Assembly: GCA_016776905.1 (NCBI GenBank)
Contig: JADHSM010000015.1
Span: forward strand, 1-64,000
DNA: 64,000 nt
Reading direction: 5' to 3'
Source of the DNA: Planctomycetota bacterium
GTDB taxonomy: Bacteria > Planctomycetota > UBA8108 > UBA1146
In this document: piece after piece, positions 1 to 64,000 of the stretch
How positions within the stretch are numbered: position 1 is the first letter of the stretch
How the letters are laid out: each line of letters opens with the position of its first letter
Translations under genes and position numbers: made by a program
The notes under the pieces: generated by a model
The model's input: the letters and a program-made list of their open reading frames with translations, nothing else
Database searches by the model: none
Told to the model about the DNA's origin: nothing

Positions 1-146
1 TGGGGCAGCACAGCCCTCATCGCATCGTTCAATGCTGCAATCTTTCCGCCCTCACCCATTGAGGCCGAAGTGTCCAGTAAATAGAATAGATGAAGCTGCC
101 GCCTAGCTATTCCTTCAATCGGTGGACCGACGGGATCATGACTCAT
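1..146 (-). CDS. VWA-domain protein, N-terminal fragment
   Basis: The gene starts with ATG at 146..144 behind AGGTGA and runs off the left edge, so only 48 residues are visible. From about residue 20 they read LFYLLDTSASMGEGGK. This is the first strand and MIDAS loop (DxSxS) of a von Willebrand factor A domain, which binds a divalent metal and usually a protein ligand. The roughly 18 polar residues before it are no signal peptide, so the protein is probably cytoplasmic, like the YegL/TerY group; that grouping is inference. The first MIDAS residues are intact. The gene was not followed beyond the edge. Confidence 0.75.
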   Translation of the reverse strand, partial: MSHDPVGPPIEGIARRQLHLFYLLDTSASMGEGGKIAALNDAMRAVLP

Positions 147-261
147 AATTCACCTCAGAATCTAAAAATGTACCACTACACATTGTTACATATTTATTAT
201 CTATCTTCAGTAATATTTCTTCTCCTCTGTAAGATAACCACTGATCTTATTGGTGAACCTA

Positions 262-291
262 ATTAAACAAAAAGGCCGGTATTCAGCCTTT
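262..291 (-). terminator. Rho-independent terminator after the MFS gene
   Basis: Read on the reverse strand, AAAGGC (291-286) pairs with GCCTTT (276-271) and is followed by further T residues (TTGTTTAATT). It lies about 20 bases past the stop of the reverse-strand transporter gene. The stem is short (6 bp), so confidence is moderate. Confidence 0.5.
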
Positions 292-309
292 GGTCAAGAA
301 ACTTGGAAA

Positions 310-1587
310 TTACTCTCTTTTTTGAGGTAACTTTTTCACCAGCGGGAACTGAATAAAGACTGCGAATAAAATACATACAGATGAAGATATGAGCAGGCTT
401 GGCGGGTATCCGTTTTCATCGAAGCTCCACCCCAGCAATGGGCCGAAAAGTGCAAAGCCGATTCTGACGCCCAAGCTAGAAAGTGAATTGGCTGTCGCTC
501 GCAATTCTGCGGGCACTCTCGAATTCAGGGCTCCTTTGGTCACCACTTGAGTCAGTCCCCGACTGATACTGAAACAAAGACCGATCGCGATTCCACATAT
601 CATGAGCACTGCAGAGGTATCCGGTCCTGAATAGACAAGACCCATGCCGCCATAGCCCACCACGGGCAGGATCCCGATAAAAATCAAGATCGTACGCGGC
701 CCAACTTTGCCCTCTAATCGGGTCGCACCTCTGCCCACCATGCCCACGGTGAGATTATAAAGCGCCCAAATCAGACCGAACCAGACCAATGGTACTTCCA
801 TCGATCGCCAATAACCCTGGAATGCCCACACCGCCATCAAGGTGGTCAATCCATAAGCCACCAACGAAAAGAATGTCCAGCGGAGTAAGGGATCTGTCCG
901 AAAGATCACACGGAGCAATCGGCTTAAATTTTCTCTATGACGATGTTCTAGTTTCCGTCGCGGTGGCTCTACAAGACTCATCGCCACGATCATCGGGATC
1001 CAGGCGACCCATGCATTGACTTGTGCTGGCCAGAGAACCCCACCGAGAACAAGAAGCCCTCCAATTGGAGCAGCGACCGTCTCGCCCACCTGTGACCACA
1101 TCAATTTCTTACCCAGTATTCGACTGTCTTCAGATGATTCGCCGAGAGCTTCACGAGTGTCATAAAGCAGTGCCACATCGCTTCCAGAATAGAAACTATT
1201 TCCCAAAGCGGCCAATAACTCGAAGATGACAAATCCCCAGAAGTTCTCTGATTGCGCCAAAACAGTAAACGCACTTCCGTGAAAAAAGCCCGCGACGACA
1301 AGAGAGGCTTTTCTACCAAAAAGATCTGCGAGATATCCGGAGGGTACTTCTAACAAGACCACCGAGATGGCGAATATGGCCTGTAACTGATAGATCTCCG
1401 TCATGCCCAGTCCGTAGGATTCCATAAAAGGAACCACCACAGGCATCACGATGAGGAACATCCAAAAGAAGTTTAGGCACAGAATCTTCTTGTAGTTCCG
1501 TCGCCACAACGCCACTTGCTCTGGAGAGGAAGAGGGCTTGAGAGAACCCTTCTCCCCATCTGGAAATTCATGGCTTGGGGTCTCCAC
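310..1587 (-). CDS. MFS transporter
   Basis: A 425-residue integral membrane protein of the major facilitator superfamily. After a polar N-terminus of about 30 residues come roughly twelve hydrophobic segments. The loop after the second segment reads GYLADLFGRKASL, a good match to the conserved MFS loop 2-3 motif (GxLaDrxGRkxxl). A basic, charged central loop (about residues 210-230, EPPRRKLEHRHRE) separates the two six-helix halves. Such proteins are proton-coupled or facilitative carriers of the inner membrane; the substrate cannot be told from sequence, though the closest general resemblance is to sugar or drug efflux-type MFS_1 members. It appears monocistronic, with a hairpin terminator downstream. 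Confidence 0.9.
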   Translation of the reverse strand: METPSHEFPDGEKGSLKPSSSPEQVALWRRNYKKILCLNFFWMFLIVMPVVVPFMESYGLGMTEIYQLQAIFAISVVLLEVPSGYLADLFGRKASLVVAGFFHGSAFTVLAQSENFWGFVIFELLAALGNSFYSGSDVALLYDTREALGESSEDSRILGKKLMWSQVGETVAAPIGGLLVLGGVLWPAQVNAWVAWIPMIVAMSLVEPPRRKLEHRHRENLSRLLRVIFRTDPLLRWTFFSLVAYGLTTLMAVWAFQGYWRSMEVPLVWFGLIWALYNLTVGMVGRGATRLEGKVGPRTILIFIGILPVVGYGGMGLVYSGPDTSAVLMICGIAIGLCFSISRGLTQVVTKGALNSRVPAELRATANSLSSLGVRIGFALFGPLLGWSFDENGYPPSLLISSSVCILFAVFIQFPLVKKLPQKRE

Positions 1588-1680
1588 TGGCCTCCACTGT
1601 TCAACTCATGTTGGATATCAATGGCTCCAGCATAAGACGAGAGGGAGAGACCGGGGAGAAAATTGTCTCGAGATCTTGAG

Positions 1681-2505
1681 TCAAACTGACGACTTAACGG
1701 ATTGAAGCTGACCCAACGGAGAAGGATTCATATCAAATCCAGGGATCTTCTCTTGTATCCAATCGACATCGAGACGTCCTGTGATTTTCAGTTGCTCCAC
1801 GACTCCTTGAACCCCGCCACTCCATATCATCCCAACTTGGCCACTCTCTAATTTTTTGAGTAACTTTTTGGAACATGTGGTTTCACGCTTTGATCCCAAC
1901 ACTAACGTCGAAAAACAACCGTCTTCCAAATCGAATCCGAAACGCAATTTTTCGTCATGCATTAAGAGTGGCGCTTTCCCTTGAGCTGCGACCACTTTCG
2001 TCTTCGATATTTTTACCAACTGGTATCCCAAGTGGCTTCCGACACGACGACTATTTTTTCGTGACCAAGCAAAGACGCTCGCGACCAAATCTTTTCTACT
2101 GGAATTCCCAGTCGTGAAAGAAACGAATTCGACTTCCATGCGAACCTGCGGTTGCCATTTCGCGTCGTGAAACCATTCCCCACTTTTCGACAAGACGATG
2201 CCGTTGTTGAAATACCTGCTGAAAGTCCTGCCATCATTGGCCCAACGAAGAGATGCAGAAACCCCCGACTGTACCGGTGGAAACCAATCATCGGCTGCTT
2301 CGGGTTCTTCATCGTCGAACTCATAGATCAGAGTTAAAAAGCCATCTGGAGTGATGGCCTCTTCACTCGCCTGGAACAATTCAAGAATCTTCTCTTGCTG
2401 TTCCTTATTGAGATTCATGACGCTCGAATCTTGAACAGGATTCTCTGGTGGAGTTCCTGATGTCACTAAAACTGACAGTAGACCTGTCAAAATGAGGGTA
2501 TTCAT
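1681..2505 (-). CDS. Secreted protein of unknown function, paralogue A
   Basis: A 274-residue protein with a probable signal peptide (MNTLILTGLLSVLVTSGT). No family recognised. It is a clear paralogue of the gene just upstream at 2709-3575: both have an N-terminal helix of the type KEQQEKILELFQ, a DDW.P motif near residue 70, a GEWFHDA/GQWFHRA motif near residue 110, a W-S-(K/R)-K-x-S-R-R-V-G-S stretch near residue 160, and the C-terminal GQVGMIWSGGV...DVDWI pattern. The beta-rich pattern with a terminal 'extra strand' resembles LamG/DUF1080-like jelly rolls, but that is inference. GGAAGAG lies upstream of the ATG. The 200 bases between the copies could hold its own promoter. Confidence 0.7.
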   Translation of the reverse strand: MNTLILTGLLSVLVTSGTPPENPVQDSSVMNLNKEQQEKILELFQASEEAITPDGFLTLIYEFDDEEPEAADDWFPPVQSGVSASLRWANDGRTFSRYFNNGIVLSKSGEWFHDAKWQPQVRMEVEFVSFTTGNSSRKDLVASVFAWSRKNSRRVGSHLGYQLVKISKTKVVAAQGKAPLLMHDEKLRFGFDLEDGCFSTLVLGSKRETTCSKKLLKKLESGQVGMIWSGGVQGVVEQLKITGRLDVDWIQEKIPGFDMNPSPLGQLQSVKSSV

Positions 2506-2708
2506 ATCTTACTCTTCCATCCCTAAGGCCACCGGGCACTGGCCTCATCATCAGAATCCGACTTACTCTCTTTATTGGACGCTCTCAGTTTCAGTCGTCC
2601 GTCAGAAAAGCGTGGATTCAGCTCACAGGGGGAACGAGGGACACAGATGGAAGGATCCCGTGCCATTTCATTTTCATATGGTATTTATCAAAATAGAAGG
2701 AGGGCGGA

Positions 2709-3575
2709 CTAACTCTTACTCGATTTGGCGGAGGCGGCCTTCTGATGTGCCTTCCAGCGTTTACCAATTTCTGGGATTCTTTTGCCCACCCAGTCAAAGT
2801 CCAACTGGCCTCGGATCGAAATCTCTCCGACGCACATACTGACTTTTCCGCTCCAGACACAGCCCACCTGGCCGGATCCAAGGCCTTTCAGAAATTTACT
2901 ACTCTCTGTCTCAGTGACCGATCGGCCATTCCGGATCACTTGGAATTTACCCGTCTCCAATTGATACCCAAACTTGTGGGGTTCCCGGAAAACGATTTGT
3001 GGCGAAGGTCCCACTGCGCCTGCGGACTTCACTCCGCTAATCCGCATGATCTGATTGCCAAGGTTTGAGCCCACTCGACGAGATAACTTTTTTGACCAGC
3101 CAAATACCGCACAAAAGAAATCTTTTCTTTGGCCGCCGACGAGTGATCTGGCATGTATATCCATGCGGACATTGGGCTCAAAAACAGCCCGATGAAACCA
3201 CTGCCCTTTATCAGCAAAATAGATCGCATCATTAAACCCAACCCGGCTTGCCTCAGACGCTCGACTCCAGCGTACTGTTTGCCCCACGTTGCCAAAAACA
3301 CTGGTTGGGACAGGGGCCCAGTCGTCTCCAAGACTCTCATCGTCCTTCGTGAAATCATAGCTCACTTCGAGAACGCCCTCTGGTGATATCTTTTCAGTCG
3401 TCGTATGGAATAAATCGAGAACTGATTCCTGCTCTTCAGCAGTGAGGACGAATTTCTTCACCTCTGTTTTATCGCCTGGTCCAACATCGTCTTGTCCAAA
3501 TAGGAGAGTCGGCGAAATCAATTGAATGGAAAAAAGTAGACTCAGTACTATTCGAAAAATCGGTACACCATTCAT
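2709..3575 (-). CDS. Secreted protein of unknown function, paralogue B
   Basis: A 288-residue exported protein, tandem paralogue of the 1681-2505 gene. The ATG at 3575 is chosen because it begins a canonical signal peptide (MNGVPIFRIVLSLLFSIQL, cleavage after FGQ) and has GAAGAAGG about 8 bases upstream; an in-frame start 60 bases further up would add a Cys/Arg-rich tail that does not suit export. Shared with its paralogue are the helical segment LTAEEQESVLDLF, DDWAPV, GQWFHRA, WSKKLSRRVGS and GQVGCVWSGKV. The C-terminus is basic (KAHQKAASAKSSKS). Function unknown. The conserved pattern across both copies indicates a real family rather than a chance reading frame. Confidence 0.75.
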   Translation of the reverse strand: MNGVPIFRIVLSLLFSIQLISPTLLFGQDDVGPGDKTEVKKFVLTAEEQESVLDLFHTTTEKISPEGVLEVSYDFTKDDESLGDDWAPVPTSVFGNVGQTVRWSRASEASRVGFNDAIYFADKGQWFHRAVFEPNVRMDIHARSLVGGQRKDFFCAVFGWSKKLSRRVGSNLGNQIMRISGVKSAGAVGPSPQIVFREPHKFGYQLETGKFQVIRNGRSVTETESSKFLKGLGSGQVGCVWSGKVSMCVGEISIRGQLDFDWVGKRIPEIGKRWKAHQKAASAKSSKS

Positions 3576-3705
3576 TTGACAAACCTTCTTCTGTTTCGAT
3601 ATGTGTCGATTCATTCTAAAGCGGAGACAACACACTGCCTAGCCCAATAACCCACAACCACAAGCTTCAGGGTTTAATCTGATCGCTTCTATACTCATAC
3701 ATACA

Positions 3706-6492
3706 TTAGGAAACATTTATGACTTCTGAGGTAGTCACGGATCCTTCGCTCTCCACTCGTTTCTCCATCAGGTAATCTCCTGCTGAATACACCGGCGGAC
3801 TCCATGCTGCGCCAGATCTCAACCGCCATGAATAGATCGTCTCCCTTTCTTCAGGAAGTTTGGGATTCAAACGAATCACTGTAATAATTCGATCAACTTC
3901 CAAAGCAGCAATCTCTGGTAGATGGCTATATGGAGAACGACCATCTAACGATTCCTGTGTCACCGTGATAGGCCAGCCTGGGTACTGTTGAGCTTTGGGA
4001 CTCGTGGGCTGGCTATACCGCGGCCAACACTCAAAGGTGGCAGTACGATTCACATTATCAAGGATCACCAATCCCCACCCCGGGCCTCGGTCATATAAGC
4101 GTGCGGGTTGCTTTCCCGTCACCGTCGGATTTGCTACTGCGAGCACCGTCATGCGATTGCCAAAGCCATCAATATAATCGCCGGTGCCTTTGTGCGGACT
4201 CACGGGCTCACCCCCACCAGCCATAGGGGGATACCAGCGTCGAGGCCAAGTATTTGCAACGGCTGGCCCTGCGAAGGCCACTCCCGCATCCCTGAACTCC
4301 GAAACTCCATAACGAATACAGGAAGCCAAATGCTGATCTCCTGCCAAGTGGATCGCCCGAGCTTTTCGCAAAATCTTCACCGCATCATCTCTTTGAGAAC
4401 GCGGCCACCCACCGGAGTCGCAATCCGCCACAGGGGCTTCGCCTTCAGGCCACTGACCCGGCTTCATTATTGGCAAACCTGGAGTGGCCCCCCCTGTGCT
4501 TCCCTGAGGAAGCGTGGCTACATTGGAAAATGGAGTTTGAGAAAGTAATATTTTCCAATGAGCTCCTCGTTGCCAATCAGTAGCCCAGCGATCGAGAAAT
4601 GTTTCTTGAGCATCTCCCAGCAATTCTAATCCCTTTCGATCGGCATCTACTTTGGGATCGAAGTCTGGGTTTTTAAACCAACCATTGACCACTTGGCCTT
4701 CTGGCAGCGATGGGCGTGGAGCACTTTTAAATTGCCGATCAGAAATGACCGCAATCGATAAGCCTGCATATTCAACACGAGTCGTGTAGACACTGTAGCC
4801 TTCGCCCACAGGCCCTTTGATTTCAGGGGCCGGGAGATGTGATGTTTGGGTTCTGTGGATGGCATTAATCTCACGAGGTGCCAGTTTATATCCTCCCGAA
4901 TCTTGGGCGGACATTTCTCCACTTCGTTTTCCTCTTTTGCCACCCGCCCCCCAAATATTTCCGTGATAGACATCATGATCATCCGGAATGGCCAAGGTCG
5001 GACGGGAGCGTGTCAGTTCTCCAAATGCTCGATACCAACGCAGGTACTTGGTGTGGTAATCCAACATCATTTTCTCAGGCGGATTGAGTTCTGCCCTAGA
5101 TATGTCTCCCTCATAAATCTGATCTCCGGCAAAGCACACGAGGTCTGGATCCTGCTGCAATAATCCATTGGCCACATCTGAATGGGGAAACCAAATAGAA
5201 TTCGAATTCCATTCCAACTCACCTGTGAAATTCTTTACACAAGAAATGAGTCCCACTTTTATGGGGCGCTCTAAGGCGTTTGGTTCTGATCTCAAGAACC
5301 CTTCATAATAACTACTGGAATCATGATCCTGATCATCTCGCATGATCAGATGAACTCGAAAACGTGAGCTCTCCAAATCGAGAAGATCTGGAATATGAAA
5401 ATTAACTGTTCTAGAAAGTGCTTCAAAACTACCCGTAGCACATTGTTGCCAAGAGTATGAAAGTTGATCTTCCGTTTTACTTTTCGGAAGATCCGGACGC
5501 CAAAGCTCTAGGGTGCATGTCTTTATCGAATCGGGAGACACTGGAGCCAGTTGTGCGGTCAGGTTCCATTCCATGACTCTGCGGGCTGATGGAGAATCGG
5601 TGATTGCCGCAGTTATCTTCGAACATGAAGTCGAATATTGAACTCCATAAATGGGCCCAAGGGCTCTTTCCGGAAAAGAAGCCAAGGCAGAACCACTCAC
5701 TTTAAATTGGTCAAAGCCCCAACCTAAATGAGGGCTTGAGGCATCACCCAAATGACTCATCAAACCAAACGAGCCATCGATTTGGCTTGCCACTAATCCC
5801 TTCAAGATGGCGGAACAAACCACCTCTTCAGAGTTCAATAAATAACTGGTCAAAGACGCATTGAAGGTGCCATTGGCTTGAGGAGACAAAGTCAGGCGAA
5901 TGTTCCATGCCGCAACATTTTCAACAGTCTCCCCCACAGGGTTTCCTGAGAACTCCTGCCCAGGCACCGGTAGGACCTGGCCCTCTTTTAAGGGTCCCCC
6001 GATCGACCATGAACTCCCGCCTCCTCCAGTATAAAAATCTCTGAAGCATACTCGTCCATCTGGCTCGACGACCGCTAACAATCCACCATCTCGAGCAGGT
6101 TTATCATGAACAATCGATCGAATTCGATGATCGACCTCTCGGCCCCCGATCCCAAAAATTATTCCGGCATATCCGGAAAAATCCTTCGATTTAGGATCTG
6201 AAGACATATGAACTTTAAGATCGAATACTGAGATTTCTTCAACAGGACTGATCTCTTCTGTGAGCCAAATAGCGGTCCGAATAGGATCTTTCTTTCGAGA
6301 ATTGATGCAGCGAATTTTACCGTCCTGAATCTTCCAGTCCTGTAATCGATTCGCATTCCATTGCTGGCCAATCCAAGTTTGACCAGCCACATCGGGAATG
6401 CTGACTCGACAAGAAGCAGAATCATTCAACAGTTCTTTACCGCTATTCGGGAAGGCGATCAAAGTCATAACTACTGCAAGAAAGACAGGCAT
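3706..6492 (-). CDS. PhoD-like metallophosphatase, large exported form
   Basis: A 928-residue protein with an N-terminal signal peptide (MPVFLAVVMTLIAFPNSG). Residues about 20-270 form a beta-rich N-terminal region of unknown kind. From about 410 on it matches PhoD-like alkaline phosphatases: LISCVKNF, DLVCFAGDQIYEGD, IPDDHDVYHGN, a WKILLSQTPF segment and IHLAGDQHLASC are the expected metal-binding and catalytic positions. PhoD enzymes are Ca/Fe-dependent phosphodi- and monoesterases acting outside the cytoplasm to free phosphate. At over 900 residues it is much longer than Bacillus PhoD (about 580), owing mainly to the N-terminal region. Divergent from the 6561 gene with only 68 bases between, so promoters for both must lie there. 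Substrate unknown. Confidence 0.85.
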   Translation of the reverse strand: MPVFLAVVMTLIAFPNSGKELLNDSASCRVSIPDVAGQTWIGQQWNANRLQDWKIQDGKIRCINSRKKDPIRTAIWLTEEISPVEEISVFDLKVHMSSDPKSKDFSGYAGIIFGIGGREVDHRIRSIVHDKPARDGGLLAVVEPDGRVCFRDFYTGGGGSSWSIGGPLKEGQVLPVPGQEFSGNPVGETVENVAAWNIRLTLSPQANGTFNASLTSYLLNSEEVVCSAILKGLVASQIDGSFGLMSHLGDASSPHLGWGFDQFKVSGSALASFPERALGPIYGVQYSTSCSKITAAITDSPSARRVMEWNLTAQLAPVSPDSIKTCTLELWRPDLPKSKTEDQLSYSWQQCATGSFEALSRTVNFHIPDLLDLESSRFRVHLIMRDDQDHDSSSYYEGFLRSEPNALERPIKVGLISCVKNFTGELEWNSNSIWFPHSDVANGLLQQDPDLVCFAGDQIYEGDISRAELNPPEKMMLDYHTKYLRWYRAFGELTRSRPTLAIPDDHDVYHGNIWGAGGKRGKRSGEMSAQDSGGYKLAPREINAIHRTQTSHLPAPEIKGPVGEGYSVYTTRVEYAGLSIAVISDRQFKSAPRPSLPEGQVVNGWFKNPDFDPKVDADRKGLELLGDAQETFLDRWATDWQRGAHWKILLSQTPFSNVATLPQGSTGGATPGLPIMKPGQWPEGEAPVADCDSGGWPRSQRDDAVKILRKARAIHLAGDQHLASCIRYGVSEFRDAGVAFAGPAVANTWPRRWYPPMAGGGEPVSPHKGTGDYIDGFGNRMTVLAVANPTVTGKQPARLYDRGPGWGLVILDNVNRTATFECWPRYSQPTSPKAQQYPGWPITVTQESLDGRSPYSHLPEIAALEVDRIITVIRLNPKLPEERETIYSWRLRSGAAWSPPVYSAGDYLMEKRVESEGSVTTSEVINVS

Positions 6493-6560
6493 GGTAAATT
6501 CCCTTTATCGAGATGTAGTCCAGTAATTTAATCGACACGTATAGATTCGGAAAACATTAA

Positions 6561-7904
6561 ATGCCCAAACTGAAAATGCTCCGAACTCTGCTAAGAACAT
6601 TCTCGATGATGTTCATGATTATTCTAGTAACACCATCAGGAGTATTATCTGCTTCTAGTGACACCACTCTGGAAAAGGCTGTCTCTGCAAAAAATATTGA
6701 AGAAATTGAAATCGCAGTTGCCAAGCTCGCAATGAATGGAACCGCTATTGATATGGAAGCGGTTATCAATGAAGCGCTTCTCTCTGATCAACCCGAAGTC
6801 GAACAGGCCGCGCTTCGAGGCTTAAAACGGTTATCACCAGGCGTAGGTCTATCTTGGCTCTGCACTCAAGCGAAGGAACATTCTCGCAAGCAAGTGCGTG
6901 ATCTTTTGATGACATATCTTGCCACACGCAAAGATGGCGAGTCATTCAAAGCAGTCCTTCAGGGACTTTATGATCCTGAAGATAGCGTAGTCCTGAGCGC
7001 CATTTCTGCTTTGCTAAAAAAAGACCACAACGGTTGTATCCCTCATTTGATTCGCGCTCTTCGCTTTCAGGAAGATAAAGACAAAGACCTCTCCCTCGTC
7101 GCAGAAAAACTCAGAGAAACAATGAGAGAACTCACTGGAGCAGATCTCTTCGCCGCCTCGGAATGGGATTCATTATGGAAAGGAAATCGCAAAAAACTCG
7201 AGAAGCAAGAAAAGCTTGACCCTTCAAAAATTGTAATGAAGGGCTCCGGTGTAAAAGTGACGCCGCTTAAATTCTTTGGCCACGAACTTGTGAGCCAAAA
7301 AATCGTCTTCATTCTCGATACCAGTATTTCTATGAAAGCCAAGGATCCTAAGGTTGAACTTGAGGGCGTTGGCGAGAAAAATAACCCCGGTAAAGGCACT
7401 GGTGTTAACCGCAAACGAGACCAAGACGACAAGAATGCTGATGACCTTCCAGATTCAAGGATGCGCTTGAGACGAGTTCAAAAAGAACTGAAAAGGATGG
7501 TTCGAGAACTTCCAAAATCATTTCAGTTCTGCCTCATCTCATTCGATGCTGACGTTGAGCAAATGAGCCAACAGCTTCTCAAAGCCAATCCCAATCAAAA
7601 ACGCCGGGCAATGAAGTTTATTGACGGTTTTGACCCCGAAGGATTCACCTCTACTGATCTCGCATTAGATGCGGCATTCGCTATCAATGGCGTTCGCACC
7701 ATCGTTCTACTCTCAGACGGAATGCCTTATCGAGCCGCAAATCCCATCGACGGATCTGCTCTTCTCGATAACATCGATGCCCTCAACCGATTTGAACACA
7801 TCCCCATTCATACGATTGGGTTTAGAGCCACTTCTGGATCCGCCTCTACCTTCCTAGAGGAGCTCTCTAGACGATCTGGCGGGAAATACACCGAGATCCC
7901 TTAA
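6561..7904 (+). CDS. Secreted HEAT-like/VWA-domain protein
   Basis: A 447-residue protein with a signal peptide (hydrophobic stretch about residues 10-30). Residues about 40-200 are helical and repetitive (for example EQAALRGLKRL and DSVVLSAISALLKK), like HEAT/armadillo repeats. The C-terminal half is a von Willebrand A domain: KIVFILDTSISM gives the MIDAS DxSxS loop, GFTSTDLALDAAF supplies the MIDAS threonine, and TIVLLSDGMPY the third metal site. A charged, low-complexity insert (about residues 270-300, KNNPGKGTGVNRKRDQDDKN) sits within the first VWA loop. Such proteins are exported metal-dependent adhesion or scaffold proteins in Planctomycetes; the partner is unknown. The stop is followed by a short GC hairpin (7915-7939) without a T tract. 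Confidence 0.85.
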   Translation: MPKLKMLRTLLRTFSMMFMIILVTPSGVLSASSDTTLEKAVSAKNIEEIEIAVAKLAMNGTAIDMEAVINEALLSDQPEVEQAALRGLKRLSPGVGLSWLCTQAKEHSRKQVRDLLMTYLATRKDGESFKAVLQGLYDPEDSVVLSAISALLKKDHNGCIPHLIRALRFQEDKDKDLSLVAEKLRETMRELTGADLFAASEWDSLWKGNRKKLEKQEKLDPSKIVMKGSGVKVTPLKFFGHELVSQKIVFILDTSISMKAKDPKVELEGVGEKNNPGKGTGVNRKRDQDDKNADDLPDSRMRLRRVQKELKRMVRELPKSFQFCLISFDADVEQMSQQLLKANPNQKRRAMKFIDGFDPEGFTSTDLALDAAFAINGVRTIVLLSDGMPYRAANPIDGSALLDNIDALNRFEHIPIHTIGFRATSGSASTFLEELSRRSGGKYTEIP

Positions 7905-8062
7905 ACCCCTCTGAGCCCCTCTGTATCCACAATAGGGGCCCAAAATCGGGGTCGAATACACTCCGAATATCACCGCCCTGAAATGCCCGGAACTGACTTC
8001 GCGTCTGGCTCGTTTACCCCTTCCTGAGTTTAACGAGAACGCGATCTTGAGGAGCCGGAAGA

Positions 8063-9970
8063 GTGAACCCAATAACCAGCATCATTAATCTGATTACAGA
8101 AATAAAATTGACGCCTGGTCAATACGTCGACATTTATTCTTTTCAGTATAGTTTTCAAGCTGGAATATTTCTATTAACAGCCCTGGTGTTTTTAGGTTAC
8201 TCAAGGTCTGCCAAATTCGATCAAAACAGATTTTTCACTAATTATTGGATCTTACTTTCGATGTATCATATCGGAGCATTCTTAGCACTTCAGGGTGCTA
8301 TAAATTCTGATTTCAATATTCCCCATCAACTCACTTCGACAATCTCACAGTTTTCTCGCTATCTGTCATTCTGCTTTTTCGCAATGGGTATGTCGGAACT
8401 ATTTCTAGAAAAGCGATTTCAAAAAAGCACTATTTTAATTGTTACGGGTTTGTGTGCTTTTGCTGCCTTAGGTTTCCAAATCGCACTTGGATTATCGATA
8501 ATAGAGGATAGATTTTTCTGGAAAGTCGCTCCTCCTAGTTTCATAGCTTCAATTTTGTATCTCGCTGTTGGTTTTTATTTTTGCCCTTGCTTAAACAACC
8601 GATTTAAAAGCAAAAGATCGTTCCTGCCGAACTATTCCCTCAACATACCCATTCTTGCTTACGGGGTAACACATGTATTGTTCACCATTACATTCACACA
8701 CGAGTGGACGCAGGAAACGATACACATCAATTACAACATCGGGACCATTCTGATATCGATACAAATCGTTCTCCAATATCTGATTGGAATAGGACTCTTC
8801 AAATTAGGTCTTTTGCAAGAACAAGCTCGCTCGAAGAAACTCAATGAACATCTACTTAAATCGGAAAACTATGGGCTGGTCGGACAGTTGTCCGCGGGAT
8901 TAGTTCATGACTTCAATAATGTGATGACCATCTTTACATGCAACACTGAAATGGCCAAACATGGTTATCAGCAGGGGTCAAATATCCAAAACTACCTCGA
9001 CAAGATTCTGGAAACTGCGAAAAAAGCCACTGACCTCAATTCCAAACTCTTGAATATCTCCCAACAAAATAAGACCACCGGCAAAGACCATATTCAGTTC
9101 AGTCCGAGAACCGTGATCCAAGATCTTGCGCCTATTCTGGATTCGGCGTTACCCAATGATATAAATTTCAAGTGCCACTATAAAAATCTCCGTGACTTAA
9201 CTATCAAAGGATCAGTATCTGAACTCGAGATGGTTTTGGTGAATCTCGTCATTAACGCTAGGGATTCTTTTTCAGGATTACAAAGTAGATTCAGTCAAAA
9301 CAAGATCACCCTTACGGCTGAATCACACTCGAATAATAAACTCATTATCATTCAAGTCCGGGACAATGGTTCTGGCATGAAACCAGATGTCCTCAAGAAT
9401 GCTCGCGAATTTGGATTTTCCACAAAGGGAGAAAATGGATCTGGCCTGGGGCTGGCCAACGCTCAACGATTTGCAGAAGAGCACTGGGGAACACTCGATA
9501 TCCAGTCCGTATCTTCTCAAACGCATCAGCGCGGAACTGTAATAACAATCCAGCTGCCCACCGCTCCCGAAAAGAAAACCGAAAAATCGAGCAAGCGCAG
9601 TTCTATTTCCGTCTTCAGTGACAATTCAAAACTGTTGAAAAATTGCCTATCCCCTGACTGGGAGATACAAAAATTAAACGCCGAAGATCATGAAATAGTA
9701 AATAGAACAAACGATCTCGACTTGCTCATCATTGATCCAGAATCAGATCTAAAAAAGTCACATGCAGATCAAATCATTCAGGCGAAATCGATTCACCGAT
9801 TCAAAGTCTTACAGATCCGCAATGATTCATCAGATACTCCATACCCAACATGGGATTTCTCAAACGAAACGATAGATAAAAGGCACAGTAAAGGCGAATT
9901 GCATGCCGTAATTCGCAAACTAATCCAGGAGAACCGCTCATACGTGATCAGTGATTTGATCTACGAATAG
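8063..9970 (+). CDS. Membrane histidine kinase with degenerate receiver tail
   Basis: A 635-residue sensor kinase starting at GTG 8063 with AGGAG eight bases upstream. Residues about 20-255 hold six or seven hydrophobic segments, an integral membrane sensor. The transmitter follows: GLVHDFNNVM is the H-box with the phospho-accepting His, LVNLVINARDSF the N-box, VRDNGSGMK the G1 box, and GSGLGLANAQRF the G2 box. This HDFNN type resembles NtrB/hybrid kinases. Residues about 515-625 look like a receiver fold (SISVFSDNSKLL ... DLDLLIIDPESDL) with a possible acceptor Asp but without the usual acidic pair, so it may be degenerate. No partner response regulator is adjacent. Input signal unknown. Confidence 0.88.
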   Translation: MNPITSIINLITEIKLTPGQYVDIYSFQYSFQAGIFLLTALVFLGYSRSAKFDQNRFFTNYWILLSMYHIGAFLALQGAINSDFNIPHQLTSTISQFSRYLSFCFFAMGMSELFLEKRFQKSTILIVTGLCAFAALGFQIALGLSIIEDRFFWKVAPPSFIASILYLAVGFYFCPCLNNRFKSKRSFLPNYSLNIPILAYGVTHVLFTITFTHEWTQETIHINYNIGTILISIQIVLQYLIGIGLFKLGLLQEQARSKKLNEHLLKSENYGLVGQLSAGLVHDFNNVMTIFTCNTEMAKHGYQQGSNIQNYLDKILETAKKATDLNSKLLNISQQNKTTGKDHIQFSPRTVIQDLAPILDSALPNDINFKCHYKNLRDLTIKGSVSELEMVLVNLVINARDSFSGLQSRFSQNKITLTAESHSNNKLIIIQVRDNGSGMKPDVLKNAREFGFSTKGENGSGLGLANAQRFAEEHWGTLDIQSVSSQTHQRGTVITIQLPTAPEKKTEKSSKRSSISVFSDNSKLLKNCLSPDWEIQKLNAEDHEIVNRTNDLDLLIIDPESDLKKSHADQIIQAKSIHRFKVLQIRNDSSDTPYPTWDFSNETIDKRHSKGELHAVIRKLIQENRSYVISDLIYE

Positions 9971-10001
9971 TGCCAATACTTATTCATGGCTGTCTGAATT
10001 G

Positions 10002-11843
10002 CTAATCAAATGAACTTAGTCGTTCTTCGAATTCAGCTTCATATCGATCATGCTCTTCGCTCGCCTGCTCGAATTTCTCAAATGCTTTGTCGATAGAGGA
10101 CCGCAAATTATTGAGTTCTTGAGCATGCTTGGCGATGGCTTCACCATCACCTTCTTCAGATGAACTGATCATTAACGCTTCCGTTTTTTCTACTTTTTCC
10201 TCAAGCATCATTATCAGCTTTTCGTTGCTCTCTATCGTCTGCTTCAGAGGCTTAAGTAACTTTGATCTCTCCTGAATAATTTGAGCACGTTCACGCTTGA
10301 GGTCTTTTCGGTTTTCACGTCGCTTTCGAGGCTCGGTTGTTTCTGGAGGTGCATCTTCGCTGCTCCAACCATGGCGTCGAAGAAAGTCATCGTATCCGCC
10401 CTCAAACACTCGAACTTTGTCATCATCGAAGATCACCAGGCGATTACACGTTTCTCTAAGAACCGACTCCACGTGAGTCACCATGACTGCTGCACCTTCA
10501 TATGCCCGAATCGCTTCGATAAGTGCATCGGTGCTGGCCATATCTAAGTGATTTGTTGGCTCATCAAGAAGAAGCAAGTTACCAGGACACGCCAATACTC
10601 TTCCGAGTAGCGTTCTCGACTTCTCTCCTCCTGACAAGACCTCCACCTTTTTCAGTGCTAAGTCACCACCGAACATCATAGCTCCACAGATATCTCTAAC
10701 CTGTGTTCGATTGAGCATGTTGTTGGCGTCATAGACTTCTTCCTCGATAGATCTTTTCTGCTGCAATACTTTCATAGCACTTTGACCAAATAAATTTGTC
10801 ATTGTCGACGGATGCGTTCTCACTTCGCCCTCTACTGGCTTGAGCTCGCCAGCCATAAGCCTCAATAATGTTGACTTTCCTTTACCGTTTTGACCAATCA
10901 CGCCAATCCGATCGCCCGCACCGATATGAAGATCTAGTTCCTGAATAAGCGTTGGGCCATCAGCGTACGCGAAGTTTAGATTCCGAGTCTCAAGAGCCCA
11001 TTTGCCAGGATTGTGTTGATACTGAAAAGAAAAAGTGAGCGTTGAAATCTCATTGAGTTTGTCGAGGCGTTCCCGCTTGTTGATTTGCTTTAATCTTGAT
11101 TGAGCCTGAGAAGCTCTACGTGCTTTCGCTCTAAATCTTTCTACGAACCGCATTTCATGCGCAATTTTTCTTTCGGAATTAACGCGCGTCTTTTCATGCA
11201 TCTCTTCCTCAATATAAATTTGCTGCCACGCTTTTTCTGTGCCGCCGGTAAACTTGCGAAGTTTTTGTCGATGCACTGCAAGAGTATGAGTCGTTACAGC
11301 ATCCATGAACTCTCTGTCGTGAGTGACAAGCAGAAGTGTTCTTCTCCATTTGCGCAGAAAATCCTTCAGCCAACGCAAGCTCACGATATCAAGGTAGTTA
11401 TTGGGCTCGTCGAGAAGGAGAAGGTCGGGATCTTCGAGGAGAGCCTTGGCAAGATTCAGTCGAACCTGAAAACCACCTGAAAGTTCCTGTGGTGGCTGAT
11501 GAAGTTGGTCTTCAGAAAAACCTAATCCCATCAGCATTGATTCCGCTTTGAAAACGGGCAAAAAGCCGTCTTCCTCTTTCAAGACAGTGCAGGCTTCATC
11601 CAGAACAGTCTTCTTAGAAAACACCAGATGCTGTGACAAATGCCCTATTCGAATGCCCCTGCTCACAGCGATGGCTCCCTGATCGGGGTCCAGCTCTTGC
11701 AAGATCATCCTCAATAGAGTTGATTTTCCGTGGCCATTGGCTCCAACGATGCCGACTTTTTCTCCAGCATCGATCAAGCAGCCTGCATCATGGAACAGGT
11801 ACTGGTCACCGAAAGATTTATGAATTCCCTGAATCTGTAGCAA
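10002..11843 (-). CDS. ABC-F family ATPase (Uup/YheS-like)
   Basis: A 613-residue soluble protein with two ABC ATPase domains and no membrane segments, the ABC-F arrangement. Domain 1: Walker A GANGHGKST, signature LSGGFQVRL, Walker B LLLLDEPNNYLD. Domain 2: GQNGKGKST, LSGGEKSRTLLG, LLLLDEPTNHLD. Between them is the charged helical linker typical of the family, and the C-terminus from about residue 520 is a strongly charged coiled coil, as in Uup and YheS. ABC-F proteins act on ribosomes as translation factors or give antibiotic protection; which applies here cannot be told. The start is TTG at 11843, with GGAG seven bases before it. It is divergent from the 11943 gene. Confidence 0.92.
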   Translation of the reverse strand: MLQIQGIHKSFGDQYLFHDAGCLIDAGEKVGIVGANGHGKSTLLRMILQELDPDQGAIAVSRGIRIGHLSQHLVFSKKTVLDEACTVLKEEDGFLPVFKAESMLMGLGFSEDQLHQPPQELSGGFQVRLNLAKALLEDPDLLLLDEPNNYLDIVSLRWLKDFLRKWRRTLLLVTHDREFMDAVTTHTLAVHRQKLRKFTGGTEKAWQQIYIEEEMHEKTRVNSERKIAHEMRFVERFRAKARRASQAQSRLKQINKRERLDKLNEISTLTFSFQYQHNPGKWALETRNLNFAYADGPTLIQELDLHIGAGDRIGVIGQNGKGKSTLLRLMAGELKPVEGEVRTHPSTMTNLFGQSAMKVLQQKRSIEEEVYDANNMLNRTQVRDICGAMMFGGDLALKKVEVLSGGEKSRTLLGRVLACPGNLLLLDEPTNHLDMASTDALIEAIRAYEGAAVMVTHVESVLRETCNRLVIFDDDKVRVFEGGYDDFLRRHGWSSEDAPPETTEPRKRRENRKDLKRERAQIIQERSKLLKPLKQTIESNEKLIMMLEEKVEKTEALMISSSEEGDGEAIAKHAQELNNLRSSIDKAFEKFEQASEEHDRYEAEFEERLSSFD

Positions 11844-11942
11844 TTTTTTTCTCCACAGCAGGTATCTTACTGGCAGGCAAGGATCAGGTCACTCAAGACC
11901 GACTCAACCAAATTAAATTTCCTATGGAAAGTGTAACAGTCC

Positions 11943-13316
11943 ATGGCGCGGTTTTTTCTCCTTCTATTTCTTTGTTTACTCATGCTGGCAGCAGTCTATC
12001 GACTCGATAATCGAGGGATGATCCCCAGCGATTTGCCCAGAATGCCATACCTTCAGCAGGTCTCAGGCTCCAGCGCCATCATCGCCTGGAGAATGGTAGA
12101 CGGCAAAAACGAGAAATTGAAACCGCTCGTCTCCTGGCGAATAGAGCCCCCCAAGGATTCCTCAAATCCCCCTGCATGGAACCTGATCACTGAATCTGAA
12201 GCAATATCAATGGTCCCTGGGTTCCTCGACTATTCGGTTCAGATTTCAGGACTCCCTGAACACTCCTTGATCGAATACACCGTCACAATCGACGGAAATT
12301 CTATCGGAGAAGGAACGTTCCTTTCCGCTATGGGGAAAGAGTCCGATGAAACGATGCGAATCTGGGTTTTAGGGGATAGCGGCACCGGAAAAAGTGCTCA
12401 ATTCAATGTGCTCTCTGAAATGGAATCTCATCTCAATACACTCGGTCCGGACGGACGTATTGACTTGATGCTTCATGTTGGAGATATGGCCTACAGTCAT
12501 GGAACCAATGGAGAGTTCACGGCAAGATTCTTCAGGCCTTATTCACATTTACTTTCAGAATTTCCATGTTGGCCTGCTATTGGAAATCATGAGGTCAAAA
12601 GCTCTTCTGTCGAAACCGAATCCGGCCCTTACTTCGATGCTTACCTCCTGCCTCGCAATGGGGAATCAGGAGGATACCCCAGTGGCACAGAGGCGTATTA
12701 CTCCTTTGATAACGGTCCCGTACACTTCATTTCTATTGATTCTAGCGGGGCCAAAATCACTGCCGATTCGCCAATGGTGGAATGGCTGAAAAAGGACCTG
12801 GCCCAACAAGATAAAAAATGGTGCATCGTATTCATGCATCACCCGCCCTATTCACTAGGAACGCACACTTCAGAGGACATCAACGATAGTTACGGCCGAC
12901 TTGTAGCTGTCAGAGAACTTCTCTTGCCCATTCTTGAGGGTGGAGGTGTAGACCTATTTCTTGCGGGCCATTCTCATTGTTATGAGAGATCCTCATTGAT
13001 CAAAGGGGTTTACGGTTATGGAGAGTCTCCCAATTTCGGAATTCCAAACCGTGAAACGCTTCGCTCAGATGGAAAAATACTGAGCGAAAACACTGCGCAA
13101 TATGATCTTGGCACAGAGGGTGGAACTCTCTATGTCGTTGTCGGTCATGGGGGAGCCAGTTCGAGAGTGAATGGAAAACACCCCGTAATGGAAGTGGCTG
13201 ACCCAAGACATGGATCTGTCCTACTTACGATCGATAAAAATAATCTGGTTCTGGAAAACATCGTTGTCGGTCAAGGCGTTACAGATACGGTGAAGTTGAC
13301 TCAACCGACCCCGTAA
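11943..13316 (+). CDS. Purple-acid-phosphatase-like metallophosphoesterase
   Basis: A 457-residue exported enzyme: an N-terminal hydrophobic segment (ARFFLLLFLCLLMLAAVY) serves as signal or anchor. Residues about 30-130 form a fibronectin-III-like domain, as in purple acid phosphatases. The catalytic domain shows the five metallophosphoesterase blocks in order: LGDSGTG, HVGDMAYSHG, AIGNHE, FMHHPPYS and LAGHSHCYERS. Members hydrolyse phosphomonoesters or related compounds with a dinuclear metal centre outside the cytoplasm. The GDSGTGKS string looks like a P-loop but is the first metal motif. A 9-bp hairpin at 13354-13386 follows the stop. The Shine-Dalgarno sequence is weak. Confidence 0.9.
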   Translation: MARFFLLLFLCLLMLAAVYRLDNRGMIPSDLPRMPYLQQVSGSSAIIAWRMVDGKNEKLKPLVSWRIEPPKDSSNPPAWNLITESEAISMVPGFLDYSVQISGLPEHSLIEYTVTIDGNSIGEGTFLSAMGKESDETMRIWVLGDSGTGKSAQFNVLSEMESHLNTLGPDGRIDLMLHVGDMAYSHGTNGEFTARFFRPYSHLLSEFPCWPAIGNHEVKSSSVETESGPYFDAYLLPRNGESGGYPSGTEAYYSFDNGPVHFISIDSSGAKITADSPMVEWLKKDLAQQDKKWCIVFMHHPPYSLGTHTSEDINDSYGRLVAVRELLLPILEGGGVDLFLAGHSHCYERSSLIKGVYGYGESPNFGIPNRETLRSDGKILSENTAQYDLGTEGGTLYVVVGHGGASSRVNGKHPVMEVADPRHGSVLLTIDKNNLVLENIVVGQGVTDTVKLTQPTP

Positions 13317-13353
13317 ATACGAGCCTGATCATCCACTCTTAAAGACTCCTGCG

Positions 13354-13386
13354 TCAAACCCCTGCTGCTGGGCAGCCGGGGTTTGA
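13354..13386 (+). terminator. Hairpin terminator after the phosphoesterase gene
   Basis: Perfect 9-bp inverted repeat, TCAAACCCC (13354-13362) and GGGGTTTGA (13378-13386), with a 15-base loop. The following T tract is weak (GTTATTC). It shows that an in-frame TTG at 13383 is not the start of the downstream gene. Confidence 0.6.
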
Positions 13387-13442
13387 GTTATTCAACATTC
13401 CCATTCATGGCTGGTCTTTCCCCCTTCCATCAGGGTATCCTC

Positions 13443-14696
13443 ATGACTTCAAATTCATCCACTACTGTGACAAGTGACCATATTGGAGAAGAGATGACCC
13501 TACCCGCAGGAAACGCCATCATTGCCCAGTCCGGAGGACCCACTGTCGTCATCAATGCCTCGCTAGCTGGAGTCGTAGAAGCAATACAGGAATCCGGACT
13601 CGCAGGATCTATCTTTGGCGCCCGCCATGCTGTCAGGGGTATGCTCGAAGGTCATCTTTGCGACTTAGGGCAACTTGACCACGACTCTCTTAACAAAATC
13701 GCTCTGACTCCCGGAGCGACTCTAGGATCGAGTCGCGACAAACCCGACGAAGATTATTGCCGCAAAATTTTTGAACAACTTTCAACAAGAGATATCCGTT
13801 ACTTCTTCTACATTGGAGGTAACGATAGTGCTGATACCTGTCGAATCATCTCCGAAGTTTCCCAAGATGCGGGATACGAACTCAGAGCATTCCACGTACC
13901 AAAAACGATCGACAACGATCTTGTCTTGAATGATCACACCCCTGGATTCGGATCCGCAGCAAAGTTTGTAGCATGTGCTTTGATGGGTGACAGTCTCGAC
14001 AATAAAGCCCTCCCCGGCATCAAGATCGATGTCATCATGGGCCGCCATGCCGGCTTCCTGACGGCGGCAAGTGCCTTGGCCCGAACTGAACATGGGACAG
14101 GTCCAAATCTGATTTATTTACCAGAATCAATCTTTGATATTGACCGCTTTATCACCGATGTAGATCGTGTTTACTCGAAGGAAGGTCGCTGCATGATCGC
14201 AGTGAGCGAGGGAATACACAATTCCGAAGGGACTTCCATTACACAAATGCTCGCAGAGCAATTGTCAGGCTCAGTGGAAAGAGATGCACATGGTAATGTT
14301 CAGCTCTCAGGAAGCGGAGCGCTGGGTGATTATTTAGCTCGACTGATTCGCGAACGACTTGGAAGCAAGCTTCGCGTTCGTGCAGATACTTTTGGTTATC
14401 TTCAAAGATCATTTGCTGACTGCGTCAGTACATCAGATCGCACTGAGGCCCGCGAGAGCGGTCGAGCCGCAGTTCAAGCCGCACTCGATGGCCATACAGG
14501 CGCAAGCCTTACAATTCGGAGAATTTCTGATCACCCTTATACTGTCGAATACGTCCCTGTTCCTTTACAAGAAGTCGCACGCAAAACAAAAGTGATGCCG
14601 GCTTCCTGGATAAAAGACGGCTGCGACGTGACCGAGGATTTCATCGAATACGCAAAACCTCTTGTAGGACCTCTCCCCGTGATCGGCTCAATTTAA
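13443..14696 (+). CDS. pfp: 6-phosphofructokinase, probably pyrophosphate-dependent
   Basis: A 417-residue phosphofructokinase, which phosphorylates fructose 6-phosphate in glycolysis. The N-terminal nucleotide/PPi loop is AQSGGPT, followed by YIGGNDSADT, VPKTIDND and MGRHAGFLTA. In this family Asp at the second loop (GGxDS instead of GGDGS) and Lys in PKTIDND instead of PGTIDND are the marks of enzymes that use pyrophosphate rather than ATP; both are present, so the reaction is predicted to be reversible. The ATG at 13443 is preferred over an upstream in-frame TTG at 13383, which lies inside the terminator stem of the previous gene. Length suits the medium PPi-PFK class. Confidence 0.88.
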   Translation: MTSNSSTTVTSDHIGEEMTLPAGNAIIAQSGGPTVVINASLAGVVEAIQESGLAGSIFGARHAVRGMLEGHLCDLGQLDHDSLNKIALTPGATLGSSRDKPDEDYCRKIFEQLSTRDIRYFFYIGGNDSADTCRIISEVSQDAGYELRAFHVPKTIDNDLVLNDHTPGFGSAAKFVACALMGDSLDNKALPGIKIDVIMGRHAGFLTAASALARTEHGTGPNLIYLPESIFDIDRFITDVDRVYSKEGRCMIAVSEGIHNSEGTSITQMLAEQLSGSVERDAHGNVQLSGSGALGDYLARLIRERLGSKLRVRADTFGYLQRSFADCVSTSDRTEARESGRAAVQAALDGHTGASLTIRRISDHPYTVEYVPVPLQEVARKTKVMPASWIKDGCDVTEDFIEYAKPLVGPLPVIGSI

Positions 14697-14709
14697 AGAG
14701 CCCTCATTA

Positions 14710-16707
14710 TCAGAGTGGAAGCTCATCCGAAATCGGAGCTTTTTCCTTTTCAGAGTTCTCGCCTTCAAGAACTTCGGGGATCCCGGATTCTTCAGGTATC
14801 AAGATGGTATCGACCTCGGCGAATGGATCAGCCATTCCCCCTTCGGCGGCAGAATCTTCGAGCTCCATGCTCATGTTTTCAAAGAAATTCAATCCTTGAA
14901 AAAACCCTTCCAACGCCATTCCGCCTGCGGCTTCAATGCCCATAGGTATCGGCGATTTAAACTTCGCCATACTGCCGCCCTCAGGTATTGAAAAACAATG
15001 TCCTTCAATATTCCAACCTTCGAATAAATGCGCTGAAGGAAGGGACCCTGCCTGCACGCGAAGACCAGAAAGCGCGTCTCCTGATAACTGCGTCTGAATC
15101 AATGGAACAAGTGTCGGCCATGCCCACTCTAAATATTTCCCCAAGTCCAATCGACTATACCCACTCGCATCTGCAAGATCGGGGAAGACTCCAGTTTCTT
15201 CACCCTGCCGAAGCCGGAACAAAGTTTGCTCCAGAATTCCTGGGTTAGGAGCCAGAAGTAACTGTCCATTCAGCTCGACCCAACTCAGAACGGTTGGAAC
15301 TGAAACACCTCGAAGTTGTAAATAATCAATCGTGAGTTTTTCTTCGCCGTGATTCACGGAAAGACTTCCGGGTTCAACACTCGCCCCAAGACTGGAAAGC
15401 CCGAGTTGAATGAACGGCACTAACTTCTTCACCGCTTGCTGAACAATTTTGGGATCACATTCTGGAAGTACTGCAACAAAACCGGGAAGAATACCCCTCG
15501 CTTTTGGCTCTTCAAAAATCACTATTCGCTGTCCCAAAGCTTCAAGAAGTTTCTCGATCTTAATCCCGAGAACAGCCTCGAAGGTTCTTGTTGATTGCGT
15601 AACTTGCCAAGCATCTTCTTCGGGAAACATCTTCTCAACAAACACCAACAACTCTTGGTAAAAACTTTTGGCATCAAAACGTGCAACCGAATACAGATAA
15701 CTCTGCTTCGGAACTCCTAAAAAATCTTCGGTTTTCAAAGTCGTATTCGAAGATTCCCCTTCAGTTCTGAACGGGAAACTCCAGCCGAAACGAAATGGGT
15801 GCATTTCGTCATCCATGACTCCGGTAGCAATATGCTGCGTCCCTATTCTGGACATCTGATCCACGACGCCATCTACCTGCGGCGGAAGTTCCTCACCGAA
15901 ACTCTCCACGGTGTCTAAGACAAGACCGAGAATCGCGGGTAAGTCGAACTGGAAAGACGCCGTCACTGCTCCTTCACCAATACAGTTGGTCATGCCAGCT
16001 TGATAGATAGGAGAATCGGCGAGTGACTTTCTCTGACCAGCCGTCACGTCCGAATAAGCTTTCGCACTTCCCTCGCCTAGGGCAAGCACAACCCGGCCTT
16101 CATCGGTTGTCCACCAGAGATCGATGCCGCCTAACTCGCCCGCTTGGCTCAACACCATCCAACGTTCTTCTCCCAGTTTTTCAAGATAAGGATCAGACTG
16201 AATTAAACTGATAAGCACAGACTGCACTCTACTTTTGACTTTTTCCGCATCTTCACCCGCATCAACGATCAGGTAACCAATGACTTCAGGACTCATCGAT
16301 TCGATCAAGATGTCAGAAATCCCCAGTGCCACTCCGTATTGGCCTGAAGCAAATGCGTCCAATAGAGCTTCGGCAACTTCTTGGTCCGCATCACTTATTC
16401 CGGAAAACTCTCTGACCAACTGACGAACTTGATCGAGACCTTTCAGAGACTTCAAGGACTGAAATCTCTCTTGGCTCATCAACCTGCCGAGTGGACTCGA
16501 CAAGAGGGCCGAATCCAAATCATTGATCCCGCAACTTCCGGCAAAGATCATTGTCTCGAAAGGATAGAACCGCGCCAAATCATGCGACTCCTGTGTGGAA
16601 TTCTGTACGGGATTCTGCGTGGAGGTGATCGGTGGGTCCTGTGCTTCAAGGCCAAGGTTTCCACCCATTACAATTGTAAGGATCGTGATCAGCAAAGAAG
16701 TCGTCAT
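14710..16707 (-). CDS. Large exported protein of unknown function
   Basis: A 665-residue protein with a signal peptide (MTTSLLITILTIVMGGNLGLEAQ) followed by a Gln/Ser/Thr-rich linker containing the near-repeat STQNPVQNSTQ. The rest is a mixed alpha/beta protein without recognised catalytic motifs. The C-terminus (about residues 610-665) is acidic and low-complexity. The overall plan (exported, roughly 600-700 residues, long stretches about single residues of the kind GxVxxSFxFDLPA) resembles the DUF3352-type proteins of Planctomycetes, but I cannot confirm membership. GGAG precedes the ATG by eight bases. It is convergent with the phosphofructokinase gene with 13 bases between. Confidence 0.75.
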   Translation of the reverse strand: MTTSLLITILTIVMGGNLGLEAQDPPITSTQNPVQNSTQESHDLARFYPFETMIFAGSCGINDLDSALLSSPLGRLMSQERFQSLKSLKGLDQVRQLVREFSGISDADQEVAEALLDAFASGQYGVALGISDILIESMSPEVIGYLIVDAGEDAEKVKSRVQSVLISLIQSDPYLEKLGEERWMVLSQAGELGGIDLWWTTDEGRVVLALGEGSAKAYSDVTAGQRKSLADSPIYQAGMTNCIGEGAVTASFQFDLPAILGLVLDTVESFGEELPPQVDGVVDQMSRIGTQHIATGVMDDEMHPFRFGWSFPFRTEGESSNTTLKTEDFLGVPKQSYLYSVARFDAKSFYQELLVFVEKMFPEEDAWQVTQSTRTFEAVLGIKIEKLLEALGQRIVIFEEPKARGILPGFVAVLPECDPKIVQQAVKKLVPFIQLGLSSLGASVEPGSLSVNHGEEKLTIDYLQLRGVSVPTVLSWVELNGQLLLAPNPGILEQTLFRLRQGEETGVFPDLADASGYSRLDLGKYLEWAWPTLVPLIQTQLSGDALSGLRVQAGSLPSAHLFEGWNIEGHCFSIPEGGSMAKFKSPIPMGIEAAGGMALEGFFQGLNFFENMSMELEDSAAEGGMADPFAEVDTILIPEESGIPEVLEGENSEKEKAPISDELPL

Positions 16708-16881
16708 TTGAATACTCCGTGACTTGTCATTTTTCTGGAACGGGGTTCACCCTATAGATCCTGAAACATATTTGGCGAGTGTCAATTAAAGAAGTCCCCT
16801 GAGGCTTCATTCTTGGGAATATGCCCAAATTCAGGGGGAGGGACTCTCGTGTTCGACGTGTGCCGTGAGAACGACTGGGCT

Positions 16882-18810
16882 TCAGCGGGATTGAAATTGA
16901 AGTTTCACCAGTTTGGCGTAAATCCCATCCTGAGATACTAATTCATCATGAGTTCCTGATTCTCTCAATTGACCATGATGCAAAACAAGAATCCTATCGG
17001 CTTTCCGAACAGTACTTAATCGATGAGCCACTATCACTGAAGTGCGCCCTTCGACCATTTTGTCAATCGCCGCTTGGATTCGTGTTTCCGTTTCCGTATC
17101 CACATGGCTAGTCGCTTCATCCAGAACCAAGATCTCTGGATTTCCGGCGAGTGCTCTGGCAAATGAAACCAACTGGCGTTCACCGCTGGAAAGAGTTCTT
17201 CCTCGTTCCATCATCGGCTCATCTAAGCCCTGACTCTGTCGCGCAATGATGTCTTGACCATTGACCTGTTCAAGGGCTTCAAGAATTTTGCTGCGTTGGA
17301 TATCACGATCAAACCGAATGTTTTCTCCCAGGGTTCTGGAAAGAACGGCAACATCCTGCAACACCAAGCCAAATCTTTCACGATGCTCTACGAGAGAAGA
17401 CTCGCGGATATCAGCACCATTCAAAGTGATGCTCCCAGATACCGGATCATGGAATCTCAACAGTAGATTAATGATCGTACTTTTGCCGGCACCGGTAGCG
17501 CCGACGATGGCCACCGTCTCGCCTTTTTTAACCGAGAATGAAACGTTTTGCAGAACAGGCGTCTTTGGATCGTATGCGAAAGAAACACCTTCGAATCGAA
17601 TCTCATTCAGCGGGGCGAGATCTTCATCTGAGTGAGGCTCCCCCTCCGAAAGAGATGTATCGGAGTCCAGAACAGAAAAGACTCTTTCGCTCGAGGCCAT
17701 TGCAGACTGAAGAAGATTGTACTTCTCTGCCAAATCTCTCACCGGAGTGAAAAGACGGGTTAAATAGGTCCAGAAGAGGAAAAACTCACCGAATGTTGCG
17801 GTCCCTGCCTCTATTCGTTGCCCGCCTTGAACAACGATGATCCCGAGAGCGACCACAGAGAGTAATTCGACGGTTGGAAAGAACAGCGCATACCAAAAAA
17901 TGCTCTTCAAGTGTGCGTTTCTGAGCTTGCCGTTGATTTCTGAATACCGAGTCGCTTGTTCCTTTTCACGCCTACAAACCTGAATGACTTCCATTCCACT
18001 GATGGATTCCTGAGTAAAAGCGTTAATGTGGGCTAACCGGCGGCGGACTTCCCTGTAGTGCTTTCTGGCAAACTTTCTGAAGATCGTTGTCGAAATCAAA
18101 AGCACTGGAGCCGTTGATAAAACCATGAGTGCCAGATCAGAATTTGTCCAAAACAGCATGATGACGATTCCTGTGATCGCGAGGACATCTCCCACAAGCG
18201 TCACAAATCCGCTCGTAAATAATTCATTCAGAGATTCCACGTCACTGGTGACTCGCGTCACAATGCGCCCGACAGGATTAGTATGATAAAAAGATGCGCT
18301 CTGTTTTTGCAAATGGGCAAAGACCTGCAAACGTAGATCTCTCATCACGTTTTGGCCTGTCAGGTTGAGCACCATCGTCTCGCCATAACGCATCAATATT
18401 TGAATCAAGAGCGTCGAGGCGTAGATACCCACGAGCAACCAAAGCCATTGGGCACGATCAGCAGCAGAGGCTCCTACGGTGATAGGATCTAATCCCATCC
18501 ATGCGCCGATGTCGGCCATCGATTGACCAAGCCCCGTCAATTCCCGTTCCTCAATCCCTTGTGCAGGGAGGGCCAAGGGGCCGTCCACCGCTTCTTTGAT
18601 CAACAAAGGTCCTATGAGAGAAAGGCCTGTATTGACAAGAATAAGAATGATAGAAGAGGCCACTAATAATCGATATGGCTTCAAATAGTGAAGTAATCTT
18701 CCCGCCAAAGCCTTACTAAATGGGCGATCGATGACTTCCTCGACGTGGAAGTCTTCGGAGTCATCCCGTTCCTTCTTTTTCTCTGCTTTATCGTTTTTCC
18801 TGGAGATCAT
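16882..18810 (-). CDS. ABC exporter half-transporter, subunit with intact Walker B and altered signature
   Basis: A 642-residue fused membrane/ATPase protein. Charged N-terminus, six membrane helices (about residues 45-360), then an ABC domain: Walker A GATGAGKST, signature LSSGERQL, Walker B ILVLDEATSHVD, switch His VIVAHRLST. The catalytic Glu is present but the signature is LSSGE instead of LSGGQ. Its start overlaps the stop of the upstream half-transporter by four bases (ATGA), so the two are translationally coupled and presumably form a heterodimer of the TM287/288 or LmrCD kind. The altered signature would face the altered Walker B of the partner. Likely exports lipids or drugs; substrate unknown. 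An extra loop (about residues 95-120) lies between helices 1 and 2. Confidence 0.92.
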   Translation of the reverse strand: MISRKNDKAEKKKERDDSEDFHVEEVIDRPFSKALAGRLLHYLKPYRLLVASSIILILVNTGLSLIGPLLIKEAVDGPLALPAQGIEERELTGLGQSMADIGAWMGLDPITVGASAADRAQWLWLLVGIYASTLLIQILMRYGETMVLNLTGQNVMRDLRLQVFAHLQKQSASFYHTNPVGRIVTRVTSDVESLNELFTSGFVTLVGDVLAITGIVIMLFWTNSDLALMVLSTAPVLLISTTIFRKFARKHYREVRRRLAHINAFTQESISGMEVIQVCRREKEQATRYSEINGKLRNAHLKSIFWYALFFPTVELLSVVALGIIVVQGGQRIEAGTATFGEFFLFWTYLTRLFTPVRDLAEKYNLLQSAMASSERVFSVLDSDTSLSEGEPHSDEDLAPLNEIRFEGVSFAYDPKTPVLQNVSFSVKKGETVAIVGATGAGKSTIINLLLRFHDPVSGSITLNGADIRESSLVEHRERFGLVLQDVAVLSRTLGENIRFDRDIQRSKILEALEQVNGQDIIARQSQGLDEPMMERGRTLSSGERQLVSFARALAGNPEILVLDEATSHVDTETETRIQAAIDKMVEGRTSVIVAHRLSTVRKADRILVLHHGQLRESGTHDELVSQDGIYAKLVKLQFQSR

Positions 18811-20561
18811 TCGAGATCCTCCAGTTCGCTCTCAATTGTTTGCTTTTTCCAGAGATTGTCATAACGACCCTTTTTCTCTAACAAGCTTTGATGGGTTCCA
18901 CGCTCTACAATCCGGCCATCTTCTAAAACAACAATCTCATCTGCATGAGTCACTGCGCTGAGCCGGTGAGTGACAATTAGAGAAGTTAAATCTCTAGTCC
19001 AATCTTTCAGCCCGGCAAGGATGGCGGTCTCTGTTTCTGAATCAACGGCGGAGAGCACATCATCCAAAAGCAAAATCCGAGGTCTTTGAAGAATCGCTCT
19101 GGCGATGGCAAGTCTCTGTTTCTGCCCCCCGCTAAGCGTTATGCCACGTTCTCCAACTCTTTGGTTGTAGCCGTCAGGGAACTTCTCAATTTCTTGATCC
19201 ATTCGAACCAAGCGCGCAACTGCAACAATCTCTTCATGAGTGGCATCGTCCACGCCAAACGAGATGTTTTCTGCGACTGTTGCACTGAACAAAAAGGGCT
19301 CTTGGGGCACCATAGAAATTGCAGCTCGAAGTTCACCCAGTGGATAATGCTCCAGCATATTTCCGTCGATCAATATCTTGCCAGAACTGACCGGAGATAA
19401 TCGGGGTACCAGATGAAGCAGACTCGTTTTTCCACTAGCAGTCGTACCCACGATTCCGAGAGTTCCTCCCGCCTTCAGATTGAACGAAACATCTTCCAGC
19501 GCAGGTCTTTCACTCTCCAGATATCGAAATGAGACCTTATCGAAACTGACTCTTCCTTCGGAAATATTTATATCGCTTCTCGCCTGAGCATTATCAACGA
19601 GAGGTGAGGCATCCAATATCGCCTGCAATCGCTCCGCACTCGCCGCTCCCCTGTGAAACAAGTTCATGACCCAACCCAGTGCAATCATTGGCCAGATCAA
19701 CAGAAGTTGACAGCCATTGAAAGTAGCGAAATCTCCCAGCCCCAATTCCCCAGAGAGAATTCGGGTTCCTCCCACCAATAGGAGAGTGACGAGAGCCAAG
19801 TCCCCGAAGAGCCACATGGCACTTCCTGAGATGGCTCTTAGTTTTGCAATCCTTAAATTCTGTCGGAAGTAGTCGTGGCTCAATCTTTGCATGCGCTCGA
19901 CTTCAGCGTCTTCAACCACGAAGGCTTTGATCACAGGTGCATTGGCAAAGTTCTCCTGAGAGTGCACAGATATTCCTGAAAGCATCTCCTGAGCACGCAT
20001 CGATTCCTTGTGCACTTTTGGGCCTATCACTCGAATCGCCACTGTCAGGAACCCAAGGGGTATCAAGGAATAGAGCGTCAACTTCCAGTCGATCTGAATC
20101 ATCATTGAGAGTGCAAAAATCAATGTGAAGGCAGTTTGTACCGAATACATCACTGCAGGACCGAACACCATTCTCACCGCTTCGATATCACTGGTGAATC
20201 TGCTCATCAAATCACCCGTGTGTGTTTTGGAATAGAACGATCCATCTAGACTGGAAATATGCTCGTACAATTGATCACGCAGCTTTTTCTCAATCCTCCG
20301 ACTCGAAGCAATCACAGTTTCTCTCGTCCAAAACGACGTCAAGCCTCTGATTAATACTGCACCCACCATGGCAAATGCGATGGGAGTAATCAGATGTAAG
20401 CCAACACCTGATTCCAATTTCTGGATCGCGAGTCCCACCAATCGAGGAACCGCAACTTGTGACAAACTGGTCAAGAGGATGAGAACGATGCCGACGAGAA
20501 AAATCGGCCTCTGTTCGCGCACCAAGGGAGCCAGGAATCGGAAAGCACGAAAGGGAAACAT
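18807..20561 (-). CDS. ABC exporter half-transporter, subunit with degenerate Walker B
   Basis: A 584-residue half-transporter: six membrane helices (about residues 15-310) and a C-terminal ATPase. Walker A is GTTASGKTS, signature LSGGQKQRL, Walker B ILLLDDVLSAVD, switch His VTHRLS. Asp replaces the catalytic Glu after Walker B, the hallmark of the non-hydrolysing site in heterodimeric exporters. It is the first gene of the pair and has AGGAGAG just before the ATG. Together with the overlapping downstream gene it should build one canonical and one degenerate ATP site. Inner membrane; substrate unknown. Confidence 0.92.
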   Translation of the reverse strand: MFPFRAFRFLAPLVREQRPIFLVGIVLILLTSLSQVAVPRLVGLAIQKLESGVGLHLITPIAFAMVGAVLIRGLTSFWTRETVIASSRRIEKKLRDQLYEHISSLDGSFYSKTHTGDLMSRFTSDIEAVRMVFGPAVMYSVQTAFTLIFALSMMIQIDWKLTLYSLIPLGFLTVAIRVIGPKVHKESMRAQEMLSGISVHSQENFANAPVIKAFVVEDAEVERMQRLSHDYFRQNLRIAKLRAISGSAMWLFGDLALVTLLLVGGTRILSGELGLGDFATFNGCQLLLIWPMIALGWVMNLFHRGAASAERLQAILDASPLVDNAQARSDINISEGRVSFDKVSFRYLESERPALEDVSFNLKAGGTLGIVGTTASGKTSLLHLVPRLSPVSSGKILIDGNMLEHYPLGELRAAISMVPQEPFLFSATVAENISFGVDDATHEEIVAVARLVRMDQEIEKFPDGYNQRVGERGITLSGGQKQRLAIARAILQRPRILLLDDVLSAVDSETETAILAGLKDWTRDLTSLIVTHRLSAVTHADEIVVLEDGRIVERGTHQSLLEKKGRYDNLWKKQTIESELEDLE

Positions 20562-20643
20562 GTGCTCTCCTAATAGCTCCTGGGAAATACAACGATGGCC
20601 AACCCTCTCCAGAATCCCCCCTTAAGGGCTCTGTGTCGAGTCA

Positions 20644-22056
20644 TCACTGATCTTTAGGCCCAGAAGGCATGGGCATTTTTCTGGCCGCCCTCCATCGCTG
20701 AAGCCGTTCTCGGAGATCTTTGACCTTGTTCGGGTCCTGAGCAGAAAGGTCGATCTGTTCAGTCGGATCTTTGAGGTCATACAACTGCAGATCGCCGTCC
20801 TCAAAGAACTCCAGCAACTTGTCATCTCCCCGCATCATCGAAGAAACTGGCGTTGTCCGCCAAGTACCATGAATACTACGAATACCCTCGAGATAGGCTG
20901 GGAAGTGCCACATTAAATCCCTTTCGGGAAGAGCCCCTTGTTGAAACAACACCGGGTTGAGGCTTGTTCCCACGAGAAGTTCCGGCTCCGGAGCGGACGC
21001 CCCGGCCAATTCAAGAAACGTCGGCGCAAGATCTGTCAGTTGCACGGAATCTGTCGAATTGATCCGCCCTCCTTTTAGCCCCGCTCCCCATGCAATCAAA
21101 GGTACTCTGATCCCACCCTCGTAAAGCATTCCCTTGCCACCTCTGAGAGGGCCATTATCAGTAAAACTCTCAAGCCCCCCATTATCGCTCGTAAACAGAA
21201 CCAACGTATTTTTGGATCGACCTGTCCTCTCAAGAACATCCCTGATTCTCTGCACTGACCGATCGAGACTTTCGACCAAGGCTGCATATTTCCAAACTCT
21301 TTTGGAAGCTTCGGGAAACTTCTCTTTCCATTTTTGAATCTGTTTCTGTGGAGCTTGAACCGGTGTGTGCACCGCATAATGGGACAGCATCAGAAAAAAC
21401 GGTTCGTCACCACTTTCTTCAATAAATTCGACAGCATGATCTGTCAGAGCATCGGCGAGTTCTGTCCCAGCTTCCTGCTCGGGAAGATCTGGCAGATTCC
21501 AGGGAGCCAAGTGCGTTTTGGGATACCCTCTACGATCGCTGGCTATGGAAACATCGAATCCTTGGCTACGAGGATCATCTCCTACATGCCATTTTCCGAT
21601 ATGCCCACTCCTATAACCCTTCTCCGATAACATTTCTGCGAGAGTCACAGCCTCATCTCGCAGTACCCTTCTGGATTTGGGCGGATTCAACTTTCGATTT
21701 TCAGCCTTCCCACGAGTCGACGGCGGAACGGTAAAGACACCATGAGTGGCCACGTCTGTTCCTGTGATCAAGCACGCTCGGCTAGGGGCACAATTAGGAC
21801 CGTTCGAATAAGCACGGGTAAATCGAATACCCTCTCTGGCCAATTGATCGATCGCCGGTGTTTCCCACGCACTGCCCTGACAGGAGATATCTGCCCAGCC
21901 TAAATCATCCGCGAGAATAACGACGATAGAGGTCTCAGCGAATTCACTATCTTCGGGCTCTCGCTCTTGGGGTACCTGTGCGCATCCCGCAATAACCCAA
22001 AGATGAACCAGCAGAATCCAGCAGTTTCTTGTGATAACAGGTGTGATTTTCTTCAA
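20644..22056 (-). CDS. Sulfatase (arylsulfatase family), lipoprotein
   Basis: A type I sulfatase of about 470 residues. VVILADDLGWADIS gives the first metal-binding Asp pair, and NCAPSRACLITG the CxPSR motif whose Cys must be turned into formylglycine by a maturase encoded elsewhere. IGKWHVGD, HYAVHTP and TSDNGG are further family motifs. The start is uncertain because there is no ATG: I prefer TTG at 22056, since it has GAGAG seven bases upstream and gives a classical lipoprotein signal, with KK at the N-terminus, then LLVHLWVIAGC as lipobox. A TTG at 22095 would add 13 residues. The enzyme is expected on the periplasmic side of a membrane, removing sulfate from polysaccharides. No carbohydrate-degrading partner is adjacent. 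Confidence 0.88.
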   Translation of the reverse strand: MKKITPVITRNCWILLVHLWVIAGCAQVPQEREPEDSEFAETSIVVILADDLGWADISCQGSAWETPAIDQLAREGIRFTRAYSNGPNCAPSRACLITGTDVATHGVFTVPPSTRGKAENRKLNPPKSRRVLRDEAVTLAEMLSEKGYRSGHIGKWHVGDDPRSQGFDVSIASDRRGYPKTHLAPWNLPDLPEQEAGTELADALTDHAVEFIEESGDEPFFLMLSHYAVHTPVQAPQKQIQKWKEKFPEASKRVWKYAALVESLDRSVQRIRDVLERTGRSKNTLVLFTSDNGGLESFTDNGPLRGGKGMLYEGGIRVPLIAWGAGLKGGRINSTDSVQLTDLAPTFLELAGASAPEPELLVGTSLNPVLFQQGALPERDLMWHFPAYLEGIRSIHGTWRTTPVSSMMRGDDKLLEFFEDGDLQLYDLKDPTEQIDLSAQDPNKVKDLRERLQRWRAARKMPMPSGPKDQ

Positions 22057-22200
22057 TGTCTGACTCTCTCTCTTCAATACAACAGGATTCCACAAGAACC
22101 TCCTGAAGGCTATTCACCAATACAGTTCTAATCGCCCCTTGCTCACCCGTCACCTCTCTGCGAACTTCAATACCGTACAAAACCAGAAATAGAGGACGAC

Positions 22201-22854
22201 TTGATCGACCCCGATCCCATTTACTGCGACCAATGCGGAACATCGCTCACGCAAAAAATCCCCGCTGGAGAAGATCGGATACGGGGGGTCTGCACAGCTT
22301 GTGATCTCGTTCATTACAGAAATCCTAGAGTCGTCGTCGGTACTCTGATTGAGCATGACGAAAAAATCCTGCTCTGCAAAAGAGCGATTGAACCTGCATA
22401 TGGCGCATGGACACCTCCAGCAGGATTTCTAGAACTCGGTGAATCCTCAGTCGAAGGCGCTGTCAGGGAAACTTGGGAAGAAGCGAAAGCCAACGTCGAA
22501 ATCATCCAGCCATTTGTCTCTATCGACCTCCCACGTATCGGCCAAATACACGTCAAGTACCTCGCAAGGATGAAAGAACCTCACTTCGAACCTGGCCCGG
22601 AAAGCCTTGAGGTGGAATGGTTTCACTGGAATGAAATTCCTTGGGATCACTTGGCTTTCCCTGTCACCCATTGGGCGTTGCGACTTCGACAGGCAGATCG
22701 GGAACAGAATCAAGACCGATTCCATCGCGGAACCTTGAAATGGAAAGACAAGGGCTCTCCACTTGATTTCAATAGTTACGATCTTTCCGATCTTCAGTCT
22801 TACCCGTTAAAAATGGATGGATCACAAAGATCACGAGCAGCGATAGACGACTGA
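22201..22854 (+). CDS. Nudix hydrolase with N-terminal zinc ribbon
   Basis: A 217-residue soluble enzyme. Residues about 8-35 form a zinc ribbon (CDQC ... CTAC). The Nudix box follows at about 80-102, GFLELGESSVEGAVRETWEE, matching Gx5Ex7REUxEE completely. The zinc ribbon with Nudix arrangement is shared with NADH pyrophosphatase-like and ADP-ribose/NADH-type hydrolases, which cleave nucleoside diphosphates linked to another moiety. Exact substrate not predictable. Start TTG at 22201 with GAGG five bases upstream; divergent from the sulfatase. Stop is TGA, which shows TGA is used as a normal stop here. Confidence 0.9.
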   Translation: MIDPDPIYCDQCGTSLTQKIPAGEDRIRGVCTACDLVHYRNPRVVVGTLIEHDEKILLCKRAIEPAYGAWTPPAGFLELGESSVEGAVRETWEEAKANVEIIQPFVSIDLPRIGQIHVKYLARMKEPHFEPGPESLEVEWFHWNEIPWDHLAFPVTHWALRLRQADREQNQDRFHRGTLKWKDKGSPLDFNSYDLSDLQSYPLKMDGSQRSRAAIDD

Positions 22855-22861
22855 ACTGTGC

Positions 22862-22917
22862 CAACATCGCTGAAGCAACATCGCTGAAGCAACATCGCTG
22901 AAGCAACATCGCTGAAT
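22862..22917. repeat. Tandem repeat, four 14-bp units
   Basis: Four consecutive copies of CAACATCGCTGAAG, the last ending AAT instead of AAG, directly after the Nudix stop codon and before the next gene. No clear hairpin or T tract, so not a terminator. Confidence 0.95.
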
Positions 22918-22945
22918 AGGACAAGTGCATGAGGGGAAGTCCAGA

Positions 22946-23785
22946 ATGAAAAACCCAACTGACAAATCTGCATGCTGGATAAGAACTCTGTTTACAGCGT
23001 GGATCCTCTGGTTTGGATTCATGATCGCTTTGGGATTCGCAGCCAAATCTTCACGTTTCTGGATTGCCATGGACGCCGTCACAAGGACCGGACAAAACCT
23101 TATATTGGAAGCCAACGTTCCCCTCCCAACCGGAACTTCGGTTCGTATGGCGACGACAGCTCCAGGATTTACGCCTCCTCCTCCCGTCAGCGTGCTGGAC
23201 TCTATTGCCCAGTTCTCGATTTCCTCTCCTGAATCGACAGGTATACATCTCTGGAGCGCGCTACCAGTAGAGGGTTCGTTGAATTCATCATTATCCAATG
23301 GAACCCTGGCGGTATTGGAAAAAGACGCACATTGGGTGGCCATAGATATCGACGAGATCATTGCGCAACAACCCTGGAGAAAACTGGCGACAACCACCGA
23401 ACCCTTCCCTTACGCTTCAGCACATTTTGGAATGCTAGAACTCGCACGAACTCATCTTTTGATTTGTTCATCACGCATTCCCCTCAGGCTCATGCCGAAA
23501 CTTCGATCTTGGTGGGATAATCAACATATGCCTGTGGTCGTAGTCGCTCCAGAGTCATCGCTCACTGAGATGCTGGAGGATCTGATTCCTCGGATTGGAC
23601 CTCCGCGAATTATTCTCATGCACTCTGATCAAAAAGACGGCTTTCAAAAAGCTTTGCGGACTTCTTCAAATAGTTCTGATTTAACTTCAGCAACTGTGCT
23701 CACCGTTGGCAAAAATACTCCCCAACTCTGGGAAGATTGCGTCACTTACGCCCAAAAAGAAGACTCCAGTTCACCTAAGGATTAA
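22946..23785 (+). CDS. Membrane-anchored protein of unknown function
   Basis: A 279-residue protein whose ATG at 22946 follows GAGGGGA by eight bases; an in-frame GTG at 22925 is less well placed. One hydrophobic helix (WILWFGFMIALGFAA) near the N-terminus anchors it, with the rest outside or in the periplasm. The second half has alternating beta strands and helices (THLLICSSR, MPVVVVAPESS, RIILMHSD, SATVLTVG), which suggests a Rossmann-like or hydrolase-like fold, but no motif is recognisable. It is followed after two bases by the amidase gene and is probably cotranscribed with it. Confidence 0.65.
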   Translation: MKNPTDKSACWIRTLFTAWILWFGFMIALGFAAKSSRFWIAMDAVTRTGQNLILEANVPLPTGTSVRMATTAPGFTPPPPVSVLDSIAQFSISSPESTGIHLWSALPVEGSLNSSLSNGTLAVLEKDAHWVAIDIDEIIAQQPWRKLATTTEPFPYASAHFGMLELARTHLLICSSRIPLRLMPKLRSWWDNQHMPVVVVAPESSLTEMLEDLIPRIGPPRIILMHSDQKDGFQKALRTSSNSSDLTSATVLTVGKNTPQLWEDCVTYAQKEDSSSPKD

Positions 23786-23787
23786 AA

Positions 23788-25437
23788 ATGATTCCATTCA
23801 CCCTCGGAATAATATGCTTTCTTCTATCACCTCAGGAGGCAGGAGGCGGCGAAGATAAACCCGACGTCACTCCAGTAAAATCTGCGACCGAATTTGCTGG
23901 ACTTCAATTTACCGATAAAGAACTCGCCGAATTACTTCCCTGGGCACAAGAAAACATTAAGGGCTTTCAGGCTCTTAGAAATGTGCCGATAGAGAACTCT
24001 CTCGCACCTGCGACTCTCTTTTCACCACACCGGCCAGTGTCCCCGGTTCGCACGATTTCTAATTTCAGCCTCGACGATTTACCTTCGGTGCAACGCCCTC
24101 AAGATCTTAAAGATCTTTATTGGGCAGAAATTCCCACACTCTCTTCCCTTATCAAAACAGGCCAAGTTTCCTGTGTTGAGTTAACTCAGTTATTTCTCAC
24201 TCGTCTCCGTGAAATCGATCAACAACTTCATTGCGTCATTTCTTTCACTGAAAAACGCGCTTTGGCACAAGCCGCTCTTCTCGACGCAGATATCGCTCAA
24301 GGAAAATATCGAGGGACCCTTCATGGCATCCCATATGGAGTAAAAGATCTCTGCTCAGTCAAAGGTACGAAAACTACCTGGGGAGCGATGCCCTTCAAGG
24401 ATCAGGTCCTCGACCAAGACGCCACTGTTGTTAAGCGGCTCGACGAGGCTGGCGCTATATTGATTGCCAAGCTCACCTTGGGAGCACTCGCAATGGGTGA
24501 TATCTGGTATGGCGGCAAAACACTATCGCCCTGGAACACTGATTTCGGATCCAGTGGCTCTTCTGCTGGCTCTGCTGCTGCTGTCGGCGCAGGCGCCATT
24601 CCCTTTGCCATCGGTTCTGAAACACTGGGATCCATCGTCAGCCCCTCGACTCGTTGCGGGAACTCTTCATTGCGACCGACTTTTGGAAGAGTCTCTAAGC
24701 ATGGAGCCATGGCTCTCTCATGGTCCATGGATAAATTGGGACCGATATGCCGCAGCCTTAAAGATACTGCTTTTGTATTCAGTTCTATTCATGGTTCAGA
24801 TCCGAAAGATTTATCTGCCGTCGATGAACACTTTGATATCCCAGCTGACGTATCTGTAGACGGTTGGAAAGTCGGATACTCTGCCAAACTTTTTGAAAAG
24901 TACCCCGACCACGCAACAGTGCTCACTGAATTAAAATCGATCGGTGTTGAATTAATCGATACTGATCTTCCTGACTATCCATTATGGCCACTCATGATTA
25001 TTCTCTTTGCCGAGAGCGCTGCAGCCTTCGATGACTTCACTCGCAATAACCTTGATGACGAACTTGTCGAACAAGGATCACAGGCTTGGCCCAACACATT
25101 TCGGGTGGCTCGTCTCATTCCAGCAGTAGATTACATCCGAGCTCAACGCATCAGATCACTCCTGATGCGGGATATGAACAGCATATTCGGTGGGCTTGAT
25201 GCATACGTTGCACCTGCCGACGATTTCACCTCGCTCGGGATCACGAACCTCACCGGCCATCCCGCTCTGGTAGCTCCGTGTGGCTTTGAGCAAAACAATA
25301 TGCCCCGATCCATCACCCTTACAGGCCATATCTACGGAGAATCTCAACTCATCGCACTGGGAAGAGCATGGCAAGAACAGAGTAAATACCATCTACAAAG
25401 ACCCCCATTGAAACCCGTAACTGACACTGGAAAATAG
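23788..25437 (+). CDS. Exported amidase (amidase signature family)
   Basis: A 549-residue amidase-signature enzyme with a short signal peptide (MIPFTLGIICFLLSP). The catalytic Ser-cisSer-Lys triad is visible: Lys in PYGVKDLC, the serines in the Gly/Ser-rich loop FGSSGSSAGSAAAV and in TLGSIVSPS. The family hydrolyses amide bonds or, as GatA, works in tRNA transamidation; the export signal and the lack of gatB/gatC neighbours argue against GatA. The preceding 130 residues form a non-catalytic N-terminal extension containing a helical region (ELAELLPWAQENIKGF). Second gene of a packed forward cluster (22946-27431). Confidence 0.88.
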   Translation: MIPFTLGIICFLLSPQEAGGGEDKPDVTPVKSATEFAGLQFTDKELAELLPWAQENIKGFQALRNVPIENSLAPATLFSPHRPVSPVRTISNFSLDDLPSVQRPQDLKDLYWAEIPTLSSLIKTGQVSCVELTQLFLTRLREIDQQLHCVISFTEKRALAQAALLDADIAQGKYRGTLHGIPYGVKDLCSVKGTKTTWGAMPFKDQVLDQDATVVKRLDEAGAILIAKLTLGALAMGDIWYGGKTLSPWNTDFGSSGSSAGSAAAVGAGAIPFAIGSETLGSIVSPSTRCGNSSLRPTFGRVSKHGAMALSWSMDKLGPICRSLKDTAFVFSSIHGSDPKDLSAVDEHFDIPADVSVDGWKVGYSAKLFEKYPDHATVLTELKSIGVELIDTDLPDYPLWPLMIILFAESAAAFDDFTRNNLDDELVEQGSQAWPNTFRVARLIPAVDYIRAQRIRSLLMRDMNSIFGGLDAYVAPADDFTSLGITNLTGHPALVAPCGFEQNNMPRSITLTGHIYGESQLIALGRAWQEQSKYHLQRPPLKPVTDTGK

Positions 25438-25442
25438 CGCGA

Positions 25443-26783
25443 ATGAACTCTCTTTTGAAATCAGGTGATTCTGTGTCTGTCCGAACTTATTCGTCCTCGC
25501 TGATCGTCCTAATGATATGGGCCGCTGGTTTTGGTAGCTTCATTTGTGCTCCGCTATCCGCTCAGGTCAGCCCAACTAACAGCCCTCTCTACTACAAGGA
25601 ATCCATCTTCACTGATTCGAAGGGCAACGCCCTCGTCTACCACATGATGATCCCCGAGGAACTTCGTATCGATCGCAAGTATCCGTTGGTACTGGTCCTA
25701 CATGGTCGGGGCGGAAAAGCAGTCGCTGCGGATATTCTCGCTCAGCCAGAAATGCGCAAAAAATTCCCCTGCTTCGTCATCGCACCTTCGTCGGGGAAGA
25801 AAGCGATTTGGGCCAGACCTAAAATAATGAAAAATGCTGAACGCATTCTTCAGATTGGTCTCCAAGAGCGGATGCCTGAAGTCCTCGAACTCATCGAAGG
25901 ACTCATCAAAAACTCCCCCATCGATCGCAGCAGAATCTATGTCACCGGTACATCACTGGGTGGATTCGGCAGTTTTGGTGCCATCGCGAGTAAGCCCGAG
26001 TTGTTTGCCGCAGCCGTCCCCCTCTGCGGAGGCTGGGAGCCATCGGGTGCCGCCAACTTCTCAAAAGTTCCGCTGTGGATCTTTCATGGAGAATCAGATC
26101 CTATCGTGCCCGTTGAAAGATCTCGGGAAATGGTGAGAGCACTGAAAGCCGCAGGGTCTCCTGTGAAGTACACCGAGTTTGCCAAAACGGGTCACAACAT
26201 CTTGAGAAAAACCTACGGGAAGGAAGACCTTTGGGAGTGGATTTTCGACCAGAGAAAGGCTTCTGCAACAGACGTCGACCCGATGCAAAAATGGATGGAG
26301 TTCATGACTCCCGGCCCAGAGCATCAAGCGTTGATGAAACGAGTCGGTAAATGGAATATCGACATCCAAACATGGATGAATCCAGATTCTCCTCCGCAGA
26401 AAAATGTGCTGAAGTGTGAATACAAACCGGTACTGGGGAATCGTTATTTGTCACAACAAATCATGCCTATGGATTTCAATGGTATGCCTTTTGAAGCTCA
26501 CGGATTCATAGGATTTGACACCATCAAGAATATCTATGTTTCCTCATGGATAGACACCTTTGGCACTGGCATCGCTACGGGAACAGGTACCCGAACAGAG
26601 AAAGTTATCAATTGGACATGGATTCAGACTGACCCCGCCACTGGAACATCTTCCGCGACCCGAGCCGTTGAAGAACTCATTTCAGATGACGAATTCAAAT
26701 TCACCATTTATATGACCCTTCCTGACGGAAGTGAATTCATCAACATGACTCAACATGCACGTCGATCTCCAGGAAATGACTAG
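25443..26783 (+). CDS. Exported alpha/beta-hydrolase fused to DUF1579 domain
   Basis: A 446-residue two-domain protein. A signal peptide is followed by an alpha/beta-hydrolase of the PHB-depolymerase/feruloyl-esterase-like kind (about residues 50-270): VLVLHGRGG marks the oxyanion region, VTGTSLGGFGS the nucleophile elbow with the catalytic Ser, GESDPIVP the Asp loop and FAKTGHNI the His. From about residue 285 the sequence changes to a DUF1579-type domain (VGKWNI, PVLGNRYL, FIGFDTIKNIYVSSWID), usually an independent small protein. The fusion is unusual. The start at 25443 is five bases after the amidase stop; a GTG at 25473 behind AGGTGA is a good alternative that would shorten the signal peptide. 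Confidence 0.85.
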   Translation: MNSLLKSGDSVSVRTYSSSLIVLMIWAAGFGSFICAPLSAQVSPTNSPLYYKESIFTDSKGNALVYHMMIPEELRIDRKYPLVLVLHGRGGKAVAADILAQPEMRKKFPCFVIAPSSGKKAIWARPKIMKNAERILQIGLQERMPEVLELIEGLIKNSPIDRSRIYVTGTSLGGFGSFGAIASKPELFAAAVPLCGGWEPSGAANFSKVPLWIFHGESDPIVPVERSREMVRALKAAGSPVKYTEFAKTGHNILRKTYGKEDLWEWIFDQRKASATDVDPMQKWMEFMTPGPEHQALMKRVGKWNIDIQTWMNPDSPPQKNVLKCEYKPVLGNRYLSQQIMPMDFNGMPFEAHGFIGFDTIKNIYVSSWIDTFGTGIATGTGTRTEKVINWTWIQTDPATGTSSATRAVEELISDDEFKFTIYMTLPDGSEFINMTQHARRSPGND

Positions 26784-26813
26784 ATAACTTCACCCTAGAA
26801 ACATGGAGTACAA

Positions 26814-27431
26814 ATGAAAAAATATTGCCTGAACTTGGTCCTAGGATCTTTCATGTTAGTGCTCCTATGCCATAGCGCCGTTCTCGCTGGTAAAGCTCCG
26901 ATGTCACCGGAGACACTCAGAAAAGTATCGGATGTGATCGCGACGGGTGAAATCACAGCCATGACACGTGAATACGTCGGAGGTAGTGGAGAAAATTATC
27001 AATATCTTTGGCGAGTCACTATGAATGTTGATCAGTTCGAAAAGGGAAACGATCCCACGAACCCTTTACCCAATCCGATGCGGATTTCATTTGTTACCAG
27101 TGATGGAAGCGATCTCGTGCTCTGTGGTCCTGCACAGAATCCCATTCCAAAAATAGGCAACATTTGTCGTGCATACTTAGAAAAAGGAAGCCTTTTCAAA
27201 GACGAATTGCTGTTTCCCGCTTTAGCCCCAAATGGATTTGAGATTATTAATAAGAAAACGACCGGTGCTGAAGTCGTCATCCTGAACGAGAAACCGTTCC
27301 TTACCGGGTGGAAGGCGATCGCATTTCTCGTTCTTATTCTTATTGCAGGTTTATATTCGTTCATAAGAAAAAATGGGCGACGATTCTCACGAATCAAACA
27401 GAACTTACAACAGCTCTTCGGAAAGAATTGA
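26814..27431 (+). CDS. Exported protein with C-terminal membrane anchor, unknown function
   Basis: A 205-residue protein with a signal peptide (MKKYCLNLVLGSFMLVLLC), a beta-rich extracytoplasmic domain of about 130 residues, and a C-terminal membrane helix (AIAFLVLILIAGLYSFI) followed by a basic tail, giving type I topology. GGAG precedes the ATG. Not recognised; the domain size and two cysteines (CGP, NICRAYL) could suit a small NTR/TIMP-like OB fold, but this is speculation. Last gene of the forward cluster, ending one base before the stop of the convergent ychF gene. Confidence 0.65.
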   Translation: MKKYCLNLVLGSFMLVLLCHSAVLAGKAPMSPETLRKVSDVIATGEITAMTREYVGGSGENYQYLWRVTMNVDQFEKGNDPTNPLPNPMRISFVTSDGSDLVLCGPAQNPIPKIGNICRAYLEKGSLFKDELLFPALAPNGFEIINKKTTGAEVVILNEKPFLTGWKAIAFLVLILIAGLYSFIRKNGRRFSRIKQNLQQLFGKN

Positions 27432-27432
27432 T

Positions 27433-28539
27433 CTACACGTTAAAGAGGAAGTGGCAAACATCCGCATCTTGCATGACGTACTCTTTGCCCTCGACTCTTA
27501 ACTTGCCTGCTTCACGAATCGCTTTCTCAGACTTGTATTCTTCCATCTCTGCGACCGAGTAGATTTCTGCACGGATAAAACCCCGCTGGAAATCAGTATG
27601 AATGACACCCGCGGCTTCCGGTGCACTAGCACCTTTATTCACTGTCCATGCACGTATCTCTTTTTCACCTGCAGTATAGAAAGATTGCTGCCCCAATAAC
27701 TCATATACAGCACGAGCTAACTTTCCAAGCGCTGGTTCGTCCATTCCATAGTCTGAAAGCATCTCTAGGCGATCTTCTTCTTCTAACTCGGATAACTCTT
27801 CCTCGATGCGAGCGCAAACAGGAACCGCTTGGCTACATCTCTCTTCTGCAATTTTTCTTACCTGAGCGGCAAGAGGTCCCTCACCCAATACATCATCGTC
27901 AGAAACATTCATGACAAACATTTGGGGCTTTGTGGTGATCAAGCCAAGCCCTTTGAGCATCCCTGGTGAACGCGGATCACTCCCAATGTCTGCTTCTCTG
28001 GCGGGGCGACCCTCAGCGAGAACGGGATGCAATCTTTCCAAGAGATCCAATCTCAAGATAGCCTCGTCTTCACGACTCCGCGCAGACCTTTTCGCTTTAT
28101 CTAGAGCACCCTCTACCGTTTGTAAATCAGCGAGAACCAATTCGATTTCGATGGTTTCTATATCTCTCAATGGATCAATATCGCCATCAACATGAGTGAT
28201 TTCTTCCCCTCCGGGTGCCTCTTCGAAACAACGAACCACCTGAACGATGGCATCTGTTTCTCTAATATGGCTAAGAAATTGGTTCCCAAGACCTTCACCC
28301 GTGCTCGCTCCACGAACCAATCCTGCAATGTCTACAATCTTCAGCGATGCCGGAATCATCTTCTGAGTTTCGATATGGTCCTGAAGAATTTGAAGCCGAG
28401 GATCCGGAATAGGAACGACACCGATATTCGGCTCAATGGTGGCAAAGGGATAGTTGGCAGCGTGTGCGCCCGCCGATGTCAGTGCATTGAACAAAGTGGA
28501 CTTCCCAACATTTGGAAGTCCCACAATTCCAGCCTCCAT
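27433..28539 (-). CDS. ychF: Ribosome-associated ATPase YchF
   Basis: A 368-residue Obg-family NTPase. The ATG at 28539 is chosen since it has a perfect AGGAGG five bases upstream and gives the family's exact N-terminus (MEAGIVGLPNVGKST with the G1 loop), close to the 363 residues of the E. coli protein. G3 is DIAGLVRGAS, and MFVMNVSD stands where GTPases carry NKxD, consistent with YchF preferring ATP. The C-terminal TGS-like domain ends YVMQDADVCHFLFNV, the typical family end. Cytoplasmic, ribosome-binding, linked to stress responses. Confidence 0.97.
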   Translation of the reverse strand: MEAGIVGLPNVGKSTLFNALTSAGAHAANYPFATIEPNIGVVPIPDPRLQILQDHIETQKMIPASLKIVDIAGLVRGASTGEGLGNQFLSHIRETDAIVQVVRCFEEAPGGEEITHVDGDIDPLRDIETIEIELVLADLQTVEGALDKAKRSARSREDEAILRLDLLERLHPVLAEGRPAREADIGSDPRSPGMLKGLGLITTKPQMFVMNVSDDDVLGEGPLAAQVRKIAEERCSQAVPVCARIEEELSELEEEDRLEMLSDYGMDEPALGKLARAVYELLGQQSFYTAGEKEIRAWTVNKGASAPEAAGVIHTDFQRGFIRAEIYSVAEMEEYKSEKAIREAGKLRVEGKEYVMQDADVCHFLFNV

Positions 28540-28810
28540 TGTGCCTCCTGCGATTGAGAGTGATGGCTTTACTATGAGTAGACCGCTCAGTCTCAGTGCA
28601 GGTGAGGCCAACGTCAAGTTCTCGTCGCTAATCGATCGAATCTGGCACTCTCATTTCCAAGGCATAGATTCCCACACAGTGGTTTCCCTCCAAATAATGA
28701 ATGAACCGCATTTTGACATATGAATCCGCTTATCTTTCTGGGCATAATTGAAGAGTAAACCCTGCCGATTTCGGTCATAGTTTGGCGAGTGCTGCTCGGA
28801 AGGAAGAGTC

Positions 28811-29302
28811 ATGAATCTGACACCTTGTACATTGATCGTACTCAGGCACGCCGAAAAGAGCCTCGGATCCGATCCGGAGTTGACCGAGGAAGGTCGACAA
28901 CGATCTCGCGACCTGGCTCATTTGCTAAAAGGTGTCAGCATTCAAAAGATGTACTGCACCGAGTACATCCGCACACGCCAAACTCTTGAACCCTTATCCG
29001 CAATCAACGCCACTCCCATAGAAACGATTCCAGCCGAAAATGCTCCCCGCTGGCGTGCTGCCATCTCGGACATCAAAGCGGGAGAAACCGTTGTTATCTG
29101 CGGACACCAAAACACGGTTCCTCTTTTCGTAGAGGAGGTCGGGGGGAAAGTTTCTGAACTTGAAAATGTATCAGGGCAATCATGGATCCCAGGGCATATC
29201 TTCGATCGGTTATATGTGGCGACATGGCAACATGGGAAACACTCTGAATTTGGGCAAACAAAAGTACTAGAGTTACGTTACGGAACTCGTTGTGAGCAAT
29301 AG
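28811..29302 (+). CDS. Histidine phosphatase family protein (SixA-like)
   Basis: A 163-residue member of the phosphoglycerate-mutase-like superfamily. LIVLRHAEKS holds the phospho-accepting His (RHxE), LTEEGRQRSRDLA is the following helix, and VVICGHQNTVP provides the second catalytic His. The short length and RHAE form fit SixA/GpmB-like phosphatases rather than glycolytic mutase. GGAAGG lies seven bases before the ATG. Single gene; substrate unknown. Confidence 0.88.
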   Translation: MNLTPCTLIVLRHAEKSLGSDPELTEEGRQRSRDLAHLLKGVSIQKMYCTEYIRTRQTLEPLSAINATPIETIPAENAPRWRAAISDIKAGETVVICGHQNTVPLFVEEVGGKVSELENVSGQSWIPGHIFDRLYVATWQHGKHSEFGQTKVLELRYGTRCEQ

Positions 29303-29457
29303 CCCTAAAAGCCAACACGTCGCTCCAGTTTATTCATGCTGAGAACTGACCATCTAATTATTCGAAGTGAACAACTTCCACATACGCTGAGTAGTGATAC
29401 TAGGGATTACAAGATAGGATTGAATTCTACTCTAGTTCCGCTTTAAGAAAGATAGTT

Positions 29458-30516
29458 ATGAAGTTACTACTTAACATTCTGTGCTCCGTATTTTTATTTT
29501 CGGGATCTGTCCATGCCGGAGGTCACCTCTGGGACATCAATGAACTCTATTCAAATTCAGATGGAACCATTCAATTTGTAGAACTCCATGTCCCCATGGC
29601 CGCTGCAAATGAAAACTTCATGATCAACAAGTTCATTCGAAGTGCATCTACCGGCATAGAATTTTTGTTTCCTGAAAACGTCGCTGGGAATACTTCATTG
29701 AAACACCTATTGATTGCGACCTCTGGATTCGCAAACCTTCCAGGTGCACCAACCCCCGACTACATTCTTCCCGATAACTTTTTAGGACTCGATTCAGATG
29801 TGATTACTTGGGACGTCTACGACAGCTGGACCTATCCCACTCCCGGCCTTCCAATGGACGGCATCAATTCGATACAAAAAAATCTTTCGACAGGGAATCT
29901 CTTCATTGCCCCCAATACGCCCACAAACTACTCAGACGTTTCAGGATCTGTAGACGCGGGTAGCCCTCCTCCAGTGCCACCTGTCGCTTCCTTCACGATA
30001 GATACCGCAGCAGGTGCAGCACCGTTACTGGTAAACTTCACAGATACCTCTACCTCTTCAAGCCCCATCGTATCTTGGGTTTGGGATATGGGAGATGGCG
30101 ACACCTCCAATCTGCAAAGCCCCAGCCATAGTTACACAAGCCCAGGCTCATACACGGTCACCCTTACTGCGACGAACGCTGCCGGTTCAGATGCCGCGAC
30201 ATGCCAAACCTGCATCACGGTCACCGATCCGGGTCCGGTCACTCCTGATTTCGTCAGGGGAGATGTCAATCAAGACCTGACTTTGGATATCACTGACCCC
30301 ATCGCATTACTGGGATATCTCTTTAGCGGCGACTCTAATAACTGTACCCAAGCCTTGGACGCCAATGACGACAGCTCATTAAATCTGGCCGACGCCGTCT
30401 CATTGCTCGGATATCTCTTTAGCGGATCGGCTTCTCCAGGAGCACCTTTCCCTTTATGCGGATCAGATCCAACGCCGGGGGGGGCTCTTTCCTGCAGCAC
30501 TTTCGCCTGCCCTTAA
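29458..30516 (+). CDS. Secreted PKD-domain protein with dockerin-like C-terminus
   Basis: A 352-residue secreted protein: signal peptide (LLLNILCSVFLFSGSVHA), an N-terminal domain of about 140 residues (from GGHLWDINELYSNSDGT) that describes no known family to me, a PKD domain (about 175-255, with VWDMGDGDTS and YTVTLTATN), and two calcium-loop repeats at the end: RGDVNQDLTLDITDPI and DANDDSSLNLADAVSLLGYLF, followed by a Cys-bounded tail (PLCGSDPTPGG). The same tail is on the two MauG-like proteins downstream. The loops resemble dockerin/EF-hand repeats that bind calcium. The last 61 bases overlap the next gene. Confidence 0.85.
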   Translation: MKLLLNILCSVFLFSGSVHAGGHLWDINELYSNSDGTIQFVELHVPMAAANENFMINKFIRSASTGIEFLFPENVAGNTSLKHLLIATSGFANLPGAPTPDYILPDNFLGLDSDVITWDVYDSWTYPTPGLPMDGINSIQKNLSTGNLFIAPNTPTNYSDVSGSVDAGSPPPVPPVASFTIDTAAGAAPLLVNFTDTSTSSSPIVSWVWDMGDGDTSNLQSPSHSYTSPGSYTVTLTATNAAGSDAATCQTCITVTDPGPVTPDFVRGDVNQDLTLDITDPIALLGYLFSGDSNNCTQALDANDDSSLNLADAVSLLGYLFSGSASPGAPFPLCGSDPTPGGALSCSTFACP

Positions 30517-31169
30517 AATCGATCTTTCTGATCAGTCTTTTGCTATTGATCGGGATGCTTTGCGGTTGTCAATCAACCGGAAAGCATCCCGATCAAGTCA
30601 TGAAGAAATCCACTGCCAATTCAGAGTCTTGCCGACAATGTCAATCCGCATGCGAAACACACGGTTGGTGTGAAGCATGCCAATTGGGTTACGTTGCCTT
30701 GGTTCCCATCCGCTCTCAAAAATTTCATGAAGCATTAGATGTTCATGGGCATGAAGTACCTAGGAGCAGCCTACAGTGCCAACTTTGTATTCAGGTATCC
30801 CAACAAGATGAGTTTTGCCCTCGCTGCCAGCACGGTTTTGTTTCTGGAAAACTCTATTTTTCAAAACTGAGCTGGTCGCTCGCTCAAGGAATCACGCTCG
30901 ACAGCAACGAGACTTGTCTTGATTGCGACCCCTCCTCAGAAAACGCGGGGTCTCTTGAAAGCCCTGTCAGTCCATGCCCGACGTGCGACGGATACAGAGT
31001 TGGAAACGTAAGATTCCTCTCGGCAGAGAAAGCGCTAAACGCTTGGTCTCAGCTTCAGCGGTTGCTGGAAGCCCTCGATCGAGACGCGGAGTGCCCGGGA
31101 TGCGGCCTCAACGGCTTCTTTGGCTTCCCTTGCCCTGACTGTGGAATAGCCCCTATTCCTCAGGTTTAA
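30456..31169 (+). CDS. Cys-rich lipoprotein with eight CxxC motifs
   Basis: A 237-residue protein with a lipoprotein signal (IFLISLLLLIGMLCGC, lipobox near residue 38). The mature part has eight CxxC pairs: CRQC, CEAC, CQLC, CPRC, CLDC, CPTC, CPGC and CPDC, arranged two by two as in zinc ribbons. Units of the type CxxCxxGxVxxxxxxFS (CPRCQHGFVSGKLYFS, CPTCDGYRVGNVRFLS) repeat with about 50-60 residue spacing. Zinc ribbons are normally cytoplasmic, so four in a row on an exported lipoprotein is odd. The ATG lies inside the end of the previous gene; no later ATG/GTG exists before the signal. An 8-G run at 30477-30484 is in the overlap. Function unknown. Confidence 0.75.
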   Translation: MRIRSNAGGGSFLQHFRLPLKSIFLISLLLLIGMLCGCQSTGKHPDQVMKKSTANSESCRQCQSACETHGWCEACQLGYVALVPIRSQKFHEALDVHGHEVPRSSLQCQLCIQVSQQDEFCPRCQHGFVSGKLYFSKLSWSLAQGITLDSNETCLDCDPSSENAGSLESPVSPCPTCDGYRVGNVRFLSAEKALNAWSQLQRLLEALDRDAECPGCGLNGFFGFPCPDCGIAPIPQV

Positions 31170-31228
31170 GGATCTTTCCCAGATCTGCCAGCAGGCCCCC
31201 AATTCACACCTCTGAAAATATTTTTAAA

Positions 31229-31250
31229 AACTCTGTCCGAACTCTGTCCG
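31229..31250. repeat. Tandem duplication of an 11-bp unit
   Basis: Two exact copies of AACTCTGTCCG in the gene-free stretch 31170-31517. That stretch also holds a G-rich segment (31270-31310), a terminator (31343-31381) and a four-copy repeat (31396-31458); I see no gene in it. Confidence 0.9.
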
Positions 31251-31342
31251 GCTCCGGATCTATCAGTATGGGAAGGGGGGGGCGCCGAAGGCGGGCTGGC
31301 GATTCCCCCTAACCCTTGTTCAAATAGCACACACCTCCTCGC

Positions 31343-31381
31343 AGGGCCTCCTAGCGCAACGCTCGGGGGCCCTCGTTTTTT
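31343..31381 (+). terminator. Strong Rho-independent terminator
   Basis: A 14-bp stem with one mismatch and one G-U pair, from AGGGCCTCCTAGCG (31343-31356) to CGCTCGGGGGCCCT (31360-31373), loop CAA, followed by CGTTTTTT. It would end transcripts from the lipoprotein gene 170 bases upstream. Confidence 0.85.
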
Positions 31382-31395
31382 GAGGGGCTTCTCGA

Positions 31396-31458
31396 GTCAA
31401 TGATGCTCGAGTCAATGATGCTGAGGGTCAATGATGCTGAGGGTCAATGATGCTGAGA
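31396..31458. repeat. Tandem repeat, four 15/16-bp units
   Basis: Units starting GTCAATGATGCT at 31396, 31411, 31427 and 31443, separated by CGA or GAGG. Noncoding, between a terminator and the 3' end of the convergent phosphatase gene. Confidence 0.9.
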
Positions 31459-31517
31459 GCCCAGCAGGCTGAGAATCATGAGGCTGGGATACTTTCGGAG
31501 AAATCTCTCCAGAGAGC

Positions 31518-32090
31518 CTATTCTCCGCAGATTTCTCGAAAGAGATCGGGGTAGCGGGAATTCACCCATTCTCGTAAATCTTCGGGAGATTCCTTCTCCA
31601 AGAGATCGCGAAAGTCATGGGGACCCTCATGTCCTTTGACTCTGTGGCCAAAGGGAATCCTGCGCAGTTGCTGCCAGGCAGTCTCCAAATCTTCTCCGCA
31701 CACAAAATGACGATACAGAGCAGACCCAAATCCTGTTTTGTCTTTCCCTCTTTTGCAGTAGAGCAATAGCGGCCGCTCCGCTTCGTCCAAAAGACGAAGA
31801 AACTCGGCGACAGCTTCGGGTCGGGGTAATCGAGAGGATCGAAGGTGAAGATTGTGGTATTCCACCCCCAACGCCTCAAAGTCGACTTCTCCTAATGTGG
31901 CATCTGAAGATTCGGGTCTTCTCAGATCGATGGCGGTCTTTATCCCTAACCTCTTCATGACCCCGCTAAACCACAAGGCAGACCCTGATCCCCTTGCGAT
32001 CCTCCATACCTGAGGAGGATCGAGAGGGTGAAGATTCGACTGAAAGAGGTGTCTAAAGATTCCCGATAGCATTCGTAAAGTCCATTTCAC
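31518..32090 (-). CDS. Dual-specificity-phosphatase-like protein with Lys in place of catalytic Arg
   Basis: A 190-residue soluble protein of the DSP-like cysteine phosphatase fold. The P-loop reads YCKRGKDKTGFG: the nucleophile Cys, the GKD and the TG are as in family members with CKxGKDRTG, but the Arg of Cx5R is Lys (codon AAA). Upstream features fit: GIKTAIDLRRPES is the early strand with the Asp/Leu/Arg pattern seen in bacterial DSPs. Loss of Arg normally weakens phosphate binding strongly, so this may be a binding protein or have altered substrate use. Start ATG with AAGAAG upstream. No operon partner. Confidence 0.78.
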   Translation of the reverse strand: MKWTLRMLSGIFRHLFQSNLHPLDPPQVWRIARGSGSALWFSGVMKRLGIKTAIDLRRPESSDATLGEVDFEALGVEYHNLHLRSSRLPRPEAVAEFLRLLDEAERPLLLYCKRGKDKTGFGSALYRHFVCGEDLETAWQQLRRIPFGHRVKGHEGPHDFRDLLEKESPEDLREWVNSRYPDLFREICGE

Positions 32091-32108
32091 TTCTTGTCAG
32101 GAGATTGA

Positions 32109-32161
32109 CTGAACCCTGAAACTGAACCCTGAACCTAAACCCTGAACCTAAACCCTGAACC
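32109..32161. repeat. Telomere-like A/C-rich tandem repeat
   Basis: About four copies of a 12-14 bp unit of the form CTGAACCCTGAA / CCTAAACCCTGAA. Together with the two repeats that follow it fills the gene-free stretch 32091-32361, which separates divergent genes and must hold their promoters. Confidence 0.85.
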
Positions 32162-32203
32162 GGGGTACCATGCCATCTCGAAGGGGTACCATGCCATCCC
32201 GAA
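32162..32203. repeat. Tandem repeat, two 21-bp units
   Basis: Two copies of GGGGTACCATGCCATCTCGAA (32162-32182, 32183-32203) differing at one base (T to C). Each contains the palindrome GGTACC. Noncoding. Confidence 0.92.
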
Positions 32204-32290
32204 TAAGGTTCGACTACAGTTTTAATCGGCTTCCGATCCCACTGAGCATGAAGCATCAAGACCGAATGAAGTCCGCTGAACAGTCACTGG

Positions 32291-32341
32291 GTTAAATCAG
32301 CACAGGTGTTAAATCAGCACAGGTGTTAAATCAGCACTGAT
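32291..32341. repeat. Tandem repeat, three 17-bp units
   Basis: Units GTTAAATCAGCACAGGT at 32291, 32308 and 32325, the third ending CTGAT. It ends 20 bases before the SDR start codon, so it lies in that gene's 5' leader. Confidence 0.92.
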
Positions 32342-32361
32342 CAAATCAGAAAGGCACTTCC

Positions 32362-33162
32362 ATGAAAAGACCTCTCGCACTCATTACTGGTGCCAGCTCA
32401 GGAATCGGTCTCAGTTTTTCTCGAGAACTGGCCACACGTGGATATGACCTCATTCTGGTCGCCCGCAGAGAAGATCGCCTCAAGAGCGTGGCCGCAGATC
32501 TCTCCAACCAATATGGAGTCGAGTGCAGAATTGAAGTCGTCGATTTAGCAAATCCAGACGCCGTCAAACCTCTTGTCGACAGACTTCTCTCTGACGGATT
32601 AGAAATCGAAGTCTTGATCAACAACGCCGGATATGGACTGTCCGGATCATTTCTCTCAAGAGACTGGGAAGAACATGAAGACTTTCTTCGTGTCCTGCTT
32701 CTCTCAGTTTGCGAACTGACACATCGACTTCTTCCTGGCATGAAAGAACGCGGCAAGGGGCGCATCATTCAGGTCTCATCGGTGGCTGGCTTTGTTCCCG
32801 GGACAGCAGGCCACACTCTCTATGGCGCCGTCAAAGCGGCCTTGAATCTCTTCACCGAATGCCTCGCATTAGAATGCAAAAATAGCGGAGTCCTCGTTAC
32901 GGCACTCTGTCCAGGTTTCACCCTGACAGAATTTCATGACGTCAACGGCACCCGCGCGAGAATGTCAGGTATTCCCGGTTTTATGTGGCTCAACTCTGAT
33001 CGGGTCGCCCGGGAAGCTCTGGAAGACTGCGAACGGGGGGAAGTGTACTGCATCCCCGGCATTTTCTATCGAACCCTCATCAGGGCTTTAGAGCTGATGC
33101 CTGCTGGGCTCAGGAGATATTTCGTGGCCAGTTCCGGTTCTTCGTACAGAGATGCTTCCTGA
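32362..33162 (+). CDS. SDR-family oxidoreductase
   Basis: A 266-residue classical short-chain dehydrogenase/reductase. ITGASSGIG is the NAD(P)-binding loop at residues 9-17, VARRED the second-strand cofactor contact (Arg suggests NADP), INNAGYGLSG the NNAG motif, VSSVAGF the catalytic Ser and YGAVK the Tyr/Lys pair. The closest familiar type is the DltE/YdfG-like short-chain reductase acting on 3-hydroxy compounds. Substrate unknown. Start ATG with AAAGG upstream. It is transcribed from a leader filled with short tandem repeats. Confidence 0.92.
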   Translation: MKRPLALITGASSGIGLSFSRELATRGYDLILVARREDRLKSVAADLSNQYGVECRIEVVDLANPDAVKPLVDRLLSDGLEIEVLINNAGYGLSGSFLSRDWEEHEDFLRVLLLSVCELTHRLLPGMKERGKGRIIQVSSVAGFVPGTAGHTLYGAVKAALNLFTECLALECKNSGVLVTALCPGFTLTEFHDVNGTRARMSGIPGFMWLNSDRVAREALEDCERGEVYCIPGIFYRTLIRALELMPAGLRRYFVASSGSSYRDAS

Positions 33163-33306
33163 CCTATCCATAGGTGTGCATGTGAGCGAAAATTTTTTCA
33201 AGTTTCAGCCTGAGTTATTGCCCTCATGCACGGCCACAGTGTAAACCTGTACGAGATAAGATCATCTTGAAAAATGATTGAACCTCTCTCAATCCTAAGG
33301 AGGCAT

Positions 33307-33828
33307 ATGACACTGGTAGGAAACAAAACACCTGAATGGAAATCAAATGCTTATTCCAACGGCAAGGCCGTTGAACTGAGCCATGAAGACTATGCAGGTA
33401 AATGGCATTTAATCTATTGGTATCCCTTTGATTTCTCGGGCCTTTGCCCCACAGAAATTCAAAACTTTGAAGACCTGCTCGGTGATTTCAAAGCCGAGAA
33501 CGTGGAGATACTGGGAGCCAGCTGCGATTCAGTCCTTACCCACAAAAAATGGTTCGAAGACGGCGTTACCTTCTCTAGCCCCATCACGCATCCCGTGATT
33601 GCTGACACGAATCATTCTGTAACAAAATCGTTCGGGGCCTTGAAAGAAGAGTTGGGCGTAGCTTACAGAGCAATGGTACTTATCGACCCTGAAGGGACAA
33701 TCCGAGCCCATTCTGTGAGCGATCTCGGCGTGGGTCGTAGTCCGCAAGAAATGCTAAGACTCGCCCAAGCGTTCGTCTCTGGTCAAGCATGCCCAGCAAA
33801 CTGGAAGAAAGGTCAAGAGTTGGCTTAG
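33307..33828 (+). CDS. Peroxiredoxin, AhpC/Prx1 type
   Basis: A 173-residue 2-Cys peroxiredoxin that reduces hydrogen peroxide and organic peroxides. The peroxidatic Cys lies in FDFSGLCPTEI (Ser where most have Thr; both are known), and the resolving Cys in GQACPANWKKG near the C-terminus. The ATG at 33307 is chosen because it follows AAGGAGG by five bases; the in-frame start at 33274 would add 11 residues not found in the family. No ahpF next to it. A strong terminator follows, so it is monocistronic. Confidence 0.95.
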   Translation: MTLVGNKTPEWKSNAYSNGKAVELSHEDYAGKWHLIYWYPFDFSGLCPTEIQNFEDLLGDFKAENVEILGASCDSVLTHKKWFEDGVTFSSPITHPVIADTNHSVTKSFGALKEELGVAYRAMVLIDPEGTIRAHSVSDLGVGRSPQEMLRLAQAFVSGQACPANWKKGQELA

Positions 33829-33867
33829 TCACCGTTCTTGAACTTCACATTTGAAAAATTGAAAGAA

Positions 33868-33895
33868 GGGGAGACCACACGTCTCCCCTTTTTTT
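33868..33895 (+). terminator. Rho-independent terminator after the peroxiredoxin gene
   Basis: Perfect 8-bp stem GGGGAGAC (33868-33875) and GTCTCCCC (33881-33888), five-base loop, then seven T. Confidence 0.95.
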
Positions 33896-34322
33896 GTTTT
33901 AATTTAAATCGCATGACTGATCCACCTCGATACCCTTACTCGTTATAAGCAAACAGCTTAAATGGTCGGAATTACAGGTACTCGGGTATTATTCTATACA
34001 TCGATACTCGACGAGTCATAGATATCTTGATCCTTGATGGACTCACCTGTCCATCGATGACGCCGCTCTCTAAGAAGTCGGCTTTTACTCCAATTTGAAC
34101 GCATCTTACGCCTCGATTCTTATTAAAAACCTGATCCAAACCCATCAACCTTTTATTCTAGAAGTACCAGTATTAGACGCTATTCATCCGAGCGCTTCAC
34201 TTCAGTATCGAAGCGAAATTGAACTATGAAGAAATGAACTTGGTGCCCTCAAAAGCACTCCAAGAAAAACAAGGGTTTTGAGTCTCTGACTCATTATTAG
34301 ATTAGAACGAGGAGAAGTGAAG
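33896..34322 (+). other. Gene-free leader before the first diheme protein gene
   Basis: About 430 bases with many stops in all frames, AT-rich at the left end. It must hold the promoter of the 34323 gene; I see no convincing -35/-10 pair, RNA gene or repeat. GAGGAG lies eight bases before the ATG. Confidence 0.5.
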
Positions 34323-36863
34323 ATGATTAAGAATGTTACGTTGGTAGCACTATTTTCCCTGTGTTCGACGATGTGTATCGCACAGGATTTCGGGCCACTC
34401 AGCAGCCTCCAAACGCCCCTACCAGGGAACTTAAGTGAGTTTGTATTAGATCAGGAAAAAGCCATAGCACTTGGAAAAGCGCTATTTTGGGATATGCAAA
34501 CAGGCTCAGACGGACAAACCGCATGTGCCAGTTGCCACTTCTCAGGGGGTGGTGACACACGCACAACGGGCCAAGCACATCCAGGCGCATTGGGCGCATT
34601 TACGAACTTGGGACCGAATCACACCTTTACGGCTGATGATTTCCCGTTTCGCAAGCTCTCAGATCGCGACGACGCCGAATCTTCAGTCCTCAGTGATTCT
34701 ACAGAGGTCGGAGGATCAGCCGGTATTCACCTTCAAGACTTCGTTGGATTGTCTTTGAATGCGACGGGTGCAGCAGACTCGATTGACGACTGCTCTAACA
34801 CCGATGTCGATGGATTCCCGATCGTGGATCCGCTTTTCAATATTGACAACATCAATGTTCGTCAAACAACGGGGCGAAACGCTCCCAGCACCATCAATGC
34901 CATTCATAACATTGATAACTTCTGGGATGGCCGCGCTCGATCTGACTTCAATGGAGTCAATCCAGGGGGTCAAAGTGATCCCAGTGCTGCTATTCGCAAA
35001 GTGGATACTGATGGAAATGTTGTTTCCTGCGGGATCACCATGGAAAAAGCCTCCTTGGCTTCTCAGTCCGTGGGCCCACCGCTGAGCGGAGTCGAAATGT
35101 CCGGGGCAGGCAGAGGATTCATCGATCTTGGCAAGAAGATGTGTAGTGTGACCCCTCTTGCTCTTCAAGAAGTCTCAGACAGTGACAGCGTACTCGGAGA
35201 CATGGCTGTTGCATCTGGCGATGGAGGAAAAGGCCTGAACACTTCATATGTTGACATGATTCAACAATCGTTCAGACCTGAGTACTGGAACTCGGATGCC
35301 ATATTCGACGCCGCTGGAAACACGATCCTCGATGACGCCGGAAACCCCATCAGTGGCGCACCAGAGGGTCCAGATCAGTTCGCTCTCATGGAAATGAACT
35401 TTGCCATGATCTGGGGAATCTCAGTCATGCTTTACGAAGCCACTCTTGTTTCTGACCAGACTCCTTTCGATGAATGGCTTTCAGGGGACGAAGAAGCATT
35501 ATCCCCCGAAGCTGAAAACGGAATGGATGCATTCTACAGCGGAGGCTTGAAGTGCGCTCATTGTCACAGTGGCCCTCTGTTGAGTGCTGCAACTTGGGAT
35601 CAACTCAATGTAGACGATAAAGTAGGAGTAGGTCCTGTTGTCAACGTTCAGATGAACGACGGAGATGGAGTTGCCGACAAAGGCTACTTCAATATCGGTG
35701 TTCGGCCTGTTGCTGAAGATATGGGAAGAGCAGCAGTGGGGGATGCCACATGGACAAGCGCGCTTGCAGCTGGAAACAACTCCATGTTGCCGGACAGCCA
35801 AATCGAAAGTATTAACAATTCTGACCCGGTGAGAAATGCAGGAGCCTTCAAAACTCCAACTCTTCGAAACGTCGAGTTAAACGGGCCCTTCTTTCATAAT
35901 GGAAGTCATGCCACTCTTAAACAGGTCGTAGAGTTTTACACTCGCGGTGGAGACTTCACTCACCTTGAGCCAGAGTTTGTCCACAAGTACGTGAATCCTA
36001 TCGGAAAACTCCGAGGCAAAGAGCCACGCCAAGAAGCCGTCGTCGAATTCATGAAATCCTTGACGGATGAACGTGTTCGTTGGGAAATGGAACCCTTCGA
36101 TCACCCCCAATTGCTCATTCCAAACGGAGCCATCACAAATACTGATGGTGCTTTGAATCTCGGCTCACTGGGGCTCAATGACTCCAATGACGCTCTTCTC
36201 GAATTACCCGCAGTAGGCCGTTTGGGACGTGGTTCCATTGGCGTACCGCCCGTAAAAGGCTTCTTAGAAGACCAGAGTGGCAATAGTAATGGCACAGGTA
36301 CGCTTGGAGCAGGGCAACCTGATGTTATCGAAGCGATTTGTTTCGAGACGGGAGACAAAGTCGTATTGAACTGGACAGTTCAAGGTTCTGTCGACTCTAT
36401 CATTATTGAAATTGATAATGGCGGCATCATGGGCGTTGAAACACACGTTCTTGACCCAGCACAAACTTCCTTCGAAGACTTTGAGTTCCGTCCTGGAGTC
36501 ACCGGATACCTCCTGACTCCACACTTCTTAGGAGCAGAGTTGAAATCGAGTGCTTGCTACATCCGCAGGGGTGCACAGCCAGGTCTCACTCCCCAGTTCT
36601 TAAGAGGGGATAGCAACAACGACGGCATTCTCGATCTTGGAGACGCCGTGACCTCTCTCGATATCATCTTCTTCGGACTTCCAGCGGCCTGTAAGGACGC
36701 TTCAGACTGGAACGACGACGGTCGAGTCGATATATCAGATCCGATTGCGACTCTCGGTTATATCTTTGGTGGAACAGCCGCTCCTGCAGCGCCCTTCCCC
36801 CTGTGTGGAACCGATCCAATCTTCGATTCTCTAGATTGCACGGGCGCCTCCAACTGCCCATAA
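34323..36863 (+). CDS. MauG/cytochrome-c-peroxidase-like diheme protein with dockerin-like tail (copy 1)
   Basis: An 847-residue-class secreted protein (signal peptide MIKNVTLVALFSLCSTMCIAQ). It contains two c-type heme sites, CASCH near residue 68 and CAHCH near residue 410, with the surrounding pattern of bacterial diheme cytochrome c peroxidase/MauG (GKALFWDMQTGSDGQTAC, FKTPTLRNVELNGPFFHNGS). Usual family length is 330-400 residues; here insertions and two added modules extend it: a beta-sandwich around residues 685-755 and a C-terminal pair of calcium loops (RGDSNNDGILDLGDAV, DWNDDGRVDISDPI). The ATG at 34323 is preferred over GTG 34317 because of its GAGGAG spacing. Probably an extracellular or periplasmic heme oxidase. 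Near-twin of the next gene. Confidence 0.88.
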   Translation: MIKNVTLVALFSLCSTMCIAQDFGPLSSLQTPLPGNLSEFVLDQEKAIALGKALFWDMQTGSDGQTACASCHFSGGGDTRTTGQAHPGALGAFTNLGPNHTFTADDFPFRKLSDRDDAESSVLSDSTEVGGSAGIHLQDFVGLSLNATGAADSIDDCSNTDVDGFPIVDPLFNIDNINVRQTTGRNAPSTINAIHNIDNFWDGRARSDFNGVNPGGQSDPSAAIRKVDTDGNVVSCGITMEKASLASQSVGPPLSGVEMSGAGRGFIDLGKKMCSVTPLALQEVSDSDSVLGDMAVASGDGGKGLNTSYVDMIQQSFRPEYWNSDAIFDAAGNTILDDAGNPISGAPEGPDQFALMEMNFAMIWGISVMLYEATLVSDQTPFDEWLSGDEEALSPEAENGMDAFYSGGLKCAHCHSGPLLSAATWDQLNVDDKVGVGPVVNVQMNDGDGVADKGYFNIGVRPVAEDMGRAAVGDATWTSALAAGNNSMLPDSQIESINNSDPVRNAGAFKTPTLRNVELNGPFFHNGSHATLKQVVEFYTRGGDFTHLEPEFVHKYVNPIGKLRGKEPRQEAVVEFMKSLTDERVRWEMEPFDHPQLLIPNGAITNTDGALNLGSLGLNDSNDALLELPAVGRLGRGSIGVPPVKGFLEDQSGNSNGTGTLGAGQPDVIEAICFETGDKVVLNWTVQGSVDSIIIEIDNGGIMGVETHVLDPAQTSFEDFEFRPGVTGYLLTPHFLGAELKSSACYIRRGAQPGLTPQFLRGDSNNDGILDLGDAVTSLDIIFFGLPAACKDASDWNDDGRVDISDPIATLGYIFGGTAAPAAPFPLCGTDPIFDSLDCTGASNCP

Positions 36864-36909
36864 GCTAACAACGAGACATTCGAGACAAAGTAGGAAATAT
36901 CGAGATATC

Positions 36910-36949
36910 CCCGCACTTGCCTGTTTACGGCAAGTGCGGGCTTTTTTTT
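36910..36949 (+). terminator. Strong Rho-independent terminator
   Basis: Perfect 12-bp stem CCCGCACTTGCC (36910-36921) and GGCAAGTGCGGG (36929-36940), seven-base loop, then eight T. The following 300 bases up to the next start hold no gene; the leader of the second copy is there. Confidence 0.97.
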
Positions 36950-37248
36950 GATCTCAGCCACATCATTACTTTCCTGACTTTGCAGACTTTACTTCCAACA
37001 CCATACAACGGTCTTGCACCTATATTGTTAATCCTATTAAATCTATACAGGTTAAGGGAAAAAGGATATGAAGCGCGATTCTTAACGTGCCGGTCCTGTA
37101 TTCTTGGCTTTACGGCTCACTGGATCACCCAGGATTCGTAATTGCTGCGTTGTTTTTAAGTAGGGGTGTTTGTTTATTGAGACGAGAAGTTTATCCAGTG
37201 TCATATTTCCTGGATAGACGATCGGTGTATATAGAATGGGTGTGTGTA

Positions 37249-39759
37249 ATGAAGAATGTAAAACTTTTTGCAGGAATCATCGTGTTTTTGTTAATAGGGA
37301 CTTCATCAAAAGTACAGAGCCAAGACTTCGGACCACTCATGGTCAGCTCTACTCCGCTTCCAGCCAATCTGTCTGAGTACGTTCTCAATACCGATAAAGC
37401 GATCCTGTTGGGTAAAGCTTTATTCTGGGATATGCAGGCCGGATCTGATGGATTGACAGCATGTGCCACTTGCCATTATTCCGCAGGAGCCGATACCCGA
37501 AACAAAAACCAGGCCCACCCTGGCTTCGGAGGTAGCTTTACTCGACTTGCACCCAACCAAACATTGACACACTCTGATTTCCCACTGAGAAAGCTGGCAG
37601 ATCCCGATGAAGCCACCTCCGCAGTGCTTTGGGACTCCACCGAAGTCATTGGATCTCAGGGAATCACCAAACAACAATTTAACGGAGTGGCTCTGGGCCT
37701 CAATGGCGCTGCCGAGGAAGCAGACGACTGCTCAGGTCTTCCCGATCCACTTCACAATATCCTCGGACTCAACACTCGACAGACGACTGGTAGGAATGCA
37801 CCCCATGCCGTCAACGCTATTTTCTATGTTGACGCTTTCTGGGATGGGCGAGCTCGGTCTGAGTTCAATGGGGTCGATCCCAGCGGACTTGGTAATCCGA
37901 ATGCCATGGTTCGAAAAGTCGACTTAAATGGAAACATCACTCCATGCGGAGTCACAATGGATCGTGCCGCTCTTGCCTCACAGTCTATTGGACCACCCTT
38001 GAGCGGCGTTGAAATGTCAGGATCAGGACGTGACTGGAATGATCTTGGGAAAAAGATGTGCAGTGTTGTTCCTCTTGCACTTCAAGCTGTTTCACCAACG
38101 GATAGCGTGCTCGGCGACCTAGCGATCAGTACCGGAGATGGAAAAGGTCTTTCGACCTCATATGTCCAAATGATTCAGGACGCCTTTAGACCTGAGTTCT
38201 GGGATTCAGATGCCATATTCGATAATAACGGCGCCCATATCGGTAATGGAATACCGGAAGGCCCAAATCAGTTTGCTCTGATGGAACAGAACTTCTCCCT
38301 CATTTGGGGACTTGCTGTTATGACTTACGAATCCACACTTGTTTCAAATCAGACTCCCTTTGACCAATATCTTGCTGGCAATGAGAATGCTCTGACACCT
38401 GAAGAAGAAAATGGAATGGATGCGTTTTACAGTGGTGGAACAAAGTGCTCCAAGTGTCACTCAGGACCCTTACTATCAGCCGCCACATGGGGACAGTTGA
38501 ACACCGACACGGATGTCGGAATAGGACCCGTCGTTGCCGTTGAAACAAATGCTGATGATGGATTTGGCGACAAAGGTTTCTTCAACATTGGAGTACGTCC
38601 ATCTGGAGAAGACATTGGCCGAGCTGGGGTAGGAGACCAAACATGGGCGTCACGTTTCTTTAACGGCTCTACCAGTTCACTGCCTGGCCCCGTTCATCCT
38701 GACGAAGACATCATTGGTGCAAACAAAAACATTGGTGCCTTTAAAACGCCAACCCTCAGAAATGTTGAGTTGACCGGCCCATTTATGCACAACGGTAGCC
38801 AAGCCACCCTTCTACAAGTTGTGCAGTTCTACACTCGTGGAGGTGACTTCACACATATGAACCCTGGTGATGTGCACAAGTACATCAATCCCATTGGAAA
38901 ATTGAACAACAAGCTTCCTAGACAAGAAGCAATGGTTGCATTCATGGAAGCCCTCACTGACGAGCGCGTTCGCTGGGAAATGGCACCCTTCGATCATCCG
39001 GAACTACTTCTTCCCAATGGTCACTTTGGAACCTCTCAAGCCGTTGCTGAAGGGGGCGTGAATCCTTTCGAAGCTCAAGACGACTACATTCTTCTCCCTG
39101 CAGTCGGTGCTGGTGGAAGAAGCGAAATCAACCACCCGCCCGTCAAAGGTTTCTTGGATACTCCTAGTGGTGCGCCAGCGACCTCTGCCGGCCCCTTGGG
39201 TGGCGGAAATCTTGATCCCATCACTGAACTCGTCTGCTTCGAGCAAGAGGAGAAGATTGTATTGAACTGGAATGCCAACACTGACGTTTCCAGTTACATC
39301 GTCGAGGTCGACAATGGTGGCATCATGGGAGTTGAAACTTTCATGATTCCCGGAAACCAAACCACTTTCGAATACAATACTTTCCGTCCGAAAACGACCC
39401 TGTACTTGGTCACCCCTTTCTATCTTGGAATGGAACTCAAATCAGAAGCATGCTTTGTTCGCCAGGGACTCACCCCGGGAACACTGACACACTTCCTCAG
39501 AGGAGATACCAACCTTGACGGAATGCTGAATGTGGGAGACGCGATAGGTCTCCTTGAGGGTATCTTTACGGGCACGATCATCGCCTGTGAGGATTCAGCA
39601 GACTGGAATGACGATGGCGCCCTGGATGTTTCAGACCCCATCAGTGTCCTTGGATACCTGTTCTCAAATGGACCTGCTCCTGCAGCTCCTTATCCGAACT
39701 GTGCTTCCGATCCAAGCCATGACCAGTTGGACTGTAATCAAGCCAACATTTGTCAGTAA
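37249..39759 (+). CDS. MauG/cytochrome-c-peroxidase-like diheme protein with dockerin-like tail (copy 2)
   Basis: An 836-residue tandem paralogue of the preceding gene, alike along its whole length. ATG 37249 begins the signal peptide (MKNVKLFAGIIVFLLIGTSS); the upstream open frame from 37087 is rejected because it would bury that signal. Heme sites are CATCH near residue 72 and CSKCH near residue 400; FKTPTLRNVELTGPFMHNGS is the shared family block. C-terminus: beta-sandwich, then RGDTNLDGMLNVGDAI and DWNDDGALDVSDPI. The two copies differ in the linker before the beta-sandwich and in several insertions. Each copy has its own leader and terminator, so they are separately transcribed. The Shine-Dalgarno is weak (GAATGGG). 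Confidence 0.88.
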   Translation: MKNVKLFAGIIVFLLIGTSSKVQSQDFGPLMVSSTPLPANLSEYVLNTDKAILLGKALFWDMQAGSDGLTACATCHYSAGADTRNKNQAHPGFGGSFTRLAPNQTLTHSDFPLRKLADPDEATSAVLWDSTEVIGSQGITKQQFNGVALGLNGAAEEADDCSGLPDPLHNILGLNTRQTTGRNAPHAVNAIFYVDAFWDGRARSEFNGVDPSGLGNPNAMVRKVDLNGNITPCGVTMDRAALASQSIGPPLSGVEMSGSGRDWNDLGKKMCSVVPLALQAVSPTDSVLGDLAISTGDGKGLSTSYVQMIQDAFRPEFWDSDAIFDNNGAHIGNGIPEGPNQFALMEQNFSLIWGLAVMTYESTLVSNQTPFDQYLAGNENALTPEEENGMDAFYSGGTKCSKCHSGPLLSAATWGQLNTDTDVGIGPVVAVETNADDGFGDKGFFNIGVRPSGEDIGRAGVGDQTWASRFFNGSTSSLPGPVHPDEDIIGANKNIGAFKTPTLRNVELTGPFMHNGSQATLLQVVQFYTRGGDFTHMNPGDVHKYINPIGKLNNKLPRQEAMVAFMEALTDERVRWEMAPFDHPELLLPNGHFGTSQAVAEGGVNPFEAQDDYILLPAVGAGGRSEINHPPVKGFLDTPSGAPATSAGPLGGGNLDPITELVCFEQEEKIVLNWNANTDVSSYIVEVDNGGIMGVETFMIPGNQTTFEYNTFRPKTTLYLVTPFYLGMELKSEACFVRQGLTPGTLTHFLRGDTNLDGMLNVGDAIGLLEGIFTGTIIACEDSADWNDDGALDVSDPISVLGYLFSNGPAPAAPYPNCASDPSHDQLDCNQANICQ

Positions 39760-39780
39760 CAAAAATCGAATGAAACAACA

Positions 39781-39814
39781 AAGGCCCGACGCTCACGCGT
39801 TGGGCCTTTTTTAA
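39781..39814 (+). terminator. Rho-independent terminator, possibly bidirectional
   Basis: Stem AAGGCCCGACGC (39781-39792) and GCGTTGGGCCTT (39797-39808) with one G-T pair and a TCAC loop, then TTTTAATT. It also abuts the stop of the convergent gene; on the reverse strand it is followed by CCTTTGTTGTTT, so it may serve both. Confidence 0.92.
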
Positions 39815-41424
39815 TTAGAGGTCAGATCCAATACCCTCAGGTTCCTGAATGCCACCGGGTCGTCATGCCCAAGGAAACCAATATGACCTTTTGTTCGCTT
39901 CAGCCCGGGATGATCTTTCCCGTCGAGAGTTCCATTTTCACTGACAGCATCAATGTCTATATCCAAAATAGTTTTCCCATTGAGGACCACTGTTACACGC
40001 CTTCCTTGACAGCGAACTTCTTGGAAATTCCATTCCCCAACAGGTCTTTGTGCACCACGTAGTGCAGGCTGCACTCCATAAATACTCCCGTGAAACTGAT
40101 ACGGATTAAGGTTCGCATACTTTTCAAAAGAGTTATCAATGATCTGGCATTCCATTCCAACATAAGCGGCATTGCCGCTTGAAGGAGTACGAAGGCCCAA
40201 TCCGCTATTGGAGCCAGGCCATAATTTAAATTCGAATCTCAATATGAAATCAGAGTATTCTGAAGCGGTATAAATCTCTCCACCGCTCCCTTCGAGGCAC
40301 TGAATTTCATCTTCTGCGAACACATAACCTGATAAGTCCCCAATCCATCCCTCCGAAGAATTTCCGTCATAGATGGAAGTCCATTCTCGACAGCGATCTA
40401 ACAGTTTACGAATCACTGGTTTTCGATTTTCTGGAACATGACGAGAAATGAGCAAAGCATTCAAATAATTCAGCGCATAACTTTCGTATCGAGTCTCTTC
40501 GAGGCGGCTTGCGAGCTTGATCAAGCGGTCGGCGTATAGACCTCTATTTTCAGGCGTAGAAGCTTTCAAACCAGACATCGCAAGGATCATGGCATCCGGG
40601 TTACCTAACTGAATCAAAGCCTCGAGAGCGGCCTCCCTGCGGCTGATGTCCCCCGCTGTGGACTGTGCGATAGAAAGGAGGAGCTTCTGCGACTCCTGCG
40701 GCACGTCCTGCCTCTGTGATATCGCGTTGGCCGCTTCTCTCATGACCAACTCCACAGGTGATTTGAGGAGCTCCGCCAAAGCCAGAGAAGACGACTCACC
40801 AGGAATGGCACCTAATGCCATGACTGCAGCGCGCTGGTTAGTGTCAGGTGAACTAGCGATTCGAAGCAACTGCGGAACAACTTCTTCCGCACCAAGAAGG
40901 GCTATTTCATTCAGTAAAAACCCTGAGACATCTTCAGATTCGCTCTCTTGAGCAGCCTGCCCAAAAATTCGAGAGACCAATCCTCTTTGGGCCGGGTTTC
41001 CTTGAGAAAGTAACGTCATGACAAGCCCATGAATCGCCTCACGGCGCGAGGCTTCTTCGGAAAGGGTTGAGGTCAGCAAGTTTTCGATAGAACCCACAGA
41101 AGAACGATCCGTCAATGCTCCGCACAACCTTATGACCGCATCGCCATCGGCTGAGATGGCCCACCTCATCCCCTGCCTTCTGTCTTCCGAAGTTCCAGAA
41201 AACAAGTTGAGGAGATGTTCGGAAAGCGCTGACGTTTCAATCGCTTTTGAATTGTAGTCTGTTTCGTCCTCAGGAATCGTATTCACTTCAGATTCGTTGA
41301 TGACGTTGAGATCCGTCTTTACAGGAATAGGAGCGGTCGGTTCGGCACTTTTATCGAGCATCGTCCGAACTAAAACGAATACCAATAATATGGTAATCAC
41401 AATATAGAGCCGCTTGAGAGGCAT
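39811..41424 (-). CDS. HEAT-repeat protein with C-terminal DUF1080 (3-keto-disaccharide hydrolase-like) domain
   Basis: A 537-residue exported or anchored protein. ATG 41424 has GGAAG upstream and gives an N-terminal helix (RLYIVITILLVFVLVRTML). Residues about 60-340 are repeated helical pairs of HEAT type (TNQRAAVMALGAIP, SRREAALEALIQLGN). The last 190 residues form a DUF1080 jelly roll: WTSIYDGNSSEGW, FILRFEFKLWPGSNSGLGLR, YVGMECQIIDN, GEWNFQEVRCQGRRVTVVLNG, GHIGFLGHDDPVAFRNLRV. Some DUF1080 proteins hydrolyse 3-keto-glycosides; others only bind sugars. HEAT plus DUF1080 is a known planctomycete combination. Its position next to a sugar ABC operon suits a sugar role, but it is separated by 84 bases and may be independent. 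Confidence 0.88.
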   Translation of the reverse strand: MPLKRLYIVITILLVFVLVRTMLDKSAEPTAPIPVKTDLNVINESEVNTIPEDETDYNSKAIETSALSEHLLNLFSGTSEDRRQGMRWAISADGDAVIRLCGALTDRSSVGSIENLLTSTLSEEASRREAIHGLVMTLLSQGNPAQRGLVSRIFGQAAQESESEDVSGFLLNEIALLGAEEVVPQLLRIASSPDTNQRAAVMALGAIPGESSSLALAELLKSPVELVMREAANAISQRQDVPQESQKLLLSIAQSTAGDISRREAALEALIQLGNPDAMILAMSGLKASTPENRGLYADRLIKLASRLEETRYESYALNYLNALLISRHVPENRKPVIRKLLDRCREWTSIYDGNSSEGWIGDLSGYVFAEDEIQCLEGSGGEIYTASEYSDFILRFEFKLWPGSNSGLGLRTPSSGNAAYVGMECQIIDNSFEKYANLNPYQFHGSIYGVQPALRGAQRPVGEWNFQEVRCQGRRVTVVLNGKTILDIDIDAVSENGTLDGKDHPGLKRTKGHIGFLGHDDPVAFRNLRVLDLTSN

Positions 41425-41508
41425 CGTTCTTCCTTCAATCAATTAGTTTTCACCCAATGACATTTTCTCGGTGAAGTGATTTCATTCCCGTCTTTAAAAA
41501 CAAACGCT

Positions 41509-42474
41509 TTAAGCCAATTTGTTTTTGCCGGATCTTCGACGCATGACTTCGTCAGTGATAACAGCGATCATGATCACCGCACCGATCACTGCAAATTCAC
41601 TGGCCTCAGGTATCCCATCGATCAACACGATAGCGTTTCTCAACACCTGTACCAGTGTTGCTCCTATGAGAACTCCTATCACGGTGCCTTCGCCCCCTCT
41701 CAAGGAGCAGCCGCCGAGAACTGCAGCGGCGATCGCATACAACTCGTAGAAGTTGCCGAAGTTCGAGGGCTGTGCCGTCCCTGTATCAAGGACGATAAGA
41801 AGACCCGCAATCCCTGTCAGCAAAGCACATATCGCGTAAGCGCCCATTTTTACGCGGTCGACCTCAATCCCACAATGTCGGGCTGCAGTCTCGTTACTTC
41901 CGATAGCGATCAAGTGGCGCCCCCACAGAGTTCTTCTCAAAAGAAAGCCGGCTCCGAGAGCAACCAGAACCAAAATGATCAAAGGTATCGGTAAGCCAAA
42001 AGTGTCTGTTACCGGGATTCTGCCGTTCCCTAGAGATTTCAATACCGTTCCTGAAGTACCAAAACCCACGGTTTGATCCGACAAGATTCCTCGGGTCACT
42101 CCCCTATATATAAACAACCCGCACAAGGTGACCAAGAACGGCTGCAGCCTCAACTTGGTCACCAAAACCCCATGCAGCAAACCTAATCCTAATGACAATA
42201 ACAAAAGCCCCGAAAGGACCCATGGAGCAGGAATTCCAACGTCAATAATCAACCAAGGAGTCAAGCAACCCACAAGGCATACCAGAGATCCCAGAGACAA
42301 ATCGATTCCACCCGTCATGATGACAAATGAAACTCCAATTCCTAAAATTCCAAAGAGCGCACTTCGCCTCAGCAAATTTTCAATGTTGTATGAAGTCAAA
42401 AATGCAGGACTGATGAACGCAGTGATGATCATCACGGCGAGCAGAACAGCAAAGATACCCTTGATTTTATTCAT
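41509..42474 (-). CDS. Sugar ABC transporter permease (RbsC family)
   Basis: A 321-residue membrane protein with about ten hydrophobic segments, the length of RbsC. The block GGIDLSLGSLVCLVGCL and the LGGCSLRGGEGTVIGVLIGA stretch are family hallmarks. The ATG at 42474 has GGAGGAG upstream and overlaps the stop of the ATPase gene by eight bases; an open frame further upstream would add a basic tail not in the family. Last gene of the four-gene operon (45750 to 41509). It forms the membrane channel with the RbsA-like ATPase; carbohydrate specificity unknown. Confidence 0.93.
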   Translation of the reverse strand: MNKIKGIFAVLLAVMIITAFISPAFLTSYNIENLLRRSALFGILGIGVSFVIMTGGIDLSLGSLVCLVGCLTPWLIIDVGIPAPWVLSGLLLLSLGLGLLHGVLVTKLRLQPFLVTLCGLFIYRGVTRGILSDQTVGFGTSGTVLKSLGNGRIPVTDTFGLPIPLIILVLVALGAGFLLRRTLWGRHLIAIGSNETAARHCGIEVDRVKMGAYAICALLTGIAGLLIVLDTGTAQPSNFGNFYELYAIAAAVLGGCSLRGGEGTVIGVLIGATLVQVLRNAIVLIDGIPEASEFAVIGAVIMIAVITDEVMRRRSGKNKLA

Positions 42475-43969
42475 GGATTTCTCCTCCCGTCGCCAATGCC
42501 ATGATTTCTTCCTCGGTAGTTTCCGCACTCACAAGAGTTCCCATCATCTTCCCCTCGGAGAGCACTATGATTCGGTGTGAAAGTGAAAGAACTTCTTCCA
42601 TTTCACTCGAAGCAAAAAGAACACTTTTCCCCGAGAAGGAGAGATCTCGTATTCTTTTGTGAATCTCTTCACGCGCACCCACGTCGACTCCACGAGTGGG
42701 CTCATCGAGCAAAACGACCGCTGGATTAAGATCTAACCATTTACCAATCACTATCTTCTGCTGATTCCCACCCGACAAATCACTCGCGGGTATATCTGTT
42801 CGGGGAGGGCGAACATCGAGCTCCTTGACGATCTTTTGAGCCACCGCTGCGCCAGCATGACGATCTAGCGTGCCGAATCTACCCGCCTCTCTAAACAACC
42901 CCGGTAAAGAAGCGTTTTCAGAAACTGACCGCTGAAGCGCCAGGCCCTGTGAAGAACGCTCTTCAGGGATCAACGCGAGGCCCGCCCTCACTGACTCCTT
43001 CACCCCAGCTCTGGAAAGGTCGCATTGGTCCACTGAGACATGACCACTTCTCGGGCGAAGACCAAAAATCGCTTCGAGCAACTCGCTGCGACCAGATCCA
43101 ACTAAACCCGCTATGGCAACTCGTTCTCCCGATCTCACCTGAAGAGACACCGCCTCAGGATGATCCTGAGTCATGAGTTCCCTGACGATCAATCGTGGAT
43201 CTCCAAATTCTGAAACCTCTGGCTCGATAGGAGAAAGATCTCTTCCAACCATGCAACGAATCATCGCATCCCTTTGGATTTCTTTGCCCTCTAACGAACC
43301 CACATTTTCACCATCCCTCAGAACGATGACGCGGTCTGCAATCTCTTCGACCTCAGCAAGGCGATGAGTAATCATGACGATGGCAGAACCCGATTTTTTC
43401 ATCTCGATCAATCGGTGCAGCAGAACTTGAGTTTCCAATGGAGATAACGTCGCTGTGGGCTCATCCAGAATCAGCATCCTCGCTGACGTATGCAATGCTC
43501 TGGCTATCGCTATCAATTGCCGCTGCCCATGGCCCAGATCGCCGACTAACTGATGAGGATCTATCTTGAGGTCGACCATTTCCAATGCGGATCGGGTCAT
43601 CTTTAGGCATTCAGGAAAATCTAACCGGCCCATAGACTTCAAAGGTTCTCGGCCCAGTAACAGATTCTCCTCCACCGTCATGGAGTCACAAAGCTCGAGT
43701 TCCTGAGGTATTCTGGAAATCCCATATTCTGCGGCTTCTGCACTGTTGCGAAATTCACATCTCGATCCAGCAACAGTCACAAAACCCGAATCAGGAGAAT
43801 GCACCCCCGACATCACCTTCGCTAAGGTGCTTTTCCCTGCCCCATTTTCTCCGATGATGGCAACAATTTCGCCGGGCTCTATAGCGAATGAAACTTCACT
43901 CAGAGCTGTCACTCCACCAAAAGTCTTCGTGATCGAAGAGACTTCAAGCAGTGGGGGCCTTAAGTTCAC
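42467..43969 (-). CDS. Sugar ABC transporter ATP-binding protein (RbsA family)
   Basis: A 500-residue protein with two ABC domains, the RbsA/MglA arrangement. Domain 1: GENGAGKST, LGHGQRQLIAIARAL, MLILDEPTATLS. Domain 2: GLVGSGRSELLEA (the altered Walker A usual in this family), LSGGNQQKIVIGKWL, VVLLDEPTRGVD. It energises uptake of a monosaccharide such as ribose, xylose or an inositol. Starts within the stop of the binding-protein gene (four-base overlap ATGA) and overlaps the permease by eight bases. Confidence 0.95.
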   Translation of the reverse strand: MNLRPPLLEVSSITKTFGGVTALSEVSFAIEPGEIVAIIGENGAGKSTLAKVMSGVHSPDSGFVTVAGSRCEFRNSAEAAEYGISRIPQELELCDSMTVEENLLLGREPLKSMGRLDFPECLKMTRSALEMVDLKIDPHQLVGDLGHGQRQLIAIARALHTSARMLILDEPTATLSPLETQVLLHRLIEMKKSGSAIVMITHRLAEVEEIADRVIVLRDGENVGSLEGKEIQRDAMIRCMVGRDLSPIEPEVSEFGDPRLIVRELMTQDHPEAVSLQVRSGERVAIAGLVGSGRSELLEAIFGLRPRSGHVSVDQCDLSRAGVKESVRAGLALIPEERSSQGLALQRSVSENASLPGLFREAGRFGTLDRHAGAAVAQKIVKELDVRPPRTDIPASDLSGGNQQKIVIGKWLDLNPAVVLLDEPTRGVDVGAREEIHKRIRDLSFSGKSVLFASSEMEEVLSLSHRIIVLSEGKMMGTLVSAETTEEEIMALATGGEIHE

Positions 43970-44970
43970 TTGCCCAGCTTTTTACGCATATCCTCACGAA
44001 AAGCTTCAGCCTCTGCGCGCCGAATAATTCTCGCCGGAACATTGACGATACCTCCTGGAGGTATCACACCTTTGTCGCCGCCCGCGAGAGCTTTTAAGAT
44101 GGCAACGGATCGAGCACCGTACTCATAAGGATTCTGAACGACAGTTCCATGCACGGTGCCATCGATGATTCCTTGTAAGGTTCTTTCATCTTCATCGAAT
44201 CCAATGACCTTCACCTCTGAGATGCGGCCAGATTGCTCAAGTGCTTCCAAAATAAGAGGTGGGTTGTAAGCGAATAATCCAACACATCCCGCGATGTCCG
44301 AGTGCTTCGAAAGGATGTCTTCGACATTGGCCTTCCCTTTTGCCATATCAAACTGATCCGTGAGGGTGCCTACAATTTCAAAACCGTTACCCTTGATGAC
44401 CGCAGATGCATCTTCATACGCATCAACACCACGCTCTTGACCCAAAATCGTATCCAGCAATCCTTGTCGACGTAGACGAGCATTGTCCTGCTCCATGCGT
44501 CCTACGAAAATTGCGATTTTCCCGCCTGATGGCAACGCTTCTTTCACAAGCTCGCCACACAAGACACCCGCCTCATAATTATCGACGCCAACAAAACACA
44601 GCCTTGCAGATTCTGGAGCATCCGAATCATGGGTGATCAAATGCGTTCTGGCAGAAACTTTATCTAAGAATGGTGTTTGATTTTTTGGATCTATCGGACT
44701 GACAGCAATACCACTGACACCCTTTACGAGCAAATCCTCAATGATTCTTTTTTGGTCTGCCAGGCCATCAGGGGGCATGTGAAATGAAGCTGATACATTT
44801 AAATCGGTAGCGGCATCTTCGACTCCCTTGCCGGCAAGAACCCAGAAATCAGCGACGCCATTGGTAACAAACGCCACTCTGGTTTCCGCTGAACTAGAGG
44901 TGGTGGTGGTCGTCGTTTTGACGGTGCAGCCGACCATCAGTAATATCGCAATGATCATGAATCGTAGCAT
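43966..44970 (-). CDS. Sugar-binding lipoprotein of the ABC transporter (RbsB family)
   Basis: A 334-residue periplasmic-binding protein of the type-I (RbsB-like, Peripla_BP_4) fold. It carries a lipoprotein signal ending LLMVGC, then a linker of six Thr and three Ser (TTTTTTSSS). VAFVTNGVADFWVLAGKG starts the fold; VKGVSGIAVSPIDP, GVDNYEAGVLCGEL and VIGFDEDERTLQGIIDGT are typical strands. It delivers the sugar to the RbsC-like permease. The SDR gene lies 18 bases upstream, so one operon. Ligand unknown. Confidence 0.93.
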   Translation of the reverse strand: MLRFMIIAILLMVGCTVKTTTTTTSSSAETRVAFVTNGVADFWVLAGKGVEDAATDLNVSASFHMPPDGLADQKRIIEDLLVKGVSGIAVSPIDPKNQTPFLDKVSARTHLITHDSDAPESARLCFVGVDNYEAGVLCGELVKEALPSGGKIAIFVGRMEQDNARLRRQGLLDTILGQERGVDAYEDASAVIKGNGFEIVGTLTDQFDMAKGKANVEDILSKHSDIAGCVGLFAYNPPLILEALEQSGRISEVKVIGFDEDERTLQGIIDGTVHGTVVQNPYEYGARSVAILKALAGGDKGVIPPGGIVNVPARIIRRAEAEAFREDMRKKLGK

Positions 44971-44988
44971 GGGTCGTTCACTCTCAAT

Positions 44989-45750
44989 TCAGGGAAGGCA
45001 CACTCCACCATTAACGTGAATGTTTTGCCCAGTGATGAAACTTGAAGAATCACTCGCGAGGAATACGGTAGCACCTCCGAGGTCCGATGGCAGTCCCCAT
45101 CTCTTCATCGGGATAATGTCCAAGTATGCTTGCTTATCTTCTTCGGGGTCATGCTCATGCCTCTCAACTGGAATCCAGCCCGGTGATATGGCATTCACCG
45201 TTATCCCATCAGGCGCCAACTCATTGGCCATGCTTCGGGTCCACCCTAGTTGGCCACCTTTGGCAGCAACATATGCACTAAAGGGGGCAACTCCTCGGGT
45301 ATAAACCTCGCTGGCGATATTGATAATTCTGCCCCACTGCTGCTCTCTCATATGAGGTAAAAATGCTCTTGTCAGCAGATACGGACTCTTGATGAAAAAG
45401 TCGATCATCGATTGGTAAAAGTCCCAATCATATTCTTCGATAGGCTTCAAAGGCTGAGCTGGGGTGGCATTCAAAACAACTCCATCGACAGGCCCCAATT
45501 TATCAGTAATTTCATCATTGAGTCTGGTCACATCATCAGGATCGATCACGCTAGCCCTGAACAATGCGCCTTCATACCCAGCTGCCTGGAAGTCTCCAAA
45601 TGCAGCTTCAGCACGTTCCGTATTATTCTGGTAGTTCATGGCGACTCGTGCCCCTGCAGCCCCTAGTGCGTGCGCCATGGCCTTCCCCAAGCCTGTCGTC
45701 GACCCCGTTACTAAAAACGTACGATTCTGCAGGGAAAATGAAACGGACAT
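44989..45750 (-). CDS. SDR-family oxidoreductase of the sugar operon
   Basis: A 253-residue classical short-chain dehydrogenase, first gene of the operon with the sugar transporter. FLVTGSTTGLGKAMA is the cofactor loop, VLNATPAQ stands where NNAG is usual (NATP, an uncommon variant), INIASEVY gives the Ser and YVAAKGG the Tyr/Lys. FITGQNIHVNGG is the family C-terminus. ATG 45750 with GGAGAG upstream is chosen over an open frame eight residues longer. Probably oxidises or reduces the imported sugar or polyol; that is inferred from the operon. Confidence 0.92.
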   Translation of the reverse strand: MSVSFSLQNRTFLVTGSTTGLGKAMAHALGAAGARVAMNYQNNTERAEAAFGDFQAAGYEGALFRASVIDPDDVTRLNDEITDKLGPVDGVVLNATPAQPLKPIEEYDWDFYQSMIDFFIKSPYLLTRAFLPHMREQQWGRIINIASEVYTRGVAPFSAYVAAKGGQLGWTRSMANELAPDGITVNAISPGWIPVERHEHDPEEDKQAYLDIIPMKRWGLPSDLGGATVFLASDSSSFITGQNIHVNGGVCLP

Positions 45751-45909
45751 GGATAACTCTCCAATTCTGTTCATGCGTATGAAGCACTAAAACTGCTTGA
45801 ATAAACCCCTCCGGTCAACCTAGAGATCACGAGAGAGGGCTACTTATCATTTATTTTGACCAATTCGCTAAATTTAGGATCAGAAACTGACGAAATTCGG
45901 TATTATCCA

Positions 45910-46662
45910 ATGCAAGGGTCTCGAAAGGTGTGTGCCTTTTTGAATACGACAAGCTGCTACCGCCCTATTCTGCTACTGCTGTTACTCAGCATCGGCTGCG
46001 CCTTGTCTGATACAAGATCTAGCGATGCCTCCACATCCTCTAAAAGTGCTACGAGTTCATTTACCGATTCTTTGAAAAAACCTATCACGCGGGGTCCCAC
46101 AGTACCCATGTGAGTCGGCTGACCCGGTGAAGGAGCCTCGGTCTGGGGCTCAGGAGAAATTCAAAGCGGAGGCTGGAATCTGACGATGCGAAATGTGCTC
46201 GTTGAGGAGACCAACAGAGAAAAATTAGAGTTTAGCCTCGTCCATCGTGTCTCTGAAGATCTTCAAGCAGGGGTTGAGTATGGAGCCGACTCTAATGAGT
46301 TGTATCCCATGATCAATTATCGACTCATCTCCGCGACAGATGATACCCCGGCTATCATCGTCGGAACCAGTTCGGCATGGCCTTCCGGAGAAGTCGATGG
46401 GAATGCATTTTTCATCTCCACAGCCACATTACTTAGCGACAGATCTAGCGGTTCACTCTCACTTTCCTACACTCCCGATGACGAGAGCTGGAAAATTCCG
46501 GCCAGTTACAGGTATGTCCTGACCGATGAAATAGATGCATCTTTGATCTGGGATGGAGAAAACCTACATCCCCTCGTTACATGGCGAGGATCAAAGATGA
46601 ACTTCTCACTAATTCTTTTAGGTGGCGAAGATCTGACTCTCTCCACAACCGTGAACTTTTAA
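45910..46662 (+). pseudogene. Lipoprotein/barrel-like gene interrupted by two in-frame TGA codons
   Basis: Two reading frames in the same phase, 45910-46113 and 46123-46662, are separated by TGA at 46111 and 46120 only. The first part has a lipoprotein signal (PILLLLLLSIGCALSD) and a Ser-rich linker; the second has alternating beta strands (LEFSLVHRVSEDLQAGVEYG, GSLSLSYTP, MNFSLILLGG) and ends in Phe like an outer-membrane barrel (TTVNF). Reading through gives one protein of about 250 residues, and both TGA differ from Trp TGG by one base (PM-W-VG-W-PGEG). The second part alone has no signal peptide and no good Shine-Dalgarno near its ATG at 46186. Alternatives: two separate genes, an assembly error, or TGA readthrough. 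Confidence 0.55.
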
Positions 46663-46849
46663 GCGAAGCGGCTTCCTCGCTTCCGGCCCCCACATCTCGG
46701 GATTCCCCCTAAAGCACCCATTTAGACCTCTTTGAAGGTTTCCAGCCGTCTCATATATTCCCAAAATCCTGTGTCCAGAACGGCTCCATTTCCGGATATA
46801 GAACATGTGGTAGGTCGATGATCAGGTGTGATATGAGGAGCGAACGTCA

Positions 46850-47938
46850 ATGAAAATCGCGATTATTGGTGGCAGCATAGCGGGGCTCTCAACGGCATTA
46901 CGTCTTCAAAATAGCGGTCATGAAGTCTCCGTTTGGGAAAGAAGAAATCCTACTTCAAGCGGTGGATTCGGAATGCTGCTGGATCAAAAAACTTTGACGC
47001 GACTCTCATCTTTGGGCCTTCGCCTCGACCCCCAACTTCAAAAAGTAACAAAATACGAAGCACATGATATTCACTCCGGAAGAGTCGTTCGTCGTGGCCT
47101 AAACGGATCATTTGCGATTCAACGTTCAACGCTCATCGATCATTTAAAAAACGAAATTAAACACCACTCCTTGAATTACGATTTCGAGTTCACGCATTTC
47201 GAGCCCAATTCCGGAAACAATGTTCAGCGGGCCTGTTTCTCTAATGGTCACAAAATCGATGCTGATCTTTTCTTAGGAGCCGATGGCGTCCGATCCTCTG
47301 TGAGGAATTTACAAGTTCCAGGGCCAGATTTAACTCCAGTTAAAACTGTTGAGGTCGTCGGCATGGCTGATATGAATTCCCTGCCCGCCAAGAGTCGCAA
47401 CACGTTCAAGAAATACATACACCAAGGTAAAGGAATCGCATTTGGAATAGTCCCGTGCGCAGGCGACAAAGTGATCTGGTATTTCCAGATCGATAACAAT
47501 AAATGGCCCCAGTCACTGGGCTCTAACCATCAGAGAAACCAATGGCTGAGTGAAGAATTATCTCACTGGCCCCATCAAGTTCGCAGAATTGCCATGTCCA
47601 GTAGATTAGAGAACACACACCTCTGGAGAACAACAGATCGAGACTTGCCCTTACAATTCCATAGAGGCAATACTCTCTTAATTGGAGATGCGGCACATCC
47701 CCTCTTAACATTCACAAGTCAGGGTGTTGGCTCTTCCATTGAAGACGCGGTGATCCTTGGGGATTTACTCGACGAATACGAAAGCAGTCCACACCAAAAT
47801 TTGGACGACTGCCTTGGGGAGTTTTCTGCTATCCGAAAACCGATTCTCGAAGGCCATTTAAAAAACGGGCGTGATCTACAACAGCGGTTTCTCGGGCAAC
47901 GCCCTCACTGCATAGATACATATCCAGTGAGCGCATAA
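46850..47938 (+). CDS. FAD-dependent monooxygenase (copy 1)
   Basis: A 362-residue flavoprotein of the p-hydroxybenzoate hydroxylase type. IAIIGGSIAGLSTALRL is the FAD-binding Rossmann loop, LGADGVRSSVR the DG motif, LLIGDAAHPL the GD motif that binds the flavin ribityl. No membrane segments. AGGAG stands upstream of the ATG. Its paralogue at 50580-51674 shares length and motifs. The two flank a PLP enzyme and a secreted repeat protein in one direction, which suggests a small biosynthetic or catabolic set acting on an aromatic or heterocyclic substrate. Substrate is inference. Confidence 0.9.
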   Translation: MKIAIIGGSIAGLSTALRLQNSGHEVSVWERRNPTSSGGFGMLLDQKTLTRLSSLGLRLDPQLQKVTKYEAHDIHSGRVVRRGLNGSFAIQRSTLIDHLKNEIKHHSLNYDFEFTHFEPNSGNNVQRACFSNGHKIDADLFLGADGVRSSVRNLQVPGPDLTPVKTVEVVGMADMNSLPAKSRNTFKKYIHQGKGIAFGIVPCAGDKVIWYFQIDNNKWPQSLGSNHQRNQWLSEELSHWPHQVRRIAMSSRLENTHLWRTTDRDLPLQFHRGNTLLIGDAAHPLLTFTSQGVGSSIEDAVILGDLLDEYESSPHQNLDDCLGEFSAIRKPILEGHLKNGRDLQQRFLGQRPHCIDTYPVSA

Positions 47939-47970
47939 CTCACTTCTGTCATCAGGAAGAGATTTCTCTT

Positions 47971-49161
47971 ATGAATACCCGCCGTGACCCGTTCAACTTT
48001 TCGGAAGCTTCCATCGACAAAGAACAACTCAGAAAAACGGCTTTCAATCTCCGTTGGGCAACCGTGGATACTGACGTGATCCCACTCACTGCAGGAGAAA
48101 TGGACTTCCCTGTCGCCCCCGAAATTACAGAAGCCATCACTCGTCATGTGAGTCACGGATATTTGGGATACCTCCCTGATTTGGGATTACCATCATTCAG
48201 AGAAGCCGTATCTGAAAACCTGAGGAAAAATGGCGTTCAAGCCCACCCTGATAGAATCATGGCCACTGACGGCGCGGCGTCTGCGTTAAGAATCGCATGC
48301 AATTCCGTGCTTTCCCCCGGCGACGAGGCCATCACATTTGACCCCATAGATTTCTTACTTCCTCATTGCTCAAAAATGGCTGGAGCAAAAGTGATTCGAT
48401 GCCCACTGGAAAAGGGCACAGGAAGGCTGATTCCCGATTCACTTGAGCAGCTTGTTTCTGAGAAAACAAAAGCCCTCTTAATTTGCAATCCACACAACCC
48501 AACAGGCCGGGTATTGAGGAAATCTGAACTACTTGAGATCGCAGAATTCGCCGAGCGACACCACCTTGTGATTATCAATGACGAAGTATGGTCAGATATC
48601 ATTCTTGGCTCGACTCCGATGGTTCACTTATCTTCGCTGTCTGATGAGATTAGTCAGCGCACGATCACGATTTCTGGATTTTCAAAGAGCTATGGGATTT
48701 CCGGTTTAAGGATCGGATATATCCATTGTCAAAACAAAGAGCTCTTTCATCAGATTATCGAGCGTTCAGATGTAAAAAGCACGACTGCTGGGGCTTCTGT
48801 ATTGTCGCAAGTTGCTGCTGAAGCGGCGTTACTCAACTGCTCTGAATGGCTGACCTCGTTCCGAGCCCACCTTGTAAAAATCGTGGAAGAGGGCTCTCAA
48901 CGATTATCTGGCATTCCAGGATTCAGTTGTCCCATTCCCGAAGGCACTTTCTTACTCTTCCCTGATATTTCTAAAACTGGATACGACGAAGAAACTCTCT
49001 CTAAAGAGCTCTTCAGCAATGCGAGGGTCAGCGTGGTCCCTGGAGCAGAACGGTGGTTTGGCCCCGGAGCGAGGGATCATATCCGCTTATCCGTAGCAAC
49101 GTCGATGGAGACTTTCAATGAAGCCTTAAGTCGTATTGAGATATTTTTCAAACATCGATAA
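47971..49161 (+). CDS. PLP-dependent C-S lyase/aminotransferase, MalY/PatB type
   Basis: A 396-residue fold-type I PLP enzyme. VIPLTAGEMDFPVAPEI near residue 30 is the MalY/PatB hallmark (W-x-A-D/E-M-D-F), ICNPHNPTGR is the cofactor Asn region, INDEVWSDI the Asp region and SGFSKSYGISGLR holds the Schiff-base Lys. MalY/PatB enzymes cleave cystathionine and other beta-C-S bonds; related enzymes transaminate. It begins 32 bases after the monooxygenase stop with AGGAAGAG upstream and is probably cotranscribed. Cytoplasmic. Confidence 0.92.
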   Translation: MNTRRDPFNFSEASIDKEQLRKTAFNLRWATVDTDVIPLTAGEMDFPVAPEITEAITRHVSHGYLGYLPDLGLPSFREAVSENLRKNGVQAHPDRIMATDGAASALRIACNSVLSPGDEAITFDPIDFLLPHCSKMAGAKVIRCPLEKGTGRLIPDSLEQLVSEKTKALLICNPHNPTGRVLRKSELLEIAEFAERHHLVIINDEVWSDIILGSTPMVHLSSLSDEISQRTITISGFSKSYGISGLRIGYIHCQNKELFHQIIERSDVKSTTAGASVLSQVAAEAALLNCSEWLTSFRAHLVKIVEEGSQRLSGIPGFSCPIPEGTFLLFPDISKTGYDEETLSKELFSNARVSVVPGAERWFGPGARDHIRLSVATSMETFNEALSRIEIFFKHR

Positions 49162-49257
49162 TTATTCCGTCTGATCTTCCTGTTCTTTCGGATAAACATC
49201 CCTGGCCAATATTTGTTTCAATCAGGAAGCAACGCACCGCCAAGGAAGGAACTTAAA

Positions 49258-50340
49258 ATGAAGACTCATGTTATCGCTATTGCTTCTATTCTGATTGCAT
49301 TATCGAACCCATTCGTGCACGCAGACGATCAAGAATTGCCGTTTCTTTCGATGCTCCCTGGGAATCCGGGAACCGAGATCGAAGATTCTGAAGTTGAATT
49401 CGAGAGGATCGATGGCGCGATTATTATTGAAGCTGAAACAGAAGCGCTGCAACCTGGCCACGCATACACCGTTTGGGCTATCGTTTATAACGACCCTTCG
49501 GACTGCAATGGACGCTGCAGCATGGATGACGACTTAGCCAATGATAGCGCTAGCGTTCTTTGGTCCGGCGTCGGCGTGATCGCCGACAGTGATGGTGAAG
49601 TTGAATTTGAGGCGGTCCTCGTTGAAGGCGAAGCTGCTGGTGAAATCCTGTTTGGAAATGGGCTTACCGACGCAAGTAATGCGATCATTCAACTCGTAGT
49701 CCGGGGACACGGCCCAGCCTCAGACGACCCCATGGTTCTCGCCGATCAGTTGTCCCTCTTTATGGGGGGCTGTGACACCAATGATTGTTTAGACGAACAA
49801 GTGGTCACACTTGGAGAACCCGTCATTCTTCAAAAAGATCGCCAGCCCTTCATCGATCGCGATCCGGAAAACTTCGGTGAGGTCATTTCTAAATCCCGCG
49901 TAAAGGTAGAGCGGGAAAGTGATCGAATCGAGATCACTGGAAAAACACGCCAACTGACTCCCGGATACGCCTATACCATCTGGGCGATTGTCTACAACGA
50001 TCCATATGCTTGTTCCGGAGCTTGCGACGGAGACGATAGCAATGTGTCTGGCCGATCAGTCTTCTGGTCTGGAATTGGATTCGTCGCGAACAACAAAGGT
50101 CGAGCACACTTTGAAACTGATTTGATTGAAGGGTACCTTCCTGGAGAAGTTCGGTCAGGAAATGGCCTCACAGACGCGAGCATTGCGGAGGTTCACTTGG
50201 TGATCCGCTGCCATGGTCCCGCTGCACCGAATGGCTCAGAACTTCGCGAAGCTCAACTATCGACCTTTGATGGGGGCTGTGAGCAATACGGTTGCGTCAA
50301 TGTGCAATCCGCAATGCTGTGCAGACTTGCACAAATGTAG
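49258..50340 (+). CDS. Secreted protein with an internal duplication, unknown function
   Basis: A 360-residue protein with signal peptide (MKTHVIAIASILIALSNPFVHA). ATG 49258 has AGGAAGG upstream; an open frame 15 residues longer lacks that. Two copies of a domain of about 130 residues follow. Shared landmarks are PGHAYTVWAIVYNDP/PGYAYTIWAIVYNDP, then Cys-x3-Cys with Asp-rich residues, LWSGVGVIAD/FWSGIGFVAN, GNGLTDAS, and LVVRGHGPA/LVIRCHGPA, ending GGC...C. The paired Cys and Asp suggest disulfides and perhaps metal binding. No family name is known to me. A terminator follows at 50395. Confidence 0.75.
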   Translation: MKTHVIAIASILIALSNPFVHADDQELPFLSMLPGNPGTEIEDSEVEFERIDGAIIIEAETEALQPGHAYTVWAIVYNDPSDCNGRCSMDDDLANDSASVLWSGVGVIADSDGEVEFEAVLVEGEAAGEILFGNGLTDASNAIIQLVVRGHGPASDDPMVLADQLSLFMGGCDTNDCLDEQVVTLGEPVILQKDRQPFIDRDPENFGEVISKSRVKVERESDRIEITGKTRQLTPGYAYTIWAIVYNDPYACSGACDGDDSNVSGRSVFWSGIGFVANNKGRAHFETDLIEGYLPGEVRSGNGLTDASIAEVHLVIRCHGPAAPNGSELREAQLSTFDGGCEQYGCVNVQSAMLCRLAQM

Positions 50341-50394
50341 GAGGATAGATTTCCCCTGACCTGACACAGGTCTCCTCGGAAGCTATTCAAGACT

Positions 50395-50437
50395 GAAAGT
50401 ACCCCATTCGGCTAATGCCGGGCGGGGTACTTTCTTT
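50395..50437 (+). terminator. Rho-independent terminator
   Basis: An 11-bp stem, GAAAGTACCCC (50395-50405) and GGGGTACTTTC (50424-50434), with an inner CGGC-TAAT-GCCG hairpin in the loop, then TTTT. It ends the 46850-50340 transcript. Confidence 0.9.
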
Positions 50438-50579
50438 TCCCTTGTCCCGATAAAAAATTTCAGGAGAAAAGGTCGCCACGAGAGCCTCTAACGGTAGACT
50501 AAATCGCTATATAAGACACAAGAGTTCGTATTTACATGCAAGACACTATTGCTTCATTATTGACCTGCAAAGAGCCCAC

Positions 50580-51674
50580 ATGCTGAATATAGCCGTATTA
50601 GGCGCCTCTATTTCCGGATTGGCAATAGCGCTTCGCCTCCAGAGTTCTGGACATCAAGTCTCAGTGTGGGACGGACGAAGATCATTCAGCGCGAGCAATG
50701 CTGGTTGGTTGTTCAATCATTCCTCATTGGCCCATCTCAGAGAACTCGGCATCGATCTCGCCGACATGACTCACAGGATCACTTCAGGAGAACAGATTCC
50801 CCATCACTCGAAAAATGCAGCTGCTCATTTTGAGTCGATATCCACACATGGAATCCGACAGCAGGTGTTGCACGATCGATTACTCTTCAAGCTAGGTACC
50901 AAAAATATTCATCTCGGTGCTCAATTTGATGAGTTTCAACCCCAACAAGGATACATCGTTAAATCTGCTCGCTTCCTTGATGGCCGCGAAGTGTTCGCAG
51001 ATCTCTTTATCGGTGCAGATGGCGTTGATTCAAAAGTGCGATCTGTTCAAATTCCAGGACCTCAACTGAGGCCTTTAAATATCATGGAAATTCGTGGAAC
51101 AACGACGGTCCCGGAACTTCCCCGGGAACTTGTCAAATCCTTCAAACTTTACGAAAACAACCGTCTAGGGATGAACGTATACCTGATCCCGACAGCTGAA
51201 AACGACATCAGTTGGGGTCTCCAAATTGATCTCAACCGTCATCCGCTCAAAGAGTTTCATAGCAATGGCAAACTCAATGAGATTTCAGCCTCGCTCTCCG
51301 AATTCCCAAAACTAGTGCGCAGATGCATTCCCGCTTCCTCGCTCGCCAACGGTCAAATTAGGGCATCGAAAGATCAAGAGTTTCCAGACCGATTCCATAG
51401 AGGCAATGTTGTATTAATCGGTGACGCTGCCCATCCTCTCACTTCATTCCTGGGTCAGAGTATTGATTCTTCTCTCGAAGACACGCAGGTACTGGGCGAT
51501 ATGATCGACGATTTGAGTAGAGGTAATATTGCGGATTTAGAAACGTGCTTCACTGACTTTATACGGCAGAGAAGACCCATACTCAGAGCTCGGCAAAGAT
51601 TTATAAGAAACCAAGAATCAGCACTCAAGGGTCATTTAGCCGTCAAAAATCAGAACTCAGTAGTAACTCTCTAA
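50580..51674 (+). CDS. FAD-dependent monooxygenase (copy 2)
   Basis: A 364-residue paralogue of the 46850 enzyme. IAVLGASISGLAIALRL binds FAD (the first glycines are GAS instead of GGS), FIGADGVDSKVR is the DG motif, VLIGDAAHPLTSF the GD motif. The two copies agree in layout and in many motifs (SGHQVSVWDGRR versus SGHEVSVWERR; RFHRGN before the GD motif in both). It has its own start after a terminator and leader, so it is separately transcribed. It ends ten bases before the stop of the convergent decaheme cytochrome gene with no visible terminator between. Substrate unknown. Confidence 0.9.
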   Translation: MLNIAVLGASISGLAIALRLQSSGHQVSVWDGRRSFSASNAGWLFNHSSLAHLRELGIDLADMTHRITSGEQIPHHSKNAAAHFESISTHGIRQQVLHDRLLFKLGTKNIHLGAQFDEFQPQQGYIVKSARFLDGREVFADLFIGADGVDSKVRSVQIPGPQLRPLNIMEIRGTTTVPELPRELVKSFKLYENNRLGMNVYLIPTAENDISWGLQIDLNRHPLKEFHSNGKLNEISASLSEFPKLVRRCIPASSLANGQIRASKDQEFPDRFHRGNVVLIGDAAHPLTSFLGQSIDSSLEDTQVLGDMIDDLSRGNIADLETCFTDFIRQRRPILRARQRFIRNQESALKGHLAVKNQNSVVTL

Positions 51675-51684
51675 GGGATAGTTC

Positions 51685-53820
51685 TTACTTCTTTTTGAAG
51701 ATTTCCATAGTCGCGGTATTGAGTTCTCTGATAAACGGCGAAGCGTGGTACTTATGACACAGAATGCAGTCCTGCTGAATCTGCTGACCATGACACTCTA
51801 AGCAACTTTCTTTCGACACCGACAACCAGTCGTGCCCCCCCGCACTTTTCGTTTCAGCAGGGGTGTGACAGGTATTGCACTGTCGACCTTCATCATTAAA
51901 GACATGAGACGCATGATTAAAGTGGGTGAAATCGAGATCTTTGATTTCCTTCTCATGGCCCCAATTCACTTCTTGCCCAGCGATCCCCAAGCCGACATGA
52001 CACTTCTGGCATCTTCCTGCCGAGTACTCCCCTGTGAGCTCTTTCAGGATATCTCCGGAAAACTTGTCCCTGTTTTCGTTTCGACTCTCCAATTCAATCC
52101 ATGCTTTTAGGAATGAATCCGCATGCTGAACAGGCCTGTACCACAATGACGGGCCATCGAGATACCACCCTCCTGCATTTGCCCAATCCACTCCCGTGAC
52201 AAATCTGCGATACTCATCTGCTCTCTTCTCCGATGCTCGATCTCCATAAGAATGCGCAGTATTTTCCGCAAGCATATCGTCTTCGCCCGCGAGCATGTCG
52301 TCTTCGCCGGCAAGCATATCGTCTTCGCCTGCGAGCATATCGTCTTCGCCTGCGAGCATATCGTCTTCGCCGGCGAGCATATCGTCTTCGCCGGCAAGCA
52401 TGTCGTCTTCGCCGGCAAGCATATCGTCTTCGCCGGCAAGCATATCGTCTTCGCCGGCGAGCATATCGTCTTCGCCGGCTACCATGTCGTCTTGACTGTT
52501 TTTGCCCTGCTCAACTTCGTCGACAACCGTAAGATTCAGGGGCTCTTCATTTTCAATGGCGACGAACCACTGTTCCTGAACGAACTGAAGCAAAGCATGC
52601 GGAAACTGCCCCGATAAATCGGAAAGCTCATCGAGGCTTAAATCTGCGACAGTGGGAGACATCCACCGAGCGACCCACTGTTGTAAATCTTCTTCAAGTG
52701 CAGCAGCCCATTCCGTCTGGGTCAACTGAACGAAATCTTCGACGTCTTTCAGCCTTTCGATCGGAGCCCTTTCAAGACGACTTAAGTTCAGATCAGATAA
52801 CTGATCGAAGCTGTCTCCAACTTCCCCATTGAGAAACCACCTTTTCGTCCAGGCATTGGTTCTTCCCTCGGGATATTTCGCCCAACTATATGTCTGAAGC
52901 CCATGGTCATTCAAAGTTTGGAAATCAACTTCAGGGAGTTTAAAGATTTCGATTCCCTGATTCTTTCCCTGGGCCCCTTGCCCTGATATTTCAGAAGAAT
53001 GACAACCGCCACATGATTCAGCGAAAGGCAGCACACTCATCGCTCCAGTGTTGACTTCTAAAGAATGGCATCCTGCACAAGTTGCAGGTGCTTGATCAGG
53101 AACTTCAATGAAGTGCCTCAAACTGTGAGTGCTGTGATCAAAATTAAAGCTACGCGGCTTCAGTCCATATGAATCAGAAAAATCAGCATGACCCTTTGAA
53201 AAGGAATCGAACTTTTCTTGATGGCAATTTTGACATCGTCTGTCATTCATATTCAAGAAGGTGCCCGAAGACTGATGTTCTTGGTGACATTGAGCGCATT
53301 CAGTCTCATCCTGCAACTCTGATATATCTTTTTCAGGGTACAGCTCAGCCCATGTTGCCGGATCTAACCCATGTGACTTCCGTGAATGATCACCGAGATC
53401 ATGACAGTTTACACAACCTTGGCTCCCCAGATTATCGTGGGTTCCCCCCAGCACATTCGCAAAAAGGCCACCAAAGCTATTCAAGTTCTCACTGTGACAT
53501 GCAGCGCAATCTAATTTTCCATGCGCATGAGAGAGAGGGCCTGGTGAGAATATCTCTTGTTGAAAAATCTGGCCTTCATTCTGAGTCATAGCAAAAAGTA
53601 CCAAACCTAAAGTGAGTACGAATGCACTACGAACTGTCTTGGATCTCCACCAACCTTCGGAATGCATCGGTGAACATTCACTGTCAGTATTCTGACAAAG
53701 CCCAGAAGCGGATGGTCCTCTTGAACATGGCTGCCCTGGCCGACCACACGTCCAAGGCTTATCGGGTCGGAGATAACGAGTTTTGCGAGAATCAAAAGAT
53801 CCTCGATGACCAGAACTCAT
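51685..53820 (-). CDS. Membrane-anchored decaheme cytochrome c with acidic heptad repeat
   Basis: A 711-residue protein with ten CXXCH heme sites: CAACH, CVNCH, CAQCH, CQNCH, CAGCH, CGGCH (residues about 105-275), then CQKCH, CNTCH, CLECH, CILCH (about 600-700). The start ATG 53820 overlaps the stop of the cytochrome b gene (ATGA) behind GGGAGGGG. A polar, Cys-containing N-terminus of about 60 residues precedes one membrane helix (62-79), so the heme domain lies outside. Between hemes 6 and 7, residues about 447-516 are ten exact GEDDMLA-type heptads. Histidine motifs such as HSTHSLRHF and FNHASHVF can supply distal ligands. Last gene of the redox operon; it probably takes electrons from the cytochrome b. 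Not recognised as a named cytochrome. Confidence 0.88.
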   Translation of the reverse strand: MSSGHRGSFDSRKTRYLRPDKPWTCGRPGQPCSRGPSASGLCQNTDSECSPMHSEGWWRSKTVRSAFVLTLGLVLFAMTQNEGQIFQQEIFSPGPLSHAHGKLDCAACHSENLNSFGGLFANVLGGTHDNLGSQGCVNCHDLGDHSRKSHGLDPATWAELYPEKDISELQDETECAQCHQEHQSSGTFLNMNDRRCQNCHQEKFDSFSKGHADFSDSYGLKPRSFNFDHSTHSLRHFIEVPDQAPATCAGCHSLEVNTGAMSVLPFAESCGGCHSSEISGQGAQGKNQGIEIFKLPEVDFQTLNDHGLQTYSWAKYPEGRTNAWTKRWFLNGEVGDSFDQLSDLNLSRLERAPIERLKDVEDFVQLTQTEWAAALEEDLQQWVARWMSPTVADLSLDELSDLSGQFPHALLQFVQEQWFVAIENEEPLNLTVVDEVEQGKNSQDDMVAGEDDMLAGEDDMLAGEDDMLAGEDDMLAGEDDMLAGEDDMLAGEDDMLAGEDDMLAGEDDMLAGEDDMLAENTAHSYGDRASEKRADEYRRFVTGVDWANAGGWYLDGPSLWYRPVQHADSFLKAWIELESRNENRDKFSGDILKELTGEYSAGRCQKCHVGLGIAGQEVNWGHEKEIKDLDFTHFNHASHVFNDEGRQCNTCHTPAETKSAGGHDWLSVSKESCLECHGQQIQQDCILCHKYHASPFIRELNTATMEIFKKK
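52271..52480. repeat. In-frame 21-bp tandem repeat, ten units
   Basis: Ten units of AGCAT(A/G)TCGTCTTCGCC(G/C/T)GC(A/G), coding GEDDMLA on the reverse strand, with an eleventh degenerate copy at 52481-52494. Variation is confined to third codon positions. It also creates long accidental frames on the other strand. Confidence 0.97.
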
Positions 53821-54644
53821 GATGCCCCTCCCGAAGAAAACCCAAGTACCAAAAAGATATGCAGGGCGATCAGAATAAACAGAACCGCAGTCAAAGGCAC
53901 ATGCAAGAACAGCCAACCTCTGATCCATCTTTGATGCACGATCATTCGATCAAGATCAGATTTTTCTCGAATAAGTTTATGAAAGGGCCTTGAGCTTTCA
54001 GTAGAGAACAGTATCGAAGGTGGTAAATATAATGCCAATTTTTGAACTATTGGAGTCGGAATCTCTAGCTCGTTATGCCTTTTACTATGAAGCAAACCGG
54101 GTCTGGCATTCAGAAATGGTCGAATGACTTCTGTGTAACCCATTATGATTCTCTCAGACAAAGCACCTTCTTCAACCTTGAGAACCAAAGCATCGGCTTC
54201 TTCCAATATTTCACTACGCCTGAAAGGGATTCGTGACGGATGTAAATTTTCAACGTCTGCGCGCATAGGCTTGGGCAACCAACGCATGATGAACCAACCT
54301 ATAAAGCCTGACCCCATCAATAAAAGGTATATGAAATATAAAGCAACTTCAAAACTACCTTGTGGCCACGCGAAACCAGAATGAACTAAAAACAAATATC
54401 CACTCAGTAAACCAATGCCCAAATGCAGTTGCAGCCAACTTGAAGTTTTTCCTATTGGAAGAAAAGGAAACTTCTTTCTCATTCCATATAAAGCAAGAAT
54501 GATAAAGCTGCCAAGAAGTAACCAACCGCTTTCATATGCAAGACTCACCAATTCACCCGACTTGATATCCAAGTAGTTTTGAATAACAAAAAAAACCAGG
54601 ATAAGACCCAGCAATATCAGTGGCTTTGGCTGACGGATAGTCAT
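53817..54644 (-). CDS. Small diheme b-type membrane cytochrome
   Basis: A 275-residue membrane protein with five hydrophobic helices. Helix 3 (residues about 72-92) has His in LHLG and in LVHSGF, 14 positions apart; helix 5 has His in LHVPL and in ALHIF, also 14 apart. Two helices each with two His at 13-residue spacing are the pattern of two stacked b hemes, as in cytochrome b and related quinol-dehydrogenase subunits. Between helices 4 and 5 is a cytoplasmic domain of about 110 residues. The gene overlaps the ferredoxin gene upstream and the decaheme gene downstream by ATGA, so the three are made together. It would pass electrons through the inner membrane. Confidence 0.8.
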   Translation of the reverse strand: MTIRQPKPLILLGLILVFFVIQNYLDIKSGELVSLAYESGWLLLGSFIILALYGMRKKFPFLPIGKTSSWLQLHLGIGLLSGYLFLVHSGFAWPQGSFEVALYFIYLLLMGSGFIGWFIMRWLPKPMRADVENLHPSRIPFRRSEILEEADALVLKVEEGALSERIIMGYTEVIRPFLNARPGLLHSKRHNELEIPTPIVQKLALYLPPSILFSTESSRPFHKLIREKSDLDRMIVHQRWIRGWLFLHVPLTAVLFILIALHIFLVLGFSSGGAS

Positions 54645-56314
54645 CCTGTAATCTTTTCAATGACGCGCGTCACCTTTGAAATGTCTGAGAAATCAACTCT
54701 GTGAAGAGCATCATGCGGGCATGCATTTGCACAAGCAGGCCCAGATGGTTGATCGATACACAAATCACATTTCGTGGCTTTAAGTGCGGGCTTCCCCGTT
54801 TCGAGATTAATGATGGGATTCCCGGCAGCATCATGTATTTCAACAGATCTAATGTTGTTGTATGGGCACGACTCTACACATGTACCGCAACCAATACATT
54901 CATTGGTAGTAATAATTACATTACCCGTATTGGCTTCTCTGTGAATCGCACCTGTTGGGCAACCCACAAGACATACAGGGTCAGCGCAATGCATACAGGC
55001 AGTTGCCACCATGAGCTCTGCATGACGGTGTCCTTCCCTAATAAAGCGAGGGTTACCTCCATGCGTGACGGCACAAGCTTTAACGCAGTCATCGCAATCT
55101 GTGCACCGATTCAAGTCGATAATCATCGTCTGGTTGCCGTTGACAATTCGCCTATCCACGAAAAAATCTAGCAACTCGCGAGATATATATCCTTCTTCAT
55201 TCGACCTGCCAGTCTCAATACCTTTTTGGATTTCCGGCAACACATGTTCGTTAAAATCTGATTTCGGAATAATCACTAGATCTAATGCACCCACGGCTCT
55301 AATCGTGTGGAAGGCAACTTCGTCCTCACCCCGTTCGTCCATCCGTGTCAACTCTTTTAATCCGTAAACATCTCCGGGACGCAGATACCCTGTCGTCGAT
55401 TCTTGGCCACCATCTTTTCGAGTCACTCTCGCAAATCCATTTAGAACTACATAGAGTCCGTCCATATGATGGCCTTGATTCAGGACAACTGCTTCCTGAT
55501 CCAACAGTGACTTGTCAGAATTTATCACCTTCCTGAAATTGCGATTCCAATCATCTGAACCGTGTCTTTCAAAGACGGCCTTCGAAGATATAGTTCTCTG
55601 AACATCTTCTGATAGATTCTGAATCATATTCACAAAGGAAAATATTTGGTGCCTACGATCTCCTATGATGTCCTCTAGGAATCGTTCGAATTCATTCGAA
55701 CGAGCAAGTAAATCACGAACGCCTTGCCAACGAATTTCGACCAGCTTGCAATCAGTACCTGCAAATACAGATGCCGTCCGAGGGCACCTTCTAAGAGCGG
55801 CGATTTCACCAAAGATTTCGCCGATCCCAATTCTTCGTGTCAAATTTTGGCTGACAAACTTGTCAATATCAGTATTTAATCTCGGCTTCCGACCTGCACT
55901 CCCAGATATTTCTTCTTGGCTCACAACTCGACTGAATGTTTCCTGTGTTTTTTTCTTTTTGAACAACTGACCGATTGCAGAAAACCAACTTCTTTTTTCT
56001 AATTTTGATTTTCGAGCAAAGCGATGCTCTTGAGATTGCTCAAGGTTTACTCTGACCGTTCCCTCGATTGGAATAAGAACAGAGCCACCGTAATCACCTT
56101 TTCTGAGAATAATTTCTGACTTTTCGTAAGAAACTATCCGAGCATCATTTTGCAATATGTCCTCAAATGATGATCCGCGCTTTTTGTAATCACTCAATAC
56201 GATGGAAAGTACCGAGTTCACCTTTAACCAATCCAGAATTTCTTCCGGAACGGGCACCTTGCTAAAGCAATGCTCCCGGGAGTCTATTTCCTGGTTGTTG
56301 GTTTCATTACGCAT
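54641..56314 (-). CDS. Two cyclic-nucleotide-binding domains fused to a four-cluster ferredoxin
   Basis: A 557-residue cytoplasmic protein (no signal). CNB domain 1 (about residues 60-230) includes EIILRKGDYGGSVLIPIEGTV, a charged insertion of about 65 residues, then the phosphate-binding cassette GEIFGEIAALRRCPRTASV with the FGE and RTA residues needed for cNMP. CNB domain 2 (about 270-370) has the fold (VLNQGHHMDGLYVVLNGFA) but its cassette is not canonical. From about 395 comes a DmsB/PsrB-type ferredoxin with four 4Fe-4S motifs: CTDCDDCVKAC, CMHCADPVCLVGC, CIGCGTCVESC, and CDLC...CANAC. It overlaps the cytochrome b gene (ATGA) and should feed it electrons, perhaps under nucleotide control. 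Similar CNB-ferredoxin fusions occur in other bacteria to my recollection; function unknown. Confidence 0.9.
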   Translation of the reverse strand: MRNETNNQEIDSREHCFSKVPVPEEILDWLKVNSVLSIVLSDYKKRGSSFEDILQNDARIVSYEKSEIILRKGDYGGSVLIPIEGTVRVNLEQSQEHRFARKSKLEKRSWFSAIGQLFKKKKTQETFSRVVSQEEISGSAGRKPRLNTDIDKFVSQNLTRRIGIGEIFGEIAALRRCPRTASVFAGTDCKLVEIRWQGVRDLLARSNEFERFLEDIIGDRRHQIFSFVNMIQNLSEDVQRTISSKAVFERHGSDDWNRNFRKVINSDKSLLDQEAVVLNQGHHMDGLYVVLNGFARVTRKDGGQESTTGYLRPGDVYGLKELTRMDERGEDEVAFHTIRAVGALDLVIIPKSDFNEHVLPEIQKGIETGRSNEEGYISRELLDFFVDRRIVNGNQTMIIDLNRCTDCDDCVKACAVTHGGNPRFIREGHRHAELMVATACMHCADPVCLVGCPTGAIHREANTGNVIITTNECIGCGTCVESCPYNNIRSVEIHDAAGNPIINLETGKPALKATKCDLCIDQPSGPACANACPHDALHRVDFSDISKVTRVIEKITG

Positions 56315-56335
56315 CAGGTCTCTCTTCGGAAATCC

Positions 56336-57349
56336 TCAATTTTTATATTCAGACGGATCAGGAAGTAACGAATCAATGCCCGCTAAAGATGATCCATCCG
56401 ATGTAGCCGAGAAATTGTCCAAAAACTCTCCCGCTTTTTTCGAAGCAGGAATCAGTGCTTCTCTGGCTTTAAAACTCAACCCCACTGTTTTGAGATATTG
56501 AGCAAATTCCAACATACTTTCGTCCTTGGATGCAGCGGCTACAGATATGAACTGCTTCCGTAAGTTTGAAAATCTCTTTGCATGTGTTTTCACATAAATA
56601 TTCATCGCGTTAGCATTACCTATGGAGCTCAGAAGAACTTCTATTTCAGCAACCATACCCACGACATATAGAACTCTTTTACGTTCCGCCGAAGCAACTT
56701 TGTTTTCTTTCCCATTCGTATAAAAATTATTATGGCGCATATTTCCTTGGCTCCATGAAAGGAGCTCGAAATTTGAAACAGCAGGGTGCCCACCCGTCGC
56801 CACCAGTTCTTCATGATCAATCACGTGACAACTCACGCAGTTCCTCGCGATGTCTGCGATCATGCTAGGGCGCAACATTCCAGCGGCTTCTGAAGCCTTC
56901 CACCGCTTTGCGGCTTCTGCTTCCGTTTCTTCATCCTCTTCCTTGCCGCTAAACTCCCCGTGTACAGTCACCCAGCCCATTCCTGCACCATGGCACGACT
57001 CACACGACACTCCTGCTTCGACAGTCATTTCGTTGTGCTCGGAGTCCCACATTTCTGTCCCATGACAACTCGTGCAAAGTGATTCTTTGACTCGTCTTAA
57101 TCCCATTTTATCAATGATCTCTTTCGCCTTGGGAGATCTGGGCATATCAGTAATCGTTTTATAGTGAACCGTATTCTTCCAAACTTCTGCGGAATGCTTG
57201 TGACAATCTACGCACTTTTCAACTCCGACGATCGCCTTATGGTTGAAACCTGGGCCCGTCACTGGCTCCGCTGATTCATCTAGATTTGGCCCATTTACAG
57301 CCAATAGGGAGATACTAACCAAGCCAATTAAAACTAACTGTTGAATCAT
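56336..57349 (-). CDS. Tetraheme cytochrome c (c554-like)
   Basis: A 337-residue exported protein with signal peptide (MIQQLVLIGLVSISLLAVNG). Four CXXCH sites: CVDCH with the nearby EVWKNTVHYKT, CTSCH, CESCH and CVSCH, all within the first 180 residues. Spacing and the GxxCVDCHxxxxxxWxxxxH motif resemble cytochrome c554/multiheme electron carriers of the HAO and NrfB type. The C-terminal 140 residues are helical without heme. It sits 21 bases upstream of the CNB-ferredoxin gene and 50 bases downstream of the flavoreductase. Likely a periplasmic electron shuttle of the operon. Confidence 0.88.
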   Translation of the reverse strand: MIQQLVLIGLVSISLLAVNGPNLDESAEPVTGPGFNHKAIVGVEKCVDCHKHSAEVWKNTVHYKTITDMPRSPKAKEIIDKMGLRRVKESLCTSCHGTEMWDSEHNEMTVEAGVSCESCHGAGMGWVTVHGEFSGKEEDEETEAEAAKRWKASEAAGMLRPSMIADIARNCVSCHVIDHEELVATGGHPAVSNFELLSWSQGNMRHNNFYTNGKENKVASAERKRVLYVVGMVAEIEVLLSSIGNANAMNIYVKTHAKRFSNLRKQFISVAAASKDESMLEFAQYLKTVGLSFKAREALIPASKKAGEFLDNFSATSDGSSLAGIDSLLPDPSEYKN

Positions 57350-57399
57350 TTTGCATTCTCTTTCATGAATATTTCTTCGACTAAATCTGTCGGTATTTT

Positions 57400-58665
57400 T
57401 CAGGCATCGATTTCTACATCGCCTTCAGGCATTCCAACACACGACAGGCAATTGCCAGCATCTGGTTCAGCCGAAGGTTCATCTTCGTAACTTATCTTCC
57501 CGGATACCACTTTCACTTGGCATGTTCCACAACTGCCGGCTCTGCAACTGCTCTCTATTTCGACGTCATGCTCTTCTGCCATATCGAGAATTGAACTCGA
57601 GCCGTCCCATGGGACGGTGACGTCACTCTTGGAGAAATGAATCTTTCTAGTTTTAGAATTCAATTTTCCCTGATCTGTTTTTTGATCGCCACTTTCTGGA
57701 TCTTTCTTTTTCTTCACCGAAGCAGGTCCAAATGCTTCCAACAGAATATCTGAAGACGTCACTCCTGCTTCTTCTAATGCGGGAACCAACGCTCCCATCA
57801 TCGGTGGTGGGCCACACAGATAAAACTGTGCCTCAATATGGCCAACCGTATCCTTGATCGCGTCAATGCTGAGGAAGCCGGTCTTGATGCCGTCCTCTAA
57901 TACGGAGTCTTCTTTTGGTGAACTGTAATATGTGTGCAGTGATACATTCGGATTTCCCTCCGCCAATTCTTTGAGGCTTTGAGCGAATGCGTGATCGTCT
58001 GAATTTCTAACCGCATGAAAAAAGTGACAGACTCTGTCTATTTTTTTATCGCAGATCGCCTCGAGCATGCTCAATAAAGGAGTGACTCCAATTCCCCCAG
58101 CAATAAACACCGCAGGTCGCTGATCATGACGATCTAGGCAAAACTTGCCTGCTGGAGCTTTCACTTCGATGGTTGAGCCAATTTCTAAATCCTCATGAAA
58201 GTATGAAGATCCCCGCCCTGGTGGATGACTTGTTCCTGGTGGTGGCGGAACCTTTTTTATAGTCACTCTGTAAGTATTGGAAATCGGATCTCCTGAGCTG
58301 AGCGAATAGGTACGAATCAAATGCTTTGATTCGCCAGGAATTTGGAATTTGAATCCCAAATGTTGGCCCGGCTCATATGGACAAATCGCTTCTTCGTCTA
58401 AGGGGCTCAGATAAAAAGAGCATATGTCTTGAGCTTCCATCACCCGATTCGACACTCTAAATCTGCGATACCCTTTCCATTTCAGACTTCCCGAAACGAC
58501 CTGGGTTTTCTCCTGTCGCAGCAACTGATCCTTCAGATCTTTTGCCTCTAACTGGAACCGCTGCGCTCTTAACCTTGATTCCCAAATGGAGTTTACGATC
58601 CCCAAGATGGCATCTATGAAAAAGAGCGCCAGCAGTGCGATGGCGACGTAAAATACTACTTCCAA
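57400..58665 (-). CDS. Membrane-anchored FAD/NAD(P) oxidoreductase with C-terminal 2Fe-2S domain
   Basis: A 421-residue protein with an N-terminal membrane helix (VVFYVAIALLALFFIDAILG) and coiled linker, then a ferredoxin-NAD(P) reductase module: IRTYSLSSGD binds FAD, FIAGGIGVTPLLSML and FYLCGPPPMM bind NAD(P). From about 335 a plant-type 2Fe-2S domain has Cys in SSCRAGSCGTCQ and in NCLSCVG. This is the Hmp-less, Hcr/CDO-reductase order (FNR then 2Fe-2S), reversed from NqrF, though both share a membrane anchor. Start is TTG at 58665 with GGGGAG upstream. It lies ten bases after the barrel gene. If the module faces the cytoplasm it could oxidise NAD(P)H for the chain. Confidence 0.9.
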   Translation of the reverse strand: MEVVFYVAIALLALFFIDAILGIVNSIWESRLRAQRFQLEAKDLKDQLLRQEKTQVVSGSLKWKGYRRFRVSNRVMEAQDICSFYLSPLDEEAICPYEPGQHLGFKFQIPGESKHLIRTYSLSSGDPISNTYRVTIKKVPPPPGTSHPPGRGSSYFHEDLEIGSTIEVKAPAGKFCLDRHDQRPAVFIAGGIGVTPLLSMLEAICDKKIDRVCHFFHAVRNSDDHAFAQSLKELAEGNPNVSLHTYYSSPKEDSVLEDGIKTGFLSIDAIKDTVGHIEAQFYLCGPPPMMGALVPALEEAGVTSSDILLEAFGPASVKKKKDPESGDQKTDQGKLNSKTRKIHFSKSDVTVPWDGSSSILDMAEEHDVEIESSCRAGSCGTCQVKVVSGKISYEDEPSAEPDAGNCLSCVGMPEGDVEIDA

Positions 58666-58674
58666 AATACTCCC

Positions 58675-60135
58675 CTAAAACCTCATGAGGATTTCTGCTC
58701 GAAGTCCGTATCCACTTTCTCCGCCTTCTTCTTTTTTGGTATAAGCATCCATCTGCAACATGGTTCTTCCAGTTAACTTTTTCTGGTATCGGGAGCCGAA
58801 TGCTCCTGCTGCAGGGCCGTCTCCTTCGAGAGGTGAACGCCCACCCAATTCAAAGACCAGGTTTGAAGCACCTTCATCTATTGAAAATTGGTAACCTACT
58901 GATCCCCCATATGAATCATCTGCTCTGTTACCGAGTGCGGGTTTATATCTACCCAATCCAGCTGCCGCAAATAACAAACCCGCTTTCCCGAGAGGTCCGC
59001 CATTCGTCTCTCCACGTGCAGCCGAAGCGAACTCATCAATCCCCAGAAAGAACGTGGCGTAGGCGTTATCCATTGTGCCTGCGGGGGTCGTTGACGCTTC
59101 CGCAAACAGCAATGTGCCATCGCTGACAGCGGCATTGTCCGGATCCGCAGCCATGGAACTGCACAATCTAATCGTCGTGTTAAACGTATTCGTTTTTGAT
59201 TTAATTCTTTGAGAAGATCCCAATCCCACGAACCAACCAGAACCCCCTTCATCCTCCGGGGCTTCCACATGTACCACATCGAAATCAATTGTTCTTTTGT
59301 ATGTATCTGCTTCAGCGGAGAAGGAAAGATATCGCGATCCCGTGGACAATAAATTGTTATCGCGACTGACCTCGTCCCATCCGGCAATGACGGTCATACG
59401 AGTTGTCGCTGTGCCCGGTATAGAAACAAATCGAGTCACACCGACAGCATCCATTGAGTCATTAACGAGTAGTCCGTCTTGTAGATCGACTCTCCAACGG
59501 CCCACGCTAAATCCGTAATCTAACTTCTTAGTTCCATCTGGATCCAAAACGGGAAACAACTCTGAAAGTTCTCCCTCGAAAAAGAAAGTCGTAATGCGGT
59601 CATTGACCTCATCGACCCAACCTTCTTCACTCTCCGGTTCAAATACATACCTAGAAAAACTACCTCTTTGATGTAATGGCTGCATACCTATCAGGAAGCG
59701 TTCTGTTCCTGTCAATTGGAGGTTGCCGAACAGATCCATTCTCTGGGCCCACTCGACGATGCGATCACCCGCACCCGCTGGCTCTACGACATTGATCCCC
59801 GATCTCAAATTACCGTAGACCCAAAACGAAGGTCTCCAGACTGCTCCTCCGGGAACATCGAACCCTCGCTCTAATCTCCCTGTCTCCATGAGACCCGGTC
59901 CGATTTGAATAATCGGCGGATGGGGCTGGATGAGGGATTCGTCTATCAATGGGATCGGGTGATCGGGCAGCCGACTAGGACTCTCGTCTTCTTGAGCCCA
60001 TGCCGGAGACGCCACACACGTAGTGATCATAAGGATCAATATTCCGTCTACAAATTGCCGAGCCATAGAAGCCTTCTTGTTTGCAATTCTCGGCCTTGCA
60101 GAATTTCTGGTTGGGAATAGTTGAGAGGTCATCAT
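58675..60135 (-). CDS. Outer-membrane beta-barrel-like protein of the redox operon
   Basis: A 486-residue exported protein with a long n-region and signal (FVDGILILMITTCVASPAWAQ). Its ATG overlaps the stop of the pentaheme gene (ATGA); ATG 60066 is a possible later start. The mature part shows amphipathic strands with aromatic ends and loops rich in Gly/Asp, and ends with Phe (ILMRF), as expected for an outer-membrane barrel. A Pro-rich segment (about residues 55-80) precedes the barrel. No family recognised. By its place between multiheme cytochromes it could act as the porin part of a porin-cytochrome conduit, like MtrB in Mtr systems; that role is inference. Confidence 0.72.
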   Translation of the reverse strand: MMTSQLFPTRNSARPRIANKKASMARQFVDGILILMITTCVASPAWAQEDESPSRLPDHPIPLIDESLIQPHPPIIQIGPGLMETGRLERGFDVPGGAVWRPSFWVYGNLRSGINVVEPAGAGDRIVEWAQRMDLFGNLQLTGTERFLIGMQPLHQRGSFSRYVFEPESEEGWVDEVNDRITTFFFEGELSELFPVLDPDGTKKLDYGFSVGRWRVDLQDGLLVNDSMDAVGVTRFVSIPGTATTRMTVIAGWDEVSRDNNLLSTGSRYLSFSAEADTYKRTIDFDVVHVEAPEDEGGSGWFVGLGSSQRIKSKTNTFNTTIRLCSSMAADPDNAAVSDGTLLFAEASTTPAGTMDNAYATFFLGIDEFASAARGETNGGPLGKAGLLFAAAGLGRYKPALGNRADDSYGGSVGYQFSIDEGASNLVFELGGRSPLEGDGPAAGAFGSRYQKKLTGRTMLQMDAYTKKEEGGESGYGLRAEILMRF

Positions 60136-62159
60136 TTTGACCCTTCTTCACTTTTTGAAGTCACTGTTTTCCTTTGGGCGATAACGACCGCGCCATCGAC
60201 CAACTTCTTTGCGAGCTCTCTCGGTGTGAGATTGTAGTCAAACCCTACGTGCATCGTCTGGTGAATGAGATTTACAGGTAATGACTGCGATATAAATCGA
60301 GCTTCAATCGTATAGGGTCCTTCTCCCGTTAACTGCTCAGCATCAACGAAGTAGGATGCCGTTCTCTTACCCAGTGGCTCGATCCCTCGTCGATGTTTCC
60401 TCATACCTTTTGGATGCCCATAGATGTTATTAGGCCTGGAAGCAGGTCGAATAAATGGAAGTGCTGATACTGAACTGTTGATCGTCAGCACTTGCTCTCT
60501 GTCGCCTCCCCGAATGTTCCTAGACATGAACTTCGACTGCAAATTAAAGAGCTGTTGGTCGAGTTGAATCTCCCCGCTTCGAACATATAAGGAGAATGAA
60601 TCCCTAAGATCGCCATTCGGATCCCGATCACCGGACTGGAAGACAATGTTTCCTGCTGAATCCGAGACATCGATTTGAACAACGAACACACGTTCCGCAT
60701 CGAATCCCGTCGGGAGGTTGTGGCCTTTTGTCAGATTCTTGACATCTATTTCAAAGCCGAGTCCGTCTTCGTCATCATCTGTGATTCGTATGTCAGAAAG
60801 CCCAAATCCTCTTTTTAGAACTTCTATTCTTTGAGTCTTCGCCCACTCCAACAGTTCTATCTGATCATCAATGATATCCCGGGCATCGTACCGGTCGTCG
60901 ATGGCCGCCCAGCTCTCCGGAAACTCGTAATCATCCGGGCAACTATCTTCGAATTGGTCTGTGCCCCATCCTGCTTCCACATCGAACAGAATCCACTCCG
61001 ACAAATCTTTGAACTCGTTCGCCTTTTTGTTGACCGGGAAAATACCTTCATGAATCAGTGAATAATCGGGGCCCGCAAAAAAGTGATTGGTCAGTTTCCT
61101 GGGAGCAGATTCTTTCCCTCCGACGACCGCTGCTGGTCCCCACTCATAACCGGTAGGTATCCCCTGCTCTTTTCCCATATGGCAATCATTGCAAGTAATG
61201 CCTTCTTCGGCAGCAGGTGAATTTCGGTACTCGGTCAACAACTCATGTACCCGTAATCCATTGGGCGCAAATACCTCATGACAAGTTCCGCAAAAAGCGG
61301 GGGTTGTCAGTTCGAAAAACGGTTCGATTTCTCCATGAATCGCACGCCCTACGCTATCTCTGTCAGTATTCACTTTAAATTGCTTCGTATCAGCGAGGAC
61401 TCTCGCCAACTCTTCATTACCCAAGGCACCCTTGACGGAATCGAAAATGTCACCTTGATCGATACCAATACGCCCTGACACTTTTCTGTAACCGGCACTC
61501 ATTCGGTGGCAAGTGACGCAAGTGATACCTTCTCTTGAAGCCGGATGGCGATCGAGATTTGAGGCACTAAATGGTTCTCCAATATCGGATCCCACTGGGG
61601 CATGACAACGGAGGCAAAAGTCTCCATTTGTGGTACTAGTGCCCACATTCATGGCATTTTGCATCGACATCATCATCGGGCTCAACTGCGAATATGCGTG
61701 CTGAGATACAGACCATTCCTTGTATTGCTTGGGATGGCAAAGAGCGCATTCATCCGCTGAAGGGAAATTGCTGGCGGCAAAAATCTTTTCATGTGCCGCA
61801 GAAGCCTCATCTTTTTTCTCGGGCTCCTCTTCTTTTCCAACCTCTGACGTATCGTCACCCAACATGTCGTCACCCAACATGTCATCGCCCAACATGTCAT
61901 CGCCCAACATGTCATCGCCCAACATGTCATCGCCCAACATGTCGTCTTCCAACAAATCATCAGAACCAGATGGATCTTGCTGAGCGGGAGGATCTTGCTG
62001 AGTAGGTGGATCTTGCTGAGCGGGTGGATCTTGATAAAGAGCCGTGGCTTGCTGCGATATTCCAAGGAATAAAAATCCCACAATTGAAAAGCTCAACAAC
62101 AATATACTCAGAGATATACGACTATCATTCGTATTTCCTGTAGACCTTTTGTCCTTCAT
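60132..62159 (-). CDS. Secreted pentaheme cytochrome c with acidic pentad repeat
   Basis: A 675-residue exported protein, first gene of the redox operon. Signal peptide (LSILLLSFSIVGFLFLGIS), then three QDPPxQ repeats and six LGDDM pentads (residues about 70-99). Five CXXCH sites follow: CALCH (with PKQYKEWSVSQHAYS), CLRCH, CVTCH, CGTCH and CNDCH, in the first 340 residues, with the layout of the c554/HAO-like multiheme family. The C-terminal 240 residues lack hemes and look like a beta-sandwich (GFEIDVKNLTKGHNLPTGF). The heme-free half may bind the partner or surface. Upstream are two inverted repeats (62229-62283) that may control the operon. Confidence 0.88.
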   Translation of the reverse strand: MKDKRSTGNTNDSRISLSILLLSFSIVGFLFLGISQQATALYQDPPAQQDPPTQQDPPAQQDPSGSDDLLEDDMLGDDMLGDDMLGDDMLGDDMLGDDMLGDDTSEVGKEEEPEKKDEASAAHEKIFAASNFPSADECALCHPKQYKEWSVSQHAYSQLSPMMMSMQNAMNVGTSTTNGDFCLRCHAPVGSDIGEPFSASNLDRHPASREGITCVTCHRMSAGYRKVSGRIGIDQGDIFDSVKGALGNEELARVLADTKQFKVNTDRDSVGRAIHGEIEPFFELTTPAFCGTCHEVFAPNGLRVHELLTEYRNSPAAEEGITCNDCHMGKEQGIPTGYEWGPAAVVGGKESAPRKLTNHFFAGPDYSLIHEGIFPVNKKANEFKDLSEWILFDVEAGWGTDQFEDSCPDDYEFPESWAAIDDRYDARDIIDDQIELLEWAKTQRIEVLKRGFGLSDIRITDDDEDGLGFEIDVKNLTKGHNLPTGFDAERVFVVQIDVSDSAGNIVFQSGDRDPNGDLRDSFSLYVRSGEIQLDQQLFNLQSKFMSRNIRGGDREQVLTINSSVSALPFIRPASRPNNIYGHPKGMRKHRRGIEPLGKRTASYFVDAEQLTGEGPYTIEARFISQSLPVNLIHQTMHVGFDYNLTPRELAKKLVDGAVVIAQRKTVTSKSEEGSK
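61861..61950. repeat. In-frame 15-bp tandem repeat, six units
   Basis: Six units of AACATGTC(A/G)TC(G/A)CCC, the last ending TTCC, coding LGDDM-type pentads on the reverse strand just after the signal peptide of the pentaheme cytochrome. Four inner copies are identical. Confidence 0.97.
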
Positions 62160-62228
62160 TATTCAAACACCCTTATCTAATATTCGAAGAATCTGAACCC
62201 ACTCCATCGCCGAGCGACATCGGTGGAA

Positions 62229-62246
62229 TTGACTCCATAAAGTCAA
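62229..62246 (-). promoter_or_regulatory. FNR/CRP-like inverted repeat upstream of the redox operon
   Basis: TTGACT-N6-AGTCAA, a perfect 6-bp inverted repeat 70-87 bases before the first start codon. Arm length and spacing resemble sites of the CRP/FNR family, but it is not a textbook box. No matching regulator gene is in the window. Confidence 0.4.
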
Positions 62247-62271
62247 CCTCTACCCACCCCACATCACCTTC

Positions 62272-62283
62272 TCTTGTACAAGA
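62272..62283 (-). promoter_or_regulatory. Perfect 12-bp palindrome upstream of the redox operon
   Basis: TCTTGTACAAGA, a perfect palindrome 113-124 bases before the first start codon and 25 bases from the other inverted repeat. A possible operator. The 62160-62441 stretch holds no gene. Confidence 0.35.
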
Positions 62284-62441
62284 TATAGTGCCTTATAGAA
62301 TTGGACATGAACATTCTCATTAATGCTCAATTGGATATCGTGTTCGGTTAGAGACGAATGCTCGTGAATTAACCCCTAGGACTGCTTGAGGACCCTATGC
62401 GAGTCATCCCAAAAATCGCTCCAGAGCACACTTTTTGGGGA

Positions 62442-63875
62442 TTACAGGTTCCAGGGGGCCCTCATTATCGGGCTGATGAATCGTTGGGCTGCAGTGTCTT
62501 CGGGGAAGGTCTGCGATACGGGATCAAAATGAACCGTTCTTCCGGTCCGAATCGATATATTTGCCAGATTTGCAAGACTACAGGATCGATGTCCATTGGC
62601 CTCGTTGAGAGCAAACTTCTGGCGTGTCTTCACAGACTCTTCGAAATTAGTGATCCCTGCTTGAGGAGGATCCGGTAACTCTTCAAGACCCTCGAAGAGC
62701 CCTTCAGGTTCAGTACGTCCACCCTTAAAAACCTTACCATTCGAACCCTCGATATATGGCAATCCTTCTGGGCCGGGATCTCCCCACTCTCTCGATTCCA
62801 ATATCAATTCGGTACCATCGGCGTACTCAAATGTGACCTCACCCCAGGGACCCGCGCAATCCGGATGCTGCGGCCATGGGGCAACAGAAGAAATCTTGAT
62901 CGGAGAGGTCTCATCCTTATCGAGCATCCACTGAACGGGATCGAGGTAGTGCTGCCCCATATCACTCAACCCACCCCCATCGTAATCCCAGTATCCACGG
63001 AAGGAGCCGTGAACCCTGTGTTCGGTGTAGGGTTTATAGGGAGCAGGACCCAGCCAGGCGTCGTAATCCAAGTGCGGCGGAGGTGTCTCAACTTTCGCAG
63101 TCGGATCTCCAATCCACCTCATCTTCCACGGGAATCCTGTATCAGGGCTCACTCTCACCTTGAGATTTTCTCCCAAACGTCCGGAAAGGATCAACTTTTT
63201 GATCATTCGCGGTGAAACACCCAATCCGTAAAAGCCACCCCTGAATCTGAACCATGTGTTGAGGCGGAACATGACGCCCGATTTTTCGACTTCTTCCTGC
63301 ATGCGAATACCTTCGAAAACTGTTCGGCTCATCGGTTTCTCACACCAGATATCAAACCCGGCTCTAGCAGCCGCGACCGCCATCAATGCATGCCAATGCG
63401 GAGGCGTGCATATGTGAATCACATCGATGTCTTTACGCTCTAAAACTTCACGCCAGTCGCTGTAGCCCGTGCACCCGGGACCTGCAAGTTTGAGCCCGTT
63501 GGCCAAATGTTGGCTATCGACATCGCAGATCGCCAAAGTCGTCGGAACAGCACCTTCAACATTGGGGCGAATATGTGCAGGACTCCTGCTGATGCCTCCC
63601 GAACCTAATATTCCGTGAGTCACCGTCTCGCTCGGGGGAGTTCTTCCAGGACCACCCAGAACATGGGCAGGAACTATATGAAACAATCCCAAAGCGGCAG
63701 CCTGTGCACCGCCTCGCAAGAGGAGCTCCCTACGAGTGATGCTGGATTGTTTTTCGACGCGATCATTTTCGGCGCGATCATTTTCGAGCACCTCATTTTC
63801 GGCGCGATCATTTTCGAGCACCTCATTTTCGGGCACCTCAGATGGCATGTGTTGATTTTCCCCCGGATGATTCAT
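62442..63875 (-). CDS. Exported Gfo/Idh/MocA oxidoreductase with repeat-bearing N-terminal extension
   Basis: A 477-residue NAD(P)-dependent sugar oxidoreductase of the Gfo/Idh/MocA family. THGILGSGGISRS is the dinucleotide-binding loop, IHICTPPHWHALMAV a family stretch, and CEKPMSRTV the EKP motif with the catalytic Lys. A Tat-type signal (TRRELLLRGGAQAAALGL) starts only near residue 49; before it is an acidic extension made of the repeats ENEVLENDRAENEVLENDRA. Planctomycete relatives usually start just before the twin Arg, so the extension is unusual. ATG 63875 overlaps the previous stop by one base (TAATG), so it is cotranscribed with the partial gene upstream. Sugar substrate unknown. Confidence 0.9.
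   Translation of the reverse strand: MNHPGENQHMPSEVPENEVLENDRAENEVLENDRAENDRVEKQSSITRRELLLRGGAQAAALGLFHIVPAHVLGGPGRTPPSETVTHGILGSGGISRSPAHIRPNVEGAVPTTLAICDVDSQHLANGLKLAGPGCTGYSDWREVLERKDIDVIHICTPPHWHALMAVAAARAGFDIWCEKPMSRTVFEGIRMQEEVEKSGVMFRLNTWFRFRGGFYGLGVSPRMIKKLILSGRLGENLKVRVSPDTGFPWKMRWIGDPTAKVETPPPHLDYDAWLGPAPYKPYTEHRVHGSFRGYWDYDGGGLSDMGQHYLDPVQWMLDKDETSPIKISSVAPWPQHPDCAGPWGEVTFEYADGTELILESREWGDPGPEGLPYIEGSNGKVFKGGRTEPEGLFEGLEELPDPPQAGITNFEESVKTRQKFALNEANGHRSCSLANLANISIRTGRTVHFDPVSQTFPEDTAAQRFISPIMRAPWNL
63756..63830. repeat. In-frame 30-bp tandem repeat, two and a half units
   Basis: Two exact copies of a 30-bp unit (63771-63800 and 63801-63830) after a half copy (63756-63770), coding the ENEVLENDRA-type repeats ahead of the Tat signal of the Gfo/Idh gene. 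Confidence 0.95.
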
Positions 63876-64000
63876 TAAGCCTCGTACTCTTCCTCATGCT
63901 CGTCTTCCAGATGATCATCGCCTTCTTCCCTCAACTGTAACAAACGCTGAGCATGTACCCCCAACATCCACGCCGTCGCCACCTCGATGATTCCCGCCAC
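63875..64000 (-). CDS. C-terminal end of an unknown gene
   Basis: The last 41 codons of a gene that enters from the right edge and stops with TAA at 63875-63877. The visible end (IIEVATAWMLGVHAQRLLQL, then a Glu/Asp/His-rich tail EEGDDHLEDEHEEEYEA) is helical then strongly acidic. Not recognisable from so little. Overlap with the Gfo/Idh start (TAATG) suggests an operon. Confidence 0.7.
   Translation of the reverse strand: MAGIIEVATAWMLGVHAQRLLQLREEGDDHLEDEHEEEYEA

Follow-up and report, generated by a model that had tools for sequence, protein, structure and literature searches.

A PCC4-type porin-cytochrome operon of Planctomycetota and its possible link to cyclic nucleotides

The PCC4 system was proposed in 2017, first from neutrophilic iron oxidisers (He et al. 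2017, PMC5566968). It combines a porin with tetra-, penta- and decaheme cytochromes of the periplasm, an inner-membrane protein termed IMP and further redox proteins. Five transmembrane helices, an SGxxG motif and two WX3HX13H motifs define the IMP. In subgroup II the IMP gene has a gene for a pfam13247 Fe-S protein upstream of it and the tetraheme gene a redox gene; Planctomycetes are already among the hosts of this subgroup (PMC5566968). The function of PCC4 in extracellular electron transfer is hypothetical, being a genomic prediction (PMC5566968), and among the searchable later literature we found only one mention of the system by name.

Here we describe an operon from a Planctomycetota genome (contig JADHSM010000015.1 of assembly GCA_016776905.1), found in a stretch of 64,000 nucleotides that we call the window. 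It is well supported as a new member of this predicted system and not a new system. The additions that are worth testing are a cyclic-nucleotide connection and a porin-type barrel, and the apparent novelty lies in evidence for a cyclic-nucleotide signal that may turn the system on and off.

Gene set, assignment and distribution

The operon consists of seven open reading frames on the minus strand, spanning 51685-62159 (10.5 kb) and transcribed in the order g1 (62159-60132), g2 (60135-58675), g3 (58665-57400), g4 (57349-56336), g5 (56314-54641), g6 (54644-53817) and g7 (53820-51685). ATGA overlaps are found at 60132, 54641 and 53817, and the non-overlapping junctions have gaps of 9, 50 and 21 bases. 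There are 19 CxxCH motifs, five in g1, four in g4 and ten in g7. Both the layout and the count of c-type hemes agree with a preliminary description made from the sequence letters. The decaheme protein most likely starts at 53820, giving 711 aa, in preference to the longest-ORF start at 53928. Domains were called with Pfam and NCBIfam, which back the cytochromes, an FAD/NAD/2Fe-2S reductase and a ferredoxin with two cNMP domains, while the Pfam search gave no match for the b protein g6 or the barrel g2. Scans of the operon for promoters and terminators gave a signal at the level of shuffled sequence. Convergent on the operon, at 46850-51674 on the plus strand, are FAD_binding_3 monooxygenases and an aminotransferase, which are kept downstream of the operon in the same family (L033-L037 and L074-L080 in our numbering of loci). 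The window also encodes, at 34317-36863 and 37087-39759 on the plus strand, two large tandem proteins with CCP_MauG (di-heme peroxidase) domains.

The preliminary description held that this set matched no described complex, and named a match of the whole set to a described complex as one of the findings that would overturn its view. PCC4 subgroup II is such a match by architecture. The three multiheme cytochromes of the operon have 4, 5 and 10 hemes, and it also encodes a porin (g2, a predicted barrel) and an IMP, g6, carrying SGxxG and two WX3HX13H motifs; the pfam13247 gene g5 lies upstream of g6, and the redox gene g3 upstream of the tetraheme gene g4. It is almost certainly a PCC4 member of the subgroup II type, an assignment made on architecture.

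To follow the system in other genomes we used g5, which is single-copy in its own genome, with otherwise weak and partial matches. Close relatives, defined in the Planctomycetota scan by E <= 1e-60, were present in 28 of 294 Planctomycetota genomes, 20 of 289 genomes of Alphaproteobacteria (a sample centred on the class of the Ferruginivarius genome), 10 of 195 Verrucomicrobiota and 22 of 77 Nitrospinota. A scan of named genomes recovered the same four groups, with Tistlia, Minwuia and Ferruginivarius for the Alphaproteobacteria, and also records labelled Myxococcales or Myxococcota, several of which are MAGs, the labels being those of the depositors. All seven genes occur in at least 25 of 80 loci and the five-gene core g3-g7 in at least 18 of 80, both figures being lower bounds because gene calling was simple and contig ends cut into loci. 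The genes are arranged differently from group to group, and therefore the gene set, not only its order, is conserved, and the heme counts are the same in operons of Planctomycetota, Alphaproteobacteria, Nitrospinota and Verrucomicrobiota. The neighbourhood comparison thus bore out the expectation of a conserved system, with the b, decaheme and flavoreductase genes recurring with the CNB-ferredoxin. This recurrence of heme counts, gene set and motifs in homologs of at least four phyla is far beyond chance, and it makes PCC4 a coherent unit across several phyla, common in Nitrospinota, in which heme counts and heme-ligand histidines are fixed.

Some loci depart from this pattern. Three Planctomycetota loci (L165, L166 and L170) have the cytochromes, partly with the porin and b protein, and no CNB-ferredoxin or flavoreductase nearby, and so resemble PCC4 subgroup I. 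L161-L164 carry g1-g2 pairs near CNB-ferredoxins with 15-17-heme cytochromes, a larger-cytochrome version, and an Opitutales locus (L102) has a second putative barrel with a weak BBP2_2 match directly downstream of g7, at 13759-14757. Spread by plasmid was considered and rejected, a tblastn search of g5 against plasmids having given no match.

Cytochromes and the outer-membrane barrel

The three cytochromes are an exported pentaheme cytochrome c of 675 aa with a Cytochrome_C554 match (g1, 60132-62159, minus strand), an exported tetraheme cytochrome of the Cytochrome_C554 family (g4, 56336-57349, minus strand, PF13435) and a membrane-anchored decaheme cytochrome with an N-terminal Cys-rich tail (g7, 51685-53820, minus strand). 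Their heme motifs are essentially invariant in up to 94 aligned sequences, and the five motifs of g1 are found in 54 of 57 sequences, the other three being cut short. Beyond these motifs there are six conserved histidines for the five hemes of g1, four invariant ones for the four hemes of g4 and ten conserved ones for the ten hemes of g7. Judged on the alignments, these could be enough to ligate every c heme as bis-His, which is consistent with g1, g4 and g7 being wires with no open catalytic heme. Nrf-, Phs- and HAO-type complexes were rejected as candidates, no NCBIfam model scoring above its cut-off for any of the cytochromes, and the closest matches to described complexes lie far under curated cut-offs.

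Pentaheme g1 matches the penta-heme cytochrome c552 of Thermochromatium tepidum (5ze8) with E=1.4e-12 in phmmer and 9e-16 with a profile, and its model finds the same structure in Foldseek at 3e-11. By sequence and modelled fold g1 is homologous to this protein, and it groups with the c552/ExtKL-type pentahemes. The Cys-rich tail of g7 (53656-53775, minus strand) has the pattern CGxxxxPCxxGPxxxGxCxxxxxxCxP, for which Pfam holds no credible family; the g7 of the operon has a single copy, many homologs carry it twice in tandem, and it is lost in L122 and L125. Because the tail lies ahead of a transmembrane anchor that is preceded by an Arg-rich stretch, it is probably cytoplasmic. Both genes also contain in-frame tandem repeats outside the conserved columns, a 21-bp unit repeated 10.8 times in g7 (52268-52493, giving DMLAGED repeats), and a 15-bp unit repeated 6.5 times (61858-61954, GDDML) and an 18-bp unit repeated 3.5 times (61971-62033) in g1. 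The pentaheme gene is tandemly duplicated in the sister genus (L036, L037, L078 and L080).

Adjacent to g1 lies g2 (58675-60135, minus strand), which encodes a protein of 486 aa with a C-terminal Phe. AlphaFold2 folds it into an outer-membrane beta-barrel of about 18 strands (pLDDT 80.2, pTM 0.74) of Occ/OprD/AlgE-like form, and in Foldseek the model matches AlgE (1.3e-10) and the OccK family, while a g2 profile found no sequence match among solved barrels in the PDB. The genes g1 and g2 are neighbours in nearly all intact loci inspected. A g2 homolog is found in 16 of 18 selected core-bearing genomes, mostly unlinked to the core, and across 294 Planctomycetota genomes it is present in 26 of 28 with g5 and 13 of 266 without (Fisher 2e-25). 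When genomes are collapsed to families (about 90 assumed), all nine g5-bearing families have it. The porin therefore co-occurs with the core nearly always, even when unlinked.

The models support the barrel-like protein of the preliminary description, but its outer-membrane conduit is still only a possible one, the predicted barrel being of the Occ/AlgE type with about 18 strands, unlike the 26-strand MtrB sheath. An Mtr-like insulated wire, with g1 (or g7) inside the g2 barrel and electrons passing straight through the outer membrane, would suit the near-obligate adjacency of g1 and g2 and the general porin-cytochrome gene layout. We consider it improbable, however, since MtrB needs 26 strands to hold MtrA (PMC7198977), the closest folds to g2 are Occ/AlgE and g7 bears an inner-membrane anchor. 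By rough geometry the lumen would be about 23 A wide in g2 and about 38 A in a barrel of 26 strands, and this narrower barrel makes an Mtr-like sheath doubtful, within the limited accuracy of the model. More likely, g2 would pass a small electron acceptor or shuttle, in or out, with g1 as its partner.

The resemblance of g2 to substrate-specific Occ porins, together with the grouping of g1 with c552/ExtKL-type pentahemes, could also point to a periplasmic reductase, in which g2 imports a small oxidised substrate, g1 is the terminal reductase and nothing is transferred outside. This is somewhat unlikely, as the six conserved additional histidines of g1 leave no obviously open heme site among its five hemes and the gene neighbourhood carries no substrate signal. 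Among the operon proteins there is neither an evident catalytic heme nor an evident terminal reductase.

Cytoplasmic input and direction of electron flow

On the cytoplasmic side, g3 (57400-58665, minus strand) encodes a reductase of 421 aa with an N-terminal membrane anchor and FAD, NAD(P) and plant-type 2Fe-2S domains (PF00970, PF00175, PF00111), the FAD, NAD and cluster residues of which are near-invariant in 80 sequences. The product of g5 (54641-56314, minus strand) is a cytoplasmic Fe-S protein with two CNB domains (PF00027 twice) and a four-cluster ferredoxin (PF13247, PF12838). The ferredoxin domain, at 54695-55135 on the minus strand, is matched by HydN/DmsB/DsrO-type models, and its 16 cysteines are invariant in up to 94 aligned sequences.

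The integral membrane protein g6 (53817-54644, minus strand, 275 aa) corresponds to the IMP of PCC4. It carries W70xxxH74-x13-H88, S112GxxG116 and W244xxxH248-x13-H262, a full motif set that appeared in 0 of 20,000 shuffles. Both WX3HX13H motifs are present in 71 of 71 homologs and SGxxG in 61 of 71, and the four b-heme histidines are invariant in up to 94 aligned sequences. A simple hydropathy count gives four transmembrane helices in the window protein and three to five in homologs. There was no match to the PDB, and Pfam gave no match to the FRD domain (PF01794), although its paired-His spacing is the same as in NOX and ferric reductases. The diheme b membrane protein proposed earlier is thus upheld by paired motifs in the window protein and all of its homologs, as is the overall layout of NAD(P)H, FeS, b and multiheme c components.

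The combination of NAD(P)H and Fe-S subunits, a diheme b protein and an anchored decaheme suggests g6 as the point at which electrons cross between cytoplasm and periplasm, and an electron line from the cytoplasm to the outer-membrane module is probable. In our proposal NAD(P)H would reduce the FAD and 2Fe-2S cluster of anchored g3, from which electrons would pass to the four 4Fe-4S clusters of g5 and then to the two b hemes of g6 to cross the inner membrane. Membrane-anchored decaheme g7 would receive them and hand them to tetraheme g4 and then to pentaheme g1. Taken as a whole, a line of this kind that is linked to NAD(P)H and gated by a cyclic nucleotide is a reading that we favour with some reserve.

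The direction along this line is on balance outward, because the cytoplasmic input module is retained and because reducing NAD(P)+ with electrons of an external donor would run uphill. He et al. modelled the opposite direction for the same gene set from neutrophilic iron oxidisers, with electrons passing from an extracellular donor to quinone (PMC5566968). On such a model Fe(II) or another external donor would be oxidised at the porin-cytochrome module and feed g6 and quinone, with g5 and g3 serving uphill NAD(P)+ reduction, and by analogy the b protein may be quinone-active. We regard an inward conduit as rather unlikely here, given the NAD(P)H/FeS module conserved with the set, the many hosts that are not known metal oxidisers and a quinone site that is putative. 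The host genome encodes a heme-copper oxidase; oxygen respiration by the host is therefore probable, and the operon is unlikely to be its sole terminal route.

Outward flow is the reading that we prefer, and it should be gated because electrons leaving through g6 would dissipate the membrane potential, as outward electron flow does in NADPH oxidases.

Cyclic-nucleotide link and relation to known systems

The candidate gate is the first CNB domain of g5, CNB1, which would bind cAMP or cGMP. Its phosphate-binding cassette (55766-55819, minus strand) lies around E170 and R179, both invariant in 94 of 94 sequences, aligns to the cassettes of PKA and PKG and has the FGExA...PRxA pattern with the Glu and Arg of ligand-binding domains of the PKA/PKG/CRP type. 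CNB2 has no phosphate-binding cassette. Clusters resembling subgroup I are without the CNB-ferredoxin, which is therefore not essential in every version of the system.

A possible source of the ligand was found in 11 Planctomycetota loci, where a class III cyclase is the divergent neighbour of the core. The gaps are about 170-345 bases where measured, the adjacency in L042 and L086 having been read from gene maps. The genomes tested hold one to six class III cyclases, and the probability of such a neighbour by chance is about 0.0005 per genome if 850 genes per Mb are assumed. The cyclases fall into sequence groups with less than 30% identity, which suggests that the adjacency is not a single recent event. 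All 11 keep both metal-binding Asp residues and the transition-state Arg, and 9 of 11 the catalytic Asn, while the canonical substrate-specifying Lys is absent, so that the product may be either cAMP or cGMP. The genome of the window has three class III cyclases, none of them beside the operon, and none was seen immediately adjoining the operon in the loci of other phyla. In L038 and L071 the divergent position held by the cyclase in other Planctomycetota is occupied by a Ser/Thr kinase gene.

Direct gating of the system by a cyclic nucleotide through g5 is slightly less than an even prospect. More tentatively, the PCC4-type complex would be a ligand-gated electron valve in several phyla, in which a cyclic nucleotide binds the ferredoxin subunit and opens or closes the flow of NAD(P)H electrons to the outer-membrane module. 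The ligand would come, in many Planctomycetota and just as tentatively, from a dedicated cyclase whose gene lies divergently next to the operon. Alternatively the CNB domains could be structural or bind another ligand, with no cyclic-nucleotide gating and with the neighbouring cyclases incidental, a possibility to which we give somewhat less than even weight. CNB folds can lack a ligand, CNB2 is degenerate and two of the adjacent cyclases look impaired; against this, E170 and R179 do not vary in the 94 sequences, and cyclases that are rare in each genome are nevertheless adjacent and divergent in sequence. If the cassette is functional, gating would place a respiratory-type electron line under direct binding of a second messenger to an Fe-S subunit, and we know of no second-messenger control of this form in extracellular or envelope electron transfer. 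In a search of mostly open-access literature we found no paper linking PCC4-type, multiheme or porin systems to cyclic nucleotides.

The nearest described system is PCC4 subgroup II, which shares with the operon the porin, the cytochromes, the motif-bearing IMP and the positions of the pfam13247 and redox genes. Gene order differs between phyla across PCC4-type clusters. The word "cyclic" occurs 0 times in the main text of He et al. 2017, which has no cyclase linkage, no Cys-rich tail on the decaheme and no Verrucomicrobiota or Nitrospinota hosts of PCC4 (PMC5566968). The DmsB, NrfC and HydN four-cluster ferredoxins share the 16-Cys domain with g5; unlike them, g5 is fused to two CNB domains and has no molybdopterin partner in the operon. 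NOX and ferric reductases (FRD) likewise join an FAD/NAD(P) domain to a membrane protein that holds two b hemes by paired His, but here these are separate polypeptides and there are additional FeS clusters and c hemes. The c552 of T. tepidum is a relative of g1 in sequence and fold and, unlike g1, is not known from this evidence to have a porin partner. MtrCAB, MtoAB and PioAB resemble the operon in combining a barrel with a multiheme cytochrome and in their bis-His heme chains, whereas the operon has a barrel with about 18 predicted strands in place of 26, a pentaheme partner and a cytoplasmic NAD(P)H/FeS input.

Follow-up and report, generated by a model that had tools for sequence, protein, structure and literature searches.

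The window, the 64,000-nucleotide stretch of DNA analysed here, encodes a protein in which two cyclic-nucleotide-binding (CNB) domains are fused to a four-cluster ferredoxin. We propose that this CNB-ferredoxin is the cytosolic iron–sulfur relay of a PCC4-type envelope-spanning system and that its first CNB domain (CNB1) is a working receptor through which a cyclic mononucleotide opens or closes the electron flow; we put the probability of this reading at roughly 0.6. The sequence-level support consists of the domain make-up, a conserved pocket, a conserved gene cluster and cyclase adjacency in some lineages, while nucleotide binding, the ligand, the sign of its effect, the order of the electron path and its direction are what we infer.

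The gene (P0001, 54641..56314) starts with an ATG at position 56314 and encodes 557 residues. The ORF list, Pfam and alignment gave an N-terminus (residues 1–49), CNB1 (about 50–220, with an insert at about 91–157), CNB2 (about 245–375) and the four-cluster ferredoxin (about 396–545). Pfam matched cNMP_binding (E = 5.6e-27) over three stretches, several Fer4 and four-cluster ferredoxin families, and PF13247 (E = 1.5e-11). The ORF and Pfam data confirmed the two CNB domains that the initial annotation had placed on one ferredoxin, but the gene lies on the minus strand. The ferredoxin part holds 16 Cys residues in four motifs, which is the four-cluster pattern of the HydN/DmsB type. Its earlier description as DmsB-like is only roughly right, HydN (71 bits) and AegA (70 bits) outscoring DmsB (61 bits) among the NCBIfam models. 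The best solved relative by sequence was HycB3 of the hydrogen-dependent CO2 reductase (E = 3e-19). The ferredoxin part aligned along its whole length with the HydN/AegA/HycB-type ferredoxins, none of which carries CNB domains to our knowledge. The Pfam matches up to E = 0.1 included no helix-turn-helix family, and the protein was therefore not considered a transcription factor. A chance ORF or a pseudogene was rejected as well, since relatives at 32–90% identity keep all 16 Cys residues.

Conservation was followed in 65 full-length sequences, namely the window protein and 64 relatives, which were 32–90% identical to it (40% or less in 54 of the 64). Duplicates (nine), fragments (L074 and L078), a cut sequence (L023) and sister-family proteins (L031 and L032) had been removed, as had L001, L002, L003 and L081–L085, which were the protein's own copy, other matches in its own genome or matches to the ferredoxin part only. 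The phosphate-binding cassette of CNB1 (residues 168–183, FGEIAALRRCPRTASV, 55766..55813, minus strand) contains the FGEIAAL..PRTASV motif, and the initial annotation was right that the phosphate-binding residues are kept. G169 and E170 were invariant in all 65 sequences, as were the 16 cluster Cys residues, and R179 was kept in 62. Position 180 was Thr in 45 sequences and Ser in nine. The spacing of nine between E170 and R179 is that of the PKA/HCN-type domains. The three exceptions at R179 had Tyr (L065 and L067, Kiloniellales) or Gln (L060, Nitrospinae), and a quick tree assigned them to two lineages. The genomes concerned hold 14 (L065), 21 (L067) and 14 (L060) cyclases; loss of the Arg in two cyclase-bearing lineages indicates that nucleotide binding is not needed everywhere, which we counted against CNB1 as a receptor.

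CNB2 appears to be a homologue of CNB1 (hhalign probability of 96%). It keeps the fold and a conserved G-x-x-E of its own, but in the alignment the pocket position carries no conserved Arg, in agreement with the loss described earlier; the Gly-Glu and Arg of a phosphate-binding cassette are thus all present in CNB1, and the Arg is not kept by CNB2. In the two sister-family proteins that were aligned (L031 and L032), both CNB domains have the pocket Arg, so its loss from CNB2 may be derived. The initial annotation had staked the idea of nucleotide control on conservation of the cassette among orthologues, and the idea survived this survey. Retention of the pocket across 32–90% identity and seven phyla or major groups, against the missing Arg in CNB2, favors a receptor function. 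CNB1 is likely to bind a cyclic mononucleotide.

The charged insert of about 65 residues (about 91–157), located ahead of the cassette, was also found as annotated. It is common to the whole family and was rejected as an oddity of the window. The stretch corresponding to residues 85–160 was 70–98 residues long in 62 of the 65 sequences and 210–215 in the other three, each of which has an FHA domain inside it. Glu125, in the insert region, was present in 64 of the 65.

The predicted structure of the CNB-ferredoxin had a mean pLDDT of 79.5 and a pTM of 0.77, with 59 aligned sequences. Ranked by E-value, the top Foldseek matches were the tandem CNB proteins PKA and PKG. VIA-align placed CNB1 closest to an MloK1 domain with cGMP (Z = 16.7, rmsd of 2.2 over 131 residues), tied with all rows within 1 Z of it, other MloK1 entries included. 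CNB2 was superimposed on CNB-B of PKG with Z = 14.8 and an rmsd of 2.3 over 128 residues.

The CNB-ferredoxin gene belongs to a run of seven genes, all on the minus strand. It shares a 4-base overlap with the gene of a 275-residue membrane protein (53817..54644), a probable di-haem cytochrome b. His74 and His88 of this protein were conserved in 68 of 68 sequences, and His248 and His262 in 66, the other two having gaps. These residues belong to two W-x3-H-x13-H motifs (W70-H74-H88 and W244-H248-H262), accompanied by an S-G-x-x-G motif (S112-G113-G116), and the two H-x13-H pairs probably represent the pattern of two b-haems. A decahaem c-type cytochrome (51685..53928; 10 CXXCH motifs; Cytochrome_C7 and other families) was read as an ORF of 747 residues; its true start is probably internal, because the ORF runs into the cytochrome b gene. 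The remaining genes encode a tetrahaem c-type cytochrome (337 residues, 56336..57349; four CXXCH motifs; Cytochrome_C554, E = 1e-11), an NAD(P)H reductase (421 residues, 57400..58665), an outer-membrane beta-barrel (486 residues, 58675..60135) and a pentahaem c-type cytochrome (675 residues, 60132..62159; five CXXCH motifs; Cytochrome_C554, E = 1e-9). The reductase combines FAD and NAD domains with a C-terminal 2Fe-2S domain (FAD_binding_6, NAD_binding_1 and Fer2); its N-terminus, hydrophobic as judged by eye, is probably a membrane anchor. The barrel model (pLDDT of 77.6) was OprD/Occ-like, with 4frt_B as the best match among the OprD/Occ porins (Z = 27.8, rmsd of 3.1 over 325 residues), and no MtrB-like barrel appeared among the 50 fold matches listed. 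In porins of the OprD type the pore may not be wide enough for a cytochrome, which counts against our reading. The homologues kept four CXXCH motifs in 55 of 58 cases, five in 23 of 25 and ten in 42 of 70; the other 28 decahaem homologues had 0–6, many of them probably being cut by the short stretches fetched.

A single pattern scan of genome contigs, seeded on the window protein, yielded 54 loci. Five of these (L081–L085) matched in the ferredoxin part only, and 49, including the fragmentary L074 and L078, matched beyond it. The titles of their records assign the 49 loci to seven phyla or major groups: Planctomycetota, Verrucomicrobiota, Nitrospinota, SAR324, Pseudomonadota, Poribacteria and Latescibacterota. 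In the Planctomycetota sample, 47 of 294 genomes matched the single sequence at 1e-30. A profile search at 1e-60 found 44 of 288 genomes, which were divided by score into 27 of the window's type and 17 of a sister family. Homologues of the neighbouring genes (E = 1e-5) were detected in the 49 loci as follows: the membrane protein in 48, the decahaem cytochrome in 46, the reductase in 40, the tetrahaem cytochrome in 38, the porin in 26 and the pentahaem cytochrome in 25. The gene group that comes next after the seven was present in ten loci. Some of the missing neighbours fall at contig ends, and others are missing from loci with full flanks. The porin was absent from 23 and the pentahaem cytochrome from 24 of the 49 loci, many of them with full flanks, and the Verrucomicrobiota loci mostly lacked both genes. 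The outer-membrane part is therefore not universal, and the counts define a firm core of relay, cytochrome b and decahaem cytochrome. Four Gimesia stretches (L062, L066, L071 and L114) had full flanks but no reductase, and must therefore rely on another electron donor. In the sister family, a NuoG-like Fer2_4/Fer4 part is fused N-terminally to the CNB-ferredoxin in L098, a NuoEF-like gene adjoins it in L099, and a decahaem ORF was found nearby in 7 of 11 stretches (L098–L108). The occurrence of two unrelated NADH modules, FAD/2Fe-2S reductase and NuoEF/NuoG-like, on one type of relay supports the connection to NAD(H).

Ten proteins, picked as long or divergent, were scanned for domains, and seven of them contained an FHA domain, a phosphothreonine-binding module. 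It was located inside the CNB1 insert in L070, L073 and L076, between CNB1 and CNB2 in L025, L027 and L028, and at the N-terminus in L012. With gains at three positions, this one type of carrier may have acquired a further, different signal input. They also point to protein–protein docking, as does CNB2, which is conserved yet without the pocket Arg, as an interaction surface would be. Accordingly, CNB1 could be a receptor through which the nucleotide controls the assembly of the complex, its membrane docking or its stability, or recruits a partner, and not the electron-transfer step. We consider this unlikely, since the CNB domains and the clusters share one chain and the 4-base overlap with the cytochrome b gene fits a stoichiometric part of the path.

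For the class III cyclases, the ORFs of all stretches were compared with cyclase queries and with an HMM that had been built partly from the cyclases it then re-found; 69 stretches were tallied. Nine cyclase-like ORFs emerged, eight of them less than 400 bases from a cluster gene and one (L109) 3.2 kb from the cluster. The queries and the HMM found none in the other 60 stretches, nor in the window. The eight adjacent cyclases represent four lineages. In the Gimesia clade (L062, L066, L071, L072 and L114), the adjacent gene is divergent and codes for an FHA-cyclase; in the Gimesia-type L114, for example, the gene adjoining the cluster combines FHA with a class III cyclase domain. G152 has a divergent cyclase (L113), G245 has a divergent cyclase-FHA (L110, read at full length as L118:7707–8933), and SAR324 has a 7TMR-DISM plus cyclase protein on the same strand (L053). 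Pfam PF00211 confirmed seven of the eight (L114, L053, L113, L062, L071, L066 and that of G245), and L072 is cut at the contig end before the cyclase domain, leaving only the FHA part visible. From the cyclase count of each genome, 0.19 cyclases were expected within 1 kb of the cluster for the 69 stretches, the underlying PF00211 counts being in part lower bounds (at least about 11). For a set of 47 loci thinned by eye, 0.12 were expected and four lineages were observed (P of about 9e-6; leaving out the SAR324 genome, which is rich in cyclases with 55, raises it to 2e-4), in a test devised only after the first adjacent cyclase had been sighted.

With respect to the residues that we take to be metal-binding, catalytic and base-selecting, the cyclases of L053 and G245 look canonical. 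The Gimesia cyclase keeps the metal-binding Asp, the Asn and the Arg, but its two base-selecting positions are occupied by unusual residues. In the G152 cyclase, Val replaces the catalytic Asn. Both departures weigh against our reading. The genome of the window has three PF00211 genes. Two of them keep the adenylate-cyclase residues, and one of these canonical enzymes is an FHA-GAF-cyclase, which resembles in its FHA-cyclase make-up the enzymes adjoining the Gimesia clusters. Among the Planctomycetota genomes, PF00211 was detected in 46 of the 47 that have the CNB-ferredoxin or its sister and in 162 of the 247 that have neither (Fisher p = 8e-7, a value that ignores kinship, with phylogeny and genome size confounding the co-occurrence). 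A class III cyclase was found in 46 of 48 genomes holding the scan loci; the two genome sets overlap through close relatives, and the tallies are not additive.

These results also bear on whether CNB1 might be structural or vestigial, binding nothing in the cell, with its pocket conserved through constraints of the fold. Such a role would account for the loss of R179 in two lineages that retain the relay and its neighbours, and for the 60 stretches lacking a cyclase-like ORF. We regard it as improbable in view of the invariant E170 and the near-invariant R179 in proteins whose CNB2 has no conserved Arg, and of a cyclase adjacency far above expectation.

With the above results in hand, we outline how a receptor on the relay could operate. 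NAD(P)H would reduce the FAD/2Fe-2S reductase, from which electrons would reach the four [4Fe-4S] clusters of the CNB-ferredoxin. They would then pass through the di-haem cytochrome b to the periplasmic deca- and tetrahaem cytochromes, and on to the pentahaem cytochrome and the outer-membrane barrel. The cluster apparently moves electrons from inside the cell to its envelope. The outward direction is favored, because bringing external electrons to NAD+ would have to overcome the membrane potential. A class III cyclase would raise the level of the nucleotide, probably cAMP in this organism, which CNB1 would bind through E170 (ribose) and R179 (phosphate). The lid and the C-helix would rearrange in the bound state, and the change would reach the ferredoxin part via CNB2, which itself would bind no nucleotide. 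The ferredoxin part would then dock differently to the reductase or cytochrome b, opening or closing the electron flow. Direct allosteric control of this kind was the simplest reading in the initial annotation; the pocket conservation and the links to class III cyclases favor it, and we think that direct gating by the nucleotide on CNB1 is reasonably probable. A reversed flow of information, with the Fe-S part sensing redox state or oxygen and the CNB domains altering the free nucleotide or a partner cyclase, is suggested by the cluster-adjacent cyclases and by the occurrence of FHA domains in cyclases as well as in CNB-ferredoxins, as in a physical signalling complex, but is very improbable given the carrier-like invariance of all 16 cluster Cys residues and the presence in the 49 loci of cytochrome b (48) and the decahaem cytochrome (46). 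For the family as a whole, we give even odds to a ligand-gated electron conduit spread over the seven phyla or groups, in which a nucleotide on the Fe-S relay switches the entry of reducing power, some members having a dedicated cyclase and a phosphothreonine input through FHA.

Transcription, the supply of substrate and redox back-pressure are the usual explanations for how respiratory chains are controlled. If our reading is true, a second-messenger receptor within the carrier would allow the passage of electrons out of the cell, or into it, to be switched rapidly and directly. The PCC4 clusters, which are poorly understood, would gain a testable physiology, and an electrode output reporting a cyclic nucleotide could become possible.

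The type of operon is known. According to the available main-text parts of He et al. 2017 (PMC5566968), PCC4 comprises a porin and 4-, 5- and 10-haem cytochromes, a membrane protein with five helices, two WX3HX13H motifs and SGXXG, and a redox gene that precedes the one for the tetrahaem cytochrome; in subgroup II, a pfam13247 Fe-S gene lies upstream of the membrane protein gene. The window has the cytochromes with 4, 5 and 10 CXXCH motifs, the porin-like barrel, a five-helix membrane protein with both WX3HX13H motifs and SGXXG, a PF13247 gene upstream of the gene for that protein, and a redox gene ahead of that for the tetrahaem cytochrome. By gene content and motifs, its cluster matches PCC4 subgroup II, and we rejected novelty of the operon on these grounds. 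The same parts of that paper name Proteobacteria and Planctomycetes as hosts, whereas relatives of the Fe-S protein also occur in Verrucomicrobiota, Nitrospinota, SAR324, Poribacteria and Latescibacterota, often without the porin. He et al. hypothesized that the quinone pool receives electrons from a donor outside the cell, whereas our proposal places NAD(P)H at one end of the path and the flow under nucleotide control. The term "nucleotide-binding" is absent from the available main text, and CNB domains, cyclases and FHA domains were not found in it. The accessible text of PMC13264449 mentions PCC4 once. No link to the Verrucomicrobia porin–MHC clusters was established from the available parts of PMC5615132, and the Opitutaceae-type loci (L045, L046, L051 and L068) had, within the stretch examined, neither a counterpart of the porin gene in the window nor one of its pentahaem cytochrome gene. 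For comparison with MtrAB-type systems, the barrel fold was OprD-like in the single-protein model.

Control of respiration by a cyclic nucleotide has a counterpart in Shewanella, where, in the literature available to us, cAMP-CRP governs respiratory electron transfer transcriptionally; in the CNB-ferredoxin, the receptor would sit on the electron carrier itself. Titles and abstract openings in the open-licence literature revealed no cyclic-nucleotide-binding ferredoxin. The regulatory tandems of PKA and PKG and the CNB domains of MloK1 and HCN resemble the present protein in the two tandem CNB domains and in the pocket residues and fold of CNB1. They differ from it in output, which is a ferredoxin here and not a kinase or a channel, in the 65-residue insert and in the missing pocket Arg of CNB2; compared with PKA and PKG, the two CNB domains are also arranged differently, as reflected in low TM-scores. 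Rv0998 of Mycobacterium tuberculosis, which we take to be a cAMP-controlled protein acetyltransferase, was among the CNB fold matches and is likewise a bacterial fusion of a CNB to an enzyme domain, but it has a single CNB and an acetyltransferase output. As far as the literature searches show, the nucleotide receptor, the conservation of that receptor, the cyclases next to the cluster and the acquired FHA domains are additions to the known operon type.

The genome to which the window belongs encodes an FHA-GAF-class III cyclase (stretch L087:460-2043) on a separate contig from the CNB-ferredoxin, the proposed cytosolic Fe-S relay. Despite the different contig, this cyclase is a candidate partner of the relay protein. 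In the Gimesia clade, an FHA-cyclase adjoins the cluster itself (L062, L066, L071, L114, and also L120:5510-7273). Alignment of four FHA-cyclases of this clade revealed atypical base-selecting residues, and CNB1 of the same clade has Val at position 180, next to the phosphate-binding Arg. The product of the Gimesia-clade FHA-cyclase may be other than cAMP.

Some relatives of the CNB-ferredoxin also carry a fused FHA domain of their own, in one of three places: within the insert (L070, L073, L076), between CNB1 and CNB2 (L025, L027, L028), and at the N-terminus (L012). The phosphate-binding Arg of CNB1 was naturally lost in L065, L067, and L060, the genomes of which are cyclase-rich. These losses provide useful natural controls.

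In the sister family of CNB-ferredoxins, a NuoG-like part was fused to the ferredoxin in L098:6306-9143, and the ferredoxin at L099:10018-11682 adjoined a NuoEF-like gene. These parts are a second NADH module on the same type of relay.

Beside the operon lie ORFs at window positions 46850-47938, 47971-49161, and 50580-51674. Labeled by eye, they comprise two related, putative FAD-dependent monooxygenase-like ORFs around an aminotransferase-like ORF, with no counterpart among the widely shared gene groups of the related loci.

Within the operon, the decahaem and pentahaem cytochromes have a short acidic repeat in common, encoded in tandem as DDMLAGE (52270-52490) and DDMLG (61850-61980), respectively. 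For the porin (58675-60135), the structure model and its fold match predicted a barrel of OprD-like type, and such a barrel is possibly not wide enough to sheathe a cytochrome. Given this predicted fold, the view of PCC4 as an extracellular conduit may have to be revised.
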